Shown here: positions 1-64,000 of the stretch, one piece after another
Position numbering within the stretch: position 1 is the first letter of the stretch
How the letters are laid out: every line of letters starts with the position of its first letter
NCBI GenBank assembly: GCA_005223075.1
Contig: NJBO01000001.1
Location: 186,001-250,000, forward strand
DNA: 64,000 bases
Source: a candidate division TA06 bacterium B3_TA06
GTDB taxonomy: Bacteria > Hydrothermota > Tepidihabitantia > B3-TA06
Direction of reading: 5' to 3'
The notes under the pieces: model-generated
Told to the model about the DNA's origin: nothing
The model's input: the letters and a program-made list of their open reading frames with translations, nothing else
Database searches by the model: none
Made by a program: the position numbers and the translations under genes

Positions 1-1249
1 TCACCCCGTGCACCCCGTCCCTGCCGGTACGCGCACCTGCAAGGATTATTACGTCCCCTTTGGAGACCTTCTTTGCAACCTTTGCTTTCGGTATAATAGC
101 AAGTGTCCCGCAGTAGACCAGCGGGTTTGCAAGGTAGAGTTCATCGAAGTAAAGAGCACCTGATGCAGTGGGGATGCCCATGCGGTTTCCGTAGTCGCGT
201 ACCCCTCTCACCACCCCTTCAAGTATGCGGCGCGGCGGGAGCACTCCCTTGGGGAGCTTTCGCGATGGGAAGCCGGGTGGGCCGAAGCAGAAGACGTCGG
301 TGTTGAGGATGGGATCAGCCCCCTGCCCCGTTCCCAAGGCGTCCCTTATAACACCTCCGATTCCCGTAGCCGCGCCGCCGTAAGGCTCGATCGCCGAGGG
401 ATGGTTGTGGGTCTCTACCTTGAACGCCACTGCTACGTCAGCAGAAAACTCCACCACCCCTGCATTGTCGGTAAACAGCGAAAGGCACCATGGACGATCG
501 AGTTCCCGCGAGGGCTTCATGATGGTATCAGCAAGGAGGTTGCCGAACTTCTCACCCTCCACCTCAAAGGCGGCGTTAAATGTCTTATGCACGCAGTGCT
601 CTGACCACGTCTGGGCCAAGGTCTCCATCTCGGTAAGGGTCGGATTGCGTTCGAGCTTTGCGAAGTGATTCCTTATCGCCTTTATCTCGGTAAGATTAAA
701 GTGCCAGTCGCGCTTTGTGGAAAGTTCGAGGAGTTCTTTATCCGAAAGCCCGGCAAGTTCGATTTCTTCTATCTTGAATCTTGTCCCTCTATGCCTTGGG
801 AATGGCTCCTCGCCCCTTACAGCCAGATGCTGGATCAACGGATTGAAGAGATGGCGCTCCGCAAATCGCACAAGCTTTGCCCTGGGTACCGACGCCGGGA
901 ACATAAAGCGCGTGGCCCTGCGAACATCGTCTACCGCGATCTGGCGGTTCCTAAGGTGGTTTAAGACCCAGTTTGATTCAGGATCGGTTACGCCAGGATG
1001 GTACCAAACCTCAACCGCACGCATGCCCGGTGGCTGGGAGCGCCCGAGGGAAACCACCTCGCTTACAGGGTCGGCGAAAAGTTCTGCAGCAAGGGCTTCG
1101 ATCTCCTTCTTCTCAAGTTTGCTCTTAAGGAAGTATACGCGTATGATGGAAAGCCCTTTTGAGGGTAGCCCCTCCTCGGAGAGCAAGCGTGCAAGACCCT
1201 CCACCTGAGGATCGGCGCCTTTTTTGGAAACCTCGATCCTGTAAATCAC
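1..1249 (-). CDS. purL: Phosphoribosylformylglycinamidine synthase, PurS-PurL fusion (5' part; runs off the window)
   Basis: Purine biosynthesis enzyme converting FGAR to FGAM with glutamine and ATP. About 416 codons are visible. The first ~85 residues resemble the small PurS subunit; the PurL body follows, with a WSEHCxHKTF stretch and the family hallmark VETHNHPSAIEPYGGAATGIGG. The reading frame is still open at base 1. The chosen start is GTG at 1249, directly followed by IYRIEV as expected for a PurS N-terminus. It lies 5 nt after a TATTAT -10 box and has no Shine-Dalgarno, so the mRNA is predicted leaderless. A second in-frame GTG lies at 1252. Identification is firm; the start is well supported. 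Confidence 0.93.
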   Translation of the reverse strand, partial: MIYRIEVSKKGADPQVEGLARLLSEEGLPSKGLSIIRVYFLKSKLEKKEIEALAAELFADPVSEVVSLGRSQPPGMRAVEVWYHPGVTDPESNWVLNHLRNRQIAVDDVRRATRFMFPASVPRAKLVRFAERHLFNPLIQHLAVRGEEPFPRHRGTRFKIEEIELAGLSDKELLELSTKRDWHFNLTEIKAIRNHFAKLERNPTLTEMETLAQTWSEHCVHKTFNAAFEVEGEKFGNLLADTIMKPSRELDRPWCLSLFTDNAGVVEFSADVAVAFKVETHNHPSAIEPYGGAATGIGGVIRDALGTGQGADPILNTDVFCFGPPGFPSRKLPKGVLPPRRILEGVVRGVRDYGNRMGIPTASGALYFDELYLANPLVYCGTLAIIPKAKVAKKVSKGDVIILAGARTGRDGVHGV

Positions 1250-1358
1250 CACAGATAATAGTCCGCTTGCAGAGGATGTCAACAGGTAAAAGTAGATCGT
1301 CGGCTAAATCGGCCTCGCAGACTGGTTTCTTCTTTTTGCGCTTCCGCTTCTTTGCCAT
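1125..1358 (-). CDS. Possible small basic protein ORF upstream of and overlapping purL
   Basis: A 77-codon frame beginning with MAKKRKRKKKKP. It is unrecognised. A TTGACT-15-TATAAT promoter lies immediately upstream, with the ATG 8 nt after the -10 box, the same near-leaderless arrangement as many real genes here. Against it: the last 40 or so codons overlap purL out of frame, and the purL promoter lies inside it. It may be a short leader peptide, a decayed gene or chance. Low confidence. Confidence 0.25.
   Translation of the reverse strand: MAKKRKRKKKKPVCEADLADDLLLPVDILCKRTIICGDLQDRGFQKRRRSSGGGSCTLALRGGATLKRAFHHTRILP
1255..1282 (-). promoter_or_regulatory. Promoter of purL, leaderless type
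   Basis: TTGACA (1277-1282), 16-bp spacer, TATTAT (1255-1260). The GTG start follows after 5 nt, so the transcript should begin at or next to the start codon. Confidence 0.75.
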
Positions 1359-1366
1359 TGGCCTCG

Positions 1367-1393
1367 ATTATAAAGGGGTTGGGGGTAAGTCAA
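1367..1393 (-). promoter_or_regulatory. Second promoter upstream of purL region
   Basis: TTGACT (1388-1393), 15-bp spacer, TATAAT (1367-1372), reading towards purL. It could give a longer purL transcript or express the small basic ORF whose ATG is 8 nt downstream. Confidence 0.5.
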
Positions 1394-1416
1394 GCGTGAT
1401 GTACGACTGTCGAAGC

Positions 1417-1444
1417 TTGACAAGAAGGGTAGGTTCTATATATT
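1417..1444 (+). promoter_or_regulatory. Promoter of the ImmA/DUF4411 pair, leaderless type
   Basis: TTGACA (1417-1422), 16-bp spacer, TATATT (1439-1444), then 6 nt to the ATG at 1451. No Shine-Dalgarno is present. Confidence 0.75.
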
Positions 1445-1450
1445 TAAGTT

Positions 1451-2605
1451 ATGCCAACCATTGAGGTAAAGGTTGAACCTAAGGTCCTAATATGGGCCAG
1501 GGAAAGCATTGCCATGAAAGAAGAAGATGCTGCTAAACGGCTAAAGACAACACGGGAAGTAATAGAAGAATTCGAATCTGGGGCGCGGAAACCACGTTTA
1601 ACACAATTAGAGAAACTCGCCAACCTCTATAAGCGGCCGCTTGCTGCGCTCTTGTTATCTTCCCCTCCCAAGCCATACCCTATTCCAAAGGATTTTCGGA
1701 CCCTACCCTATAAAAAACCCTTCACTTCTGAAACTTTCCTTGCTCTTCGTCGCGCTAGGCGACTTCAAAATTTGGCGGCTGAATTAGTACGAGAACTTGA
1801 TTATGAGATAATACGTAACATCAGAGAAATACAGTTGCCTGACCGTGAGAATGTCGCTGAACGAGCGGAAATAATAGCAATTGAAGAAAGAGAGAGGTTA
1901 AGGGTCAAAGTAGAAGATCAATTTAATTGGGAGAGCAGTCTCAATGCCCTTGATGAGTGGCGAACTGTAATTGAACTTTTAGGGGTTTTTATTATCCAGA
2001 TTCGAATGCCTGTAGACCAAACAAGGGGGTTCACTTTATCAGAAGGGAATATACCAATCATTGTACTTAACGGCAGGGACTCCCACAATGGAAGAATATT
2101 CACCCTTTTCCACGAATACTGCCATCTTATGCTAAATGATACAGGTATATGTGGTGAAATGTTAAGAAGCAACTTAGATACAGAGATGTTCTGCAACCGT
2201 TTTGCAGGTGCATTTCTAGTTCCGAGTTCAGCTCTTTTAAAACATGAATTGATAATGCCTTTTAAAGGTTTAGTAGAATGGGCTGATGATGTTTTGGAAA
2301 AAGTATCGAGGGATTTCAAAGTTAGCAAACTAGTTATTTTGAGAAGACTGTTGGATTTAGGCCGTACGCCTAAAGATTACTACAACATGAAATTAGAGGA
2401 GTGGAAACCATACAAATCAGGCGGGGGTGGGGGTGGCCGCAATATGGCTAAAGAGTGTCTTAGAAACAACGGTGGGACATTCGTTTCTTTAGTTTTGAGT
2501 GCTTATGGGAACGAAAGGATCACATCTGCTGACGTTGCCGATTATTTAGGAACTCGCCTACAGTATATCCCTGAATTAGAACAGCTATTAAGAGCTGTTG
2601 ATTAA
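1451..2605 (+). CDS. XRE-family regulator fused to ImmA/IrrE metallopeptidase
   Basis: 384 residues. The N-terminus (about 10-70) is a helix-turn-helix of the XRE type. The middle (about 180-270) holds an HEYCH motif (HExxH zinc ligands and catalytic Glu), followed by EMFCNRFAGAFLVP, the usual third-ligand helix of ImmA/IrrE (DUF955) peptidases. Such fusions commonly act as antitoxin/regulator beside a toxin. The next gene, a PIN-like DUF4411 protein, starts 2 bp after its stop, the typical partner. A glycine run (GGGGGG) near residue 327 separates an extra C-terminal domain. The DNA is AT-richer than the neighbours, suggesting transfer. Function as a toxin-antitoxin regulator is inferred from family and context. 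Confidence 0.85.
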   Translation: MPTIEVKVEPKVLIWARESIAMKEEDAAKRLKTTREVIEEFESGARKPRLTQLEKLANLYKRPLAALLLSSPPKPYPIPKDFRTLPYKKPFTSETFLALRRARRLQNLAAELVRELDYEIIRNIREIQLPDRENVAERAEIIAIEERERLRVKVEDQFNWESSLNALDEWRTVIELLGVFIIQIRMPVDQTRGFTLSEGNIPIIVLNGRDSHNGRIFTLFHEYCHLMLNDTGICGEMLRSNLDTEMFCNRFAGAFLVPSSALLKHELIMPFKGLVEWADDVLEKVSRDFKVSKLVILRRLLDLGRTPKDYYNMKLEEWKPYKSGGGGGGRNMAKECLRNNGGTFVSLVLSAYGNERITSADVADYLGTRLQYIPELEQLLRAVD

Positions 2606-2607
2606 TC

Positions 2608-3162
2608 ATGCCTGAGCTTTTTCAAGGATACTGTATAGATACAGCACCGTTGATCGATTTATATCGGAGGAAGTACCCACCTGATATTTTTCCGGGTGTG
2701 TTGATTGAAATAGAAACGCTTGTTAAAGAAGGGGTCTTGGTTGCACCAAGACAGGTTTTACGCGAACTTGAGGATTACGAAGAACGAAAAAAGAGAGAAG
2801 AGCAAACCGAAGAACCGGATAAACTCCTTGAGTGGGCGAAAAGGCATAAAAAGATGTTTATAAACCCTGATGAAAGTGAAAACAACTACATGGGTATTGC
2901 AACGCAAATTATTAATGAAATAATACCAGGCTACGGTAAAACTTTAGTTGATGAAGAAAAAGAAAAAGAGGACGCTGATCCTTTTGTAATCGCTTTGGCA
3001 AAACTTAGAGGGTGGGTGGTTATTAACTCGGAGAGTTCTAACCCACCAAACTTAAATGCACGCCCCAAAATACCTGACGTATGCGCATATCATAAAGTGG
3101 AGTGCATTGATTTGCTTGAGTTTTTCAGAAGACAAAAATGGGTTTTCAGGCATCAGGGTTAG
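2608..3162 (+). CDS. DUF4411 PIN-like protein, probable toxin of the pair
   Basis: 184 residues. The N-terminal YCIDTAPLIDLYRRKYPPDI gives the first PIN acidic residue. A mid-protein DADPFVIALA and a late INSESS-like stretch fit the remaining acidic site of PIN-like RNases (family knowledge). DUF4411 genes are typically paired with an XRE/ImmA gene, as here with a 2-bp gap and a shared leaderless promoter. The stop codon overlaps that of the convergent NlpC/P60 gene (TAG at 3160-3162 against TAA at 3161-3159). RNase toxin activity is an inference. Confidence 0.8.
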   Translation: MPELFQGYCIDTAPLIDLYRRKYPPDIFPGVLIEIETLVKEGVLVAPRQVLRELEDYEERKKREEQTEEPDKLLEWAKRHKKMFINPDESENNYMGIATQIINEIIPGYGKTLVDEEKEKEDADPFVIALAKLRGWVVINSESSNPPNLNARPKIPDVCAYHKVECIDLLEFFRRQKWVFRHQG

Positions 3163-3647
3163 AAATCTATTATTCTTCTTGCTCCTGCATATCGGTGTTC
3201 ATAGTAGATGTTGCCTTCCCATTTGACTACTATCACACCCCTAGAGGATGATGCGTGCACCATCTTGCCGTCCCACAGGTAGATGCCCACGTGGTTGATG
3301 CTGCCCTTCCTGCCTCTGCGAAAGAAAACCAGATCGCCCATCTTCAGGTTGCGCCTCGAAACCGACCTGCCCATCTTGAACTGTTTGCTTGCCGAGTGCG
3401 GCAGCTTCACCCCGAATCTCTTAAGAACCGTCATTGTGAAGCCTGAGCAGTCGGTTCCTTTAGGTGTCGAGCCTCCGTAGAGGTAAGGGGTTCCCTTGAA
3501 GCGGCGTATCTCCTCAACAAGGGCGTCGCGCTGTGGCGTGCGTGTGGTTCGCGGCACGCATCCTGCCCCCGTAACACACCACATCACAATCAACAGCATC
3601 CCCCCCATCACCAGCACACCCCGGATAAGGGTGAGTCTATTCCTCAA
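3159..3647 (-). CDS. NlpC/P60 family cell-wall peptidase, lipoprotein
   Basis: 162 residues. A hydrophobic N-terminal segment (about 8-28) is followed by a lipobox-like cysteine in TGAGC, so the protein is probably membrane-anchored in the periplasm. The catalytic Cys lies in GTDCSGF, the His in INHVGIYL, and a third polar residue near HASSS, as in peptidoglycan gamma-D-glutamyl-diaminopimelate endopeptidases. It overlaps the upstream TPR-thioredoxin gene by 11 bp and is probably cotranscribed with it. Confidence 0.88.
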   Translation of the reverse strand: MRNRLTLIRGVLVMGGMLLIVMWCVTGAGCVPRTTRTPQRDALVEEIRRFKGTPYLYGGSTPKGTDCSGFTMTVLKRFGVKLPHSASKQFKMGRSVSRRNLKMGDLVFFRRGRKGSINHVGIYLWDGKMVHASSSRGVIVVKWEGNIYYEHRYAGARRIIDF

Positions 3648-5652
3648 GCAGCGAGTTGATCTCCATGGCCAGGATCTTGTCTATGTTGAGGATGGCCCCT
3701 ACGTGGTGGAACTGAAGCATGCCCTTAGCATCGATCACCGTATGTGTGGGGATGGCCGAGACCTCAAACATGGTGGAGATTGTCCCTGATGGGTCGATGT
3801 AAGCCTCGTAGAGGAATGTGTTGGCGTCCAGGAAGCTATCTACCGTCTGCGGCTCCTCGCTGGAGATACCGATGAAGACCACATCGTCGCGGCCCTGATA
3901 GTCCCGCACGAGCTGGTTGAGCTTGGGTATCTCCTCCTTGCATGGAGCACACCAGGTTGCCCAGAAGTTGATAACTACGACCTTTCCTACAAACTCACTG
4001 GCGTATACGGTATCGCCGGCAAGGGTGGTTAGCGGAAAATTCGGTACCGTGACGTTCATTCTGCGCCGCAGTGCGATCTTGAGTTCTTCTGCGTGCAGCC
4101 ACTCCTCGAAGCCCTCGATGTCGCCGTGATCCAGAAGATAGATATCCTGGAGAGCCTTCTGGATGGTGCGATCCTCGGGCTCAACGAGCATGATGTTAAG
4201 GAGCGCGATCTGGCGTGCGGCAAGATCACCGGCCTTCTCGCTTACCGTAAGCAGGCGTCTGTAGAGCTCCTCTTCGTAATCCGGGATGCTGGTGAGCAGG
4301 GAGTCCGCTACCAGAAGCTCTCCGAGTGCATCTTCGTATTTGCCGTATTTGAACGAAAGCCAGCCGAGGGTGGTGTAGAGGGTTGTCTGTGTTTTGAGGA
4401 GCATGGCGCGTCGTTCGCTGAAGTCGCGCCACCAGAGGAGCTTACGGTAACGGTCCGCGGTGGTTTCCGTTATTGCCTTCTTCAGGTACTTTGATGCCTC
4501 TGCGAAGTTCTTACCCTTGGTTGTGGCTACTTCTGCAAAGAGCGCCGCGGCCTTGGGGTCATCGGAGTTCTTTACGGCGTTGCGATAGTAGCCAAGCGCG
4601 GTTTTCCAGCTGCGGTCCCTGTAGTATTCAGCCAACTGAATGTTGATCTCAGGATCATCGGGATATTTCTTTTGCCACTCGATCATCTCCGCGGCCCAGA
4701 GAACGGTTGGTTGTTCATACTTGACCTGAAGCATGGTGATTATGAAGGCAGAGACTAACTCTGATCTCGGGAACTCCTTGATGAAATCCGTTGCTAGGCT
4801 TTCGACTCGCTGCTCGCGGCGACCAGCAAGGGCGTAGGTCATAAGTAGAAAGTAAGCGGTTTCCCTTGCATCCCCTTTAAGTAATGGGAATACCGCCCTT
4901 TCGTACTCACCCAGACGCTGTGGTGTCTCTGAAATGAAGGCGTAGATGCTATTCTGATAGTCTGTCCAGCGAGAACTCTCAGGATAGGTCTCAGCGCAGA
5001 GCGCCATGAGTGCCTCGCCCTTGTCCTTGAAGCCTTGCGATGCGATGAAGAACTCCATCGCGGCAAAGCGTAGGGCCTCGAGAGAGTCAGGTTCCGCGGC
5101 CAGAAGAAAGTCAAGCTCGGCAGCGATAGCGGCTTCGGTGGTCTCGCCCGCCTGGAGTTCGAACCTGCGCAAAAACACCAACGCTTCCCAGTTGGTGGGA
5201 TAATGCTTGAGTTCCAACTCCACAAGCTCGCGCGCACGGCCTCCTCGATCGGCAAGAGGGCCAAGATAAAGCGTTGCATAACTGCGGCTTGCGTCGTAGC
5301 GCGGCTTGCCTGAGGAATCGTAGACCGGGGTGGCGAAGAACACTCCGTCATCGTCAAGGAGGGGTTTCTCGTCGTCTTCTATCTTATAGGTGAGGAGGGT
5401 TGCTTCCTGAGGCACGGTATATGAGAAGTACCATTCGTCCTGGGAGGGCCTGCCGGGTATTATCTGGACAAAAACCGTATCCGGGGTGTAGGCGGCCAGA
5501 AGCATAACCGGTTTGCGGGATTCGTAGGCGAACTCTTTGATCTTCCATGAGACGTTTTGGCCTGCCTGCGGCTTCTCGGGGTTGGGTACGGGAGCCTGTG
5601 CCCCGATAAGTAGTCCTGCGATTAAGGCAAGGAGTAGAATCTTCTTAAACAC
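3637..5652 (-). CDS. Exported TPR protein with C-terminal TlpA-like thioredoxin domain
   Basis: 671 residues with an N-terminal signal peptide (about 1-19). The centre (roughly 130-520) is helical with TPR-like repeats. Residues about 535-671 form a TlpA/ResA-type thioredoxin domain with the redox motif WCAPC (Cys about 568 and 571) and the cis-Pro region AIPTHTVID. It probably reduces or oxidises disulfides in the periplasm; partners are unknown. Start GTG 5652 is preceded by GGAGG and a good promoter at 5690-5717. The NlpC/P60 gene follows with 11-bp overlap. Confidence 0.85.
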   Translation of the reverse strand: MFKKILLLALIAGLLIGAQAPVPNPEKPQAGQNVSWKIKEFAYESRKPVMLLAAYTPDTVFVQIIPGRPSQDEWYFSYTVPQEATLLTYKIEDDEKPLLDDDGVFFATPVYDSSGKPRYDASRSYATLYLGPLADRGGRARELVELELKHYPTNWEALVFLRRFELQAGETTEAAIAAELDFLLAAEPDSLEALRFAAMEFFIASQGFKDKGEALMALCAETYPESSRWTDYQNSIYAFISETPQRLGEYERAVFPLLKGDARETAYFLLMTYALAGRREQRVESLATDFIKEFPRSELVSAFIITMLQVKYEQPTVLWAAEMIEWQKKYPDDPEINIQLAEYYRDRSWKTALGYYRNAVKNSDDPKAAALFAEVATTKGKNFAEASKYLKKAITETTADRYRKLLWWRDFSERRAMLLKTQTTLYTTLGWLSFKYGKYEDALGELLVADSLLTSIPDYEEELYRRLLTVSEKAGDLAARQIALLNIMLVEPEDRTIQKALQDIYLLDHGDIEGFEEWLHAEELKIALRRRMNVTVPNFPLTTLAGDTVYASEFVGKVVVINFWATWCAPCKEEIPKLNQLVRDYQGRDDVVFIGISSEEPQTVDSFLDANTFLYEAYIDPSGTISTMFEVSAIPTHTVIDAKGMLQFHHVGAILNIDKILAMEINSLLEE

Positions 5653-5689
5653 GTATCCTCCAGTCGGCTAAGTAAGGGTTTGTTTGGTG

Positions 5690-5717
5690 ATTATAGGTGG
5701 TCAAGACAGGGTGTCAA
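5690..5717 (-). promoter_or_regulatory. Promoter of the TPR-thioredoxin operon (leadered)
   Basis: TTGACA (5712-5717), exactly 16 bp, TATAAT (5690-5695). The leader is about 30 nt and contains GGAGG before the GTG start. Confidence 0.8.
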
Positions 5718-5724
5718 CCACAGA

Positions 5725-6060
5725 TCCTCTTTTCGCCCTGCGGGCGAAAGATCGGAAACTTGTCTGACGAAGAAAAGCAATGTTAAGAGCTTTTTTGTTG
5801 GAACTTTTGAACAGACAAGAGTGTCTGTTGTACACAGACTGCTCCGCATCCGTGCGGGGATCGGAAATGATCCATTTACTCTCCCCTTGATGGGGTGCAA
5901 TGCCACCGTCTGGTAGGAGTAAGGTTGGGGGTAATAACTAATCCCCCTCCCCTTAATCCCCTCCCACCAGGGGAGGGGTATTGTCTTCGGATGCGTCTGC
6001 CCCCGATTATCTCCCCCTTGACGGGGGAGAATGCCTTTCCGTAGGAAAGGTAAGAGGGGG
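5725..6060. repeat. Gene-free interval filled with palindromic repeats
   Basis: No credible gene lies between 5718 and 6063. It begins with a copy of the TTTTCGCC/GGCGAAA...GATCG palindrome (5725-5755, family C). A CCCCTCCC/GGGAGGGG-type cluster (family A, about 5938-6060) ends at the stop of the next gene. The middle part shows nothing recognisable. Confidence 0.6.
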
Positions 6061-6063
6061 TGA

Positions 6064-7485
6064 TTATCTAACTAATACTGCCTTTTTCGTAACCCTGCTC
6101 TCCCCCATATCGCGGACGAAGTAGACGCCAGGGCTGTAACCTTGGCCCCAGGTGATCATTCCTGACGCGCCAGCCGCGTGTAGCTCATCCACCTTGCGGC
6201 CTGTGGCGTCGAAAATGGAAGCGTGGAAGCCATCAGAGCGATTCTCGTAACGCAGAACTATCTGCGGACCGATGGAAGTGATCACCGCCCAGTTTCCATT
6301 AACCTGTGTATGTGACTCTTCCTTTACATCAATGTAGCCTAGCGAATCGGTCTTGATGAGCCAGGCGTCGTTTAATCCTGCACCATAGGAATCCGTCTCT
6401 CCGATGAGAATGTAGCCACCATCAGGGGTTTGCCGAACGTGATGACATCTCTCAAACCTTGTTCCGCCATAAGTTCGTGTCCAAATGGTATCCCCATTCT
6501 CATCCGTTTTTATCAACCAAAAGTCAGCTCCACCTGCACCAAAGGAGGTGGTCCAACCGGCAAGGATGTAACCGCCTTCGCTCGTTACATCTAGCCACTC
6601 ACATACTTCTGCTCCATCTCCGTAGGTTCGTGTCCATAATGTATCGCCCTGGGCATCGGTTTTAAGTAACCAAACCGCAGAAGAGTTGTTTAACTGCCGG
6701 GTGCCACCCACAACATAGCCGCCGTCAGGTGTCTGTATTACACTACCAGGAGCGGCTATATCCACCGTATCTTCTTCACTTTCGCCGCCGTAGGTTTTAG
6801 CCCATACGCTGTCACCCTGGGAATCGGTCTTGAGCAACCAGATAGCCCCTCTCACTCGTGGCGGGGGGGAGAATGAGGGGGGGATACACGCGGTGACGAT
6901 GTAACCACCATCTGAAGTCTGTTTTACACACGAGGCCTCCTTTACTCCTTCAAACTCTTCATAAGAGTCTCCATACATTTGGTTCCACAGCTCTTCGCCT
7001 ACTTGGTTGGTCTTGCGCAGCCAAATACCATTCATACTGCGAATCGTATTCCCTACGGTAATATAGCCGCCATCATCCGTTTCCTCTACCCAGGCGCCCG
7101 AGTGCAATCGCCAGTCACTGTCATACACGCGAGACCAAAGGCTATCTCCATCGGCGTTCGTTTTGAGCAGCCACATGACGTATCCCACACTAGATGTCAT
7201 TGATCCAGTAAATATGTAACATCCATCAGAGGTAGTTTGTACACATCTAGCATGGCCGTTAGGGTAAAGTTTTGTCCATAATGTGTGCCCCAAGGAATCT
7301 GTTTTGAGCAGATTAAAGGATGGTGTGCTAACGGTAATTATGTACCCACCGTCAGGGGTAGGCTGTGCACAGTGGCCGTAATCGTGACCATCTCCGCCGT
7401 AGGTACGTGTCCAGCCTGCGCTGGCTGTTTGGAAGAGTGCCGCAAGCACTGTCAAGATAATAACACACCAGAATCTTTTCATCAT
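6064..7485 (-). CDS. Secreted repeat protein with Por-type C-terminal sorting tail
   Basis: 473 residues. The signal peptide (about 1-23) ends in ASA. About seven repeats of roughly 50 residues follow, each with a W-x-RTYGG element, TPDGGYI and WLLKTDSxGDTLW; these probably build a beta-propeller-like fold. The last ~75 residues, ending in SPGVYFVRDM and KKAVLVR, resemble type IX secretion/FCB-group C-terminal sorting domains. It is probably exported to the cell surface; the ligand is unknown. The ATG at 7485 has AAAGGAGG upstream. A sigma-54-type promoter precedes it, which is unusual in this window. Confidence 0.8.
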   Translation of the reverse strand: MMKRFWCVIILTVLAALFQTASAGWTRTYGGDGHDYGHCAQPTPDGGYIITVSTPSFNLLKTDSLGHTLWTKLYPNGHARCVQTTSDGCYIFTGSMTSSVGYVMWLLKTNADGDSLWSRVYDSDWRLHSGAWVEETDDGGYITVGNTIRSMNGIWLRKTNQVGEELWNQMYGDSYEEFEGVKEASCVKQTSDGGYIVTACIPPSFSPPPRVRGAIWLLKTDSQGDSVWAKTYGGESEEDTVDIAAPGSVIQTPDGGYVVGGTRQLNNSSAVWLLKTDAQGDTLWTRTYGDGAEVCEWLDVTSEGGYILAGWTTSFGAGGADFWLIKTDENGDTIWTRTYGGTRFERCHHVRQTPDGGYILIGETDSYGAGLNDAWLIKTDSLGYIDVKEESHTQVNGNWAVITSIGPQIVLRYENRSDGFHASIFDATGRKVDELHAAGASGMITWGQGYSPGVYFVRDMGESRVTKKAVLVR

Positions 7486-7537
7486 TGCCTCCTTTCGTTG
7501 GTTAACTTGTTTCCAAAATCCTCACCCTGTATTACAC

Positions 7538-7553
7538 AGCAATTAACGTGCCA
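7538..7553 (-). promoter_or_regulatory. Sigma-54 (RpoN) type promoter
   Basis: Minus strand reads TGGCACG (7547-7553), 4 bp, TTGCT (7538-7542). This matches the -24/-12 consensus TGGCACGNNNNTTGCW exactly. It lies about 55 bp upstream of the secreted repeat protein ATG, which has a Shine-Dalgarno. No enhancer-binding protein gene is seen in the window. Confidence 0.65.
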
Positions 7554-7639
7554 GGTTGATTTAGGACTTATCTTACGTAAAACCTTAACTTGTCTAAGTG
7601 GATGCTTCCAGCCAATTAACCTTTTGTGTAACCTATTAG

Positions 7640-7679
7640 CACCCCACGCATCTACTTCGTAGCTGCGCGGGGACCCCGA
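7640..7679. repeat. Palindromic element family B, copy 1
   Basis: 40 bp starting CACCCC and ending GGGGACCCCG, with a CTTCG apex. It sits in the gap between the DUF1573 gene and the secreted repeat protein. Confidence 0.65.
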
Positions 7680-7700
7680 AATGGTAAAGAAATTTACCTC

Positions 7701-8375
7701 TTAGCGGCGGATATGTAAGGGCACAGAGAAACGCACTATCTCGGTAGGGGTCCAGGCCTCGAAGGTCACCGAGCTTTTGAAAAGTGCGGGGTCACGGATG
7801 CCATCCCTAGGTCGAAGCGGAAGCTCGAATTCTTCATCCGGCGCGATAGCACTTTTGGTAAGCTCAACTCCCTTAAGTACAGCTGGCGCCTCTATAAGCT
7901 GGAGGTTGTATCCGGTATCTGAGAAGTTAACCAGCTTAAGTGTAACCTCGTCTGCGAGTGAGTCTATCCGGTTGAAGTGCAGATAGGCAGGCTCCACCTG
8001 GAATGGTGTGCGGGAGTAGTCCCCGTAGAGGCGGATGGTTACGTTAACCTTCAAGAGGGAGTCTCGAGGGTCGTTTGAACGTATGTAGGCCCACTTGACG
8101 CGCTCCGCGAAGAAACCATGGGTGTCGAAGATGAAGTCGAATGACGTGCTGTCACCGGGTGCAAGCTGGTTGCGCCGCAGCTCGGTAGCGGTGCAGCCGC
8201 AGAAGGTGCGGATTTTTTTGATCTCAAGAGGCTCATCACCGCGGTTGTATATCCAGAAGGTGTGGCGGTAGTGCTCTCCTACAAACGCGTAGCCGAAGTC
8301 GAAGCTCTGCTCCGAAGCCTCGATCTTCGGCGCACTTACAAGTAGAACTCCTAACATAAGAAGCGAAAAATTCAT
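7701..8375 (-). CDS. DUF1573-family exported protein
   Basis: 224 residues. A short signal peptide (about 1-20) is followed by the DUF1573 pattern: FDFGYAFVGE, then NRGDEPLEI, then FCGCTATEL and LAPGDS. The family has an Ig-like fold and is common in Bacteroidetes-like diderms; its function is unknown. It is the last gene of the proS operon. Its ATG overlaps the MFS stop (ATGA) and GGAGG lies just upstream. Confidence 0.8.
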   Translation of the reverse strand: MNFSLLMLGVLLVSAPKIEASEQSFDFGYAFVGEHYRHTFWIYNRGDEPLEIKKIRTFCGCTATELRRNQLAPGDSTSFDFIFDTHGFFAERVKWAYIRSNDPRDSLLKVNVTIRLYGDYSRTPFQVEPAYLHFNRIDSLADEVTLKLVNFSDTGYNLQLIEAPAVLKGVELTKSAIAPDEEFELPLRPRDGIRDPALFKSSVTFEAWTPTEIVRFSVPLHIRR

Positions 8376-9706
8376 AACTTACCTCCATTTATTGAAAGAG
8401 TTTCTGATTCGTTACCGCGCCATAAGATCCCAATCCATACCAGGGCAAAGAGAACAAGTATCCCACCTGTAGCCAGCAGGACATAGGTAAACTCGACCTT
8501 TTCCGCGATGAACCCTGCCGGCACCGCGGTAACCAGAAACGCCAGGCTGGCAAGCGTCTCGCGCCACGCGAATAGCCTACCCCTGGCCCGGGCAGGGATG
8601 CGCTCCTGGATTATGGTATCCTGGCTGATGTTGATGGCGGAGAAGAGTATCCCTGCCACAAACACCACCAACCCCATTATAACAGCCATGATAAGGTTAA
8701 GTGTGGCGTCTGCAAGCACCCGCTCAAGGCCTACCAAGAGATAGCTTCCTCCTCCGATAGCGAAGAGCAGCCCTGTGAGGATGTAACTGACTATGATGAG
8801 GCGGTCCTTGCGGAACGCAGGCCCAATGATGCCGGTAAGCAAGGGGCCCAGGAACATACCACCCGCGGCCGCAGCGGCAAGGAGCGTTACCCCTATGGTT
8901 CCCATCGAAAGCGTCTGCTGAACGGTCGGAACGATCACCGTGAACGCCACGCCTGATACAAAGAAAAGTGCCACTATCGAGAGCATAACGAAACGCATCA
9001 TGCGGGTTTGGGTCATGAGACGGATACCTTCTTTGATCTCTTTCAGGTAGCCCGAGACCTTTTTACCTGTTTCTACCACGGTATCCGCCGCATGCAGGAT
9101 AATAGGTTTCTCATCGACCTTTATAAAGAGGATGAGTACAAACGAGATCACGTAGGTGATGGCGTCTATGACAAACCCCAGCCGCCAGCCTATCCAGGCT
9201 ACGAGGAACCCCCCTGCGAAGGTTCCGATGCCGGTGGCCGCGCGCAAAAGGGTAAGGTTCGCGGAGTTGGCCTGCATGAGCTCTTTCTTGTCTACGATCA
9301 GGGGCACGATTGCAAGGCGGGCCGAGGAGAAGAAGAAACCGAAGATGTAGACTACGAATGCAACCCCGAGCATCCAGATAAGGTGGCCTGAGAGGAGGTA
9401 TACAAAAGGCAGGGAGGCGATGAGCAGGGCACGCACCGCATCACTAACTAAAAGCACGCGTTTCTTTCGCCAGGAGTCAAGCAAGGGTCCTGCCACAGGA
9501 CCGAGTATGATCGAGGGAAGCGTGAAGATCACAGCAATACCCCCGAACGCCGCGAACCGACCGAAGAACTCGGCACCTAAAAGCTCGATGAACGCCATCT
9601 GGGTGAAGCGGTCGCCGATCTGGGAGATCATGTTGGCTGCCACGAACAGGGCAAAGTTGCGGTTGCGGAACAGTCGAAAGAACGTCTTGGTATCTATCTT
9701 TGAGAT
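8372..9706 (-). CDS. Major facilitator superfamily transporter (non-AUG start likely)
   Basis: About 444 residues, 12 predicted membrane helices. The beginning FRLFRNRNFALFVAANMISQ followed by IGDRF is typical of MFS exporters related to the macrolide-efflux/enterobactin type. The first canonical start (GTG 9643) would cut off half of helix 1. The in-frame sequence extends to an ATC codon at 9706-9704, placed 5 nt after AGGAGG (9712-9717), and I take this as the probable start. The substrate is unknown. It overlaps the 3' end of ribF and is followed by DUF1573 with a 4-bp overlap. Confidence 0.8.
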   Translation of the reverse strand: MSKIDTKTFFRLFRNRNFALFVAANMISQIGDRFTQMAFIELLGAEFFGRFAAFGGIAVIFTLPSIILGPVAGPLLDSWRKKRVLLVSDAVRALLIASLPFVYLLSGHLIWMLGVAFVVYIFGFFFSSARLAIVPLIVDKKELMQANSANLTLLRAATGIGTFAGGFLVAWIGWRLGFVIDAITYVISFVLILFIKVDEKPIILHAADTVVETGKKVSGYLKEIKEGIRLMTQTRMMRFVMLSIVALFFVSGVAFTVIVPTVQQTLSMGTIGVTLLAAAAAGGMFLGPLLTGIIGPAFRKDRLIIVSYILTGLLFAIGGGSYLLVGLERVLADATLNLIMAVIMGLVVFVAGILFSAINISQDTIIQERIPARARGRLFAWRETLASLAFLVTAVPAGFIAEKVEFTYVLLATGGILVLFALVWIGILWRGNESETLSINGGKL

Positions 9707-10620
9707 AGGACCCTCCTTGCCTGCGCTACATCCTCCTTAACCTGTTCCTTGAGGGCTGCAAGTGATGAGAACTTCCTGTCAGGGCGCAGCCTTTCTACGA
9801 AGTGGATAATCGGTTTTGTTTCCTCCTCAGGGGAACCCTCCAACAGATGCGCCTCGATTTTGTGCGTTGAATCGCCGAAGGTTGGGCTTGATCCGATGTA
9901 GCATATACCTGGCCGGCGTCCTGTTCCGAACCTCACCGCATAGATGCCGTCCGGTGGCACCAGTTTATGTGTATCGTCAGGTTTTAGGTTCACAGTCGGG
10001 GTATCAAGGAGTGCACCTGCCCTGCCAAGTCCTCTGGCTGCCTCGCCTTTGAGTCTGTACTCGTAACCCAGCAAAGCGTTGGCGCGGCAGATGTGCCCCA
10101 GAAGCAGAAGCTCCCTTATCCGTGTGGCGCTGATCGGCTCGCCCTCAAACTCCTCCTTGGCAATGACCCTCACATCAAATCCATGCTCCTGGCCTGCACT
10201 GCGTAACACCTCAACGTCGCCTGCGCGTTTGCGGCCGAAGCGGAAGCCCTGACCAACCGTTAGGAGTCTTATATTCATCGTAAGAAGTTCATCCGATACG
10301 AACCGTTCGGGTTCCTTGTCTACCACCCCTGAGAAACCAAGGAAACGGACCTGGGCTATTCCGGCAGCAAGGAGCAGCTCCTCCTTCTCCTTCTTTGTGG
10401 TCAAGAGAAAGTTAAAGTGGGGGTTGAAGTAGAGTGATGGCGGGGGATCAAAGGTTATGGCAACAGACTGTATGTTACGTTTCCTGGCTTCGTCAAGTAG
10501 CGCACGAATAAGGGTTGCGTGCCCTTTATGCACCCCGTCGAAGGAGCCTATGACTGCAGCTCGATCAGCCAACGCTTTCTCCATTGTTGTATATAAGGCG
10601 TCGCGACCAGAGCTTGCCAT
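9694..10620 (-). CDS. ribF: Bifunctional riboflavin kinase / FAD synthetase
   Basis: 308 residues. The N-terminal adenylyltransferase half carries GSFDGVHKGH (HxGH nucleotidyl-transfer motif) and ISATRIRELL. The C-terminal half, from about 185, carries the flavokinase PTVNLKPDD motif and a conserved GVxYIG-like GICYIGSSPTFG stretch. It makes FMN and FAD. The given start overlaps truB by 56 bp; an ATG at 10584 (MEKALADRA) is an equally good alternative that still contains the whole domain. Part of the ribosome/translation operon, in the order truB-ribF usual in bacteria. Confidence 0.93.
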   Translation of the reverse strand: MASSGRDALYTTMEKALADRAAVIGSFDGVHKGHATLIRALLDEARKRNIQSVAITFDPPPSLYFNPHFNFLLTTKKEKEELLLAAGIAQVRFLGFSGVVDKEPERFVSDELLTMNIRLLTVGQGFRFGRKRAGDVEVLRSAGQEHGFDVRVIAKEEFEGEPISATRIRELLLLGHICRANALLGYEYRLKGEAARGLGRAGALLDTPTVNLKPDDTHKLVPPDGIYAVRFGTGRRPGICYIGSSPTFGDSTHKIEAHLLEGSPEEETKPIIHFVERLRPDRKFSSLAALKEQVKEDVAQARRVLSQR

Positions 10621-11458
10621 CCCTAGGTTCGCATAGGAAAGCCTGACGGTGATCCGTGGAGAAGACTACAGAACTCGGAGCATCAAGGAGTTTGGGGTTG
10701 ACACCTTGAGATAGCGGCTTGCCCTGCATCAGACGCGATGCGTTCTCCTCCGAGACCTCTGCCTGAGGCAGATGGGAAAGAAGCTTGCGGATCGGGATCA
10801 TAGACTCTCTTATACCCTCGATAGTGATATTGTCAAGAGGCAAGGCATCCTTAAGTTCGAATCCTCCGATCCGAGTGCGGCAAAGGGCTGCAAGCGATGC
10901 CGGAAGCCCCAGCTCTTCGCCAATCTCTCGAGCAAGAGACCGAATATAGGTGCCGGACGAGACCCTTGTACGGATTTCGAGTAAGGGGTTTTGCCATGAT
11001 AAAAGTTCGATCTCGTATATCGTTACCCTTCGTTCGGGCAGCTCGAACTCCTCACCCGCCCTTGCCAAATCGTATGCCCTGCGGCCTTTTATCTTTACGG
11101 CGGAGTAGCGAGGTGGACGTTGCATCCTTTCCCCTTTGAGCCTATCCAGAGCGTTGCGGATCGGTTCTTCATCCAGAGGTGGAACCTCGACCTCCTCCAG
11201 CGTCTTACCTTCAGCGTCTAATGTATCCGTTCTTACCCCTAATCTTACCGCAGCCTCATACTCCTTGTCCAGATCCTTCAGGAGATGTTGCACCCTGCTC
11301 GCCTCCCCCACGAGGATTAGAATCAGTCCTTCAGCCGCCGGATCAAGCGTGCCCGTATGTCCTAACTTCGTTTTTGTTAAAAGGATCGGCCGCAGCCTTC
11401 GGATTACATCGAACGAACTTATGCCTCGAGGTTTGTAGAGCGCTAGCCCTCCGCGCAC
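10565..11458 (-). CDS. truB: tRNA pseudouridine(55) synthase
   Basis: 297 residues. N-terminal GLALYKPRGISSFDVI and GHTGTLDPAAEGLI include the catalytic Asp in TLD; RVSSGTYIRSLAREIG is the second conserved block. It modifies U55 in the T loop of tRNAs. It overlaps nrnA by 16 bp and ribF by about 56 bp in the operon. Confidence 0.95.
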   Translation of the reverse strand: MRGGLALYKPRGISSFDVIRRLRPILLTKTKLGHTGTLDPAAEGLILILVGEASRVQHLLKDLDKEYEAAVRLGVRTDTLDAEGKTLEEVEVPPLDEEPIRNALDRLKGERMQRPPRYSAVKIKGRRAYDLARAGEEFELPERRVTIYEIELLSWQNPLLEIRTRVSSGTYIRSLAREIGEELGLPASLAALCRTRIGGFELKDALPLDNITIEGIRESMIPIRKLLSHLPQAEVSEENASRLMQGKPLSQGVNPKLLDAPSSVVFSTDHRQAFLCEPRDGKLWSRRLIYNNGESVG

Positions 11459-12399
11459 GCAAGATACCTCTTGGTTTCTTCTATTACCCGTTTCTTCACT
11501 TCCTCGTATGAACCCTTGAGCTTGGCCCCAGCCGCCGCCGGGTGACCTCCCCCTCCAAAACGTGAGGCGATCCTGTCCACATCAACCCCGCCCAGGGACC
11601 GAAAACTCATCCTGACCATACCCTGCTCGTGCATCTCGCGGAAGAAGATGGCGACCTTTACGCCCGGAATGGAAGAGGGGTAGCGGATAAAGCTGTCTGA
11701 ATCGTGTTCATCGTGTCCCAATCCCACATCATCAAGCATCTTTTCGGTAAGTTCAATTGTGGCTATCCCGTCGTCGACCGCAAGGGTTGCAAGTATCTCC
11801 CCCAACAGCGCCAGATTCCGTTCGTCGCGGGCGGTCATCCTGAACGCTATCTCGGACGCGTTAACCCCATGTTCCATAACATCTGCACAGATCCTTAGAA
11901 CCTCCGCCGATACGTTGGGCAACACAAACCCACCGGTCTCGGTAAATAATCCGGTGAAGACCATCTCGCCCTCCTGGCTCCCCAACGGTGCGCGGGCAAG
12001 GCGCAGAAGCTCGAAAACCATAAGACATGCCGCACCGCGATCAATCTCAAGCCAGTTTACGTCGCCGAAGCGCTCGTTGGATTGATGATGATCTATATTG
12101 ATCACCCTGGCCCTGGGCTTTGCTAGCGCTACCCTCTCAAGATTCGGGGCGTCGAGGGTTATAATCGTGTCCGGCTCAGGGCCTTCAATCGATTGCTTTA
12201 TCTTGCCGATTCCAGCGAGGAAAGCAAACTTTTCAGGGATGGAATCGCGAATGTAGAGGGTATAACCCTTGCCCAGATGCTTGAGGAGCCGACCCATAAG
12301 GAGAGTAGAGGTTATGGTATCTCCGTCGGGGTCGATGTGACCCGCAACCAGAAACCTATTCCCTTTACGTATCTCTTTCAGTACTTCTCGAGCGTTCAT
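11443..12399 (-). CDS. nrnA: DHH-family phosphoesterase, NrnA-like oligoribonuclease/pAp phosphatase
   Basis: 318 residues. Motif I appears as GHIDPDGDTI. The DHH motif is INIDHHQSN (about 120). The C-terminal DHHA1 substrate-binding domain ends with GGGHPAAAGAKL. These are the features of enzymes that degrade short RNA oligomers and pAp. Position between rbfA and truB is a widespread gene order. It overlaps rbfA by 35 bp. Confidence 0.92.
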   Translation of the reverse strand: MNAREVLKEIRKGNRFLVAGHIDPDGDTITSTLLMGRLLKHLGKGYTLYIRDSIPEKFAFLAGIGKIKQSIEGPEPDTIITLDAPNLERVALAKPRARVINIDHHQSNERFGDVNWLEIDRGAACLMVFELLRLARAPLGSQEGEMVFTGLFTETGGFVLPNVSAEVLRICADVMEHGVNASEIAFRMTARDERNLALLGEILATLAVDDGIATIELTEKMLDDVGLGHDEHDSDSFIRYPSSIPGVKVAIFFREMHEQGMVRMSFRSLGGVDVDRIASRFGGGGHPAAAGAKLKGSYEEVKKRVIEETKRYLACAEG

Positions 12400-12724
12400 C
12401 TTGAATCTCTCTGATTTTTTTCTCTATCATTACGGTTTCATCCCAGATGAACCGCAGATCGGGCATGTACTTGATGACGATCCTTGAGGCCAGTTGACGT
12501 TTGATGGTTCCCTTTTCCTCCTCGAGTGCTTGCCGTGCCTTCTCGAGCGGCAGGTTCTGTTCGATGGTTGTGAAGTATAGATCTGCCCGTTTGAGGTCCC
12601 TCGTCACGACGCAGTCGGTAATGGTTATCCACCGCATCTCAGGGCGAGTGGAATCCTCAAGGAGAATGGATGCCACGTTCTGCTTAACTAATGATGCTAC
12701 CCGACGTGCTCGTTCCACAGACAT
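12365..12724 (-). CDS. rbfA: Ribosome-binding factor A
   Basis: 119 residues with the KH-like RbfA fold. Recognisable blocks are RARRVASLVKQNVA at the start, ITDCVVTRDLKRADLYF, and MPDLRFIWDE near the end. It helps 30S maturation at the 16S 5' end. The start overlaps the stop of the DUF503 gene by one base. Confidence 0.93.
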   Translation of the reverse strand: MSVERARRVASLVKQNVASILLEDSTRPEMRWITITDCVVTRDLKRADLYFTTIEQNLPLEKARQALEEEKGTIKRQLASRIVIKYMPDLRFIWDETVMIEKKIREIQDERSRSTERDT

Positions 12725-13008
12725 CAGTAAACCTCCCGTATGCTATAGTCTAGAAGCTGCCAGGCGCGGTGCCTGGACTGAATCCTGTTGACTACGCGTT
12801 CGAGCTCCTGTGAGTTGTGTCGTGCATCGTTTGAGACCACGGTCACCGCCAGTTTGGTTCGCTGCCAGGTGTCTTGTCCATCGACCTCGGCCACCGCCAC
12901 GTGGAACTCGGAGTGAAGATTATCCACCAGTCGTTTGAGATCACGTCTCTTGTCCTTCAGGGAACGAGAGGCGTTGTTTAGAAGCTCTATCTCCAAAAGG
13001 CCGATCAT
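12724..13008 (-). CDS. DUF503 (YlxP-like) protein
   Basis: 94 residues. The pattern [20 protein letters not shown] and a conserved NLHSEFHVAVAEVD match DUF503, a small protein almost always found between infB and rbfA. The function is thought to be linked to ribosome assembly but is not settled. It overlaps infB by 4 bp. Confidence 0.88.
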   Translation of the reverse strand: MIGLLEIELLNNASRSLKDKRRDLKRLVDNLHSEFHVAVAEVDGQDTWQRTKLAVTVVSNDARHNSQELERVVNRIQSRHRAWQLLDYSIREVY

Positions 13009-15152
13009 GTTCTTTCCCGCTTCACGATAGTGTAAAATTCAAGGGTGTCCCCCTCCTCGAGATCGTCCCACTCTGATATTCGTATCCCGCACTCGTATCC
13101 GGCCTCGACCTCCTTGACCGATTTCTCGAACCGCTGCAGGGAGGCGATCTCGGATTCGGTAAGCTGATCGTTGCTCCGATAGACGCGCACCTTGGCGTCA
13201 CGCGTAACCTTCCCTTCGGTGACGTACGAACCGGCTATGGTGCCTATCCTGGATACGTGGAATACCTGGCGCACCTCAGCACGACCCAGGCTTACCTCTT
13301 CTTCTTCCGGCTCAAGCATACCGAGCATCGCGGCCCGGATGTCGTCTATTGCATCGTAGATTACGTTGTAGTTGCGGATCTCGATCCCCTCGCGCTTGGC
13401 CTGGTCGCGGGCATCGGCATGGGCGGTTACGTGGAAGCCTATGATCACCGCCCCGGACGCTTCAGCCAGGTTCACGTCGGTTACGTTTATCGCTCCCACC
13501 CCGGCGTGGATTACCTTCACCTTCACTTCCTCAATGGAAAGGCCCTCAAAGGAAGAGGTGAGTGCCTCGACCGATCCGTAGACGTCTCCCTTGAGAACGA
13601 TACGAAGCTCCTTGACTCTTCCTTCCTGTATCTGCTGCTGGATAGCCTCGAGTGAGAGCTTGGATGAGGAGGCGAGTGTGCGTTCACGTCGCATGAGCTT
13701 GCGTCGCTGAGCCAGCTCGCGCGCGTCGCGTTCCGAGGCCACCACCTCGAACGTCTCACCGGGTTCTACGATTCCACCCACCCCCAGGACCTGAGCCGGC
13801 GTTCCAGGCGTAGCCTCAGCCAGGCGTTTACCGTTCTCGTCGGTCATCTCCCGCACGCGGCCGCTCCACTCCCCGCATATGTAGAGATCCGTTCGATGCA
13901 GTGTTCCCCGCTTTACGATGAGGGTAGTGATCGTGCCCTTGGAGGTGTTCAGTTTCGCCTCAACCACCACCCCCTTTGCCCTACCCTCGTATGGAGCCTT
14001 GAGATCAAGCTCCATGGCCGTAACCTGAATGGCATCAAGAAGGTCGTCCACAGCATCGCCGGTTATGCCTGAGACAGGGACTACTATTGTATTGCCGCCG
14101 TATTCCTCAGCCAAGATGTTATGTTCGGTGAGCTGGCTCTTGACCTTATCAGGGTCGGCTGTCTTAAGATCCGATTTAGTAATGGCTACGATTATAGGCA
14201 GGTCCGCGGCCTTGGCGTGATCGATGGCTTCTATGGTCTGTGGCTTTATGCCGTCGTCTGCGGCCACAACCAACACCGCAATATCTGCTACCGAGGCGCC
14301 TCGTGCACGCATGGCGGTGAACGCCTCATGACCCGGGGTGTCCATGAAGACGATCTTAAAGTCCTTTATCTGCGCGGTGTATGCGCCTATACGCTGGGTA
14401 ATCATGCCCGCCTCCTGTGCCGCCACCCGTGTTTTGCGGATGTAGTCCAAAAGGGTCGTCTTTCCATGATCCACATGTCCCAGAACCACCACCACGGGCG
14501 GCCGAGTTTTCACATCAAGGGATTCTTCTTCGGCTGTTTCCTGCAGAACGGGTTCTTCTTCCACCTCGATCTTAACGTTGAACTCCTCGGCTAGGATAGA
14601 GATCGTGTCCATATCCAGACGCTGATTGATGGTTACGAACACACCCATCTGGACGCAGCGTTTGACGATCTCAGCCGGTGGAACCTCAAAGGCGTGGGCA
14701 AGCTCTGAAACACTCATATATTCACTGACCGTTGCCTCTCTTAAAGCCCTAGGGAGTCCCTGGGGCTGCTGCTCAAATATCTTGGCTTGCTCCTCTGCTC
14801 TGCGAGTCTTGCGAGCCGGACGAGCGCGCTTGCCGCCCCTTTTTTTGGGGCGTTTGTGGTCCATCCGGGCAAGGGTCTGTTTGACTGCCTTCTGGACCGC
14901 CTCTTCCGAAAGCCTTCTTGGTTTACGTGCGGAGGATGGACGTCTGGGAGGTTTTGACTTCTTCATCGAGCGCTTTATCCTCTGCTTCTCCTCACGCAGC
15001 TTCGCCTTTACCGCCTCGAACTCCTCAGGCGTTATGTAGGATGTGTATCCTCGTTCCTTAAAGCCAAGCCCCTTCATCATGCGACCGAGCGCTTCGCTTG
15101 AAAGTTTCAGTTTCTCGGCAGCCTCAAAGAGCTTTAGCTTGCGGGCCGCCAC
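13005..15152 (-). CDS. infB: Translation initiation factor IF-2
   Basis: 715 residues. An N-terminal IF2N domain (about 1-50), a basic linker (60-125) and a second IF2N (about 140-195) precede the GTPase. G1 is GHVDHGKT (225-232) and G3 is DTPG (271-274). G4 reads TKSD (325-328) instead of the usual NKxD. Beta-barrel and C-terminal domains follow. It brings initiator tRNA to the ribosome. The GTG start shares one base with the nusA stop (TAGTG). Confidence 0.95.
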
Positions 15153-16840
15153 TACTTCTCCTCCTCTTCCGACTCCTTATCCTCACTCTCCTCGCTCTCT
15201 TCAGCGGTAGTTTTTTGCTCCTCCTCTTGCGGTGCTGGTTCTACCTCGTTCGATCCCCCCTCCTTTTTCTTTTCAGCCTGCGTTTCCTCGGCTGCTGACT
15301 CTTCAGACTGTGGGGCGGCTTCGGATATCTCTGGTTCTTTCTTAGATTTCATAGACTCCTCTGGTTTAACACTACCCTCAGTCTGGGGGGGGGCTTCGGT
15401 GTCCTTGATCTCTTCCTGCACTTCGGGCTGTGTTTCCTTCAGGGGTTCAGAGAGAGGTTCTTCTTCTGCTCCCTCCGTGGGTCCCTCTACCGCAGGTTCT
15501 TCCTCCTTGCTTTCTTCGGTCATGGCCTTCTCTGAGGACTTGCTCTCTGCCGCCCTCATCTCCTCCAACTTCTTCTTCTCGAAGAGCTTGCGCTCAAACT
15601 CACGTTTCTCAAGCTGCTCACGTATCTGGGTCTTGAGTTGCTCTACATGCGTGGGGTCCCAGCCCAGAACCTTGGCTGCCTCTGTAGCCGGTTGTTCGAA
15701 TAGCGAGACGACCGTTGTGAAGCCCGCCTCAAGCAGTGTTTGCCTCGTTTCTTCAGAAAGGAAGTCAAGTGTTTCGACCATGATCTGGGCCATGCGCTGG
15801 CTGAAGAGCCGGTTGCGGTAGTCTGACTCCTTGAGGATATCCAGCTTCGAGCTGGACAGTAGCGAAGCGAGCCATACATTCTGTCCCTTTCGACCGATCG
15901 CCTTGGAGAACTCCTCGTCCGGGACTACGACCGTGTAGGTTCCTTCCTCCTCAATAACCTCGTTGACCCGTGCCGGACTCATAGCCCCTGCTATAAAGGC
16001 CTTCTGGTCGGAATGCCACTTGATGACGTCTATCTTCTCGCCTGAGAGTTCCTTGGTGACGCTCTGGATACGCACCTTGCGGTAGCCTACACACGCGCCG
16101 ATCGGGTCTATCTTCTCGTCGTGACTGGTGACCGCAACCTTGGAGCGAACCCCGGGGATCCTTGCCACGTTCTTGATCTCCACGATCCCCTGCTGGATCT
16201 CAGGCACCTCGCGGGCCAAAAGCCTCTTTAAGAACTCTGGGTGGGTTCTTGAAAGATAGACCCTGGGCCCGATTGGGGTACGCTGAATCCTGAGAACATA
16301 GAACTTGAAGGGTGCCCCGATCTGGTGGTGATCGGTTTTGAGCTGGTCTCGCAGCGGCAGGATTCCATAGATAGGCCCGAGGTTGACCAGGATCTCTTCC
16401 TTCTCGAGCTTGTGAATGGTGCCTGATATAATCTCGCCCCTCTTCTTGATGAACTCGTTGAAGAGCTTGGCTCGTTCTGCATCGCGCAGGCGATGGGTGA
16501 GTTCATCCATGGTGCGTTGTATGGCAACTCGCCCGACCTCCTGCAGCGGAATCTCGATGCATACATCCTCGCCTTCCTTGACGTCAGGATTGATCCGCCT
16601 CGCATCCTCGAGAGAGATCTCCTGACTTATGTCTTGCACGCGCTCGACCGCGGTCTGGACGATCGCTACCTCTATCTCGCCCGTCTCAGGATTCACCTTG
16701 ACCTCATGCCGCACATTGCGGCCGAAGCGCCGTTTCAGACCGGCTACGATGCTTTCCTGCAAAGTATCGTAAACGTAACTTACCTCCACATTTCTTATAC
16801 GGGCAAGTTGGGTTATTAGCCTGGTGATCTCGGTTTCCAT
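15152..16840 (-). CDS. nusA: Transcription termination/antitermination factor NusA with long acidic tail
   Basis: 562 residues. The N-terminal RNA-polymerase-binding domain (1-120) is followed by S1 (about 130-200) and two KH domains; GIRSKVAVTSHD-like and IGACVGYRKVRIQ are the KH1 signatures, and FSKAIGRKGQNVWLAS is the KH2 GxxG loop. A helix-hairpin-helix region follows near 355-400. Residues about 428-562 are a Glu-rich, low-complexity tail not present in most NusA proteins. The operon order rimP-nusA-infB is standard. Confidence 0.95.
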   Translation of the reverse strand: METEITRLITQLARIRNVEVSYVYDTLQESIVAGLKRRFGRNVRHEVKVNPETGEIEVAIVQTAVERVQDISQEISLEDARRINPDVKEGEDVCIEIPLQEVGRVAIQRTMDELTHRLRDAERAKLFNEFIKKRGEIISGTIHKLEKEEILVNLGPIYGILPLRDQLKTDHHQIGAPFKFYVLRIQRTPIGPRVYLSRTHPEFLKRLLAREVPEIQQGIVEIKNVARIPGVRSKVAVTSHDEKIDPIGACVGYRKVRIQSVTKELSGEKIDVIKWHSDQKAFIAGAMSPARVNEVIEEEGTYTVVVPDEEFSKAIGRKGQNVWLASLLSSSKLDILKESDYRNRLFSQRMAQIMVETLDFLSEETRQTLLEAGFTTVVSLFEQPATEAAKVLGWDPTHVEQLKTQIREQLEKREFERKLFEKKKLEEMRAAESKSSEKAMTEESKEEEPAVEGPTEGAEEEPLSEPLKETQPEVQEEIKDTEAPPQTEGSVKPEESMKSKKEPEISEAAPQSEESAAEETQAEKKKEGGSNEVEPAPQEEEQKTTAEESEESEDKESEEEEK

Positions 16841-17293
16841 CTATCTCCTTTTGAAGAGTTCCTCGGTGGCTCGCTGCACCTGGGCCGAGAGGATCTCGTT
16901 GTATATAAGCCGACGGCCTGCTCCGGCTTCGATTTCAATTACTATGGCTTCTTCGTTTGCTTCCTTAAGATGTCCCTCAATCACCTCCCCTTCAATCTCT
17001 ATGCGCAGACGTTCCCCGACGGCGCTGCGGTAGTGTGCTGGTGTGTAAAGCTTGCGCTCAATCCCGGGGGTGGAGACGTCAAGCGCCAGCCTACGCCACT
17101 CATCGCGACTGGCGACAAGATTTAAGCTCAGGGCACGGCTTATCTCCTCGCAGTCTCCGAGCGTGGCCCCTCCCTTTTTATCCACGTATACCTGGAGCCA
17201 ATTGCCTTTGCGCTCCAGATGGTAAAGACTGCATCCGTGCTCCTTGATTACGTCGGCGACCAGTCTTTCCAAACCCTCAGATACCGCTGACAT
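16841..17293 (-). CDS. rimP: Ribosome maturation factor RimP
   Basis: 150 residues. The pattern GCSLYHLERKGNWLQVYVDK, CEEISRAL and the conserved LDVSTPGIERKL identify RimP, needed for 30S maturation. It abuts nusA (no gap) and overlaps proS by 17 bp. Confidence 0.95.
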   Translation of the reverse strand: MSAVSEGLERLVADVIKEHGCSLYHLERKGNWLQVYVDKKGGATLGDCEEISRALSLNLVASRDEWRRLALDVSTPGIERKLYTPAHYRSAVGERLRIEIEGEVIEGHLKEANEEAIVIEIEAGAGRRLIYNEILSAQVQRATEELFKRR

Positions 17294-18977
17294 CTTCCTT
17301 CTCCTTGCTGAGGAGTTCTCCTACCTTGGTTGCCGCATCTTCCTTGCGAACCGTGATGATCTCGCCCGTTGCCACATTCTTTATATCAACCTTTCCTTGC
17401 TTCAATCCACGCGGTCCCACTGTGATCCTGTAGGGGATGCCCACCAGGTCCGCGTCCGTGAACTTGACGCCCGGTGTTACATCACGATCGTCAAGAGCCG
17501 CCTGTACGCCTATCTCGCTCAATTCTTTGTATATCTTTGATGAGACCTCCGCTTCTCCCAGGGATATAACCTCGACCTCATAGGGAGCCACGGTCACAGG
17601 CCAGGCCATGCAATCATCGGCGTAATACTGATCCACAAGGGCGGCCATTGAGCGCTCGATACCTATCCCGTAGGAGCCCATCACGATGGCGCGATCGGCA
17701 CCCTTCTCGTCGGCTACCGTAGCACCCATCACCTCCGAGTACTTGGTGCCGAGCTTAAAGATATGCCCCAGCTCGATAGTGCGTTTTTCGACAAGCACCT
17801 CATCGCATCTCGGACATATATCACCAGCTTTCACCCTACGCAGATCAAGATACTCTCGGATATTCACCTCCTGTGAAAGGCTTATACCCACGATGTGGTA
17901 GTTGTCTTCGTTGGCTCCCACTGCATAGATATCAGAATCCTCAAGGCTCTTGTCGGCGTGGGTCTCTATCTCAACACCCTGAGGTCCAAGGAACCCCAAT
18001 GAGGCACCCATGTAACGTTCGGCATCCTCATCGGTAGCCGGGACGATATCGCCGCCGAACGTGCGCTTGAGCTTTTCCTCGCTCAGCTCGTAGTCCCCTC
18101 TCAAGAGTACCAACAGAGGTTTACCCCCTCTCATATACAAGAGGCTCTTGACCAACTGGGAGGGCTTGACGCCGAGAAAACCTGCTACCTCTTCTACGCT
18201 CTTCAGACCAGGGGTATGAACCTTTTCGCGTTTAGCTTGAAGTTTGGGTGCGGGAAGAGGTCTTCCCTCAGCGACCTGGGCGTTTGCCCTGTAGTCGCAT
18301 TTTGGGCACACAAACGAGATATCCTCACCTGAGGAGGCCTCTACCATGAACTCGGCCGACTCCCCTGCACCCATGATACCACCTGAAGCCTCCACGACAA
18401 AGAAGCGATGCCCCATACGCGTAAAAGCACGCGAGTACGCCTCGTGATGCAGCTTGAAGGAACGATCCAGCCCTTCATAATCCAGATCAAAGCTGTATGA
18501 GTCCTTCATGGTGAACTGACGGGTTCTCAGCACCCCTCCGCGGGGGCGAGGTTCGTCGCGGAACTTGGTCTGAAACTGGTACCAGATCTGCGGAAGCTCT
18601 TTGTAGGAACGAAGCTCCTTGGATGCCATAAGCGCCACGATCTCCTCGTGGGTCGGGCAGAGAGCCATGTCCTGGGCATTACGGTCGCGCAATCGAAACA
18701 TATCGTCGCCGTAGGCATCCCATCGGCCGGACTTATCCCACAGAGAACGCGGTGAAAGCGCTGAAAGATGCATCTCCTGCCCGCCGATGCGGTTCATCTC
18801 CTCGCGGATTATCTGGGTGATCTTCTGCGTCACGCGCAACCCGAATGGCAGGAGATTGTAAAGCCCGGACCCCACGGGTCTGACAAAACCTGCCCGCAGA
18901 AGTACCCGGTGACTCAGATTCTCAGCTTGACGCGGGTCTTCACGCAGCGTCGGCACCAGCGATCTTGACCAAATCAT
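17277..18977 (-). CDS. proS: Prolyl-tRNA synthetase, bacterial type with editing insertion
   Basis: 566 residues. Class II motif 2 is FRDEPRPRGGVLRTRQFTMK; motif 3 is GSYGIGIERSMAAL. Between them (about 230-385) lies the YbaK-like editing domain. An anticodon-binding domain forms the C-terminus. It is the first gene of an eleven-gene translation operon. The ATG lies 6 nt after a TATAAT box and has no Shine-Dalgarno, so the operon mRNA is predicted leaderless. Confidence 0.96.
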   Translation of the reverse strand: MIWSRSLVPTLREDPRQAENLSHRVLLRAGFVRPVGSGLYNLLPFGLRVTQKITQIIREEMNRIGGQEMHLSALSPRSLWDKSGRWDAYGDDMFRLRDRNAQDMALCPTHEEIVALMASKELRSYKELPQIWYQFQTKFRDEPRPRGGVLRTRQFTMKDSYSFDLDYEGLDRSFKLHHEAYSRAFTRMGHRFFVVEASGGIMGAGESAEFMVEASSGEDISFVCPKCDYRANAQVAEGRPLPAPKLQAKREKVHTPGLKSVEEVAGFLGVKPSQLVKSLLYMRGGKPLLVLLRGDYELSEEKLKRTFGGDIVPATDEDAERYMGASLGFLGPQGVEIETHADKSLEDSDIYAVGANEDNYHIVGISLSQEVNIREYLDLRRVKAGDICPRCDEVLVEKRTIELGHIFKLGTKYSEVMGATVADEKGADRAIVMGSYGIGIERSMAALVDQYYADDCMAWPVTVAPYEVEVISLGEAEVSSKIYKELSEIGVQAALDDRDVTPGVKFTDADLVGIPYRITVGPRGLKQGKVDIKNVATGEIITVRKEDAATKVGELLSKEKEDVSGI

Positions 18978-18983
18978 CCGATG

Positions 18984-19011
18984 ATTATATGGATGATTAT
19001 TGCCGCGTCAA
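18984..19011 (-). promoter_or_regulatory. Promoter of the proS-to-DUF1573 operon, leaderless type
   Basis: TTGACG (19006-19011), 16 bp, TATAAT (18984-18989), then 6 nt to the proS ATG. Confidence 0.8.
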
Positions 19012-19492
19012 GCTTCTCTATTTTAGGGGTTTATCCGATCGAGTTCGGTCGGGATTGTTCGCCTCCCATTGAGCAGAGAGTGTCCATGGTCAATACATCC
19101 TTACCAGGCAGTAGAGGGTTGATGGAAATGCCTTTACCCAAGTGCGTGCAGCTAAGGTGCGGGGTGTCACCCCCTCTTTTATTCTACCCGACGGGGGCAC
19201 TTCGTCCCCCATCAATGGCGAGAAGACGGCAAGGAATTTACTCTCCCCCGGTCGAAGGATGAAGACGGCAGGGAAACCTGTTCTCTTCCTTCGAGGGAAG
19301 GGGATGGTAAGCCAACCGCCCTTACATATATTTATTCCCCCTCCCTTGACGGGACAGTGTGCCCCTTGAGTGCCTGGTGCACTCATAGGGTAGGGGGCTA
19401 GTGGGAGGGTGACCCTTTAAGAGGAATCAGCCGTTGCGAGGAAGCAACCTCATACCCTGGCAACAATCTTCTGGTGCACGAACTGCAGGAAT
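19012..19492. repeat. Gene-free interval with CCCTCCC-type repeats
   Basis: About 480 bp without a credible gene between divergent proS and the O-antigen ligase gene. From about 19165 to 19400 it contains degraded copies of the family A palindromes (CACCCCCTC, CCCGACGGGGGC, CCCTCCCTTGACGGG, GGGAGGGTGA). Nothing is recognised in the remainder. Confidence 0.55.
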
Positions 19493-19521
19493 TTGACAAC
19501 CCAAGCCAAACGCAGTAGAGT
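19493..19521 (+). promoter_or_regulatory. Promoter of the O-antigen ligase gene
   Basis: TTGACA (19493-19498), 17 bp, TAGAGT (19516-19521). An ATG follows after 5 nt at 19527 and opens a 6-codon frame (MFIVAR) that ends in a TGA overlapping the GTG start of the main gene at 19544. Confidence 0.5.
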
Positions 19522-19543
19522 TAGGTATGTTTATCGTAGCGAG

Positions 19544-20959
19544 GTGACGAAGCAAGTGGCTGGCCTCAAAGAGATGAATCTTAAGCGATTCTCGCGTGAG
19601 CCTTTTTGGATTGCACTCGCTTTCGTGGGAGCACTGTCGCTTGCCATTGCAGCCGGAGTTTTTGTCTCAGGTATAACCGGTATTATTATAGCGGTGGCTC
19701 CAGTTGCTCTTCTATTGGTACTTTTATGCGTGCTTAATCCATATCCTTTTTGGATCTTGTACTTTGCGGTGGTCCCGTTCGCTTACATGGTCAGCGAGTC
19801 TCTACCCACAGGCAGTTTCGTTCGTTTCGGAGGGTTGATTATGGTGGCCCTGTCCGTTCCTTCGATTCTTCTATCCAAGCGTTTTCCAAGATTCAAGGTC
19901 ACCGCGTTAGGTGGTTCGATTTTACTTTTTTTTGCAGGGTGCGTGCTTTCACTTCTTGCGTTTTTTGAACTCAAAGGAGCCTTCAGGGGAGTTAGCCTTT
20001 ACTTCGGAAACGTCATGGCCTACTGGGTGTTCGTCAATATCTTTGCCACTGAGAAACGTCTCAGGACCGTCTTAGATGTGTTGATCATAGTGCTTGCAAT
20101 AGAGGGGATCATAGCGGTGGTTCAAAAAATTGTTAGCACGCCGCTCCTAAGAGCTACTGGAACGCTTGTGGATCCTAATGCCTTTGGATTCTGGCTGTTG
20201 CCATTCCTGTGTTTTGCTTTTTACTTTGGCCTCGCTGCCCGAAAAAGATGGCAAAAGTTGCTCTATTTCGGGGCCTACCTTGTAATGACTGTGGCTATCC
20301 CTCTAACCTATTCGCGCAGCATGATTCTTGTTCTGCTTCCTGTCCAGTTCATCCTCTATTGGCGTCAGAAGAAGCTCCATATCTTCGCGTTGGTGGCGGC
20401 AGCATCGATCGCTTTGCTTTATTTGGGCTTTGCCAAGGTTTTCACTTACGGGTTTAACATTAAATCTTTCTTGACTGCGGCTAGGGCGGCATCCATAGAG
20501 TGGCGGTTTTATTTCGCGAAAACAGCGGTAAGGATGTTTATAGACCATCCTATCTTAGGGGTTGGCGCGGATTGTTTTTACCATAAGTTCAGGTTTTATT
20601 CAACCATAACCCCTCACATTGCCAAGGAGGTTATCCACAACTCCTATCTCGAGATTCTTTCAGGCACCGGTTTGGTGGGTTTTCTTCCCTTTTTAGCGGT
20701 GATTTTCTTCTCCCTGAAGAACCTCTGGCTTACCCGCAAACACTATACAACACAGGGGGACCGTTCCCGCTCTTTGATGACCGAGGGTCTTATTGTTGGG
20801 TTTATAGCCTCACTTCTGGCCCACCTGTTTCTCTCTACACAACACCACATCCTTCTGTGGCTTGCCATAGCGATTGCCACAATTGTGGCCAACAACTCCT
20901 TTCGAATGCTCGAAGCAAGGCAAGGCCCTGAAAAGGGGAGTTCTTCTCCTGCTCATTAA
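19544..20959 (+). CDS. O-antigen ligase/polymerase-like membrane protein (Wzy_C type)
   Basis: About 471 residues with 10-12 predicted membrane helices. A periplasmic-loop signature IGVGADCFYHKF-like stretch and HNSYLEILSGTGLVGFLPFL match the Wzy_C/RfaL family, which joins or polymerises surface glycans. A longer frame begins at TTG 19493, but that TTG is the -35 hexamer. I prefer GTG 19544, which overlaps the stop of a leaderless 6-codon ORF (GTGA); ATG 19574 (MNLKRFSREP) is another option. No other glycan genes are adjacent, so the substrate is unknown. Confidence 0.78.
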   Translation: MTKQVAGLKEMNLKRFSREPFWIALAFVGALSLAIAAGVFVSGITGIIIAVAPVALLLVLLCVLNPYPFWILYFAVVPFAYMVSESLPTGSFVRFGGLIMVALSVPSILLSKRFPRFKVTALGGSILLFFAGCVLSLLAFFELKGAFRGVSLYFGNVMAYWVFVNIFATEKRLRTVLDVLIIVLAIEGIIAVVQKIVSTPLLRATGTLVDPNAFGFWLLPFLCFAFYFGLAARKRWQKLLYFGAYLVMTVAIPLTYSRSMILVLLPVQFILYWRQKKLHIFALVAAASIALLYLGFAKVFTYGFNIKSFLTAARAASIEWRFYFAKTAVRMFIDHPILGVGADCFYHKFRFYSTITPHIAKEVIHNSYLEILSGTGLVGFLPFLAVIFFSLKNLWLTRKHYTTQGDRSRSLMTEGLIVGFIASLLAHLFLSTQHHILLWLAIAIATIVANNSFRMLEARQGPEKGSSSPAH

Positions 20960-21059
20960 TCACCCAATCCATAAATGGGATTCCGAACAGGCTACAAATA
21001 GGGGCTTTTTAGTTAGGTTTTTGGACATCTTACCTGGGAGTTTTGTTACCCGCCTGAGC

Positions 21060-21087
21060 TTGACACAGGTATGTTAGTGACTATAAT
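21060..21087 (+). promoter_or_regulatory. Consensus promoter of a putative small RNA
   Basis: TTGACA (21060-21065), 16 bp, TATAAT (21082-21087): both hexamers perfect. No start codon or ORF follows before the terminator at 21120. Confidence 0.75.
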
Positions 21088-21093
21088 AGAAAT

Positions 21094-21146
21094 AGCCCTC
21101 CTCAGAAACACCTCCTGTACCGCCCCCAGCCGGGGGCGGTTTTTAT
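21094..21146 (+). ncRNA. Putative ~50-nt small RNA with two anti-Shine-Dalgarno motifs
   Basis: From the predicted start near 21094 to the end of the terminator. The unpaired 5' part holds two perfect CCTCCT hexamers (21097-21102 and 21111-21116), complementary to AGGAGG. The 3' part is a GC-rich hairpin with a T run. No known RNA family is recognised. Existence is inferred from the promoter-terminator pair. Confidence 0.5.
21120..21146 (+). terminator. Intrinsic terminator
   Basis: Stem CCGCCCCC (21120-21127) and GGGGGCGG (21132-21139) with a 4-nt loop, followed by TTTTT. It ends the putative small RNA and may also stop read-through from the O-antigen ligase gene. Confidence 0.85.
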
Positions 21147-21158
21147 TACATAGATAGA

Positions 21159-21191
21159 AGAAGCGGGAAGCAAAGCTTCCCCGCTTCTTTA
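21159..21191. terminator. Probable bidirectional terminator behind the ferredoxin gene
   Basis: Inverted repeat GAAGCGGG-AAGC / GCTT-CCCGCTTC with a one-base bulge, 22 bp beyond the ferredoxin stop. T-rich flanks are present on both strands but weak on the minus strand. Confidence 0.55.
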
Positions 21192-21212
21192 TTTCCCTAG
21201 CCTTTGAGACAA

Positions 21213-21398
21213 CTACTCTTCGATGATAATCGCTTCAGTAGGACAGGAATCAGCCGCCTCCTGGCAACATCCTGCCTCGTCACAGTTCGCACCGGCGATG
21301 ACTATCGCTTTGTCGTCCGTCTGTTCGAAGGCCTGTGGACAGATGTCCGCACACACGCCGCAACCTATGCAGGCTTCCTCATCAATCCTAACCTTCAT
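21213..21398 (-). CDS. Small ferredoxin, 4Fe-4S type
   Basis: 61 residues. The N-terminal cluster motif is CIGCGVCADICP; a last ligand lies in DSCPTEAI, as in Thermotoga/Clostridium-type [4Fe-4S] ferredoxins. CDEAGCC in the middle adds extra cysteines (usually a disulfide). An electron carrier; the hydrogenase or other oxidoreductases could use it (inference). Preceded by AAGGAGG and a strong promoter. Confidence 0.92.
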   Translation of the reverse strand: MKVRIDEEACIGCGVCADICPQAFEQTDDKAIVIAGANCDEAGCCQEAADSCPTEAIIIEE

Positions 21399-21425
21399 TG
21401 ATAATCCTCCTTCATAAGGTAGAGA

Positions 21426-21453
21426 ATTATAACGCTAGCGTAGTTTTTGTCAA
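21426..21453 (-). promoter_or_regulatory. Promoter of the ferredoxin gene (leadered)
   Basis: TTGACA (21448-21453), 16 bp, TATAAT (21426-21431). The leader of about 20 nt includes AAGGAGG. Confidence 0.85.
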
Positions 21454-21495
21454 CATCATGCCAGCCCCTGGGCAGTCTGATGGTAGTTTGTTTAC

Positions 21496-21524
21496 TTGAC
21501 AGCGAGCTTGAGTTAGGATAGACT
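21496..21524 (+). promoter_or_regulatory. Promoter of the GGDEF/TPR gene, leaderless type
   Basis: TTGACA (21496-21501), 17 bp, TAGACT (21519-21524), then 5 nt to the GTG start at 21530. Confidence 0.65.
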
Positions 21525-21529
21525 GTGTC

Positions 21530-23821
21530 GTGAGTCGTTCACTTGAGGAGTTCCGCAAGGAGACTAACCGCGTGCTTCGGAATCTTGACGCGAAGCTTGT
21601 AGGGGTTAGCTTCATACTCAACGATGAGGTTTCTGAGTTCGCCGATAGAGGTGTTAACATGGAGGCCTTAAGTGAGGTTTTGGGCCACGCCTCGCAAAAG
21701 ATTCACGAAGGCAAGCTTTTGCTGGGACTTCAGGGCGCGGGAGGCAGGCTTATAGCCGCCATTTCTGCAAAGGATGAGCCTGGGTTTGATCCTGGAAAGA
21801 TCTCCGGATTGCTTACCTTATTTTTGCGTAATTTCCTCTTGCAAGAGGAGCGAGATCGGGACGGCCTTACAGGTTTCTTGAAGAAGGAGTCGTTCAGAAT
21901 CCAGATGCTTGAGATGGCTAATCGGATCAAGAAGGATGCTAAATCCTCCGCCCCCAGGGATCTTAGCCGCAAACCGCGAAGCCCCTCGCTTTCCTTCTTC
22001 CACCTTGATCTTGACCACTTCAAGGGGATTAACGATACCCTAGGGCATCGCTTTGGGGATGAGGTGCTGCGCTCCTTCGCCAGGCAGGTCCGCTCCTTCT
22101 TTGCCGAGAGCGAATCTGGAGAGGTTCTGCTTGCCCGCCTGGGTGGCGAGGAGTTCGGGGCACTGGTTCCCTATCTTTCCGCGAACGAGGCCCAATCCCT
22201 GGGAGAACAGTTGTGTAAGTTTATAAGAAAAGCAAAGATCCCTACCGTAGATGAGCTGGATCGCTACCGGCGGGCCAATCCCGATTTCAAGGCCCTTTCC
22301 TTACCCCAGGTGACGGCAAGCATCGGTGTCGCTACAGCGGACAGCGCCGTTATACTCAGGGTACCGGATGATGTCCTTGAAGGGGAACTCGACCAGCTCT
22401 ACGAGCGGGCCGATGTGGCCACCTACGTGTCCAAGAAGCTGGGACGTGATCGGGTGATGGCCTTCGAGCGCATCCTTGCAGAGGGCGGCACCGTTCTCGA
22501 TTACGACGAGCGCACAGGCATAGTTACCCTTGACCTTGGTTCGGATATGGGGGTGGATGTGGGAGACGTATTCCGGGTCTACGACAACCGCAAGTTCACC
22601 GGCTCGGAGCCTATCATTCAGCCCGGTTCGCAGCAAAAGATCATCGGCTACTTCCCACGACTGGCTCTTGGCGAGCTTGAGGTGATCATGTGCCAGCCCC
22701 AGGTCTCGTTTGCCTTAAGGCGCGGAGGCGATACCTTTATCCCTGCCGCGGGGTTCTTCCTGGAGTGGGTTCCACCGTCCGAGCGGGGCAGGCGAGTCTC
22801 AGACGACCGCAGAAAACGTGATCGTAGAAAGGCAAGCGGGCTTTCTACGCGTTCGCTCTTTGACGCAAGGCTCAGGGAGAGCCTGAGGCGCGAGAGGTTC
22901 ATACTGATTCTTTTCTTCTTCGACAATCTGGCCACGATCCGCGAGCAGAGGGGCTCGGCAACCATTAAGGAACTATACAGCAGTCTTGCCGCGGAGCTTG
23001 AGAAGCTCTCGGTTCCAGGTGATGTCGTAAGCACCATCTCAAGCGAGTTTCTGGGTTTCCTTCCCTCTGCTTCTGCTCTCAAGCCTATCAAGGAAAAGGT
23101 AGCAGAACTCAAACGCAACTTCGCCGCGCGCGAGGGGGCGACCTTCAGTGCGGTGCTATTCACGAGCTCAACTGAAGGAGTTGAGCGCTCGCGCGCCCTT
23201 GAGATCGCGCGCAAAGGGGCGGAGATTGCACGGTTCAAAGGGGTGGATCAGATGCTGGTGCTTGATCCCCAGGTGCTTTTATCAAAGCTTTACTTCTATC
23301 ACGAACACGGTGAGTACGACAAGGTTGCTGCCGAGTTCGGAGAGCTTCACGCGCTCGGGATCTCGGATCAAAAGGCGCTTCTTTACTATGCCGAGGCGCT
23401 CAGTTATCTGGGGCGTCTTGAAGAAGCGATGGAAAGGGCGAGCAATGTCCTCAAAAAAGATGAGCACAACCTTACCGCTATCCAGGTGATGGCTTCTTCC
23501 GCGTTCGAGCTGGGACGATATACCGAAGCGGTGCAGGCATACGAATCTCTAAGCAAAGAGAAGAAGGGCAAGATCGCTGCGTGGCAGTGGCGTGACTTCG
23601 GGATAGCACTGCTTTATCTGGGCGAGACCGAGAAGGCGCTCGACCATCTCGAACGTGCGCTTGCAGCCGATCCCACCGACGCCTCGGTCATATACCACAA
23701 GGGCGAGGTTCTTCTGGCACTCGGCAAGAACGAGAAGGCACGGGCGGAGTTCATGCGTGCATTCGAGCTGGGCTATAGAGAACTCAGTCCTCAGGCGGCA
23801 AAACTCTTAGGAGAGGGTTAG
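21530..23821 (+). CDS. Diguanylate cyclase-like protein with second degenerate GGDEF domain and TPRs
   Basis: 763 residues, no signal peptide. The N-terminus (1-105) may be GAF-like. The first GGDEF domain (about 110-315) has HLDLDHFKGINDTLGHRFGD and GGEEF (205-209), so it is probably active; no RxxD inhibitory site is seen just before it. Residues about 325-395 contain LDLGSDMGVDVGDVFRVYD, like the C-terminal fold of FlgT-type proteins. After an Arg-rich linker (416-440), residues 441-580 repeat the GGDEF fold with SSEFL (504-508) in place of the signature, so this copy is inactive. TPRs fill 585-763. Probably a c-di-GMP enzyme with scaffold function. The yjbQ-like gene follows by 3 bp. Confidence 0.83.
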   Translation: MSRSLEEFRKETNRVLRNLDAKLVGVSFILNDEVSEFADRGVNMEALSEVLGHASQKIHEGKLLLGLQGAGGRLIAAISAKDEPGFDPGKISGLLTLFLRNFLLQEERDRDGLTGFLKKESFRIQMLEMANRIKKDAKSSAPRDLSRKPRSPSLSFFHLDLDHFKGINDTLGHRFGDEVLRSFARQVRSFFAESESGEVLLARLGGEEFGALVPYLSANEAQSLGEQLCKFIRKAKIPTVDELDRYRRANPDFKALSLPQVTASIGVATADSAVILRVPDDVLEGELDQLYERADVATYVSKKLGRDRVMAFERILAEGGTVLDYDERTGIVTLDLGSDMGVDVGDVFRVYDNRKFTGSEPIIQPGSQQKIIGYFPRLALGELEVIMCQPQVSFALRRGGDTFIPAAGFFLEWVPPSERGRRVSDDRRKRDRRKASGLSTRSLFDARLRESLRRERFILILFFFDNLATIREQRGSATIKELYSSLAAELEKLSVPGDVVSTISSEFLGFLPSASALKPIKEKVAELKRNFAAREGATFSAVLFTSSTEGVERSRALEIARKGAEIARFKGVDQMLVLDPQVLLSKLYFYHEHGEYDKVAAEFGELHALGISDQKALLYYAEALSYLGRLEEAMERASNVLKKDEHNLTAIQVMASSAFELGRYTEAVQAYESLSKEKKGKIAAWQWRDFGIALLYLGETEKALDHLERALAADPTDASVIYHKGEVLLALGKNEKARAEFMRAFELGYRELSPQAAKLLGEG

Positions 23822-23824
23822 AGT

Positions 23825-24247
23825 ATGGCGGTTTTCTCAGATAAGATCTCCTTGAGCACCAAGGGGTTCTGTGACGTTCATGACATAACACCAAGGCTGC
23901 GAGGGATCCTTACCGAAAGCGGATTACAAGAGGGGATATGCTGCGTGATCCTTGCCGGTTCCACAGGCGGGATAACCACCATCGAGTACGAGCCAGGGGT
24001 GCTAAAGGATCTTTGCGAAGTGTTAGAGAAGATCACGCCCTCAGACAAATCCTACCATCACGATGCGGCGTGGGGTGACGGCAACGGCTTCTCCCACCTG
24101 CGCTCCGCACTTATCGGAGCGTCTGCCTCAATTCCCTTCAGCTCGGGCAAGCTGATACTCGGGACCTGGCAGCAGGTTGTCTTCTTAGATTTCGACAACC
24201 GCCCCCGCGAGCGCACCCTGCACGTCCAGCTGGTAGGCGAGAAGTAG
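23825..24247 (+). CDS. YjbQ/UPF0047 family protein
   Basis: 140 residues. The conserved blocks are GSTGGITTIEYEPG, HHDAAWGDGNGFSHLRSALIG and LGTWQQVVFLDFDNRPRER. The family has thiamine-phosphate-synthase-like side activity, but its main role is unsettled. Short distance to the GGDEF gene suggests cotranscription. Confidence 0.9.
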   Translation: MAVFSDKISLSTKGFCDVHDITPRLRGILTESGLQEGICCVILAGSTGGITTIEYEPGVLKDLCEVLEKITPSDKSYHHDAAWGDGNGFSHLRSALIGASASIPFSSGKLILGTWQQVVFLDFDNRPRERTLHVQLVGEK

Positions 24248-24284
24248 TCCGCTTACCTGTTAAATCCTGGTTATCTGGTCCTCT

Positions 24285-25661
24285 TTAATCTGGAGGGGAT
24301 TCTTTTAGCCTCTCGTGTTTCAAGAGCAGCAGGCCGTCCTGTGCAGCCAGTGTATCGTAGCCTGTGGTTAGCCTGCGGGCATCCTCATACCGACTCTCCC
24401 ACTCGGCAGGGTAGATGTTTCCTTCAAGATCAATCAGCACGTAATCCGCATTCTCGATCTGCGGATAAAGCACGACGTCCTTACGGTTCACAAGATGAGG
24501 AGCCAGGTTGTTGCTTACGGAGAGGGAAGCATCGGCAGGAATCCTTTCAATCAACCGGTGAGTTTGCAGACTCCTATTCAGGTTTATCCCCAGCTTAAAC
24601 GGGTTGGGAAATCGCAAAATCAAAGCAGGGACGGCCAGTCCGACCAGTATCAAGGCGACTGGCAGCTTTATCCTCCTTATTCCTTTTATCGAAGCGAAGA
24701 ACAGCAAAGGCAGTATCCCTGCCGAGTACTGGTAGGTCAGGCTTGACTGGTGGGGACCATCGGAGAGCAGGTGGGCGAGTAGCAAGGGTAAGATAAGTGC
24801 GGCCTCCCATCTTGTAAGGGCGAGGGCCCCAACGGATGCAGCAAGCAAAGCCACTGTCAAGAGTTTTCCAGGTTGTCCAAAGGTCTGGGTAATAAGCACC
24901 CAGGGTCTGCGAAGGATGCTTCCAATAATCTCTGCGGCGTTCGATCCCAGGCTCGCGTAGTGGGCAGAGATCAACTCACCCTGGCCGGGTGCACGGAAGC
25001 AAGGCAGCACGATGAATAATACGAATGGCAGCCAGGCGATTCCGATCGCCGTCATCAACGTCCCTTGAATCCATTTTCGCTTAACCAGGGCGTAAATCCC
25101 CAGGGCCAGGAATACGAGGCCCATCTCCTCCTTAAGGGTCAAAAGGGCGAACGCAGGGAGTAGCGCCCACCAAGCTCTTTCTGTCTCAAAGAGATAAAAG
25201 AACCCCAAGACCAGCGGGATAGCGAATACCTCGGGGTGGAAGTCGAAGCGAAGCACATGGTGAAGGAAGGGGTTGGCAAGGAAGATGGCGATGATAACCA
25301 GATGTTTTCTGGAATCTTTCACCCAACCCTCAAGCAGCTTGATGAGGAAGAAAAGCCCCAGGGCAACGGCAAGCGCCTGAAGGAGACACAGGAGCAAGGC
25401 GTTCGGCCAGAGCCGGTATAGACCGGCAAGAAGGAAACTTATGGGGTGAAAATGGCCGCTGAACCCGTGAAAAGAGTGCAGCGAATCCCACACCCTGCCA
25501 CGGAACGCGATGTTGTAGCAGATGCTTGCCCTTATCCCCAGATCGTAGGCGTATGTGTTGAAGGTAAGGTGCTGTAAGGTCTTGTAGGCTCCGAGGATCA
25601 CAAAAACGATGCCTGAGAACGCAAGGAGTCGGCGTTTGCTCCAGAAGCTCTTATTGACCAT
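24285..25661 (-). CDS. DUF2079-family membrane protein
   Basis: About 458 residues and 10 or more predicted membrane helices. The pattern YAYDLGIRAS, HFHPISFLLAGLY, DFHPEVFAIPLVLG and LLTLKEEMGL matches DUF2079, relatives of GT-C glycosyltransferases. A longer frame starts at 25697, but that position lies in the -35 box. ATG 25661 is 8 nt after the -10 and is preferred, giving a nearly leaderless mRNA. Substrate unknown. It converges with the yjbQ-like gene. Confidence 0.8.
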   Translation of the reverse strand: MVNKSFWSKRRLLAFSGIVFVILGAYKTLQHLTFNTYAYDLGIRASICYNIAFRGRVWDSLHSFHGFSGHFHPISFLLAGLYRLWPNALLLCLLQALAVALGLFFLIKLLEGWVKDSRKHLVIIAIFLANPFLHHVLRFDFHPEVFAIPLVLGFFYLFETERAWWALLPAFALLTLKEEMGLVFLALGIYALVKRKWIQGTLMTAIGIAWLPFVLFIVLPCFRAPGQGELISAHYASLGSNAAEIIGSILRRPWVLITQTFGQPGKLLTVALLAASVGALALTRWEAALILPLLLAHLLSDGPHQSSLTYQYSAGILPLLFFASIKGIRRIKLPVALILVGLAVPALILRFPNPFKLGINLNRSLQTHRLIERIPADASLSVSNNLAPHLVNRKDVVLYPQIENADYVLIDLEGNIYPAEWESRYEDARRLTTGYDTLAAQDGLLLLKHERLKESPPD

Positions 25662-25669
25662 TTCAGACA

Positions 25670-25697
25670 AGCATACCCGTCGTGCTTTCTCTGTCAA
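25670..25697 (-). promoter_or_regulatory. Promoter of the DUF2079 gene, nearly leaderless
   Basis: TTGACA (25692-25697), 16 bp, TATGCT (25670-25675), then 8 nt to ATG 25661. Confidence 0.65.
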
Positions 25698-25716
25698 TGC
25701 GACTAGGATGTTTATC

Positions 25717-25755
25717 CGGGGTCCCCATACGAAGGCGAAGCATTCGCTTGGGGTG
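25717..25755. repeat. Palindromic element family B, copy 2
   Basis: 39 bp, CGGGGTCCCC ... GGGGTG, CTTCG apex on the minus strand. First of two adjacent copies between divergent promoters. Confidence 0.65.
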
Positions 25756-25760
25756 TTTAT

Positions 25761-25800
25761 TCGGGGTCCCCGTGAGTTTACGTAGTAAAGTCACGGGGTG
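25761..25800. repeat. Palindromic element family B, copy 3
   Basis: 40 bp, CGGGGTCCCC ... GGGGTG with a CTACG apex. It follows copy 2 after 5 bp; the two interiors differ in sequence while keeping their pairing. Confidence 0.65.
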
Positions 25801-25808
25801 ATAGCATC

Positions 25809-25836
25809 TTGACAGCAGGCAGGCTCTCCTTATCAT
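25809..25836 (+). promoter_or_regulatory. Promoter of the DUF362-CHASE2-scpA operon, leaderless type
   Basis: TTGACA (25809-25814), 16 bp, TATCAT (25831-25836), then 6 nt to ATG 25843. Confidence 0.72.
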
Positions 25837-25842
25837 ACTCCA

Positions 25843-26880
25843 ATGAGATCGAAGGTCTTGTTTTTGCCGGGCGAGGAGAAGTCTGAGCTTCTTGAGCGCC
25901 TCCCCTTGCTGCTGGGTCGCCTGATAGATGGAGGCTTCTCCAACGATGCGTTTTGTGGAATGAAGGTTCACGTTGGTGAGAATGGCAACACAACCTTCGT
26001 GCCTGCCGATTTTGCACGCGTCGGGGTGCGTTTCCTTAAGGAAGCAGGCGCGCGCCCGTTCCTCTTTGAGACCAACACCCTGTACTACGGGCAGCGGGGT
26101 AATACGGTGGATCACCTTAATCTCGCAGCAAAACACGGATTCTCCCTGGAAAAGGTTGGGGCGCCTTTTCTTATAGCAGACGGTATGCGAGGCGAGAGCT
26201 CGGCCCGCATTCCGGTAAAAGGCAAGCACATCCGCGAGGCGCAGATCGCATCACTCGTTCCCAACATACCCTGTATTGTGGGCCTCTCGCACTTCAAGGG
26301 GCACATGCTTTCAGGCTTCGGCGCCACGATCAAGAACTTCTCGATGGGCTGCGCTGCAAGGGGCGGAAAGCTCCAGATACACAGCCTTTCAAAGCCCTGG
26401 ATAGATGTCGAGCGCTGCACTCGCTGCGGCGAGTGCCAGAAGCGCTGTCCCGCAGATGCTATCGAGACCAAGGGTGGGGATTTTGTGATAGTTCGTGCTA
26501 AGTGCACCGGATGCGCCGGATGCATCGGGGTGTGCACTGCCAGGGCGGTCCGCATCCAGTGGAACGAGGCGTCCGAGTCCGCATCACAGAAGATGGCCGA
26601 GTATGCCCTTGCAGCACTTTCGGGCAAAGAGGCTTTCTACGTCAACTTCCTTGTTAACATTACCAAGGAGTGCGACTGTTACGGGGAGAAGATGAAGCCT
26701 ATCCATGAGGATGTAGGTATCCTTGCCTCGCGTGATCCGGTGGCAGTTGATCAGGCGTGTCTGGATATGGTGGAAGAAGAGATAGGCTCAGCCCATAAAG
26801 AGGTTGATCCAGAGATTCAACTTGCTCACGGTGAGCGGATAGGGTTGGGAAAAAGAGATTATGAACTGGAGGAGCTGTGA
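25843..26880 (+). CDS. DUF362 protein with 2x[4Fe-4S] ferredoxin domain
   Basis: 345 residues. The N-terminal DUF362 part contains GLSHFKGHMLSGFGATIKN. Residues about 185-235 hold CTRCGECQKRCP and CTGCAGCIGVC, ligands for two [4Fe-4S] clusters. DUF362 proteins are cytoplasmic iron-sulfur proteins without an assigned reaction. The next gene starts with a 4-bp overlap (GTGA), so a link to it is likely. Confidence 0.86.
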   Translation: MRSKVLFLPGEEKSELLERLPLLLGRLIDGGFSNDAFCGMKVHVGENGNTTFVPADFARVGVRFLKEAGARPFLFETNTLYYGQRGNTVDHLNLAAKHGFSLEKVGAPFLIADGMRGESSARIPVKGKHIREAQIASLVPNIPCIVGLSHFKGHMLSGFGATIKNFSMGCAARGGKLQIHSLSKPWIDVERCTRCGECQKRCPADAIETKGGDFVIVRAKCTGCAGCIGVCTARAVRIQWNEASESASQKMAEYALAALSGKEAFYVNFLVNITKECDCYGEKMKPIHEDVGILASRDPVAVDQACLDMVEEEIGSAHKEVDPEIQLAHGERIGLGKRDYELEEL

Positions 26881-28817
26881 TAGATCTACGTAGGCTGCGA
26901 GATGCCGCGATTGTAGGATTTGGTTTGGCATTCATCCTTTTGGTTATCCAGATATTGGTTGGCAATCCCTTCGAGGCTTTAGACAGGCCCATGCACGATG
27001 AATTGGAGCGCACCTCACTTCGTCCCAACTCAGACATCGTGCTCCTTGATCTGGATGAGGCGAGCGTGGCTGAGCTTGGCGATAGGCTGTTCTGGCCGGA
27101 CTTATGGCTGCCCCAGGTGTTTGAGCAGCTGGCGTACGCAAAGGCGGTAGGGGTAACCTTACCCCTCTCTCGCGGGTATTCATTTCCCCCTGAAGCGCAG
27201 GGCATACTCCGCCGGGCCAAGGCGGATTCCCTTTCCAGATGGTTCCGTCTGCCTGCTGGCCGCACCGGCGAGATACTGGACAGCCTCTTTGCCTACGCGG
27301 AGTGGGACGAGGCGCTTATACACACCATCCGATCCAACAACAATATCTACTTTGGGTTCAAGATGCTTGATGAGAGCTACTCGAATGAGATACTGCCCTT
27401 CTCCGAACGGATCCCCAATCGCAGTAAGGACTCGCTTCGCGCTAACACAGGGATTTTGGATAAAGCGGATTTCCTTGCCCCTCCAATGAGGTGGCTGCTT
27501 GCCTCTAACGGCATGGGCTACATGGAGGTGATCTATGACAAGGGTGGAGTGGTCAGAAAGGTCCCGCTTATCGCTTTGTGCAAGGGGAATTTCTACACCT
27601 CGCTCTCATTGACCCTGCTGCAGGCCGTAGAGGGACGCGAGGATATCGATCTACCGCGCAGTCGGGTTCTCACGCTGGGCAAAGAGGAGATCAGGCTCGC
27701 CGAAGGCTACGCCTATCGTATCCACTACACCTCAAACCTTGGGCATTTCACACGGGTTTCGGTATCGGCACTTCTGGGTGGAGAGGTAGCACCGGATACC
27801 TTTGCCGATAAAGTCGTCATAATAGGTTCCTCCTTCGAACCCTACGCAATGAGCGTACCCACGCCTGTAGACGGTGCCATGCCGAGGATGGTTCTTGTGG
27901 CGAATCTCTTGACAAACCTTATCCAGCGCAGGCAGGCGGCTCCGCCTAATATCGTGGCGACCTTCATCATAACCTTGCTACTTGCAGGGTTGGGGGCGTT
28001 TGCGATTATGATCCCCTGGCGCAAGTTTACACTTCCCGCTTTTGCAGTGCTTGTTGCAATCTTCTATATCGTAGTGGCCGTCTCGGCTGCAAACGGAACA
28101 AGAATCGCATTCTTTACACCACTTTTTGCATCCATCCTTGCGGTGGTGATCGGCGCATTTATCTATCACTATGCAGAGGGGAGGCGTCGCACCTATGTCA
28201 AACAGATGGTCGGGCAATACTTCCCCCCGAACCAGGAGAAGGCTTACATCGAGCGGTTCATGAATTTACCTTATCTGAGGGTCAATCGCGAGTCTGTGGT
28301 GATGGCTGTCTACCTGGATTTTCAAAAGAAGGAAAGGAGCCTAAAGGAGGCGCTTGCGAGCTTCGAGGAGTTCCGGTCCACGCTTCTTGAGATCACCCGT
28401 AAACATGAGGGTATCAGGGTGTCATTTACAGGCAACTCCAACAGGTTTCTTTTCACAGGTAAGGATTGCTGCGCCCAGGCGTGTCATGCCAGCCTTGAGA
28501 TACGGCGTTTCTTTACCAACTTTAACGCCAGGTACGTAACCGAAGGCATAGGCGAGTTTAGCCTGGGTATCGGACTTGCCAGCGGCGAGACCTTTGTAAG
28601 CACCCTGGGCAAGGTGCCTCTTGTGGATCTGGCGGTGTTCGGGGAACCCCTCGTATGGGCGTGTCAGTTGGCGCTCACGAACTTCGAGCAAAAAACGAAG
28701 ATGATCCTCATCGAAGATGGTGTTTTCAAACATCTACCTGCCGGCTCCAAGGCCGCCGAATTCGGCGAGCTTGAGATTGCCGGCCAGAAACACACGGTCT
28801 ACGAGTATCTGCGTTGA
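26877..28817 (+). CDS. CHASE2-sensor protein with degenerate adenylate/guanylate cyclase domain
   Basis: 646 residues. N-terminal membrane helix (about 10-30), extracytoplasmic CHASE2 domain (about 35-345, with IVLLDLDEASVAELG and DTFADKVVIIGSS), two or three further helices (about 350-430), and a class III cyclase-like domain (about 460-646). In the cyclase domain one metal-site Asp may survive in VYLDFQ, but the usual GDA motif reads TGNSNRF, so the second metal ligand is missing and catalysis is doubtful. It may sense a signal without making a nucleotide. Overlaps both neighbours by 4 bp (GTGA, TTGA). Confidence 0.82.
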   Translation: MIDLRRLRDAAIVGFGLAFILLVIQILVGNPFEALDRPMHDELERTSLRPNSDIVLLDLDEASVAELGDRLFWPDLWLPQVFEQLAYAKAVGVTLPLSRGYSFPPEAQGILRRAKADSLSRWFRLPAGRTGEILDSLFAYAEWDEALIHTIRSNNNIYFGFKMLDESYSNEILPFSERIPNRSKDSLRANTGILDKADFLAPPMRWLLASNGMGYMEVIYDKGGVVRKVPLIALCKGNFYTSLSLTLLQAVEGREDIDLPRSRVLTLGKEEIRLAEGYAYRIHYTSNLGHFTRVSVSALLGGEVAPDTFADKVVIIGSSFEPYAMSVPTPVDGAMPRMVLVANLLTNLIQRRQAAPPNIVATFIITLLLAGLGAFAIMIPWRKFTLPAFAVLVAIFYIVVAVSAANGTRIAFFTPLFASILAVVIGAFIYHYAEGRRRTYVKQMVGQYFPPNQEKAYIERFMNLPYLRVNRESVVMAVYLDFQKKERSLKEALASFEEFRSTLLEITRKHEGIRVSFTGNSNRFLFTGKDCCAQACHASLEIRRFFTNFNARYVTEGIGEFSLGIGLASGETFVSTLGKVPLVDLAVFGEPLVWACQLALTNFEQKTKMILIEDGVFKHLPAGSKAAEFGELEIAGQKHTVYEYLR

Positions 28818-29503
28818 GTCCTTACCGCGTTTCGCTTGAGGCCTACGAAGGGCCGGTTGATCTTCTTCTCTACTTCGTTCATCGGGACAAGCTGGATGTG
28901 CTTCGCATCCCGGTTGCCCGGCTGGCGGATGAGTTCATAGCCTACGTCCAGACTATGGGTGCGGATCTTTCCGAGCTTGCCGATTTCCTGCTCATGGCTT
29001 CTATACTCTTGCGCTGGAAGATGCGGGTGCTCTTGCGGGAGAGCATACAGTGGGAGGAAGAGGAGGTTCTCGAGCCGGTTACACTTTCGCGTATCCTTGC
29101 CGAGTTTGCCCGATATCGGGAGACAGCGGCGTTCCTCGAGGAGCGGCGTGAGCATAACCTGCGGCACTATCCCAGGGGGCAGAAGATCACGCCGGAAGGC
29201 GAGGGCAAGATCACCGAGCTTCTGCAATCCTTCAGCGTTCTTCTTGAGCGCGAGCGTCCGCGTCAGCCCATGCTTTTGACCCGTGACGACTGGACCATCG
29301 AGGAGGCCGGCGATTGGTTGATGGAAACCCTTGCCAGACAGGGGGAGTTTGAATTCTTTGCCACCATGCGCCAGCGGCAATCGAGTCTCTTTGACATGCT
29401 TATCCTGTTCCTGGCCGTACTTGAGCAGCTCAGGCTACGCACGGTCAAAGTCACCCAGTCCGAGCCTTTCGCGGATTTTGTGGTGGAATGTATCTCAAGG
29501 TGA
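28814..29503 (+). CDS. scpA: Segregation and condensation protein A
   Basis: 229 residues. The start YRVSLEAYEGPVDLLLYFVH and the block ELADFLLMASILLRWKMRVLL are typical of ScpA, the kleisin subunit of the bacterial SMC complex. The C-terminal winged helix is present (ILFLAVLEQLRLRTVKVTQ). The start is TTG, overlapping the previous stop (TTGA). No scpB is found next to it. Confidence 0.9.
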   Translation: MSPYRVSLEAYEGPVDLLLYFVHRDKLDVLRIPVARLADEFIAYVQTMGADLSELADFLLMASILLRWKMRVLLRESIQWEEEEVLEPVTLSRILAEFARYRETAAFLEERREHNLRHYPRGQKITPEGEGKITELLQSFSVLLERERPRQPMLLTRDDWTIEEAGDWLMETLARQGEFEFFATMRQRQSSLFDMLILFLAVLEQLRLRTVKVTQSEPFADFVVECISR

Positions 29504-29747
29504 GTTCCTGCGATCTTTTGCCCCTCGGGTAAAAGGAGCAATGTAGCACAGGCTCTCCAGCCTGTGTGCTTATCCCTTTTCAGAGGAAAGCGTGACAATC
29601 CATAGGGCGGGCCGACTTAAAAGTCGGCCCCTACGAAATTTTCCTATCGGGGAAGGGATTGACGCAAAGGGATCAAAAACGACCTGTAGGTTAGTTTCTT
29701 GTCTAGGATTGCGATCTTTTCTTCGCAGGAGAAAAGGAGCATCAATA
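29504..29747. repeat. Repeat-filled gap behind scpA
   Basis: Two family C palindromes (GCGATCTTTT ... AAAAGGAGC at 29510-29540 and 29711-29742) flank a CACAGGCT/AGCCTGTG hairpin (about 29545-29568) and a GGGCCGACTT/AAGTCGGCCC hairpin (about 29605-29629, family D). No gene is seen. Confidence 0.6.
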
Positions 29748-30755
29748 TCAGCAGATACGCGGCAGCTGCTCGCCTTCAAGGGTAAGAAGCGGGCGCTCGC
29801 TGCCCAGAAGCGTCTCAAGCCACAGCCCCTCAGGCTTTTCCCGCACCTCGCCTATCACTGCGGCTTCCTTGCCCAACTGTTCGACCCTCATAACTTCAAG
29901 CGCCCGTCCTGCATCATCCTTACGGACAACGGCGATCAGTCGCCCCTCGGAAGCCAGGTAGTAGGGATCAAGCCCCAAAAGCTCGGCTGTGCCCTTGACC
30001 GCCGGGTTGAAAGGAACATCTTGCTCCTTTATGATCATCCCCAATCCGGCGGCCGACGCCATCTCGTTCAGGGTGGTGGCCAGGCCACCCCTTGTCGGGT
30101 CGCGCATCGCCTTAACGTCAATATCCGTTTCGATTAATTTCTCTACAAGAGGCCAGATGGTTGCAACGTCGGATTCAATCTTGTGCTCGAACCCAAAATC
30201 CTCACGCGCCAGAAGCACCGCTGCCTCGTGGTCACCGATGGTGCCTGAAACAAGAATAGCATCACCCGGCTCGATTCGTTCAGGCGCAAATGTCTTGTCA
30301 TGTTCCAATGTTCCATATCCGGTGGTGGTGATGTAGCAGTCGTCAACCTGGCCCTTCTCGATCACCTTGGTGTCGCCGGCAATAAGCTGGACTCCAGCTT
30401 TGTTTAACTCCTCGGCCATGGATTGCACGATTCGCTCAAGCGCTTCTATCTTCATCCCTGCGCGCAGAACGAAGCCCGCGGTCATAAAGCGCGGCCGCGC
30501 TCCCTTCACCGCGAGGTCGTTCAATGTCCCGCACACGGCAAGCTTACCGATATCCCCGCCAGGGAAGAACAAGGGGTACACTACGTGGCTGTCGGTTGTT
30601 AATGCTATTCGCCCCCTGTCTGAAGGCAGCTCTGCCGAGTCCTCCAACCGTTCTAGAATGGGGTTGCCCAGATACGTAAGGAAGAGTTCGCGTATGAGCC
30701 TTGCCGTCTTCCTGCCGCCCGAGCCGTGGGCCAAGCCTATTACGTTATCTTTCAT
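29748..30755 (-). CDS. hypE: Hydrogenase maturation factor HypE
   Basis: 335 residues, AIRS/PurM-like fold. GLAHGSGGRKT at the start, TTDSHVVYPLFFPGGDIGK and MRDPTRGGLATTLNE in the core, and the C-terminal PRIC whose last Cys receives the carbamoyl group converted to cyanide. It works with HypF, HypC and HypD to build the Fe(CN)2CO centre. Overlaps hypD by 11 bp. Confidence 0.96.
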   Translation of the reverse strand: MKDNVIGLAHGSGGRKTARLIRELFLTYLGNPILERLEDSAELPSDRGRIALTTDSHVVYPLFFPGGDIGKLAVCGTLNDLAVKGARPRFMTAGFVLRAGMKIEALERIVQSMAEELNKAGVQLIAGDTKVIEKGQVDDCYITTTGYGTLEHDKTFAPERIEPGDAILVSGTIGDHEAAVLLAREDFGFEHKIESDVATIWPLVEKLIETDIDVKAMRDPTRGGLATTLNEMASAAGLGMIIKEQDVPFNPAVKGTAELLGLDPYYLASEGRLIAVVRKDDAGRALEVMRVEQLGKEAAVIGEVREKPEGLWLETLLGSERPLLTLEGEQLPRIC

Positions 30756-31857
30756 ATTTGTAGTAGGCCGAGCACGCGCCCTCGCTTGAAACCATACAGG
30801 GCCCTATTGGATTTGAAGTGGTGCAGGCTTCAGCAAACAAAGGACAGTCAGGCGGAATTATCTTTCCCAAAAGCACCTCTCCGCAGCGACAGCCCTTGGC
30901 ATCTGCGGTTTCCTTATACTCCATAGGGGGCAAGGAGAGCTTGTGCTCCGCATCAAAATCCTTCCAGGCCTCTTTCAATTTCAATTCACTTTCAGGGATC
31001 GTTCCCAGCCCTCTCCACATCGAATCCTTTACATCACACATCCCTTCCATAATCTTGAGTGCTGCTTTGTTTCCCTCTTTGGTTACAACGCGCTTATATT
31101 GGATCTCAAGACAGGGCTCGCCCTCCTTGATCTGATCGGCTATCATCAGGATCGCTTGAAGGATATCCGCGCCCTCGAAGCCCGTAATCACACAGGGTCT
31201 TTTGAACTCATCTGCGAGGAACCGGTAAGGCTCTGAGCCTATCACCGCGCTCACGTGGCCCGGCAGTATGAGGCCTTCGATGGCCAGGTCGGGGTGTGCG
31301 GCAATCATCCGCAGCGCGGGTGGTATCAGCTTGAACGCGGCGTAGATCGAGAAGTTGTTAATACCTCTTCTCCTGGCCTCGGCCACCGTGGCAAGGATTG
31401 CAGGCGCGGTGGTCTCGAAGCCAACGCCCAAGAAGCAGAACTCCTTGTCCGGTTCCCTTTCGGCCATCGCAAGCGCGTCAAGCGGTGAGTAAACGATCCT
31501 TATGTCCCTGCCCTGATCCCTCTCATTGGCAAGGGAGCTCTCTGATCCGGGCACGTGCAGCATGTCGCCGAAGGTGGTTACCACCACATCCGGCATCCGC
31601 GATAGCTCAATAAACCGGTCTATATCCGCATCCGAGGTCACGCACACCGGGCAGCCCGGGCCGGATAGGAGCCTTACCTTTCCGGCAAGTGCTCTTCTGA
31701 TGCCTGTTTTCGATATGGCGTGGGTGTGCGTGCCGCATACCTCCATCAACGTCAGGGGTTCCTTGATGTGTGCACAAAGTTCCGCTAACAATCCTTGTAT
31801 TAGATCGGCGTCGCCTTCTATGCGTTTAAGGATTTCTTCTAGGTTTTCAGCCATCAA
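30745..31857 (-). CDS. hypD: Hydrogenase maturation factor HypD
   Basis: 370 residues. Conserved cysteine motifs CGTHTHAISKTG, GPGCPVCVT, GVGFETTAP and GFEGADILQAI are present. The C-terminal CRCGEVL ... PPDCPLFAEACT holds the [4Fe-4S] ligands. Scaffold for the Fe(CN)2CO assembly. Overlaps hypC by 11 bp. Confidence 0.96.
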   Translation of the reverse strand: MMAENLEEILKRIEGDADLIQGLLAELCAHIKEPLTLMEVCGTHTHAISKTGIRRALAGKVRLLSGPGCPVCVTSDADIDRFIELSRMPDVVVTTFGDMLHVPGSESSLANERDQGRDIRIVYSPLDALAMAEREPDKEFCFLGVGFETTAPAILATVAEARRRGINNFSIYAAFKLIPPALRMIAAHPDLAIEGLILPGHVSAVIGSEPYRFLADEFKRPCVITGFEGADILQAILMIADQIKEGEPCLEIQYKRVVTKEGNKAALKIMEGMCDVKDSMWRGLGTIPESELKLKEAWKDFDAEHKLSLPPMEYKETADAKGCRCGEVLLGKIIPPDCPLFAEACTTSNPIGPCMVSSEGACSAYYKYER

Positions 31858-32080
31858 GCTCTTTCTCGACCCTCACCATCTCCTGGATCAATCGCAAGGT
31901 CTCCTTGGCATCTACCTCCGAGAGCTTCTTTATTGCGAAGCCCGCGTGAAGGATAACGTAGTCACCCACCTTCACATCGGGCAGCATGAGAAAAGATGTC
32001 TCGCGCTTCACCCCCTGATAGTCCACCTTACCAGAGGTTCCGGAAATCTCTATCACCTTTGCAGGAATTCCTATACACAT
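31847..32080 (-). CDS. hypC: Hydrogenase assembly chaperone HypC
   Basis: 77 residues starting MCIGIPAKVIEISG, where Cys2 binds the Fe centre, and with VGDYVILHAGFAI. It shuttles the Fe(CN)2CO unit to the hydrogenase large subunit. First gene of hypCDE; the ATG is 6 nt from a TATAAT box with no Shine-Dalgarno. hypA, hypB and hypF are not in the window. Confidence 0.95.
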   Translation of the reverse strand: MCIGIPAKVIEISGTSGKVDYQGVKRETSFLMLPDVKVGDYVILHAGFAIKKLSEVDAKETLRLIQEMVRVEKELDG

Positions 32081-32086
32081 GGTAGA

Positions 32087-32114
32087 ATTATAGAGACGCC
32101 TGGGATTAGGTCAA
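32087..32114 (-). promoter_or_regulatory. Promoter of hypCDE, leaderless type
   Basis: TTGACC (32109-32114), 16 bp, TATAAT (32087-32092), then 6 nt (TCTACC) to the hypC ATG. Confidence 0.8.
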
Positions 32115-32287
32115 GCGCAACAAGGAGGATTCTAAGATTACAAGATTTAAAGATTAGAGCTCCCTACGGTCGCTCTCCTTCGGTGGAAGATTGGGTGGGA
32201 TTTGCCTGCTGGAAGTCGGCAGCTCCTAGTGGGTACGTGGTGAACACCCTCTCAGGGTGTTGCCGTAATTGCTACTACTTGCTCATT

Positions 32288-33232
32288 TCAAAATGCAAAT
32301 TGGCGCGCGGTGAGCGGGCAGGCGTCGTACCCCCGGTGGCGCAGGGCGGTTGCAAGTTCACGGGCGTAGCCGTGGGTTGTCCAGACTTTTTTTGGCCTCA
32401 CCTTATCTACGTACCGCAGGAGTTCCCCGAAATCCGCATGGTCGCTTAACGGTATCTGGCTTGACCCATCATTCCAGCGTCTTGTCAATGCCCAACCTGA
32501 GACCGTAGCGAATCTTGGATTGTCCGCCTCCACGTACCGCGCTTTCTGTGGTGGCACTATCAGTACACCGGGCACATTCCCCTCATCGGCATACAATCTG
32601 TACTTCCCCAGATCAACCCCAAACTCCTCGTAAACTTTAGACATTTGCCAGACCGTCTTTGAAACCCACACAGGGATCTTTTCTCTTGCAAGTAATGCCA
32701 GAAGTTCCTGGCTTTTGCCCAGTGAGTAGGCCATGAACACTGGGGTACGGCCACCGATCAGGCTTTTTTCGATGAAGTCAAAGATCTGCTTCTCGATTCT
32801 CTCCCGGGCGGGCCATTGGAAGAGATGGGTACCAAAGGTCGCTTCAACAATGAGGTTCTCCGCCTGCGGAATCTCGATCGATCGGCAGGAGTAGCCCGCT
32901 CGCAGCTTGATATCTCCTGAGTAAAGCAAGCTGGTTTGAGGGGTTTCTACGAGTACCTGTGCAGAGCCCAGGATGTGCCCAGAAGGGTAGAGAGTTACAT
33001 GCATCTTCCCCAAAGACATTCGCTTGCCGTAATCAAGGCTCTCGGCAGTCTTTACCCCGTATCTGACCTCAAGCAGCCTTTTGGTTTCAGGAGAGGTAAT
33101 AATCCTTCCCTTTCTTACCGCATGGTCGGCGTGGGCGTGTGAAAGCACGATCGGTTCGGCGTTGCGTCCGGCATGATCCAGCATCACGCTGAAATCCTCG
33201 AACTCGACCCTGCCTTCAGGATGTATGCGCAT
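32288..33232 (-). CDS. Metallo-beta-lactamase-fold nuclease (mRNA 3'-processing factor-like)
   Basis: About 314 residues. LSHAHADHAV is the HxHxDH zinc motif. YPSGHILGSAQ and YSGDI are the next ligand blocks, and a late LSDHADF with THGYA completes a beta-CASP-like arrangement as in archaeal-type exonucleases/ligase-associated nucleases. A longer frame starts at 33265, inside the -35 box; ATG 33232 is 5 nt after the -10 and is chosen. RNA or DNA substrate is not known. Confidence 0.83.
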   Translation of the reverse strand: MRIHPEGRVEFEDFSVMLDHAGRNAEPIVLSHAHADHAVRKGRIITSPETKRLLEVRYGVKTAESLDYGKRMSLGKMHVTLYPSGHILGSAQVLVETPQTSLLYSGDIKLRAGYSCRSIEIPQAENLIVEATFGTHLFQWPARERIEKQIFDFIEKSLIGGRTPVFMAYSLGKSQELLALLAREKIPVWVSKTVWQMSKVYEEFGVDLGKYRLYADEGNVPGVLIVPPQKARYVEADNPRFATVSGWALTRRWNDGSSQIPLSDHADFGELLRYVDKVRPKKVWTTHGYARELATALRHRGYDACPLTARQFAF

Positions 33233-33237
33233 CAATA

Positions 33238-33265
33238 ATTCTACTTGACCCAGGGGTTCCGTCAA
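33238..33265 (-). promoter_or_regulatory. Promoter of the MBL nuclease gene, leaderless type
   Basis: TTGACG (33260-33265), 16 bp, TAGAAT (33238-33243), then 5 nt to ATG 33232. Confidence 0.72.
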
Positions 33266-33378
33266 GGAAAAGAAACACTAACTCTGCTGTAATTATTAAG
33301 GATCACGCAGAAGAGATATCCATCTCCTAGTTGTTCAAGATGCGGCGTAACTAGCCGGATGAGCTTTTATTATCCTAC

Positions 33379-33406
33379 TTGACATCTTCCTATATCTCAT
33401 TATTAT
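33379..33406 (+). promoter_or_regulatory. Promoter of the LolA-like/lipoprotein operon (leadered)
   Basis: TTGACA (33379-33384), 16 bp, TATTAT (33401-33406). AAAGGAG precedes ATG 33439. Confidence 0.78.
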
Positions 33407-33438
33407 AAGGCCGCTTAAAACAACAAAAAGGAGAACCG

Positions 33439-34101
33439 ATGAAGAAGTTAGCAACAAAACTGATTATCGCAGCCGTTGTTCTTTCGGTGACCACGATTCG
33501 GGGCGGCCAAGCACAAGAGGCGCTTGCAAAGATGCGTAGCGCGTGGAAGTCAGTGGACCAATACACTGTGCGCCTGGTTTCCCACCTGGAGAAGGACGGC
33601 AAAACCAGCAACTCCACCATCAACCTCAGCTACAAGCGACCCGGATGGGTGAAGATCGAGGTGATAGAAGGAGACAAGAAGGGTTCGGCAGGGCTCTATG
33701 ACCCCAACAAGGACCGCATCCAGGTTAGATGGGCCGGGATAGCCTTGCCTGTGTATCTTTCACCGGACGCCAAGATTGCAAAAAGCCTGCGCGGCGAAAA
33801 GATATACTCGATAACCTTTGAGAAGATGCTCGAGCACGCCGACTGGTATCTGGCCAACGGAAGCCTTAAATGGATCGGGGAGGAGACCTTCGAAGGGGCC
33901 TCCTGTGCGGTGATCGAGTTCAAAACCGCTTCTGTGGATAAGAATCTGGGCATCGCCAGGGAGCGCTGGTGGCTGGACAAAAAAACAGGGTTCATTCGAA
34001 AAACCAACGGCTTCGACGCCAATGGAAAGAAGGTGCAGCGGGCAATCTACAGGGACCTGAAGCTTAACCCCGATCTACCGGAAGACCACTTTAAACTGTG
34101 A
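33439..34101 (+). CDS. Periplasmic LolA-like (outer-membrane lipoprotein-sorting type) protein
   Basis: 220 residues with a signal peptide (about 1-25, ending GGQAQ). The body, with YTVRLVSHLEKDG, a run of beta strands, and RERWWLDKKTGFIRKT, fits the half-barrel LolA/LolB-like superfamily (DUF1571-like). Probably binds lipid or lipoprotein in the periplasm; the exact role is not clear. A lipoprotein gene follows after 7 bp. Confidence 0.7.
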   Translation: MKKLATKLIIAAVVLSVTTIRGGQAQEALAKMRSAWKSVDQYTVRLVSHLEKDGKTSNSTINLSYKRPGWVKIEVIEGDKKGSAGLYDPNKDRIQVRWAGIALPVYLSPDAKIAKSLRGEKIYSITFEKMLEHADWYLANGSLKWIGEETFEGASCAVIEFKTASVDKNLGIARERWWLDKKTGFIRKTNGFDANGKKVQRAIYRDLKLNPDLPEDHFKL

Positions 34102-34108
34102 GGTCTGA

Positions 34109-34594
34109 ATGAAGAGAGCCTTCTGCTTGATTGTCGCGGCATCTTTATCGTTATCTATACTTGCAGGATGTAAGGATAGGGCTGCCGATCCCCTCACCGT
34201 GGTAAACCGGTACTTCGCCGCGCTTGACAGGGGGGATATAGATGAGGCTTACGGGTATCTGTGTGACCGTTCTCTTGTGATCAGAACCGCGAATGGTGAG
34301 GAGATGCCTTTTCTGGCAAGGCCGGATCTTGAGACATACAAAACTCTGGCTGAGAAGGCCCCCAAGATTAGCGTTACCGAGATCAAGCGGATGCCTGAGC
34401 TTTCCCAGGAGAATGAACTTGAGGTTTTTCAGATTACGGCGCGCACCAAGGAGCGAGGTCGCAATGTGGAGCGTGCATCTGCTCAGTTTCTTCTCTATCT
34501 TGCGCCCAACAGCGAAGGCCGCTGGTCAGTGCTTCTCCCTGTTTCGGCGAAGATAAAAGGTACGATAGCGGACAGTTCGGCGCTTGAACCTTAA
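34109..34594 (+). CDS. Lipoprotein, NTF2-like fold
   Basis: 161 residues. Signal peptide with lipobox LAGC (Cys at about 21). VVNRYFAALDRGDIDEAYGY is the typical opening helix of NTF2-like/DUF4878 domains. Function unknown; cotranscribed with the LolA-like gene. Confidence 0.7.
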   Translation: MKRAFCLIVAASLSLSILAGCKDRAADPLTVVNRYFAALDRGDIDEAYGYLCDRSLVIRTANGEEMPFLARPDLETYKTLAEKAPKISVTEIKRMPELSQENELEVFQITARTKERGRNVERASAQFLLYLAPNSEGRWSVLLPVSAKIKGTIADSSALEP

Positions 34595-34724
34595 CACAGC
34601 AGATCACGTAGCGCTGTCTCTGAGATCTCGATAGATGGGGGGATGGGTAGATAGAAGTCAGGATGGGCTAACCTCCAGTTACTTTAAGTCCCCGTTTTCC
34701 GGCTAGTTAGGAGACAGGGCAGGG

Positions 34725-34752
34725 TTGACAAATTCGGTTTCACGCGTATCCT
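34725..34752 (+). promoter_or_regulatory. Promoter of the hydrogenase operon (leadered)
   Basis: TTGACA (34725-34730), 16 bp, TATCCT (34747-34752). Leader about 45 nt with GGAGG before ATG 34804. Confidence 0.68.
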
Positions 34753-34803
34753 TCCTATAGGATTTCGCAAATCTTCAATTCAGCAATCTTGGAGGCAGAT
34801 TAG

Positions 34804-35829
34804 ATGAAGGCACTTAAGCTGAAGAAGGAGGATCTCTACACCTACCTTGAGTCGCTTAAGAGCTACGGCGAGCTCTGGGGACCGGTGAGTCGCGGCGAGC
34901 ACTACTCCTACGCCAAGCTAGCCAACGTTCGTGACGTTGCACTCCAGGCGCTGCGTACCATCATCCCACCGAAGAAGTTCTTTGTTCCCCCTCGCTTCAA
35001 CATGTTCCGTTACTCGCAGGGTACATACTCAGAGACCTTTGAGGATGTTAGGCCAAGGGTGTTATTTGGTATTCATCCCTGTGACATACACGGATTGATG
35101 ATTCTTGACGAGCTTTTCCTGGACCGCTTTCCCGATCCGTACTATAAAAAGCGCCGCGAGGCTACCGCCATCCTCGGTCTTTCCTGCATCCCGGACGATA
35201 AGTGTATGGCGCGTTCCACCAACACCCACGCCGTAGAGGGAGGCTTCGACCTGGCTTTCAACGAGCTGGGTGAGAAGTATCTTGTCTGGGTTGGTTCCTC
35301 GCTTGGTGATGACCTGGTGCGGTTGAACATTGATCTGTTTAGCGAGGAGATTGAAACCAGCGACGTGCAGAAATATCTCGAGTGGCGTCGCAAGCGTGAC
35401 TCCCGCTACAAGCTCAACTTCGACCTCACCGGCATGCCTGACATAATGGAGCTCTCCTGGGATTCCCCGCTTTGGGATGAGTTGGCCGATCGCTGCCTTT
35501 CCTGCGGTTCCTGCTCCATGGTCTGCCCGACCTGTAACTGCTACAACATCCGTGACGTAAGCGACCTCTCGTTTACCTCTGGTGTTCGCCAGCGTCGCTG
35601 GGACAGCTGTATGAACAAGGAGTACGCGCTGGTTGCGGGCGGTCACAACTTCCGGGAGGCGCGCGCCGAACGGTTAAAACTCTACTACACCCACAAGCTC
35701 AAGGCGTTCATCACCGAGTACGGCAAGCCCTCCTGCGTGGGCTGCGGCCGATGCATTGATACCTGCCCGGTCTCGATCAACGTCGCCGAGGTCATTCGCG
35801 GTCTCAAAGGGCAGGAGGTGAAGCTATGA
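34804..35829 (+). CDS. Group 3b-like [NiFe] hydrogenase, beta (iron-sulfur) subunit
   Basis: 341 residues. Two C-terminal cluster sets, CLSCGSCSMVCPTCNC and CVGCGRCIDTCPVSI, bind two [4Fe-4S] clusters. GIHPCDIHGLMILDELFL is a signature shared with sulfhydrogenase HydB and anaerobic sulfite reductase A subunits. It passes electrons between the small subunit and the flavin subunit. The next gene overlaps by 4 bp. Confidence 0.9.
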   Translation: MKALKLKKEDLYTYLESLKSYGELWGPVSRGEHYSYAKLANVRDVALQALRTIIPPKKFFVPPRFNMFRYSQGTYSETFEDVRPRVLFGIHPCDIHGLMILDELFLDRFPDPYYKKRREATAILGLSCIPDDKCMARSTNTHAVEGGFDLAFNELGEKYLVWVGSSLGDDLVRLNIDLFSEEIETSDVQKYLEWRRKRDSRYKLNFDLTGMPDIMELSWDSPLWDELADRCLSCGSCSMVCPTCNCYNIRDVSDLSFTSGVRQRRWDSCMNKEYALVAGGHNFREARAERLKLYYTHKLKAFITEYGKPSCVGCGRCIDTCPVSINVAEVIRGLKGQEVKL

Positions 35830-36695
35830 TTAATATGCCCCACACTTCCGCTAAAGGCGCCCCTGCCAATCCTTTCATGCCCGAGCAGATGCGTATAGTG
35901 CGGCGCTACGATCTTACGTCTGACGTTCGCTTCTTCCAGGTGCGGCCGGTGGATATGGAGCGGGCGCTCTCCCTAGACTACAAGCCGGGTCAGTTCATGA
36001 TGATTTCCCTCGCCGGTGTGGGTGAGGCGCCCTTCTCTATCTCCTCCACCCCTTCCCGTCCTGGGATGGTTGAGTTCTGCATCCGAAAGGTGGGCCGGCT
36101 GACCGAACAGCTATTTAGGTATAAAGAAAACTCCATCATCGGTGTGCGTGGCCCTTACGGAAACGGCTTTCCATTGGAGAAGATGGTCGGCAAAGATATA
36201 CTCATCGTGGTAGGAGGTCTGGGAGTGGCACCCCTGCGTTCCCTTCTTCTATACATCCTGGACAACCGCGACCAGTTCGGTAAGTTCTACGTCCTGCACG
36301 GTGCACACACGCCTGCAGAGATGCTCTTCCGCAAGGAGTTCTTCGAGATCAAGGAACGCGACGATTTGAATTGTCTCTTGACCGTGGACGAGGACACTGT
36401 TGGAGAATGGCCCTTCCGCAAAGGTCTTGTTACCGATCTTTTTGAGGAGATTGATGGGCTTGATCCGGACAACACCTACGGCACGGTATGCGGTCCTCCG
36501 GTGATGTACAAGTTTGTGGTAGCCGAGTTCCTCAAGCTGGGAATCCCCAAGCACCAGATACTCATGACCCTTGAACGGCGCATGCACTGCGGGATCGGCA
36601 AGTGCGGTCACTGCGTTATAGGCTCGATCTACACCTGTCTCGACGGCCCGGTCTTTTCATACTGGGACGTTCTCCACATGAAGGATCTGATCTAG
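35826..36695 (+). CDS. Group 3b-like [NiFe] hydrogenase, gamma (FAD/NAD(P)-binding) subunit
   Basis: 289 residues, ferredoxin reductase-like. PGQFMMISLAGVGEAPFSIS binds FAD, and VVGGLGVAPLRSLL is the nucleotide-binding loop. The C-terminal cysteines MHCGIGKCGHC plus a later Cys bind [2Fe-2S]. It couples hydrogen turnover to NAD(P)(H). An ATG triplet at 36701 begins the next gene 6 bp after its stop. Confidence 0.92.
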   Translation: MINMPHTSAKGAPANPFMPEQMRIVRRYDLTSDVRFFQVRPVDMERALSLDYKPGQFMMISLAGVGEAPFSISSTPSRPGMVEFCIRKVGRLTEQLFRYKENSIIGVRGPYGNGFPLEKMVGKDILIVVGGLGVAPLRSLLLYILDNRDQFGKFYVLHGAHTPAEMLFRKEFFEIKERDDLNCLLTVDEDTVGEWPFRKGLVTDLFEEIDGLDPDNTYGTVCGPPVMYKFVVAEFLKLGIPKHQILMTLERRMHCGIGKCGHCVIGSIYTCLDGPVFSYWDVLHMKDLI

Positions 36696-36700
36696 TGGGG

Positions 36701-37618
36701 ATGATGGCATCCAAAACTCAAGCGGCAAAGCCCAAGGTCGGGTTCTACGGATTTACCGGGTGCGCCGGTGATTTGCTTGCGATTCTCCACTGTGAGAATG
36801 AACTCCTTGATATCTTCAATGCGGTGGATGTTCGTTCGTTCCTCATGGCATCAAGCGAGGTCCACGACGACGAGGAACTGGACATCTCGTTCCTCGAAGG
36901 TTCTATCACAACCGACCACCAACTTGAGTCACTTGCCGACATCCGTAAGCGTTCAAAGATTCTTGTCGCTATTGGGTCGTGCGCATGTTTCGGCGGCCCT
37001 CAGGCTGCTCGCCTTGGCTACGGCGATTGGAAAGAACGCTTCAAGAAGGTCTACGGCGCAGTAAAACACACGGTAGCTAAGCCCTTTGAGTCACATCCTG
37101 TCGATGAGTACGTGAAGGTCGATTATCACATACCTGGATGTCCCATAGACCGCTACCAGTTCTTCTTTGCGCTTACCCGTCTGGCTCAAGGGATGTCTGT
37201 AGAGCTCACCACCTTCCCTGTTTGTTCCGAGTGCAAGTGGAACGAGAACGAGTGCCTGCTTCTTAATGCCCAGCTTTGTCTGGGCCCGGTGACCGCAGGC
37301 GGCTGTGACTCGCGTTGCCCCAGCCACAATCTGCCCTGCATAGGATGCTGGGGACCTGCCGCTGAAGCCAACGTGGCTTCCGAGATTGATCTCCTCAAGG
37401 AGCGCAACTTCTCCTCTGAAGAGATCGTGAGCAAGCTTCGTTTATTCGGTGGAGCCGCCATGGTCCGGCGCTTTGCTGATCTTTTGGGCATCAAGGCCGA
37501 AGAGCCTGCCAGGAAGCCTCGTCCAAAGAAGGTGCGTGAGCCTATCGTGGCCGGCAAGGCAAAGAAGAGAGCTAGTACTAAGAAACCCAAGGCTAAATCG
37601 CGTACTAAAAAGAGATAG
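36701..37618 (+). CDS. Group 3b-like [NiFe] hydrogenase, delta (small) subunit
   Basis: About 305 residues. YGFTGCAGDLL, IGSCACFGGPQ and HIPGCPID supply the proximal [4Fe-4S] ligands. C-terminal cysteine-rich CLLLNAQLCLGPV and CPSHNLPCIGCWGP bind further clusters. A longer frame begins at 36602 inside the gamma gene; ATG 36701 (MMASKTQA) gives the normal N-terminus. The last ~30 residues are a Lys/Arg-rich tail, unusual for this subunit. Confidence 0.92.
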   Translation: MMASKTQAAKPKVGFYGFTGCAGDLLAILHCENELLDIFNAVDVRSFLMASSEVHDDEELDISFLEGSITTDHQLESLADIRKRSKILVAIGSCACFGGPQAARLGYGDWKERFKKVYGAVKHTVAKPFESHPVDEYVKVDYHIPGCPIDRYQFFFALTRLAQGMSVELTTFPVCSECKWNENECLLLNAQLCLGPVTAGGCDSRCPSHNLPCIGCWGPAAEANVASEIDLLKERNFSSEEIVSKLRLFGGAAMVRRFADLLGIKAEEPARKPRPKKVREPIVAGKAKKRASTKKPKAKSRTKKR

Positions 37619-37626
37619 GAGCTGGG

Positions 37627-38919
37627 ATGAGCCTTAACAGAATAAAGATCGAATCCCTTGCCCGGGTTGAAGGCCACGGAGGGATCACGGTCGACTTCAA
37701 AGACGGTGAACTTTCCAAGGTCACCGTTGACATCCACGAGGGTCCCAGGCTTCTTGAGACAATTGCGCAGGGCCGGGTTCCCTCAGAGGTGGTAAGCCTT
37801 ACCTGTCGAATCTGCGCGATCTGTACCCTTTCGCATCGCTACGCCGCTTTGCGCGCCATGGAGAAGGCGCTTGAGATAGAAGTGCCCCCCAAAGTCCGGC
37901 TCATGCGTGATCTAATGCACTGCGGCGAGATGATCGAGTCCCACGCGCTGCACGTCTTCCTTTTAGCCCTTCCCGACTACCTCGGTTACCCCTCGGCGGT
38001 GCACATGGCGCCTGAGTATCTGGAGGATGTTCAGGCTGGGCTGCGAGTCAAGCGCTTCGGCGTTCGACTCATGGAGCTTACTGCTGCACGTTCCATCCAC
38101 GGTGAGAATCCGGTGATCGGAGGCTTTGGTCGCTATCCATCAAAGAGCGAGCTTTTGCGCTTCAAATATGAAGCCGAGTCCTTGATCCCTGACGCCGAGC
38201 GCGGGGTGGAGATACTTCGCAACCTGCGTCAGCCCACCTACATGGAAGAAGGTATGACCTTCATGTGCACCAAGCCTGAGCACGACCGCTACGGCTGGGT
38301 TGCCGACAGGATACTCGTCTCCAACGGCCAGGAGTTCAACGCCTGGGATTACCACAAGCTGACCAACGAGCGGGTGGTGCCGCACTCAATGGCCAAACGC
38401 TCGCGGTTTCAGGACAAGCCCTACTTCGTTGGTGCTCTTGCGCGCTTCAACCTTCTGGGCGAGCGTCTTGACGGCGTTGCCGGCGAGCACTTCCGCCGCT
38501 GCTACAACCTGTCATGGATTCGCAACCCGATGTACAACAACGTGGCGCAAGCCATAGAAACCGTGTGGGCGCTGGAGGAGGCTCCACGTATCATAGACAA
38601 GCTCCTCACCCACGAGGAGGATCCCGCAATCGTTGCACCCTCCCGTGACAAGGGTGCGGGTTCAGCTGCTGTCGAGGCCCCGCGCGGAACGCTCTATCAT
38701 CACTATGAGATAGCTGAAGGCCGCGTCGTGCACACAGATATCATCACCCCCACCGCCCAGTTCCTGGATATGATGGAATCCCATATCAGGGTGGCTGCAA
38801 AGAATCTGACCGACGAGGGTGATACCGATAACATCGAGCTCAAGCTTGAGATGGTTGCACGTGCCTACGATCCATGCATCTCATGCGCAACGCATCTGGT
38901 CAAAGTGAGAGGTTTATAA
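37627..38919 (+). CDS. Group 3b-like [NiFe] hydrogenase, alpha (large, catalytic) subunit
   Basis: 430 residues. The Ni ligands are in CRICAICTLSH near residue 60 and in DPCISCATH at the C-terminus. Only 7 residues (LVKVRGL) follow the final His, as expected for a precursor trimmed by a maturation protease; no such protease gene is in the window. Cytosolic, reversible H2 oxidation/production with NAD(P)(H), possibly S0 reduction as in sulfhydrogenases (family knowledge). Confidence 0.94.
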   Translation: MSLNRIKIESLARVEGHGGITVDFKDGELSKVTVDIHEGPRLLETIAQGRVPSEVVSLTCRICAICTLSHRYAALRAMEKALEIEVPPKVRLMRDLMHCGEMIESHALHVFLLALPDYLGYPSAVHMAPEYLEDVQAGLRVKRFGVRLMELTAARSIHGENPVIGGFGRYPSKSELLRFKYEAESLIPDAERGVEILRNLRQPTYMEEGMTFMCTKPEHDRYGWVADRILVSNGQEFNAWDYHKLTNERVVPHSMAKRSRFQDKPYFVGALARFNLLGERLDGVAGEHFRRCYNLSWIRNPMYNNVAQAIETVWALEEAPRIIDKLLTHEEDPAIVAPSRDKGAGSAAVEAPRGTLYHHYEIAEGRVVHTDIITPTAQFLDMMESHIRVAAKNLTDEGDTDNIELKLEMVARAYDPCISCATHLVKVRGL

Positions 38920-38920
38920 T

Positions 38921-38959
38921 CACCCCACGCCGTTCCTGCGGAACGCCGCGGGGACCCCG
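38921..38959. repeat. Palindromic element family B, copy 4
   Basis: 39 bp, CACCCC ... GGGGACCCCG with GTTC-CTGCG-GAAC at the apex, directly after the hydrogenase operon. A related short GGGGCG/CGTCCCC hairpin follows near 38972-38996. Confidence 0.65.
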
Positions 38960-39020
38960 AGATAAATAAACCGTAGGGGCGATGCATGCGTCCCCCTTAC
39001 AAATGAATGACACCCTCCTG

Positions 39021-39632
39021 TTATGCGAAGAAAGGAGCATCTATAACTATCTGCGACCACGTCTCCAGGGTTTCTCTTCGCTTCCGTAACTCCTCAAGTG
39101 TCAAGAACTCAAGAGAGGTGATGGAGCGCTCCTTTTTGACCACCTTTGGTTTAGCCAGTTTCCATATTACAAGAATCCCGAGGTGCACCCTGCCTACCGG
39201 ATTGGAGTCGTCGTTTATTAATCCCGCCACCCGCTCCGCGAATTCGGTTTGAACGTCCACCTCCTCGGCTACCTCACGCCCGAGTCCTGCGGCAAACACC
39301 TCCCTAATGTCACGCTCAAAAAGGCTGTGATCCGTTACGCTTATGTGCCCGCCGATCCCCACAGAACCCAGCGACCTCAATCTGCCTTCTTCTGTCTTTT
39401 TACCCCTCACGTAGAAAAGGATCTTATCGGACCAGACCATCACAACATAGGGGATGAGTTGCTTGAAGGATGGGTCTTCTTCTGCCTTTGCCCGCTCGAT
39501 GAATCTTGCCTTGCCGCTTGCAAGGATCTGCTCCAGTAACGTGCCATCATCAGAGCGAAATCCCTGAAAGCCGCCAAGCTCGTTCAATAACGATCTGGGA
39601 AAGCAAAGCACCCGCTCGTGTGAGATCTGCAT
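39021..39632 (-). CDS. NUDIX-like hydrolase
   Basis: 203 residues. GIGGHISVTD followed by REVAEEVDV is a NUDIX box (GX5EX7REUXEE) with an expanded spacer; the preceding strand is YVVMVWSDKILFYVRG. Such proteins hydrolyse nucleoside diphosphate derivatives; the substrate is unknown. The closing codons resemble one arm of the family C repeat. No clear promoter was found. Confidence 0.78.
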   Translation of the reverse strand: MQISHERVLCFPRSLLNELGGFQGFRSDDGTLLEQILASGKARFIERAKAEEDPSFKQLIPYVVMVWSDKILFYVRGKKTEEGRLRSLGSVGIGGHISVTDHSLFERDIREVFAAGLGREVAEEVDVQTEFAERVAGLINDDSNPVGRVHLGILVIWKLAKPKVVKKERSITSLEFLTLEELRKRRETLETWSQIVIDAPFFA

Positions 39633-39720
39633 ACCTTCACTGACTCCTGGTGAGGCACACTGGATTTGCCTTGATTGGAATCATATCTCCGATTTTACTC
39701 ACACCTTCGCTGGTTTCAAC

Positions 39721-39748
39721 TTGACTAAGCCTTATGTTGCGGTAAAAT
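39721..39748 (+). promoter_or_regulatory. Promoter of the TrlF-like gene (leadered)
   Basis: TTGACT (39721-39726), 16 bp, TAAAAT (39743-39748). AAGGAGG precedes ATG 39773. Confidence 0.72.
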
Positions 39749-39772
39749 CTCCTGAAAGCTTAAGGAGGATCA

Positions 39773-42433
39773 ATGGTGTTCGAGGAAATTCTGGTAAGGT
39801 CCAACGGGGCTAATTCATGCTGGGCGGACCTTGCTGTAAAGACCCCGGCTTCACCCGACTACAAGAGGCCACAGGATTTCGATCCATCATCTGCAAAGTC
39901 CCGCGAAGAGATTATAGACAAGATCATCACCGCCGCGCTGGATAAGGATGTGAGGCTTTTAGGAACAGCAGACTACAACCTGGGGCTTGATGAACGAGGA
40001 ATCTGGCTTGACGAACTTGGGAAGAAAGCCCGCGAGCGTGGGGTGAGTGTTTATCCTGGTGTTCGATTGTTGCTTGAGGAGGGGTTGGATTTAGTGGCTC
40101 TCTTTGAGCCTGGGCATCCCCAAAAGGAGATAGACAAGTTCCTAACCGATCTTGGCCTTCCAGGTAATGCACGTTTCTACCGCAGCAACAAGCCGGTGCA
40201 GGTGGCACTCTCGCCGCGCGAGGTGGTTGCGCGAGTGCGATCCGCCAACGGTATGGTGCTAGTTATCCACAACGCTGCCATTAAGGAGCACCCGGCGGTG
40301 GTCTCCGATCCCTGGGTGTGGGGGGTGATTCTTGCTCGAGGCCCCGAGGCTCTCTCCCCTGAAGAGGACGCTGTTCTCTACGGCAAGCGCAAGGGCTTTG
40401 AACGTAAGCTCCCTCTTGCACGCCTTGCCGGTTCCTTCGCCTCAAGACCTGAAGATGTGGGAACAAAGCGTGTCTCAATAAAACTCGGCGCGCACAACCT
40501 GGAGGGTCTGAGAATCGCGCTTCTTGACTCCAAGGCCAAGGTGCGTTTCCCTCACGAGATCGAGAAGCGCTTCTACTCGCGTCTTCTGGGAGCTCGCTGG
40601 GAAGGAGGCTTCCTCGACGGGCTGGCGATTCACTTTAACCCCGGCTTCAACGCCATGATCGGAGGACGCGGCACAGGCAAGACCACCGTCATCGAGACCC
40701 TGCGCTACGCGCTGGATGAGCCACCCAAAACAGACCGGAACCGTGAGAACCACGAGCAGATCCTGCGCGACGTGTTCCTGCCCGGTTCCAAGATCTCGCT
40801 TCTGGTTGAATCACACGAACCAAGACCCAAGCGCTACCTCATAGAACGCATCTACCCCTTCGATCCGGTGGTGCGCGACGCACAGACAGGCGAGAAACTA
40901 AAGGTAAATCCCAAGGATATATTCCGGGCCGAGGTATTCGGAAACAAGGAGATTTACGAGATCTCCAAACAGCAGGATTTTCAGGTTAACCTGCTTGAGC
41001 GTCTGTGCGAGAAGGACCTTGTTGCACTTGAGGCGCAGGAGAGACTTCTGATCGATAAGCTTGAGGAGCAAAACCAGGAGATAGCTGCTCTGGCCGAGGA
41101 GCTCTCCAGGCGTGACGCAGAGCTCGGCAAGTTATCTGCGGCAGAGGAGAAGCTCTCCCGGTTCCTTGAGATGGATATGCCTTCAAAGATCGATGAAAAA
41201 CGAGGCTTAGAGCAGGAAGCCCACGTCTTTGAGCGCGGCGAGGGGGTGCTTGCAGATATCAAGAAGATGCTTGCCGGACTCATCAGCGAGACCTCGGCAA
41301 GGCTCAAATCCTTGCAGGAGGAGGAGAAGGCCCCGCTTAATCCCCAACTTCTCGACGAATACACAAGCTCATTAGTCGAGTTCGTGGGGGACTTCGAGCG
41401 CAGCGTGCAAGGGCTGGTGGAGAACCTGCAAGGAACCGAAGAAAAGCACCGCGGTTTCCACGAGCAGTGGCAAAAGCTCTATAACGAGGGTGAGGAGCGG
41501 TTCCAGGAGAGCCTGCGCAGTTTGCAGGAGCGTTTCCCAGGCGTGGACGTAAACGAATACATCACCCTTGAGAAGGAGGTTATGCGTCTTCGCGAGCGCA
41601 AGGCCGAGCGCGACGCGGTGGCCTCAAAGCTTTCCATGCGGCGCGACGAGCGCAGGGCTTTGCTCGGTCAGGTGCAGGAGCTGCGGGCTTCGCGGTTCGA
41701 GATGCTCAAAGGGCGAGCGGACGGATGGAACTCCGAGCTCGGCGGGAAGATACACGTGGGGCTTGTGGCCAAGGGCGATCCGCAGCGCGTGGCCGCGGAG
41801 CTGCGGCATTTCATGCCTGGCTTAAACAAAGAGAATGCCCTTCGTATTGTCTCTGACGAACGGTTCAGCTTTGCAGAGCTTGCCAGACGCTCACGTTCAG
41901 GCGACCGCGACGGCGTGGCCGAGCTCCTTGGGCTCTCGCCTGAGGAACTGGTTCCATCCTTTGACGAGGAGATACTCTGCCGCATGGAGATGGTTTCCAT
42001 CCCACCTGAGGTCGTAATAAAGCTCAATCTCGGCACCGACAAAGACCCGAACTACCGCGACGTCTCGCACCTTTCCGACGGCCAGCGGTGCACCGCCATC
42101 CTGGGCATCCTTCTTCTGGAATCTCCCTATCCTTTGATCGTTGATCAGCCTGAGGAGGATCTGGACAACGCCTTCATTGTGGAGGAGATCGCCGACCGGT
42201 TACGCGACCAGATGGATAAGCGGCAGTTCCTGATGGCTACCCACAACGCGAACATACCGGTGCTGGGCGATGCATCACAGATCTTAGCGCTTGAGGCGGA
42301 CGTGGATCACGGATATCTACACGAGGGCCGCTACGGCTACATAGATTCGCCCCAGATCAAGGAGACGGTGGAGAAGATTCTCGAAGGCGGCCGCCGCGCC
42401 TTCGTGATCCGCAAGGAGAAGTACGGGTTATAA
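39773..42433 (+). CDS. TrlF-like PHP-AAA/SMC-type ATPase
   Basis: 886 residues. The N-terminal ~290 residues are PHP-like, but the expected first histidines are absent (WADLAVKTPAS at the usual HxH place). Walker A is GGRGTGKTT (297-305). A coiled coil spans about 400-640. LSDGQR is the ABC signature, LIVDQPEEDLDN is Walker B, and THNANIPV the H-loop. TrlF-type ATPases are frequent in defence islands; the role is not established. It borders a repeat-rich accessory zone here. Confidence 0.82.
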   Translation: MVFEEILVRSNGANSCWADLAVKTPASPDYKRPQDFDPSSAKSREEIIDKIITAALDKDVRLLGTADYNLGLDERGIWLDELGKKARERGVSVYPGVRLLLEEGLDLVALFEPGHPQKEIDKFLTDLGLPGNARFYRSNKPVQVALSPREVVARVRSANGMVLVIHNAAIKEHPAVVSDPWVWGVILARGPEALSPEEDAVLYGKRKGFERKLPLARLAGSFASRPEDVGTKRVSIKLGAHNLEGLRIALLDSKAKVRFPHEIEKRFYSRLLGARWEGGFLDGLAIHFNPGFNAMIGGRGTGKTTVIETLRYALDEPPKTDRNRENHEQILRDVFLPGSKISLLVESHEPRPKRYLIERIYPFDPVVRDAQTGEKLKVNPKDIFRAEVFGNKEIYEISKQQDFQVNLLERLCEKDLVALEAQERLLIDKLEEQNQEIAALAEELSRRDAELGKLSAAEEKLSRFLEMDMPSKIDEKRGLEQEAHVFERGEGVLADIKKMLAGLISETSARLKSLQEEEKAPLNPQLLDEYTSSLVEFVGDFERSVQGLVENLQGTEEKHRGFHEQWQKLYNEGEERFQESLRSLQERFPGVDVNEYITLEKEVMRLRERKAERDAVASKLSMRRDERRALLGQVQELRASRFEMLKGRADGWNSELGGKIHVGLVAKGDPQRVAAELRHFMPGLNKENALRIVSDERFSFAELARRSRSGDRDGVAELLGLSPEELVPSFDEEILCRMEMVSIPPEVVIKLNLGTDKDPNYRDVSHLSDGQRCTAILGILLLESPYPLIVDQPEEDLDNAFIVEEIADRLRDQMDKRQFLMATHNANIPVLGDASQILALEADVDHGYLHEGRYGYIDSPQIKETVEKILEGGRRAFVIRKEKYGL

Positions 42434-42994
42434 AGATGCTCCCTTTTTGCCAGAGGCAAAAAGGATCGCAGGAGTGGTAGGAAGGGCTGTAGCACAGAAT
42501 CTTACCGGAGGACGGACATAGGTAGTTGTATTTTCACCCCCACCCTACCCTCCCCCATCAAGAGGGAGGTGGAATAGGAACGAGGTGTTTATCCTAAATT
42601 ACCCCTCCCTTGATGGGAGGAATGGGTTAGGGGAGGTGGAATAGGAACGAGGTGTTTATCCTAAATTACCCCTCCCTTGACGGGAGGGGGTAGGGGGAGG
42701 GTGATGGGTCAAACAGGAGAACAATGTAAGTGGTTGTATTCTCACCCCCACCCTACCCTCCCCCATCAAGGGGGAGGTGGAATGATGCTCCTTTCATCGG
42801 CAGGACGAAAGATCGCAATAGGAATTTAGGTATGTTTGCTTATCCGGGGTCCCCGCTCAGCCGCGAAGCGGATGAGTGGGGTGATGGTTACCCCTCCCTC
42901 GATGGGAGGAATGGGTTAGGGGAGGTGGAATATGAACCAGAGGGCACTCCAAATTACCCCTCCCTTGATGGGAGGGGATTAAGGGGAGGGTGAT
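42434..42994. repeat. Dense repeat cluster (families A, B and C)
   Basis: No gene. Contains family C palindromes (42436-42470, 42785-42817), a family B copy (42845-42883) and at least six CCCTCCC/GGGAGGG arms (42535-42992). One unit of 67 bp is duplicated in tandem (42566-42632 and 42633-42699), and a larger block starting GTTGTATT recurs at about 42523 and 42731. Confidence 0.7.
42845..42883. repeat. Palindromic element family B, copy 5
   Basis: 39 bp, CGGGGTCCCC ... GGGGTG; apex CTTCG on the minus strand. Confidence 0.65.
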
Positions 42995-43906
42995 ATAGCT
43001 CCGAAGAAAAAATGGCTGTGGCCGACCGTCCGCGTTGCCCTACCGATTGTTATTCCGCTTGGCGGCCTTGTTTTCATTATCCTTGCCATCCGCAACCAAT
43101 GGATAGATGCCGACTCCGCCCGCTACCTCTTGTCCGCTATTGTCCAAGCCTTAGCTGCGCTCCTAGCAATAATATTCGCAGGCGTGGCGATACTTTGGGG
43201 GCAGGAGTCGCAATCTTTAAACAGGCTCGAAAGCCTTCGCTCCAAATATATAGAACTTCTTCAAAACCCACATCCTAAGAAAAAGGAACCTTTTATAGAA
43301 ACCATTAGAAAATTGCTATTCAAGGAGTTCTCAGGGAAAGGAAATCTCACCCCAAGACACGACTTATCGATAGCACATAAATTGAATGAATCTCCGTTAG
43401 AAACCCTTGAGAAAGTCTATATCCTCAGTAAAGCTCTCTTCGTTAAGCCTTCCGAGAGCGGGGGGATTATTATTGACCGAACCCATCTTGAACTTCAAGA
43501 AGTCGCTGAGAATTTGGGGTTGTCCTACCGTCCCATTAAGATCCCGGGACGATATGAATCCTTAGGGTGGTTTTCGACCGATAAACTTTTCTTTCTGCTA
43601 AGAAATGTAAATGCCTACATTACATTTGAACATCTTAAGAACCCCTTGACTGCCGATGGAATAGAACAACTTTTGAGGACAATCGACCGCGCCCGTCGTG
43701 CCCGCGGCCCTTGGTTCAAAGCACTCATCTCACTATACGCCGTTACCGTCGCCGTGGGGATGGTTTTCTTATCCGTCTTAAAGAAAGGTACTTGGGATAT
43801 TCAAGCAACATGGATCGCCTCGGTCCCATTGTTCCTTGCCATATGCGCTGTGGCGCTGACTTTTTACTATCTTGCGCGTATTGTCAGCGGTGAAAAGGAT
43901 GCCTAG
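42995..43906 (+). CDS. Membrane protein of unknown function (probable non-AUG start)
   Basis: About 303 residues; not recognised. Two N-terminal helices (about 13-33 and 44-63), a soluble, charged middle, and two C-terminal helices. The first canonical start (TTG 43130) would cut out helix 1, although the frame upstream encodes a convincing membrane start (PKKKWLWPTVRVALPIVIPL). The frame reaches an ATA at 42995, 5 nt after GGGAGG, where the family A repeat ends; this is my suggested start. AT-richer than neighbours and flanked by repeats on both sides. Confidence 0.65.
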   Translation: MAPKKKWLWPTVRVALPIVIPLGGLVFIILAIRNQWIDADSARYLLSAIVQALAALLAIIFAGVAILWGQESQSLNRLESLRSKYIELLQNPHPKKKEPFIETIRKLLFKEFSGKGNLTPRHDLSIAHKLNESPLETLEKVYILSKALFVKPSESGGIIIDRTHLELQEVAENLGLSYRPIKIPGRYESLGWFSTDKLFFLLRNVNAYITFEHLKNPLTADGIEQLLRTIDRARRARGPWFKALISLYAVTVAVGMVFLSVLKKGTWDIQATWIASVPLFLAICAVALTFYYLARIVSGEKDA

Positions 43907-43908
43907 AT

Positions 43909-44055
43909 TTTCACCCCCTCCTAACCTCCCCCATCAAGGGGGAGGTAATATAAGGTTCTACCTACTTCCCAAGGTGGAAGGTGATACAAAGACTAGAGTG
44001 ATGAACGCTACTCTAAATCACCCCTCCCTTGATGGGAGGGGGTAGGGGGAGGGTG
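43909..44055. repeat. Family A repeats upstream of the DUF559 gene
   Basis: CACCCCCTCCTAACCTCCCCCATCAAGG-type arm (from 43909) and CCCCTCCCTTGATGGGAGGG arm up to 44055. The end GGGAGGGTG lies immediately before the DUF559 ATG and acts as its ribosome binding site. Not gene-containing. Confidence 0.65.
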
Positions 44056-44382
44056 ATGAAGAATAAACTTACGTCGATCGCTAGAAGATTCCGAAAAAAG
44101 ATGACGGATGCCGAATTTAAATTGTGGATACATCTACGCAATAAACAACTAGGGGTAAAGTTCAGAAGACAATCCACGATAGGAAACTATATTGTCGATT
44201 TTGTTTCCTTCGAGTCCAAACTAGTAATTGAGATCGACGGAGGGCAGCACGCAGGATCAAACGACGACAAATCCAGAGAGAAGTGGTTAACTTCTCAAGG
44301 ATTTAAGGTTCTGAGATTCTGGAATAATGACGTTCTGGAGAATATTGAAGGGGTCTTGGATAAGATAAGAGGTATGCTGTAA
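44056..44382 (+). CDS. DUF559 (Vsr-like endonuclease fold) protein
   Basis: 108 residues. RRFRKKMTDAEFKLWIHLRN, then GVKFRRQSTIGNYIVDFVSF, then LVIEIDGGQHAG and LRFWNNDVLEN are the DUF559 blocks; the D...E-x-D pattern resembles the PD-(D/E)XK/Vsr nuclease site. A longer frame starts at 44029 but its first nine codons are only translated repeat; ATG 44056 is the natural start. It is surrounded by family A repeats. Next gene starts at its stop (TAATG). Confidence 0.85.
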   Translation: MKNKLTSIARRFRKKMTDAEFKLWIHLRNKQLGVKFRRQSTIGNYIVDFVSFESKLVIEIDGGQHAGSNDDKSREKWLTSQGFKVLRFWNNDVLENIEGVLDKIRGML

Positions 44383-44690
44383 TGTCCCCGCCGGTTTACA
44401 CGCGCAGGCTTTCTGCAACTGAGATCAAGGCAGGCTTCATAATGATCCTCAAGGGCAGTCTGAAGCTCTTTCCTCCGCCGGGTGAGAAGTTTACACTTCA
44501 CGTGAAGAGAAAGGAGTTCCAGGTGCGTATCCACAAAGTTTCATGCAAATGCCGCGGGCCTGACAAACCTCACTTCCACTGGTACCTGGACGCATCGGAG
44601 TTCATCAATCTCATTCCCTCCAAGGCAAAGACGGAGGTTACCTTGTTCAAGGTGAAGGAGGGCGTATACCAACTAGAGGTGTTGAAGTGA
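44382..44690 (+). CDS. Unknown small protein
   Basis: 102 residues, not recognised. Beta-rich, with a CKCRGPDKPHFHWYLD stretch whose Cys/His residues could bind a metal. Translation is probably coupled to the DUF559 gene (TAATG). Confidence 0.55.
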   Translation: MSPPVYTRRLSATEIKAGFIMILKGSLKLFPPPGEKFTLHVKRKEFQVRIHKVSCKCRGPDKPHFHWYLDASEFINLIPSKAKTEVTLFKVKEGVYQLEVLK

Positions 44691-45013
44691 AAGTGGCCAT
44701 CGAGCTGCTGCACGAGTGTGGAACAGACTCTCCAGTCTGTTCATTAATTGCGCGCAGACTGGAGCACCTGTGCCACATTATACTTATCTTCGGGGTCCCC
44801 GCGCGGCTACGAAGCAAAAAAACTTCACTTCTCTCCTAACGGGGCAGCGTGCCTTGCTAATCCCACAGGCTGGGGCCGTCGGGTAGGGGAAGGGTGATTG
44901 TTTTCACCCCCTCCTTTATCCTCCCCCATCAAGGGGGAGGTGATAAAAAGGAAACGCGATCCATATAAAATTACCCCTCCCTTGACGGGAGGGGGTAGGG
45001 GGAGGGTGGATAA
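44691..45013. repeat. Repeat-filled gap before the TIR-like gene
   Basis: An ACAGACTC/GAGTCTGT-type hairpin with a further GCAGACTGGAG arm (44712-44775), half of a family B element (44791-44815), and family A arms (44903-45008). No gene is seen. Confidence 0.6.
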
Positions 45014-45844
45014 CTACTTTATCAACCCGGCGGCGCGAAGTTCTCTCCCTATAGCATCTGTAGTTTCTTTATTTTCAATGGAATGCTCAAACTCTATTCG
45101 TGAGACCCCGTCGAGATCAGTATTAATCTTCGGGGGGACCTTTTTCCCCCTTGTCTGATAAAGAATACATACCCCCCTTTTGTCGGGGTCACTTGTCTTG
45201 CAAAGAAACCACCCGAAGAACCAACCGAGCTCGAAAAAGACATTTGGTCTGGCTTGAGCGTATTTTCTACCTCCTATCAAATCGTCCGGTGTCATCAAAA
45301 CGAATGCGAATATAACTTGTTTAGCCTCATCTTCAAATTTCTTAATGAGGGGTTTTACACCACCTGGTCTTTCAGCTAGAACGATAGGGTCTAATCCGAA
45401 CTTGTCTTTTAGCAAGTTCTTCAATCGTTTTAGATTTGGGGTGTCGTGGCCGTGGACGATGAAGACCTTGTTGCCTCTCCGTTTACGTGGCTTTTTCTCT
45501 CCTTTGTTTTCCAGGTCTTCTGCAGAATCGGATAGCTCTTTGATGATATATTCCAACTCCGCAATATAGGATACCACAATGTCTCTTGCTTTCCTAGCAG
45601 AGAAATCATCTGAAGGAGAAGGTAATTTAAGGAAGTTATCTGCGTATTCTTTAAGGTCATTCTCGATAAGAAGTTGCGAAATATCCCTCTTAAAGTCTGT
45701 TATTTTTGTGGAAGCGCCTTGCACAATAGAGTATGACTCCATAGGAGTACGAGATTCTTCCCTCCTGAGGTTTTTCTCAAGTCGGATAAGAGCTATTAAA
45801 TCACCATTTAAGGTGGCAATTATATCTTCTAAGTCAATTCCCAT
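45014..45844 (-). CDS. TIR-like (PF10137-type) nucleotide-binding protein
   Basis: 276 residues. The N-terminal ~130 residues are helical. From about 137, KVFIVHGHDTPNLKRLKNLL, LAERPGG, FVLMTPDDLIGG and ARPNVFFELGWFFG match the TIR-like domain found in CBASS/Pycsar effectors (probable NAD+-degrading enzyme). No cyclase or other CBASS gene is adjacent, so a stand-alone defence role is only inferred. Starts at the AMMECR1 stop (TAATG). AT-rich. Confidence 0.82.
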   Translation of the reverse strand: MGIDLEDIIATLNGDLIALIRLEKNLRREESRTPMESYSIVQGASTKITDFKRDISQLLIENDLKEYADNFLKLPSPSDDFSARKARDIVVSYIAELEYIIKELSDSAEDLENKGEKKPRKRRGNKVFIVHGHDTPNLKRLKNLLKDKFGLDPIVLAERPGGVKPLIKKFEDEAKQVIFAFVLMTPDDLIGGRKYAQARPNVFFELGWFFGWFLCKTSDPDKRGVCILYQTRGKKVPPKINTDLDGVSRIEFEHSIENKETTDAIGRELRAAGLIK

Positions 45845-46404
45845 TAATCTTTCTCCCCGAACACCTCGCCGGTGAAGCAGAAGAGTTCGGTGCCTTCATC
45901 CTTCCAGCAGGAGCGGGGCAGGCCGGCCTTCATGCAGGTATGCTCAAGAAAGGTTTCGCGGTCCCAGCCCTGCTCGACCGGAACCTGGGGCAGGAGTACC
46001 CCCTGATAAGGACCTTGCCGAACAACCAGCCCGTGTTTGCCGACCTCCACAATCTCTGGATTATCTATCTTCTGCAATGGCGAGAGCACGGTGATTTCGA
46101 TCTCGATCTTTGCAAACTCCTGCGGTTCGAGCGGCATAAAACGTGGGTCCCCGAACGCCGCGGAGCGCGCCATCTCCGCTATCGTAAGATACAATGGCTT
46201 CAGCCCGCAGATGTAGCCTATGCATCCTCGCAGCATGCCCTCCTCGTGCAGGGTAACGAACGCGCCCTGCACCCTGGCCAGACGTTCTGTAAGAGGTTCC
46301 TCCGGGTTCCAGGTTCTTCCCTCGAGCTTCTCCTTTATGGCCTTTCTGGCTATATGGAGGAGCTCGGCACGCTCCTCGGTAGTAAGTTCATCTTCCAATT
46401 CCAT
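45844..46404 (-). CDS. AMMECR1 domain protein (AmmeMemoRadiSam system A)
   Basis: 186 residues. GAFVTLHEEGMLRGCIGYI and AFGDPRFMPLEPQE, then EITVLSPL, are the conserved AMMECR1 blocks. It accompanies the Memo-like gene upstream, as in the AmmeMemoRadiSam triad; the radical SAM member is not in the window. Biochemical role unknown. Confidence 0.92.
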   Translation of the reverse strand: MELEDELTTEERAELLHIARKAIKEKLEGRTWNPEEPLTERLARVQGAFVTLHEEGMLRGCIGYICGLKPLYLTIAEMARSAAFGDPRFMPLEPQEFAKIEIEITVLSPLQKIDNPEIVEVGKHGLVVRQGPYQGVLLPQVPVEQGWDRETFLEHTCMKAGLPRSCWKDEGTELFCFTGEVFGEKD

Positions 46405-46439
46405 CGTTAGACCTCATCAGAGGGAAACTTATATCGCAT

Positions 46440-46503
46440 CACTGTTTCACCCCCTCTTTTTCTACCAGACGGTGGCACTTCGTCCCCCATCAAGGGGGAG
46501 AAT
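46440..46503. repeat. Family A repeat between AMMECR1 and Memo genes
   Basis: CACCCCCTC ... CCATCAAGGGGGAG palindrome inside the operon gap. Confidence 0.55.
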
Positions 46504-46531
46504 ATAGAGTGGAACCGCACCGTATCCGGTC

Positions 46532-47353
46532 TCATACGAATGCGAAGGCCGAATAGCCGACCACGTAGCCGCCGCGCTGGCCGGTCATATCATTGGAGTT
46601 GTAGGCGGCAAGCAGGTGAGTTTTTTTAATCCCCAGCCGCTTGGCAGCGTAAAGAAGCGCGGTAAGCCCGTCTCCACCGCAGGCGGCGGCAGTTCCTGAA
46701 TCAAGAGCCTGCTGCAATCCTTCTGCATCGAGGTTTTTCAGAAACTCGATAGTGCGGGCATCGCTAGTCTTACATGCCTCATAAGATTCGCCGTGGTAAA
46801 GATCGGTGGAGATGAGCACCAGCACGTCTTTTTTTGTCCCGACTATCTCAGCCAACGCATCCGCTATTATCTCCGGATGGCTTCTCTGATAATGACCCAG
46901 AAGTATAGGCACTATCCTTACATCAGGCAGCACCATGGCAAGCGGCGGGATCTGAACCTCAAGCGAGTGCTCGGTCTGGTGAGCGGGTATATCGGCCTGG
47001 AACGCTTCGTCGAACTCAAGGAATCGACCGGCCAGCTGTGAGTCTACCTCAAGATTTCCAATGGGCGATTTCCAGACCCCTTCGGGGAAGACCTGGATGT
47101 GTTGCACCATCATGTGATGCTGTGGACCGATGAGCACCACGCTCTTGAGGGCCCTTTCCTTCAACTGGTTATACGCTTCGGCTGCGGCCTGGCCCGAGTA
47201 GATCCATCCTGCATGGGGGACCTGGATCGCACGGATCGTATCCTCTATCCGTGAAGACTCGCAGCGTTTAAAGAACTCCTCCCACATCCCACGTGCCTCG
47301 TCAGGGTCAGTCGGATAGAACTGGTTGCCCCACGCAGGTCTCCGGACTGTCAT
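46532..47353 (-). CDS. Memo-like protein (AmmeMemoRadiSam system B)
   Basis: About 273 residues. PHAGWIYSGQAAAEAY, IGPQHHMM, HQTEHSLEVQIP, STDLYHGESY and CGGDGLTALLYAA hold the conserved His/Cys residues of the Memo family (dioxygenase-like fold). ATG 47353 lies 5 nt after GGAGG; a GTG at 47359 is less suitable. Acts with AMMECR1, role not defined. Confidence 0.92.
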   Translation of the reverse strand: MTVRRPAWGNQFYPTDPDEARGMWEEFFKRCESSRIEDTIRAIQVPHAGWIYSGQAAAEAYNQLKERALKSVVLIGPQHHMMVQHIQVFPEGVWKSPIGNLEVDSQLAGRFLEFDEAFQADIPAHQTEHSLEVQIPPLAMVLPDVRIVPILLGHYQRSHPEIIADALAEIVGTKKDVLVLISTDLYHGESYEACKTSDARTIEFLKNLDAEGLQQALDSGTAAACGGDGLTALLYAAKRLGIKKTHLLAAYNSNDMTGQRGGYVVGYSAFAFV

Positions 47354-47470
47354 CGCCACCTCCGATCAGATCCCATTCGGGATGGTTGCATGAGGATCAC
47401 GGAAACTTTTGAATCTGAAATCCATACCCATTCAGTTTTTTATCTGCTCCCTGCGTTTAGCAGGGCCAAC

Positions 47471-47743
47471 CTACTCGCCTATCAGTCGGTCGAGGTGCGC
47501 TCGTGCCTCGGTATGCTCGGGATCAAGTTCAAGAACCCGGCGGAAGTGTTTCTTGGCCTCTTCCTGTTCGTTTGAACCTTCCAGGGCCAGACCGTAAAGG
47601 TAGTGCGCGTGTGGGTCTTCGTCATCGGTGGCTATTGCTTGTTTGAGGATCTTTACGGCCTCGGAGTATTTCTGATTAAGGATGTAAAACTCCGCCTTCT
47701 CAAGCAGTTCCTTAAACTGTTCTTGCTGATCGTTGTCATTCAT
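47471..47743 (-). CDS. Small TPR protein
   Basis: 90 residues with two TPR motifs (AEFYILNQKYSEAVKILKQA and HYLYGLALEGSNEQEEAKKH). A protein-interaction module; 9 bp behind trkA, so probably in the potassium-uptake operon. Confidence 0.7.
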   Translation of the reverse strand: MNDNDQQEQFKELLEKAEFYILNQKYSEAVKILKQAIATDDEDPHAHYLYGLALEGSNEQEEAKKHFRRVLELDPEHTEARAHLDRLIGE

Positions 47744-47752
47744 TATTTTCCC

Positions 47753-48442
47753 TTACAGCTTTTTAACCCGTTCGATGTCTTGATCCCGACCCAGAATGAC
47801 CAGGGTATCGCCCTCTCGAATCTCGTCCTCTCCGCCGGGAGCGATGTTTACCTTCTCTTCAATGTCAGGGAGGCCCTTTTTGTTGACGACCGGGACCTTG
47901 CTGCGGATTGCAATAACGTTCACCCCGAAGCGTTTGCGCAGGTGTAGGTCCAGGAGTTTGCGGCCGATCATCTTCTTTGGCGCGGCTATCTCCACCACGC
48001 TGTATTCTTCAGACAGCTCGATGAACTCGAAGATGTGGGGGGAGAGAAGGTTCTCTACCAGACGTATCGCTATGTCCCGTTCCGGGAAGATAACGCGGTC
48101 GGCACCTATGCGTTTCACAAGCCTGGCATGGCGCTCATCGGTGACCTTGACCACCACCTCCCTGACACCAATCCCTTTAAGGAGCATGGTTACGAGGAGG
48201 CTGTCTGCGATAGAGTCGCCGAAGCTCACGAGCGCGGTATCCACCTCATCCAGACCTGCATCACGCAGTGACTTCTCATCGGTGGCGTCCAGTTCCACGG
48301 CGTTGGCGAGCTCCGAGCCGAGTTCTTCTATCTTGTCCGGGTCACGATCGCAGGCAAAGACCTCGTAGCCGCGTCTTGCAAGCTCTAAGGCCACCGCCGA
48401 GCCGAAAGTGCCAAGACCGATAACTGCGAATATCCTGGGCAT
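47753..48442 (-). CDS. K+ uptake regulator, TrkA/KtrA type
   Basis: 229 residues. GLGTFGSAVALELARRGYEV is the Rossmann nucleotide-binding loop (RCK-N). After about 140 comes an RCK-C domain, with PGGEDEIREGDTLVILG. It gates the neighbouring TrkH-type channel in response to nucleotides. Starts 1 bp after the trkH-like stop. Confidence 0.93.
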   Translation of the reverse strand: MPRIFAVIGLGTFGSAVALELARRGYEVFACDRDPDKIEELGSELANAVELDATDEKSLRDAGLDEVDTALVSFGDSIADSLLVTMLLKGIGVREVVVKVTDERHARLVKRIGADRVIFPERDIAIRLVENLLSPHIFEFIELSEEYSVVEIAAPKKMIGRKLLDLHLRKRFGVNVIAIRSKVPVVNKKGLPDIEEKVNIAPGGEDEIREGDTLVILGRDQDIERVKKL

Positions 48443-49840
48443 CTAACCCACCACTATGTTGGTTTGAGCAGGACGTATACGTGATGCTCTGGCGCCTTTC
48501 ATGAGCGCGGAACCTATGGTCAGGGTTCCTATCCTGCCGAAGAACATGGTCAGGATCAAGACCAACTTGCCCCATACCCCGAGATCGGCAGCAAACGAAA
48601 GGTACGGGGACAGGGCTGAGCCCGTCGAGATTCCAACCGTTCCGAACGCCGAGAACGCCTCGAACGCACAACGCATCACATCATCTCCACGCTTGAATAT
48701 TACGAGCAGAAGAGTAGAAGTCAAGACCACAAATCCTCCGAGTATGACGAGTGATGTCGCGCGGTGAACCTGATCGGACTTGATGGTTCTGCGCAGCATC
48801 ACCACCTCTCTGCGGCGACGAAGCACCCTGCCTATCTCTGTAAACGCGAGCGCGAATGATGTGGTTTTGATCCCTCCACCCGTGCCACCGGGCGAGGCGC
48901 CAATAAACATAAATAACATCAATACCAGGAGAGTGTAAGTACGCAACCCCCTGATACTTACAAGATTGAACCCTGCGGTTCGTGGGGTGACCGCGGTAAA
49001 GAAGGCGTTAAGTAACTTTACATGAAGCGGGTAAGAACCGAGCGCCCCGTTCCACTCGGATATGAGCACGAAAAGGGTGCCGGCTATGATAAGGGTCGCG
49101 GTGGCTGTAAGAACAAGACGGGTATGGGTGGCCAACCGCAGGGTTTCGCGCCTGATGCGTCTGGCTACGTCGCTTATAACGATGAATCCGACACCGCCCG
49201 TTATGAACAGGGCGGGTATAAGCAGCCCGACCACAGGGTCTTGCGAGAACCGGCTGAGGTTGTCAGGGAAGGTCGAGAACCCGGCGTTGCAGAACGCCGA
49301 GACCGCATGGAACACACCGTGGTAAACGGAACCTGCCCAGCTCATCCCGTGCATGAAGCGGAACCATCCAACCAGGATCAGCGCACCTATACTTTCCACC
49401 ATGATGGTCACCTTGAAGATGGTGAACGCGAAGCGGCTCAGGTTGCGGTAGTTGAGGAAGTTGATGGATTCCTTCATGAGCATGCGCTGCCTGAGGGATG
49501 TCTTGCGGCCGAGAAGGAAGAAGAAAGCCGATGAGAGCGTCATGTAACCCAGGCCGCCGATCTGGAGTAAAATAAGGATCACAATCTGTCCGAACAGGGT
49601 GAAGTCGTAGGGCGTTACCTTTACGATGAGTCCGGTTACACAGGTAGCCGAGGAGGCGGTGAAGAGTGCATCGATAACCGAGCAGCCGTGCGAGGCAAAG
49701 GGAAGCGAGAGCAGCCCGGTGCCCACCGCTATCATTGCTATGTAGCCCAGCGCCAAGAGCCTTCCCGGATTCACCGCCGAGCGCTGGCTCACCGTGAACC
49801 TGGGAGGAAGATCCTTACGCAAAGAGCTTTCCTGCATCAT
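48443..49840 (-). CDS. K+ uptake channel, TrkH/KtrB type
   Basis: About 465 residues in four membrane-pore-membrane repeats. Filter-like turns are TSSATCVTGL, AVSAFCNAGFS, TPRTAGFN and AFGTVGIS. The frame can begin at GTG 49858, but this overlaps the promoter; ATG 49840 is 9 nt after the -10 box. Forms the K+ channel with the following TrkA-like protein. Confidence 0.9.
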   Translation of the reverse strand: MMQESSLRKDLPPRFTVSQRSAVNPGRLLALGYIAMIAVGTGLLSLPFASHGCSVIDALFTASSATCVTGLIVKVTPYDFTLFGQIVILILLQIGGLGYMTLSSAFFFLLGRKTSLRQRMLMKESINFLNYRNLSRFAFTIFKVTIMVESIGALILVGWFRFMHGMSWAGSVYHGVFHAVSAFCNAGFSTFPDNLSRFSQDPVVGLLIPALFITGGVGFIVISDVARRIRRETLRLATHTRLVLTATATLIIAGTLFVLISEWNGALGSYPLHVKLLNAFFTAVTPRTAGFNLVSIRGLRTYTLLVLMLFMFIGASPGGTGGGIKTTSFALAFTEIGRVLRRRREVVMLRRTIKSDQVHRATSLVILGGFVVLTSTLLLVIFKRGDDVMRCAFEAFSAFGTVGISTGSALSPYLSFAADLGVWGKLVLILTMFFGRIGTLTIGSALMKGARASRIRPAQTNIVVG

Positions 49841-49849
49841 AACAGCTCT

Positions 49850-49877
49850 ATTCTCCACCGACGCGCTGTTTTGTCAA
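49850..49877 (-). promoter_or_regulatory. Promoter of the potassium-uptake operon, nearly leaderless
   Basis: TTGACA (49872-49877), 16 bp, GAGAAT (49850-49855), then 9 nt to ATG 49840. Confidence 0.5.
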
Positions 49878-49965
49878 CCGTAACACACCCCGTAACACAC
49901 CACTTGTAGAATACGTGATAGGAGCAAATTGCGAAGGACGAAATAGAACACATCGCATGATTTCT

Positions 49966-50985
49966 TCAAAGCCGCCAGCCTTCCAACTCGGAGTCTTTCG
50001 CAGGAGCCACGAACAGGGTTTGCTCGGCACCTTCTTTATTCCACCAGGTGACGGTAACTTGAGGTTCTTTTTTGGCGTCCGAGTATCTGGCAACTATCTT
50101 TGCACCCCACAAGAAAACTTCGTTTTCTTGCGGGGACCCCGCTTTAAACCTGTTCCCCTCGGCGAAGAGTAATCCTATTGGGCTGCCAACCCCACCGACT
50201 TCTAGGAAGATGCGTCCTTCGCCACCGTGCTGCAGGAGTTCTTCGTTTTCTTCCTTATCCCGTCCCACTATCAACTTGGGGCCCTCTGGATAGCGGAAGT
50301 GCCTGCCTGTCTTGAGCAAAGCAACCGTTTCATCGGTTGCCTCGCCGGGATGATCGAGAAGGTCTTTTAGTTTACTGGAGTACTGGGGTTCGGTAAGAAG
50401 ACAGCCTCCGGCAGGCGTAGCGAACTCAGTTATGCCCCATCGCTCGGCAAGCTCGAACTGGGGTTTTCGGCTCCGTCCCTGGATGTCGAGAAGTTTTTCC
50501 CGGTCTATTAAACCTTGCTTCTCCACCTCGGTTTCGGGAAGCAGTTTCGCTGACAGAGGTCGAAGAAGTCTGCCCTTCAGTCCTGCAGCACGTTCTATCA
50601 CGTCAAGGGACTGCCGGTTCTGGCTCATTGGACGCTCGCCCAGAACCTCTCCCGTGGCTACTGCATCAAAGCCTTCGGCATCAGCGATCTCACAGGCTTT
50701 GCGCAGGAAAAGTATCTTGCAGTCTATGCACGGGTTAAGGGCGCGGCCAAAACCGTGGGGCGGTTTCTCAAGAAGGGGGCGAAACTCCTGTAGAGATATC
50801 CTTATACGCCGCAGATTGATGCTCCACTCCTCAAGATAGTTTTCTCCTCGCAGCCTCTCCGCACTCCCGGTAAACGGGGTTATGAAGTGAAGCGCTTCGA
50901 CCTCCGCGTCTGTCTCCTTGAGTACGCGCGCCGCCAGCAGGCTGTCAAGCCCGCCGGAGAATAGACAGAGGATACGGGCGCTCAT
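49966..50985 (-). CDS. PP-loop ATPase, tRNA thiolation-like (ThiI/MnmA-related)
   Basis: 339 residues. FSGGLDSLLAARVL is the PP-loop (SGGxDS). NPCIDCKILFLRKA and TGEVLGERPMSQNR fit tRNA-thiouridylase-like enzymes, and PAGGCLLTEP is a second conserved Cys block. The exact base modified is not known. A 39-bp family B palindrome (50103-50141) is embedded in frame in the C-terminal region, coding AGSPQENEVFLWG. Last gene of the DUF6754-type operon (4-bp overlap). Confidence 0.82.
   Translation of the reverse strand: MSARILCLFSGGLDSLLAARVLKETDAEVEALHFITPFTGSAERLRGENYLEEWSINLRRIRISLQEFRPLLEKPPHGFGRALNPCIDCKILFLRKACEIADAEGFDAVATGEVLGERPMSQNRQSLDVIERAAGLKGRLLRPLSAKLLPETEVEKQGLIDREKLLDIQGRSRKPQFELAERWGITEFATPAGGCLLTEPQYSSKLKDLLDHPGEATDETVALLKTGRHFRYPEGPKLIVGRDKEENEELLQHGGEGRIFLEVGGVGSPIGLLFAEGNRFKAGSPQENEVFLWGAKIVARYSDAKKEPQVTVTWWNKEGAEQTLFVAPAKDSELEGWRL
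50103..50141. repeat. Palindromic element family B, copy 6, inside a coding sequence
   Basis: 39 bp, CACCCC ... GGGGACCCCG with AAAA-CTTCG-TTTT at the apex. It adds 13 codons without a frameshift to the PP-loop gene. Confidence 0.7.
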
Positions 50986-51674
50986 AAGAGTGCTTTAAAG
51001 AAATCCACCGTGCCGACGATCCAGTCGTAGACCAGGAAGTAGAGCCTGCCGATAAGAAGCGAGACACGAGACATCACCGTGTAGCCGAACGCGGCACCGA
51101 ACGAGACCATGATGAAGGTGATGCCCACGCGCGATACCCCGCCGAGGAGACCTTTGTGAGGACGTGAGAAGTAGAAGTAGATGATGGTTGAGATCACACC
51201 CACAAAGAGCAGGAGATTGGCTACAACCTGCCAGAGATCAGGGGTCCAGAGTGGAAGGAAGGTGGCCTGAACCTGGGGCAGAAGCACACCCTGGATGCTT
51301 CCGGTTATACCCAGACCTGCGCCAAGTCCTATGGTGAACGCAATAGGCCAGCGGGATAGCCATCCTACCCGAGGACCGAACCAGCGGGTAAGCATAAGGA
51401 ATCCCAGGGCGGTCGGGATGATTAGTATCCACGCCTCCCAGAACGCGGTAGCGGAACCGGTCTCAAGAAAAACCTGCCAGTTGTCGGCAAAGACGTTCAC
51501 CACCATCTGCTCCATGGTGAACTTGGCGGCGTAGATCACCCAATAGGCCACCGAGGCACCCACGTAGAGGTGTTCTGCAAACTTGTAGAGTGGATTATCT
51601 CGGTAGAGAAAGGAGAGGATGGCGATAGTGAGCGTGGCAGCGATCCAGATGCCGAGGATTGTGGAGAAGTTCAT
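50982..51674 (-). CDS. Multi-pass membrane protein of the DUF6754-type operon (I)
   Basis: 230 residues, about seven predicted membrane helices starting with IWIAATLTIAILSFLYRDNP. No recognised family. It overlaps both neighbours by 4 bp, so it is tightly coupled to them. Probably a subunit of an unknown membrane complex. Confidence 0.7.
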   Translation of the reverse strand: MNFSTILGIWIAATLTIAILSFLYRDNPLYKFAEHLYVGASVAYWVIYAAKFTMEQMVVNVFADNWQVFLETGSATAFWEAWILIIPTALGFLMLTRWFGPRVGWLSRWPIAFTIGLGAGLGITGSIQGVLLPQVQATFLPLWTPDLWQVVANLLLFVGVISTIIYFYFSRPHKGLLGGVSRVGITFIMVSFGAAFGYTVMSRVSLLIGRLYFLVYDWIVGTVDFFKALL

Positions 51675-52912
51675 CTCCTCCTCCTTCTCTCCGCAATGTC
51701 CATAGCGAACTCGGCGATGCTGCCTATGACGATGAGGATGATGACAAGTATGTGTGCCGTTGACTGTGCAGGCATCCCGCGGGTTGCCAGGCCCTTCTTT
51801 TCTATGAGGGACTCGTACTCGCTTGCGCCCTTCAGTCCGCCGAGAAACCCTGCAAGCTGACCAGACTGAAGGTAGGGGTAGAGATCAGGAGCAACAACAC
51901 CGGTCACTCCTCCTATGATCTGCTGGCCGAAACGGGCGCCGGCGAAAGCGATCCAGGTCTCGACCTGGATTCCATGAGCAAAACTCGCCAGGATCGCGAT
52001 ATCATCGTAGTTATGAACACCGACCATCATAGGGAGAGAGTCAACATTGATGTTCTGGTAATCCTGTCGGTAGAAGTCTCGTATCTCACGTCCCATTCCT
52101 ACTATTATCGGCACCATACCGGGACGGTAGCCGAGGTTGACAAAGTCAATTCCATATCGTTTAAGATACTGATCAGCGGCGTGCCCCAGGGCCTCTTGGT
52201 ATTCGGTGATGTGCTTATTGTACTCGGCGGCGGCGCGTTCCAGGATCCGCACATACCCTGGATTCTGCTCGCGGACGTCGCCTTTTAATCTCTTCTGATA
52301 CTCGGCTGCATGCCTGTTGAACTCCTCACCAGCATACTTCACCGCCTTCCAATACTCAAAGATATGTTTCTGGAACTTGATGGCGGCACTGTCCACCTCC
52401 TCGAGGTAATGGAAGACGAGGCTGTCCAGGGTTTCCTGGTGCTGGAGAGTATACTCTTGATCGAACTCGGCTGCGGCAGTTTTTAATACCTCCCGGTATC
52501 CGGCAGTATACTTATCGAGGTCCTCACCGGCGTGTTCCACCGCCTGTTGATACTCTGCTTCATGGTTTTGATTGTACTCCGCAGCGCCGCGTTCCACGGC
52601 CTCCTGGCCCAGGGGCAGGCCGGTAGGGATGTGACCCAGGAGGATTATCCGCAGATCCTTGCGGAAGGCGTGGTTCGTTATCGCCACGATCATGGGCTGG
52701 CACTCAGGGTAGCTGGTTGCATCGTAATCCACCGAGAACATGATAACAGAGCCAGATTTCAGGGTATCGATGGCGTTGAAGGCCTTTTGAACAGGTTCTC
52801 CGATCTCAAAGGGGATAGGTATGGTAAAAAGCATAGGCACAAGCACCACTCCGATCATAAGAAGGAAGATGATCCGGCGGTCAATATTGGTTAGCCACTT
52901 TAGGAACTTCAC
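51671..52912 (-). CDS. Membrane-anchored protein of the DUF6754-type operon (II), with 18-residue repeats
   Basis: 413 residues. Membrane helix at about 14-32, another near the C-terminus (385-404) and an extracytoplasmic body with LLGHIPTGLPLGQ, NLGYRPGMVPIIVGMGREIR and VHNYDDIAILASF. Between them, residues 109-252 consist of degenerate 18-residue repeats with consensus AAEYxKHxxEYQxALxHA. These look inserted into an otherwise compact domain. Function unknown. Confidence 0.72.
   Translation of the reverse strand: MKFLKWLTNIDRRIIFLLMIGVVLVPMLFTIPIPFEIGEPVQKAFNAIDTLKSGSVIMFSVDYDATSYPECQPMIVAITNHAFRKDLRIILLGHIPTGLPLGQEAVERGAAEYNQNHEAEYQQAVEHAGEDLDKYTAGYREVLKTAAAEFDQEYTLQHQETLDSLVFHYLEEVDSAAIKFQKHIFEYWKAVKYAGEEFNRHAAEYQKRLKGDVREQNPGYVRILERAAAEYNKHITEYQEALGHAADQYLKRYGIDFVNLGYRPGMVPIIVGMGREIRDFYRQDYQNINVDSLPMMVGVHNYDDIAILASFAHGIQVETWIAFAGARFGQQIIGGVTGVVAPDLYPYLQSGQLAGFLGGLKGASEYESLIEKKGLATRGMPAQSTAHILVIILIVIGSIAEFAMDIAERRRRR
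52157..52588 (-). repeat. 54-bp coding repeats (18-residue helical units)
   Basis: Six to seven degenerate units in residues 109-252 of the 413-residue protein. The clearest are AAEYNKHITEYQEALGHA and AAIKFQKHIFEYWKAVKYA. Eighteen residues equal five helix turns, so a long rod or coiled coil is expected. Confidence 0.65.
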
Positions 52913-52920
52913 TTCCCCTC

Positions 52921-53712
52921 CTATGTCGAAGAGATGTAGGTTCGTTCAATGCCCAGTATGATGCGAATGGACATAGCGATTGTACCTAGAGTCACGCCGA
53001 TAAGTATGCCTCTGCGTGCCGCGGTCTGGGGCACCGACATGAGCCATTCCTGAACCTGGGGCGCGAGCCGAATCGCATCCTGCGGGAATGCAAGAACCAA
53101 AACGCCCAGGCCTACTCCGAGGGCAGCAAGAACGGCTCCGAACACCGGCTTCCTTATAATCAGCCTGTGGATGCCGGCCGCAACGAGAAGAACCGCCAGG
53201 ATCAGGGTCGCGGGAACCACACCCATGCTCAAGCGCCCGATCATCACAAGGATTGCAGCGATCAAAAGAAGGGTAGCGTCGAATGTCCGGGCGCGGAAGG
53301 CACGGTAGGCGGCAGATGCGATAAAGAAGGCAAGAAGCGCAAACATCGTTCCCTGAAGCGGAACCATTATCCACTTGTAGACCCAGAAGAAGCCGCCCAC
53401 TTCATTCAGCGAGGCAAGCTCAAGTGGGGTGCCGTATTTTGCCCAGGTAACGATGCCAGCGGCAAGGGTTCCGAAAAGCCCGAAAAGGGTAACAAGGCTG
53501 TAAAACCAGTCCTTCTCCCTGCGTGCTACCTTGCGGGTGTGGTGTTTGATAAGGCTATCTATCCCCAAAAGAAGGGTGAAGCCTCCAAGGATCGAGTACC
53601 ATACGAGCATTCGCTGCTCAAGGCTTCCGAAGGGCTCGCGGGGGATAAAGAAGGTAACGACCACGAACACCCCTGCAAGGAAGGTTATGATAAGGGGCAG
53701 TGTACGTTTCAT
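52921..53712 (-). CDS. Multi-pass membrane protein of the DUF6754-type operon (III)
   Basis: 263 residues with about eight predicted helices, beginning LPLIITFLAGVFVVVTFFIP. Family not recognised. 8 bp after the DUF6754-like gene and 8 bp before gene II; a subunit of the same unknown complex is likely. Confidence 0.7.
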   Translation of the reverse strand: MKRTLPLIITFLAGVFVVVTFFIPREPFGSLEQRMLVWYSILGGFTLLLGIDSLIKHHTRKVARREKDWFYSLVTLFGLFGTLAAGIVTWAKYGTPLELASLNEVGGFFWVYKWIMVPLQGTMFALLAFFIASAAYRAFRARTFDATLLLIAAILVMIGRLSMGVVPATLILAVLLVAAGIHRLIIRKPVFGAVLAALGVGLGVLVLAFPQDAIRLAPQVQEWLMSVPQTAARRGILIGVTLGTIAMSIRIILGIERTYISST

Positions 53713-53720
53713 GCCTTCTC

Positions 53721-54938
53721 TCAGGATGTGGTGAGGAAGCTTACGAGCCTCTCGAACCCGCTGTTAAAGAACTCGGTCAGGGAGCGAAGGATGCCGCTTT
53801 CACCGGAGATGGAGGTCAATACAGCACCGATGGTTCCCACAACTGAGACTACCACTATCAACCCAACGGTGATGAGCTTTGCTATGTCTTCACTTTTTAA
53901 GGAGCCAAGAAGCTGCGGGTCGCGGTCAAGGTATGCCGAGGCGGCGAAGAGTTCTTCGCCTATCAACGTGTAGTCGCAGGCAGCAATAAAGAAGGGAAGC
54001 TGGGTGGCCATGTTGGTTCCGGCTATCTGGATTGCACCTACCGAGTGCGCGGTCTCGGCAAGGATAAGCGCCTCGGCGTAGAACACACCCTGCAGGAATA
54101 CAGTCCCCGGCTTCTCGCGAAGCATGATGCCGTTAACACCTGCCGCGTAACCGAACTGATCCGCGGTAAGAAAGGTGATGTCACCCTCCTGGTATAGATC
54201 GGGTCGTCCGGCTTCAGAAAAGGCCTGCTTGACCGTCTCCTGGGCAGCGGTCATCACTATGGGATCGTAGTTGGGAACCAGTATCCTCGTCTCATACTCT
54301 GCCGCGCGTCTGGCGACTCGGCGCAGGATGGATAAAGCGGCAAGGGTGGCAACATCGGTGAGGTATCCTATCCCGAAGCTGAAAAGGATAGGCTTGCCCA
54401 TCTCGGTTGAGCGTCCTACCGCCTCGTCTATGGCGTCCAGACCGGCTATCCGGCGGACGAACATCTCGCGGTCGCGCTTGGCGAACTCGATATAAAGAAT
54501 AAGCAGCAGTCCGTATACGACAGCAAACACCAGCACCGGTATGCGATTGGTGTTGAACCACTCCGGCTTTGCCTGAACCGGGCCCGCAATCTCGGAGGAA
54601 GCGCGACTTTCCAGCTCCCCCACAACATCCACACGGTAGTAGTAGTCTTTTTTGTTGCGGAGCAGGGTATCGGCGTCAGTGTATGCGGTGGTGGGGACGA
54701 GGAACTCGACTATCTTCTCGAAGGGGCCTTTTGCCGACTGCGCCCGGTAGACCTCGTAGCGCTTTACGCGTGCCGAGTCAGGGGAGAGTTTCCATGAAAG
54801 ATCAATGCTTTGCCCGGCGTCATTGGGTGTGTCTTGAGTCCGCAGGTTCTCTACGGGCCGGAGCACCACGGGTGTCGCCGCGTTCGCGTCAGACACGGGC
54901 TGGGCAAAGAGCAGCGCAGTCAAGTACACTAAAACCAC
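53721..54938 (-). CDS. DUF6754-like membrane protein with fibronectin type III domain
   Basis: 405 residues. Signal sequence (about 1-21); fibronectin III-like domain (about 25-120, with DLSWKLSPDSARVKRYEVYR); membrane helix (about 133-153); then a domain with RRIAGLDAIDEAVGRSTEMG and GIMLREKPGTVFLQGVFYAEA, which I associate with DUF6754; C-terminal helix (about 358-382). Start GTG 54938 has GAGGAGG upstream. First gene of a five-gene operon. No function is known. Confidence 0.72.
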   Translation of the reverse strand: MVLVYLTALLFAQPVSDANAATPVVLRPVENLRTQDTPNDAGQSIDLSWKLSPDSARVKRYEVYRAQSAKGPFEKIVEFLVPTTAYTDADTLLRNKKDYYYRVDVVGELESRASSEIAGPVQAKPEWFNTNRIPVLVFAVVYGLLLILYIEFAKRDREMFVRRIAGLDAIDEAVGRSTEMGKPILFSFGIGYLTDVATLAALSILRRVARRAAEYETRILVPNYDPIVMTAAQETVKQAFSEAGRPDLYQEGDITFLTADQFGYAAGVNGIMLREKPGTVFLQGVFYAEALILAETAHSVGAIQIAGTNMATQLPFFIAACDYTLIGEELFAASAYLDRDPQLLGSLKSEDIAKLITVGLIVVVSVVGTIGAVLTSISGESGILRSLTEFFNSGFERLVSFLTTS

Positions 54939-54968
54939 ATACTCCTCCTCGGGCTGGTTAAAAGGGAA

Positions 54969-54996
54969 AGCTTACCCCGCCCGCCTGCATTGTCAA
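54969..54996 (-). promoter_or_regulatory. Promoter of the DUF6754-type operon (leadered)
   Basis: TTGACA (54991-54996), 16 bp, TAAGCT (54969-54974), leader with GAGGAGG. Confidence 0.65.
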
Positions 54997-55076
54997 GCGT
55001 AGAGATTTTTACTTGGATTTGAGAGGAGGTAACTGGAATTCAGCAAACTTAACGTCTAATTCAGGTATTTTGTGTT

Positions 55077-55538
55077 TCAGTATTGCTGGATTTCGCCGTA
55101 AAGATAAGGAAGTTTATCCTGTTTTAGCCTGAATTTAGTCCCGTGATTATGACCGGTTCGGGCATCGAAATCTACATATATGAACCCTTGCTCTATGGCA
55201 CTCAAGAATTTATCGAAATTGAACTCACTCAATATCGTTATCTCTTTATACCAGAAATGTTCCCTGCCGCTGATGCGTTTCCTTTCGGCCTTGAGATAAA
55301 AACAATTCTTGAGTTTTGTGCCTGCTTTATGGAATAAGTCGGTAAACCCCCAGTAAGGTTGAGGATTTAACTCACTTAAACCTACTCTTTCTCCAACGGA
55401 TTTTAACCATTCAGCATGTTTTTCAGCGACGGCTTTTGAATCGAAGGAGATTTTTACTTTGGATTCATCAGGATCTATGATGACTGTGAAGCCACGATCC
55501 GAGCGGGATGAACCACTGATTGTTTGCCGAAAACTCAT
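55077..55538 (-). pseudogene. C-terminal remnant of an MvaI/BcnI-like restriction endonuclease
   Basis: 153 residues. SGSSRSDRGFTVIID, then NPQPYWGFTDLFHKAGTK, then FIYVDFDARTGHNHGTKFRL resemble the C-terminal half of MvaI/BcnI-type enzymes. The frame continues upstream of the ATG for ten codons (to KAGTKYPSTE) and then meets TAG, so the N-terminal half with the usual D-ExK site is missing. A family D repeat lies where the rest would be. Probably a decayed gene; a small active protein is less likely. AT-rich. Confidence 0.55.
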
Positions 55539-55599
55539 CTCGGTTGAAGGATATTTTGTCCCAGCCTTTTGATGAGGCTAGCCGTATAAGGGAAATCGT

Positions 55600-55656
55600 A
55601 GGGGCTGACCTTTAGGTCAGCCCGGACATTGAACGGGCCGACTTAAAAATCGGCTC
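55600..55656. repeat. Two adjacent family D hairpins
   Basis: GGGGCTGACCTTTAGGTCAGCCC and GGGCCGACTTAAAAATCGGCTC, side by side between two restriction-type genes. Confidence 0.6.
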
Positions 55657-56685
55657 CTACTTCTGAGATTCAATGAGTTTGATCGAGCGATTCAACTGCA
55701 ATAACAGAACTGCATGTATGCCAAGTGGTGTAAGATAAAAATGGTTACTAACTTTTGATAATAATTGAAGTTCACACGCATAATTTGAGAATATGTATGT
55801 AGCTGTATCTTTAGCTCGTTCGCGCTTCCAGGTGCTTGATTTACCGATTGATTCAATGAAGTAGTCGCGCAATTTGTGAAACGGCACAGGATAATTACTT
55901 TTGGACAGGACAAATACGGACTCGACCATACTAAATATTGTAAAGGTAACGGAAGAAAAGAACGGATTCTCCATGATGAATTTGGCTAAAAGATCTAATT
56001 GCTCTTGGCTAAATCTATCGTTGATCGTTGAATCGCCTTCTGCGAGGAAGGTACTCCCAAAATCAGTTAAGAAATACTGTTTCTGGAATTTTGTAACAAG
56101 ATTTAACCGACTCGCAACCGTAAGTCTATTCCCAATTGTCTTTTTGGATTTTTTTAAGTTAGCACTGATTTGATCAAGGGATCCTCCTTTTACTAATAGC
56201 AATAAAGTTGGTTTTAATAAGCCTAAACGGACAACCCCAGAATCTGCGGATTCAATCTTTAGGAAATAGGCCATTTCTCTGAAATTATCAAAGAATTTAG
56301 AGAGTACATCTTCTGGTTTGTAAACTATCAATTCTATTCCGTTACGATCGCACAACTTGAGGTCAGAAGGTTTTGCCCCTGTAACCATAACCGTCTTTTT
56401 TATGGGAGCCTTGATTAAGCGATTGTAGCTCTGTAATTCTATTAAATCCTCATAGTAGCCATTAATCTGGTTGATTATCTCTTTATAGAAATCAACAACT
56501 TTCAGTTCTATGAGGAGTAGCTCATTCTTATGAAGATATAGTAAATCGAGGTTGCCTGATTCTAAAGTTTTTTGTCTAGCAACCAGGCTTAAATCTGAGA
56601 AATTGACAGATAAGATCTCAGCTAGAATTGTTTTATCTGCTGTCAGTATATCTTCAATTGTTTTTTCGGAAATGGAAGTAGTCAC
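55657..56685 (-). CDS. PD-(D/E)XK-like nuclease with winged-helix C-terminus
   Basis: 342 residues. SGNLDLLYLHKNELLLIELK (about 43-62) gives D...ExK, a nuclease core followed by INQINGYYEDL. Residues about 160-340 look like tandem winged helices (PTLLLLVKGGSLDQISANLK). Family not named with certainty; restriction-type nuclease by context. Its GTG start overlaps the methyltransferase-like stop by 4 bp. Confidence 0.65.
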   Translation of the reverse strand: MTTSISEKTIEDILTADKTILAEILSVNFSDLSLVARQKTLESGNLDLLYLHKNELLLIELKVVDFYKEIINQINGYYEDLIELQSYNRLIKAPIKKTVMVTGAKPSDLKLCDRNGIELIVYKPEDVLSKFFDNFREMAYFLKIESADSGVVRLGLLKPTLLLLVKGGSLDQISANLKKSKKTIGNRLTVASRLNLVTKFQKQYFLTDFGSTFLAEGDSTINDRFSQEQLDLLAKFIMENPFFSSVTFTIFSMVESVFVLSKSNYPVPFHKLRDYFIESIGKSSTWKRERAKDTATYIFSNYACELQLLSKVSNHFYLTPLGIHAVLLLQLNRSIKLIESQK

Positions 56686-57206
56686 AGTCTGTTTTTCAAA
56701 GAGTAAAGAGGGGCATCATCAGAAGTCATTTCGTCGCATTCGAAACAGACGAAGTCGCCATGCGGGAACAATAATCCGTTTGCTATTCTTGTTTCAACGT
56801 CATTAAGATCAGGTACTCTGTTTACAAACCAGCCGGAGCCAAGCCTTACACTTCTACCGCAATGATTGCAAATTTGTACAACGCTACTGTCAGAATCCTG
56901 CGCGGCAACTAATGTGGTTCCACTTCCCACAAATGGGTCTAAAACGAGTTCTCCCTTATGGCTGAATAGCTCAATGACCTTTCGGGCTAAAGAGATCGGG
57001 AAAGTCGCCGGATGCACTTTTTTATCTCGAACGTCTCTTCCTTCATAGAAGAACTGCCACACACCCAGTTGGCTCTTAAGCCACTCTTTAGCAGTCATGC
57101 AGTTAATGTGAGTGGGACCACAGTTGCAAGTCCTAGTATAACCAATATCCAGTTTCTTTGTTGGGGACTTTCTCTGCGTGGTCGTTTTGGATTCAACGAT
57201 ACTCAT
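56682..57206 (-). CDS. Truncated/chimeric DNA methyltransferase with zinc-ribbon-like tail
   Basis: 174 residues. TAKEWLKSQLGVWQFFYEGR, HPATFPISLARKVIEL and LDPFVGSGTTLVAAQ (SAM motif I, FxGxG) belong to N4/N6-type methyltransferases. The catalytic DPPY/SPPY motif is absent. After motif I the sequence switches to CNHCGRSV ... FVCFECDE, a four-Cys ribbon. Probably formed by an internal deletion or fusion, so methylation activity is doubtful. Leaderless promoter upstream; the nuclease gene overlaps by 4 bp. Confidence 0.65.
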   Translation of the reverse strand: MSIVESKTTTQRKSPTKKLDIGYTRTCNCGPTHINCMTAKEWLKSQLGVWQFFYEGRDVRDKKVHPATFPISLARKVIELFSHKGELVLDPFVGSGTTLVAAQDSDSSVVQICNHCGRSVRLGSGWFVNRVPDLNDVETRIANGLLFPHGDFVCFECDEMTSDDAPLYSLKNRL

Positions 57207-57212
57207 CCAATA

Positions 57213-57240
57213 AGTATACTATACCCATTGTAAGAGTCAA
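57213..57240 (-). promoter_or_regulatory. Promoter of the restriction-modification remnant, leaderless type
   Basis: TTGACT (57235-57240), 16 bp, TATACT (57213-57218), then 6 nt to ATG 57206. Confidence 0.72.
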
Positions 57241-57285
57241 CCCTCTAAAACCCGGAGAGATTGGGTTTTTAGAAGTTCTAAGGGG

Positions 57286-57313
57286 TTGATTTTACTCCTT
57301 AATCATGTATCAT
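57286..57313 (+). promoter_or_regulatory. Promoter of the 111-residue protein gene (leadered)
   Basis: TTGATT (57286-57291), 16 bp, TATCAT (57308-57313). AGGAGG precedes ATG 57358. Confidence 0.55.
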
Positions 57314-57357
57314 CCGGCGATTGAACGAAATCGGGTCAGGCTAATCCAGGAGGAAGA

Positions 57358-57693
57358 ATGGCCAAGGTCAAGCGGGTGCAGCCCTACGAGGAGCCGCATC
57401 CGTTCAACGTATCATACATCAAGAACCCTACGCAGGCCGACCTGCGCTGGCTGGCGTTGGAACATACCCCGGCGTGCTACGTTACGAAATACGGCAGCAT
57501 AAACAAGCTGGCCCGCAACAAGGCGCGGAAAGCAGCCTATACCTACATCATCGCCCCGGAGCCTGACGCGCACCTCTATTCGAGTAAGGTGATCGCCCCG
57601 GAGCGCGCCGAACCCATCCTGATCCGGGTGTGGGAGTATGTGGAACTGCAGGGCAAGCTTATTGAGATTCAGGGCTACTACGGGCTGGGCTAG
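57358..57693 (+). CDS. Conserved-looking small protein, unknown function
   Basis: 111 residues, unrecognised. NPTQADLRWLALEHTPACYV and TKYGSINKLARNKARKAAYTYI are striking, with many Lys/Arg residues. No signal peptide or membrane helix. A clear AGGAGG and a promoter support a real gene. GC content is like that of the housekeeping genes. Confidence 0.7.
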   Translation: MAKVKRVQPYEEPHPFNVSYIKNPTQADLRWLALEHTPACYVTKYGSINKLARNKARKAAYTYIIAPEPDAHLYSSKVIAPERAEPILIRVWEYVELQGKLIEIQGYYGLG

Positions 57694-57749
57694 CGGCGCT
57701 TCCCTATCCACTCCTTGACGCCCCTTCTGTTAACATCACTATCGCCCAT
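57690..57749 (-). CDS. Possible 19-residue microprotein
   Basis: ATG 57749 opens MGDSDVNRRGVKEWIGKRR and stops in the CTAG shared with the convergent 111-residue gene. It sits 9 nt after a TTGACA-16-TAGCAT promoter (57759-57786), the near-leaderless pattern seen elsewhere. Unrecognised; may be chance. Confidence 0.25.
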   Translation of the reverse strand: MGDSDVNRRGVKEWIGKRR

Positions 57750-57758
57750 TACAAAAAC

Positions 57759-57786
57759 ATGCTACATAAATACTCTTTTTTGTCAA
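57759..57786 (-). promoter_or_regulatory. Promoter-like sequence reading against the 111-residue gene
   Basis: TTGACA (57781-57786), 16 bp, TAGCAT (57759-57764). It would make an antisense RNA or the 19-residue ORF. Confidence 0.45.
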
Positions 57787-57848
57787 GAGGTAAAGCAATT
57801 ATCCGTTTTTCACCCGAAACACCCAAAATTCCCCCAATTTGTCCACCT

Positions 57849-57881
57849 TTTGACCAGCATTTGACCAGCTTTTGACCAGCT
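57849..57881. repeat. Three tandem 11-bp repeats TTTGACCAGCW
   Basis: Units at 57849-57859, 57860-57870 and 57871-57881, each containing TTGACC. The stretch 57787-57956 has no gene; a family D hairpin (about 57917-57940) follows. Confidence 0.6.
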
Positions 57882-57956
57882 TTTTGGCGACGAGTGCCAC
57901 TCAAACCTGACGAGTTGGGGCCGAGCTAAAGGTCGGCCCGCTTACCTTAAATATAG

Positions 57957-58046
57957 CGGAGAGGGCGGGATTCGAACCCGCGACCCCGGTTTCCCGGAGT
58001 ACACGATTTCCAGTCGTGCTCCTTCGGCCAGCTCGGACACCTCTCC
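57957..58046 (-). tRNA. tRNA-Ser (anticodon GGA)
   Basis: 90 nt. 7-bp acceptor stem GGAGAGG/CCTCTCC, anticodon stem-loop CACGA-CTGGAAA-TCGTG, long variable arm of a class II tRNA, T arm with GGTTCGAATCC, discriminator G. CCA is not encoded. The predicted transcription start is only about 3 nt upstream. Confidence 0.95.
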
Positions 58047-58055
58047 TAACCCTCA

Positions 58056-58083
58056 AGTATATAGAGATTAAGAGGAAGGTCAA
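58056..58083 (-). promoter_or_regulatory. Promoter of tRNA-Ser
   Basis: TTGACC (58078-58083), 16 bp, TATACT (58056-58061). The start of transcription should be near 58049. Confidence 0.7.
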
Positions 58084-58167
58084 CTGTTAGGTCTGTATGA
58101 TCAAGACATCGTTATCAGCTGCCAAGCCTGAGCCTGCCCGTCATCTTGGCGCACAGACCATAGCTTC

Positions 58168-58195
58168 TTGACAACCCCTTTTCACCGACTAAACT
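58168..58195 (+). promoter_or_regulatory. Promoter of the porin gene (leadered)
   Basis: TTGACA (58168-58173), 16 bp, TAAACT (58190-58195). GAGGAGG precedes ATG 58233. Confidence 0.62.
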
Positions 58196-58232
58196 AGTTT
58201 AGTTCTGATCCGATCTCTTAACCAGAGGAGGA

Positions 58233-59270
58233 ATGATGGTCAAGACTGGATGCTTTGCGGTAGTGATGGGATTGCTGGTTACAGCAACTACGGTGATGGC
58301 GGATGCAAAATCTGGGGAGAAGCAACTCAAGGAAGCCCATCAATACAAGCAGCAGGCTTTAAATATAGGAGGCTACGTTCAGGCCCGTTGGGAAGGAACC
58401 CTGGCTGGGGATGAGTTCCCAAACGCCTTCAGGATTCGCCGTGCATATCTTGGTGCCTCAGGCAATGTGGGGAAATGTTTCTCCTACAAAGTGCTTCTCA
58501 CAATGCCCGGACCGTCGGTTGAGCTCTACGACGCCTATGTTGATGTAAAACCTTTCAAACCTCTTATCATTAGGGTAGGCCAATTCCAGACTCCTATCGG
58601 TATGGAGAAGCTTCGCTCCTCGTCGGTTATCCTTTTCCCTGAACGCACCTTTTCGTCAGGTTGCCATGATTTTCCATTAATGGATCGTGATCTTGGTGTT
58701 ATGCTTGCAGGCAAGGTCAAGTCCATAGGTGCACAGGTGGGCATCTTCAACGGCGAAGGCCGCAACGTTAAGGTGGACATCAATGAGGCCAAGGATATCA
58801 CTGCCAGGCTGACGGTTAAGCCGATAGATTATATGCACATCGGTGGCGCCTACCAGATGGGCAAGCGCTCAACGTTAGACACCCTGGGTGAACCCACAAA
58901 CGATTGGAAGTTCAATCGCTGGGGCGCTGAGTTTGCCTTAAACCCTTGGGATCTTTGGTTCGCTACAGAGATCATGGGAGGCAGGGACGATACCATCTCT
59001 CTCATTACATACTACGCCGAGGCGGGTTGGATGTTTTCCGTTCCTCTCGACTGGATTCACGGTGTTCAGCCTGCGGTGCGGTACGAGGCAATCGATCCCA
59101 ATACTGACACAGCTGGAGACACCCGCAGCATCATCACCGCAGGAATCAACCTTCACTTCCTTCCCAAGCATCAGGCAAAACTTGCCCTGTGCTATCGGAT
59201 GATTACGGAAGAAAGAACCGAGGTTGATAACGACCAGATCATAGCCCAGCTGCAGCTAAAGTTTCCTTAG
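58233..59270 (+). CDS. Phosphate-selective-type porin (OprP/OprO family)
   Basis: 345 residues with a signal peptide (about 1-23, ending VMA). FRIRRAYLGASGNVGKCFSY, LIIRVGQFQTPIGMEKLRSS and MDRDLGVMLAGKV are the conserved porin O/P blocks; the C-terminal residue is within LQLKFP, close to the usual terminal aromatic. An outer-membrane barrel; the solute is not known. Alone in its transcription unit. Confidence 0.85.
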   Translation: MMVKTGCFAVVMGLLVTATTVMADAKSGEKQLKEAHQYKQQALNIGGYVQARWEGTLAGDEFPNAFRIRRAYLGASGNVGKCFSYKVLLTMPGPSVELYDAYVDVKPFKPLIIRVGQFQTPIGMEKLRSSSVILFPERTFSSGCHDFPLMDRDLGVMLAGKVKSIGAQVGIFNGEGRNVKVDINEAKDITARLTVKPIDYMHIGGAYQMGKRSTLDTLGEPTNDWKFNRWGAEFALNPWDLWFATEIMGGRDDTISLITYYAEAGWMFSVPLDWIHGVQPAVRYEAIDPNTDTAGDTRSIITAGINLHFLPKHQAKLALCYRMITEERTEVDNDQIIAQLQLKFP

Positions 59271-59341
59271 CGCTCCTTTTTACCTCCGGCAAAAAGATCG
59301 CAGTATGAAAACGTAGGGGCCGACCTTCAGGTCGGCCAGTT
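59270..59341. repeat. Family C and family D hairpins behind the porin gene
   Basis: GCGCTCCTTTTTACC/GGCAAAAAGATCGC (59270-59302) overlaps the porin stop and may help termination; GGGGCCGACCTTCAGGTCGGCC follows (about 59316-59337). Confidence 0.6.
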
Positions 59342-59380
59342 TATTTATGTTGAGCAAATCTGGAGGGTTACACCGTCTGC

Positions 59381-59408
59381 TTGACAAGACATTCACCTCA
59401 ACTATAGT
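59381..59408 (+). promoter_or_regulatory. Promoter of the TIR-like gene at 59.5 kb (leadered)
   Basis: TTGACA (59381-59386), 16 bp, TATAGT (59403-59408). AGGAGG precedes ATG 59458. Confidence 0.75.
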
Positions 59409-59457
59409 TTAACTTGAGAGATTGCGGCTTAAGAGTTAAAAAGTTTAGGAGGCAACG

Positions 59458-60285
59458 ATGTCATCAGGTAGCGATCTTATGCTTTACTTGACGGCTCTTA
59501 CTCAGGCTATACGGGAAACCCGAATATCTCTTTCGGAACCGTTGCATGACTCTGCACTCATAGGTATAATCTCAGAAATAAGTAAAGTGGCGCTTGAATC
59601 AAAGAATCCTCTCGGTAAGGATCAAGCAACGAGTTTGATAAATTGGCTTAACAGTCCACAGGGAAGGAATGCTAGTGCTAAGCTAGTCATTGAGAAAGTA
59701 CAAAACTTTTCACTCATGTGTAGCGTTTGGGATCTTACTATCGACCAATTGATAGAAAAAAAACTGCAGAAGCCTACACCTCCAGAAAATGAAGAGTCTA
59801 AGGATGAGTTAGTGAAGTACAAACACGCTGAGAAGAAAGCTTTTATAATTATGCCTTTCGAGAGTTCGTTTTCAGATGTATGGGAAGGAGCTATCCGAAG
59901 AGCATGCAAAGAAACAAAGTATGAGCCTCTTAGAGTTGACACTATCAAGCTTTCTTCCTTCATAACCGAAGACATTAAACAGAACCTAAAAGATGCAGAT
60001 GTAGTAATCGCTGATGTCTCCAATAACAACCCAAACGTTATGTTTGAATTAGGTTGGGCGCTTGCCACGAGAAAGAAAGTTATTGTGCTTTGTCAAAGTG
60101 AATTCAAGGATAAGGTGCCATTTGACATCAAGGACATTCGGCGGTTGCGCTACGAATTGAGTTGGGCGGGTATAGAAAGCTTGAAGGAGGAACTAAAAGA
60201 ATATATTGGGGAAACTGAAAAGAAATCCCGGAAGCGGAAAGGAAAATCCAAAATATCTAAGGAAGAACCGCCAAAGAAATCCTAG
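59458..60285 (+). CDS. TIR-like / nucleoside deoxyribosyltransferase-like protein
   Basis: 275 residues. The N-terminal 120 residues are helical. From about 135, KAFIIMPFESSFSDVWEGAI, ITEDIKQNLKDADVVIADVS and NPNVMFELGWALATRKKVIV form a TIR-like/nucleoside-2-deoxyribosyltransferase-like fold with the catalytic-type Glu in FELGWA. The C-terminus is Lys-rich. A defence or NAD+-related role is inferred only. AT-rich, probably acquired. Single-gene unit. Confidence 0.78.
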   Translation: MSSGSDLMLYLTALTQAIRETRISLSEPLHDSALIGIISEISKVALESKNPLGKDQATSLINWLNSPQGRNASAKLVIEKVQNFSLMCSVWDLTIDQLIEKKLQKPTPPENEESKDELVKYKHAEKKAFIIMPFESSFSDVWEGAIRRACKETKYEPLRVDTIKLSSFITEDIKQNLKDADVVIADVSNNNPNVMFELGWALATRKKVIVLCQSEFKDKVPFDIKDIRRLRYELSWAGIESLKEELKEYIGETEKKSRKRKGKSKISKEEPPKKS

Positions 60286-60293
60286 GTCTACGC

Positions 60294-60317
60294 AGACCCC
60301 CAACGAACACTGGGGGT
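60294..60317 (+). terminator. Hairpin behind the TIR-like gene
   Basis: GACCCCC / GGGGGTC stem with a 10-nt loop just after the stop. The T run is poor (CGTTTG), so termination strength is uncertain. Confidence 0.5.
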
Positions 60318-60339
60318 CCGTTTGCGGTGCTGTCTTAGG

Positions 60340-60367
60340 TTGACACTTAGCTCTGGTAACATATAAT
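60340..60367 (+). promoter_or_regulatory. Promoter of tpiA-secG-rplU-clpC, leaderless type
   Basis: TTGACA (60340-60345), 16 bp, TATAAT (60362-60367), then 5 nt to ATG 60373. No Shine-Dalgarno. A perfect consensus example. Confidence 0.85.
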
Positions 60368-60372
60368 CATAA

Positions 60373-61131
60373 ATGAGAAGACTGGCTTTGGTCGGGAACT
60401 GGAAGATGCATACCACCCCGTCGCAGGCGCGTGAACTCGCCCGCGAGCTGCGCGAGCGCCTGGAGGGTGTAAAAGAGGTAGATATAGCGGTTTGCCCTCC
60501 TGCTACGTCGCTTGCGGCAGTGGCCGACGCCCTTGCGGGTTCAAACATAGCCTGGGGTGCGCAGAACGCCCACTGGGCAGAAGCCGGGGCATTCACAGGT
60601 GAGATCTCGGTCTCGGCACTGCGGGAGCTGGGATGCACATACGTTATAGTGGGTCACTCGGAGCGAAGACACATATTCGGTGAGTCGGATGAGATGGTTG
60701 CCAAAAGGCTCGTGGGGGTAACTGCAAGCGGCCTTGTTCCGATACTTTGTGTTGGCGAGACCGAAGCGGAGCGGGAACTGGGGCAAACCGAGAAGGTTCT
60801 TACGAGGCAGCTGGAGCGCGCGTTCGAGAGGATCGAGGAACCGCCGGCCATGGTCGCTTACGAACCTGTGTGGGCGATAGGGACAGGCAAGCGTGCGGAG
60901 ATTGGCGATATGGAGATGGCACATCGTTTTATAAGAGAGAGATTGGCTGCAAGGTTCGGTTCAAAGGCTCAAGGTGTTCGCATACTCTACGGAGGGAGCC
61001 TGAAGCCTGCCAATGTTGCCGAACTCGCGTCAAGTGAGGAGTTTGACGGCGGACTTGTGGGCGGAGCGTCACTTTCCGCCTCATCGTTCGCCGAGCTTAT
61101 AGCTCGTGCTATTGAAAGGAGGAATCACTAG
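60373..61131 (+). CDS. tpiA: Triosephosphate isomerase
   Basis: 252 residues. VGNWKMHTT (catalytic Lys), VGHSERRHIFGE (catalytic His), AYEPVWAIGTGKRA (catalytic Glu and loop 6) and YGGSLKPAN (phosphate binding). Glycolysis/gluconeogenesis, cytoplasm. First gene of an operon; secG follows after 2 bp. Confidence 0.97.
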   Translation: MRRLALVGNWKMHTTPSQARELARELRERLEGVKEVDIAVCPPATSLAAVADALAGSNIAWGAQNAHWAEAGAFTGEISVSALRELGCTYVIVGHSERRHIFGESDEMVAKRLVGVTASGLVPILCVGETEAERELGQTEKVLTRQLERAFERIEEPPAMVAYEPVWAIGTGKRAEIGDMEMAHRFIRERLAARFGSKAQGVRILYGGSLKPANVAELASSEEFDGGLVGGASLSASSFAELIARAIERRNH

Positions 61132-61133
61132 CT

Positions 61134-61541
61134 ATGCAAGCCGTATTTGTTGTGATTTTCGTTCTACACATACTGCTCAGCCTATTGCTCGTAGTGATAG
61201 TGCTTGTTCAGCAACGCACCAAAGGCGGGATGGCTGGTGTGTTTGGGGGAGGAGGAGGCGGAGGAGGAGGAGCTGAGCAGATCTTCGGCTCCTCAGGGGT
61301 TGCACCATTCATGACCCGAATAACGACTATTCTTGGAGCGGTGTTCCTTATGACAAGCCTGTTATTGGTGCTTTTCTCCGGGACTGCAGGGGGTGTTAGC
61401 AAAGCCCCTGCGGCAAGCGGTCAGCCGCAACAGACAGCACCTATCCCTCAGCTTGCAGAGCCGGCTGAGGGGCAAAAGCAAGAAGCACCCCAGGAAGTGC
61501 CCGGACGGGTTATCCTTCCCGACACGGCTGGAGGCAACTGA
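61134..61541 (+). CDS. secG: Protein translocase subunit SecG
   Basis: 135 residues. Two membrane helices (about 3-24 and 58-80) with QQRTKGGMAGVFGGG between them, followed by a nine-glycine-rich loop. The C-terminal ~50 residues are Pro/Gln-rich. Part of SecYEG. Its stop overlaps the rplU ATG (TGATG). Confidence 0.9.
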   Translation: MQAVFVVIFVLHILLSLLLVVIVLVQQRTKGGMAGVFGGGGGGGGGAEQIFGSSGVAPFMTRITTILGAVFLMTSLLLVLFSGTAGGVSKAPAASGQPQQTAPIPQLAEPAEGQKQEAPQEVPGRVILPDTAGGN

Positions 61542-61846
61542 TGTATGCAATCGTAGAGATAGCCGGTTTCGATTACAAGGTTAAACCCGGAGATCGAATT
61601 ACCGTCCCTCATCTGCCCAATCAAGCAGGGGAAGAGTTGGAGTTCTCACGGGTAAAGCTTCTTCGGGACGAGAAAGAATTGAGGTTATCCCCCAAGGCGT
61701 CGGTTAAAGCAAAGGTGCTTGGCCATCACCGCGGGAAGAAGGTGATTGTTTACAAATTCAAGCGTCGCAAGGGATACCGACGCAAGATAGGCTATCGCGA
61801 TAGCCTTACAGACCTCGAAGTTAGCGCTATAATCACTAAGGGGTAA
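61541..61846 (+). CDS. rplU: Ribosomal protein bL21
   Basis: 101 residues. MYAIVEIAGFDYKVKPGD at the start; VLGHHRGKKVIVYKFKRRKGYRRKIGYR is the basic rRNA-binding tail typical of bL21. Usually followed by rpmA (bL27); here clpC follows instead. Confidence 0.93.
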   Translation: MYAIVEIAGFDYKVKPGDRITVPHLPNQAGEELEFSRVKLLRDEKELRLSPKASVKAKVLGHHRGKKVIVYKFKRRKGYRRKIGYRDSLTDLEVSAIITKG

Positions 61847-61888
61847 CCTTCTTGGTGGGTTTTGCGTCCTTCGGGATAAGAGGTTCGT

Positions 61889-64000
<2,112 letters not shown>

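Follow-up and report, generated by a model that had tools for sequence, protein, structure and literature searches.

A conserved promoter-terminator unit with two CCUCCU motifs: a candidate family-specific small RNA gene in Stahlbacteria

The window, a 64,000-nucleotide stretch of the genome (G000) of candidate division TA06 bacterium B3_TA06, contains a compact promoter-terminator unit that faces a convergent ferredoxin gene. The features of the locus are as follows.

21060-21065, + strand: -35 box TTGACA of the putative small RNA (sRNA) gene, read from the sequence and identical in all eight family genomes
21082-21087, + strand: -10 box TATAAT of the same gene after a 16-nt spacer, also identical in all eight
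21094-21147, + strand: predicted small RNA of ~50-54 nt, AGCCCUCCUCAGAAACACCUCCUGUACCGCCCCC-AG-CCGGGGGCGGUUUUUAUU; we infer its transcription from conservation and fold
21097-21102, + strand: first CCUCCU (anti-Shine-Dalgarno, anti-SD), within the invariant GCCCUCCUC of the alignment
21111-21116, + strand: second CCUCCU, lying in CACCUCCU, an exact match to 8 nt of the 16S rRNA 3′ tail (sequence, alignment and 16S comparison)
21119-21147, + strand: intrinsic terminator from the fold, a 9-bp stem and U tract; the stem is invariant and the loop varies
21160-21187, - strand: second hairpin between the unit and the ferredoxin gene, probably the terminator of the latter
21213-21398, - strand: convergent gene for a 61-aa 4Fe-4S single-cluster ferredoxin (Fer4_13), from Pfam and synteny
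21406-21411, - strand: AGGAGG Shine-Dalgarno (SD) sequence of the ferredoxin gene, the complement of each CCUCCU motif
21426-21453, - strand: TTGACA-16-TATAAT promoter of the ferredoxin gene

The initial annotation placed the promoter of the unit at 21060-21087, correctly to the base, and there are only two 12/12 promoters within positions 12000-31000, the other being that of the convergent ferredoxin gene. Motifs were counted stretch by stretch in 1.78 Mb of the genome, with open reading frames called crudely and without a gene finder. TTGACA-N16-TATAAT occurs in 58 copies and the letter-reversed motif in none, from which we take it to be a genuine (housekeeping) promoter form of this genome. 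The 16-nt spacer is strongly preferred, with 58 perfect copies as against 11 having 17 nt. Transcription had been proposed to start near 21094, and the block conserved among relatives begins exactly there, 6 nt after the TATAAT. Both CCUCCU motifs are present as reported, and the predicted fold of the RNA (-20.4 kcal/mol, z = -3.1) leaves them in an unpaired 5′ tail of ~25 nt followed by a single hairpin. This hairpin is the strong terminator described earlier, with a 9-bp stem and 4-nt loop (21119-21140) and then TTTTATT. Paired CCTCCT motifs 2-14 nt apart have five intergenic matches across the ~182 kb of DNA that is non-coding; of these, the 21097/21111 pair alone sits in a promoter-terminator unit. 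The 47-nt conserved transcript has no AUG, GUG or UUG start codon, in keeping with the description of the unit as lacking an ORF.

One copy of the unit is present in each of the eight genomes of this WOR-3/Stahlbacteria family, which fall into three genera. Conservation in relatives had been set beforehand as the test by which the proposal might be refuted, and the promoter, the +1, both hexamers and the terminator are invariant in all eight. The conserved block, AGCCCUCCUCAGAAACACCUCCUGUACCGCCCCC-NN-CCGGGGGCGGU, is 47 nt long, begins at the predicted +1 and closes with the terminator stem, and varies only in the loop, where AG, AU and GU are found and G002 has one extra C. Identity is thus 96-98% in the RNA body and 100% in the -35 and -10 boxes, with no less invariance in the linker and terminator stem than in the CCUCCU motifs themselves. 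The surroundings have diverged, and between this genome and the other genera identity is 27% in the upstream 40 nt, 38% in the promoter spacer, and 56% in the discriminator and 48% in the segment after the terminator (both short). For the ferredoxin gene, identity at third codon positions is 34-38% in G005 and G006 (the automatic comparison for G007, which took a wrong start, being left out). The presence of a conserved promoter and RNA block amid diverged flanks fits selection on both transcript and promoter, and this letter-for-letter conservation outlasts the saturation of neutral sites.

A DNA search of 61 genomes gave matches in all family members, and pattern and model searches, which covered the eight family genomes and a further 139 from the phylum, did not find the unit in any of these 139. 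Pattern matches in other families (G088, G096 and G106) are located elsewhere and were judged on reading to be chance or coding matches, as were model matches in G064, G057 and G053. Exact matching against 84,980 species genomes gave six MAGs, each of which bears the name Candidatus Stahlbacteria or WOR-3, and viral contigs contain no exact match. The genome has no second copy of the unit; a whole-genome scan allowing up to 3 mismatches gave one further match, antisense inside an apparent coding repeat. We reject a phage or mobile origin, given the lack of viral-contig exact matches, the single copy and the vertical pattern, and a chance juxtaposition of promoter and terminator, given the conservation. 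Within the unit, no match to an Rfam family attains the gathering score of that family, and our literature search found no paper covering both Stahlbacteria and sRNA. The contrast between the conserved unit and its surroundings, together with the restriction to one family, the absence of an Rfam family and the lack of a start codon, strongly supports its identification as a genuine, family-specific sRNA gene.

The ferredoxin gene is the only neighbour kept beside the unit in all eight genomes, each with AAGGAGG ahead of it, and the outer genes differ between genera, including the gene on the far side of the ferredoxin. Identities of neighbours outside the window were taken from translated sequence. 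An O-antigen ligase-like (Wzy_C) gene lies upstream in genus g1, and apparently in g2, and is 100 bp from the unit in this genome. No such gene lies upstream in g3 (G006 and G007), in which the unit is unchanged and the next sizeable upstream gene, on the opposite strand, is one that we take by recognition to be PurM-like.

We consider, with some reservation, that the unit is probably a stand-alone gene for a regulatory RNA of ~50 nt that would act by SD pairing without Hfq. The strong housekeeping promoter would start the RNA at 21094 and the intrinsic terminator would end it near 21146, with the unpaired 5′ tail exposing two CCUCCU motifs that would pair in trans with AGGAGG in the Shine-Dalgarno region of mRNAs. 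Such pairing would block 30S binding, and with its two anti-SD motifs the RNA would most likely switch off translation of other genes, with no help from Hfq; no match to Hfq (PF17209) was found in any of the nine genomes of the order, in searches with positive controls. The convergent ferredoxin mRNA would be the natural first candidate target. The 16S 3′ tail is canonical (...GGATCACCTCCTTTCT) and shares 8 nt with the second motif, which makes pairing of CCUCCU with SD sequences plausible. GGAGG or AGGAG stands within 10 nt of ~65% of the first starts tested (gene starts being crude), so that pairing partners exist and SD pairing is possible for many mRNAs. A -10 box is present directly before the start in 74 of 570 genes, compared with a background of ~13 per 5-nt bin, which indicates that roughly 10-15% of genes may be leaderless. 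The initial annotation supposed that many mRNAs are leaderless; the start-adjacent -10 signal bears this out in part, although ~65% of the tested starts are leadered. Its further suggestion, that the RNA could single out leadered genes against a background of leaderless ones, is unsupported because the majority of tested starts carry an SD.

Complementarity of at least 8 nt at ribosome-binding sites was found for 34 genes as against 79 ± 27 for shuffled-flank RNAs, so extended complementarity is not enriched and lies below the control average. Predicted pairing with the ferredoxin mRNA (-13.1 to -14.4 kcal/mol) is ordinary, as the median for SD genes of this genome is -14.6. Among nine top candidates subjected to orthologue checks (eight sent in the query), a CAGGAGG-type site is kept in several genomes for two, and in each case it probably overlaps the end of the upstream coding sequence; no target clearly conserved across genera emerged. 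A duplex-energy target search was discarded, its output being dominated by internal start codons. The earlier proposal of pairing with AGGAGG leaders draws plausibility from the canonical anti-SD match and from core complementarity to SDs, but not from extended complementarity or from a clear cross-genus target. Two further points count against the SD-pairing reading: the choice of targets is not explained by the 6-nt cores, and the invariance of the linker and terminator stem exceeds the needs of simple SD pairing.

Related RNAs are present elsewhere in these genomes. With the sRNA unit as type 1, type 2 units also have their own promoter and terminator, with CCTCCTCCC-YCAC-WTATCCTG, and are found in G006 and G007 (L068, L077, L069, L138, L158 and L161; G006:C4 5783/5932/6300, G007:C219 and C126). 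Three related units are in tandem in G006, one of them divergent, and type 2 is detected at E ~5e-5 to 1e-4 by the R1 model, which was built from type 1. Type 3, (A)TTACGCCCTCCTCCCAYACTTATCC[GT]G plus a hairpin, was found by pattern search in all eight family genomes, mostly shortly upstream of genes, with several copies in G006 and G007; it includes L096/L132 (G000:C1:117804, - strand), L131, L133-L136 and L151-L160. Its sequence is near-invariant, ATTACGCCCTCCTCCCAYACTTATCC[GT]G, and is followed by a covarying hairpin in which 7 of 14 pairs have changes on both sides (compensatory); the covariation score was reached by none of 500 shuffles and was far lower in every slid control. Adjacent genes include some that, by recognition, are presumably aldolase-like, STAS-like and response-regulator-like. 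Types 2 and 3 are likened to type 1 by architecture, with a GC-rich hairpin ~19-22 nt after CCUCCU; they differ in having CCUCCUCCC-ACACUUAUCC[UG]G and a single anti-SD, and type 3 differs from both others in sitting in 5′ leaders and lacking a U tract. We regard type 3 as a candidate new cis-regulatory RNA motif. None of the sibling loci, type 3 included, has an Rfam match reaching the gathering score.

Two other units were seen in this genome. One (L219, G000:C2:142485-142676) has a promoter, CAATACGTTCAGTATGGGTGGGTTTGCCGAAAGGCAGTGAGATACCCAC and a terminator, with relatives L213, L214, L215, L216 and L220, DNA matches in G001, G002, G003, G005 and G006, and no Rfam match up to E 0.1. The second (L211, G000:C1:93958) is a short unit with a perfect promoter and ACAACCUCCCUGG (ACCUCCC) before the terminator, and has a full match in the closest relative only.

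The siblings bear on a different reading, in which the RNA is a decoy, either a mimic of the 16S 3′ tail or a C-rich ligand, that titrates a protein or ribosome-associated factor. The conservation of linker and terminator stem is what protein recognition would lead one to expect, extended mRNA complementarity is not enriched, and the CCUCCUC-plus-hairpin modules in cis in 5′ leaders suggest a common recognising partner. However, no titrated protein is known here and known sRNAs with C-rich tails work through pairing, and we regard a decoy as rather unlikely. A broader and comparably doubtful possibility is that the family uses an unpaired CCUCCUC tail ~20 nt before a hairpin as a portable RNA module, in types 1 and 2 acting in trans and in type 3 placed in 5′ leaders, with one shared partner; type 1, as a mimic of the 16S rRNA tail, would then regulate translation initiation in general, in a lineage that seems to lack Hfq.

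Less probable still is that the unit is a local device, a dedicated regulator or insulator of the ferredoxin gene working by transcriptional interference, as a terminator or by short-range RNA-RNA control, with no wider regulon. The adjacency of unit and ferredoxin gene in all eight genomes despite differing outer genes is what such a device would predict, but there is no overlap between the two predicted transcripts, which end at separate terminators, and an invariant 25-nt unpaired tail would be superfluous for an insulator. It is very improbable that the unit is just the terminator of the upstream Wzy_C gene, with the promoter-like sequence and CCTCCT there by chance: the two are close in this genome, but the upstream gene differs in g3, on which ground we reject this reading, and no variation is seen in the -35, the -10, the +1 block or either motif. 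A short protein-coding gene or leader peptide is equally improbable, given the lack of start codons and, for the other strand, third codon positions that are as invariant as the rest.

The unit would be a first well-supported sRNA gene in Stahlbacteria, one that no Rfam family fits, and would give a lineage lacking Hfq a concrete, testable candidate for an anti-SD regulator. With its siblings it offers an entry to sRNA control in an uncultured phylum.

Several known sRNAs resemble the unit in part. The alpha-r14 or cuckoo RNAs of Alphaproteobacteria (e.g. NfeR1 and Rhodobacter CcsR), for which SD pairing has been proposed as the mode of action (PMC10746234), also have invariant unpaired CCUCCU(CCC) motifs, several per RNA. 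Theirs occupy the loops of three or four hairpins, whose stems vary, whereas the unit has two motifs in one linear 5′ tail followed by an invariant terminator stem; CCUCCUCCC in hairpin loops, a trait of that group, is absent from the unit, whose sole hairpin is the terminator. CcsR genes accompany a DUF1127 gene, and no DUF1127-like ORF was noticed near the unit. CyaR (RF00112) shares CACCUCC(U) just ahead of the terminator hairpin and is the best, though insignificant, Rfam match (E = 0.49, 18.7 bits compared with a gathering score of 47); its extra 5′ structure and use of Hfq are not common to the unit. IsrR of Staphylococcus and FsrA of Bacillus have single-stranded C-rich regions that pair at SD sequences, as proposed here, and IsrR does so independently of Hfq (PMC9410917), a parallel to a lineage without an Hfq match in which the conserved neighbour is a ferredoxin. 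No sequence homology to either was noticed and the RNA of the unit is much shorter; no conserved operator is visible in the promoter spacer, so iron control is unsupported. Membership in these families fails on structure and sequence where tested, and the unit is a new sRNA family that has alpha-r14/cuckoo, CyaR, IsrR and FsrA as its functional analogues.
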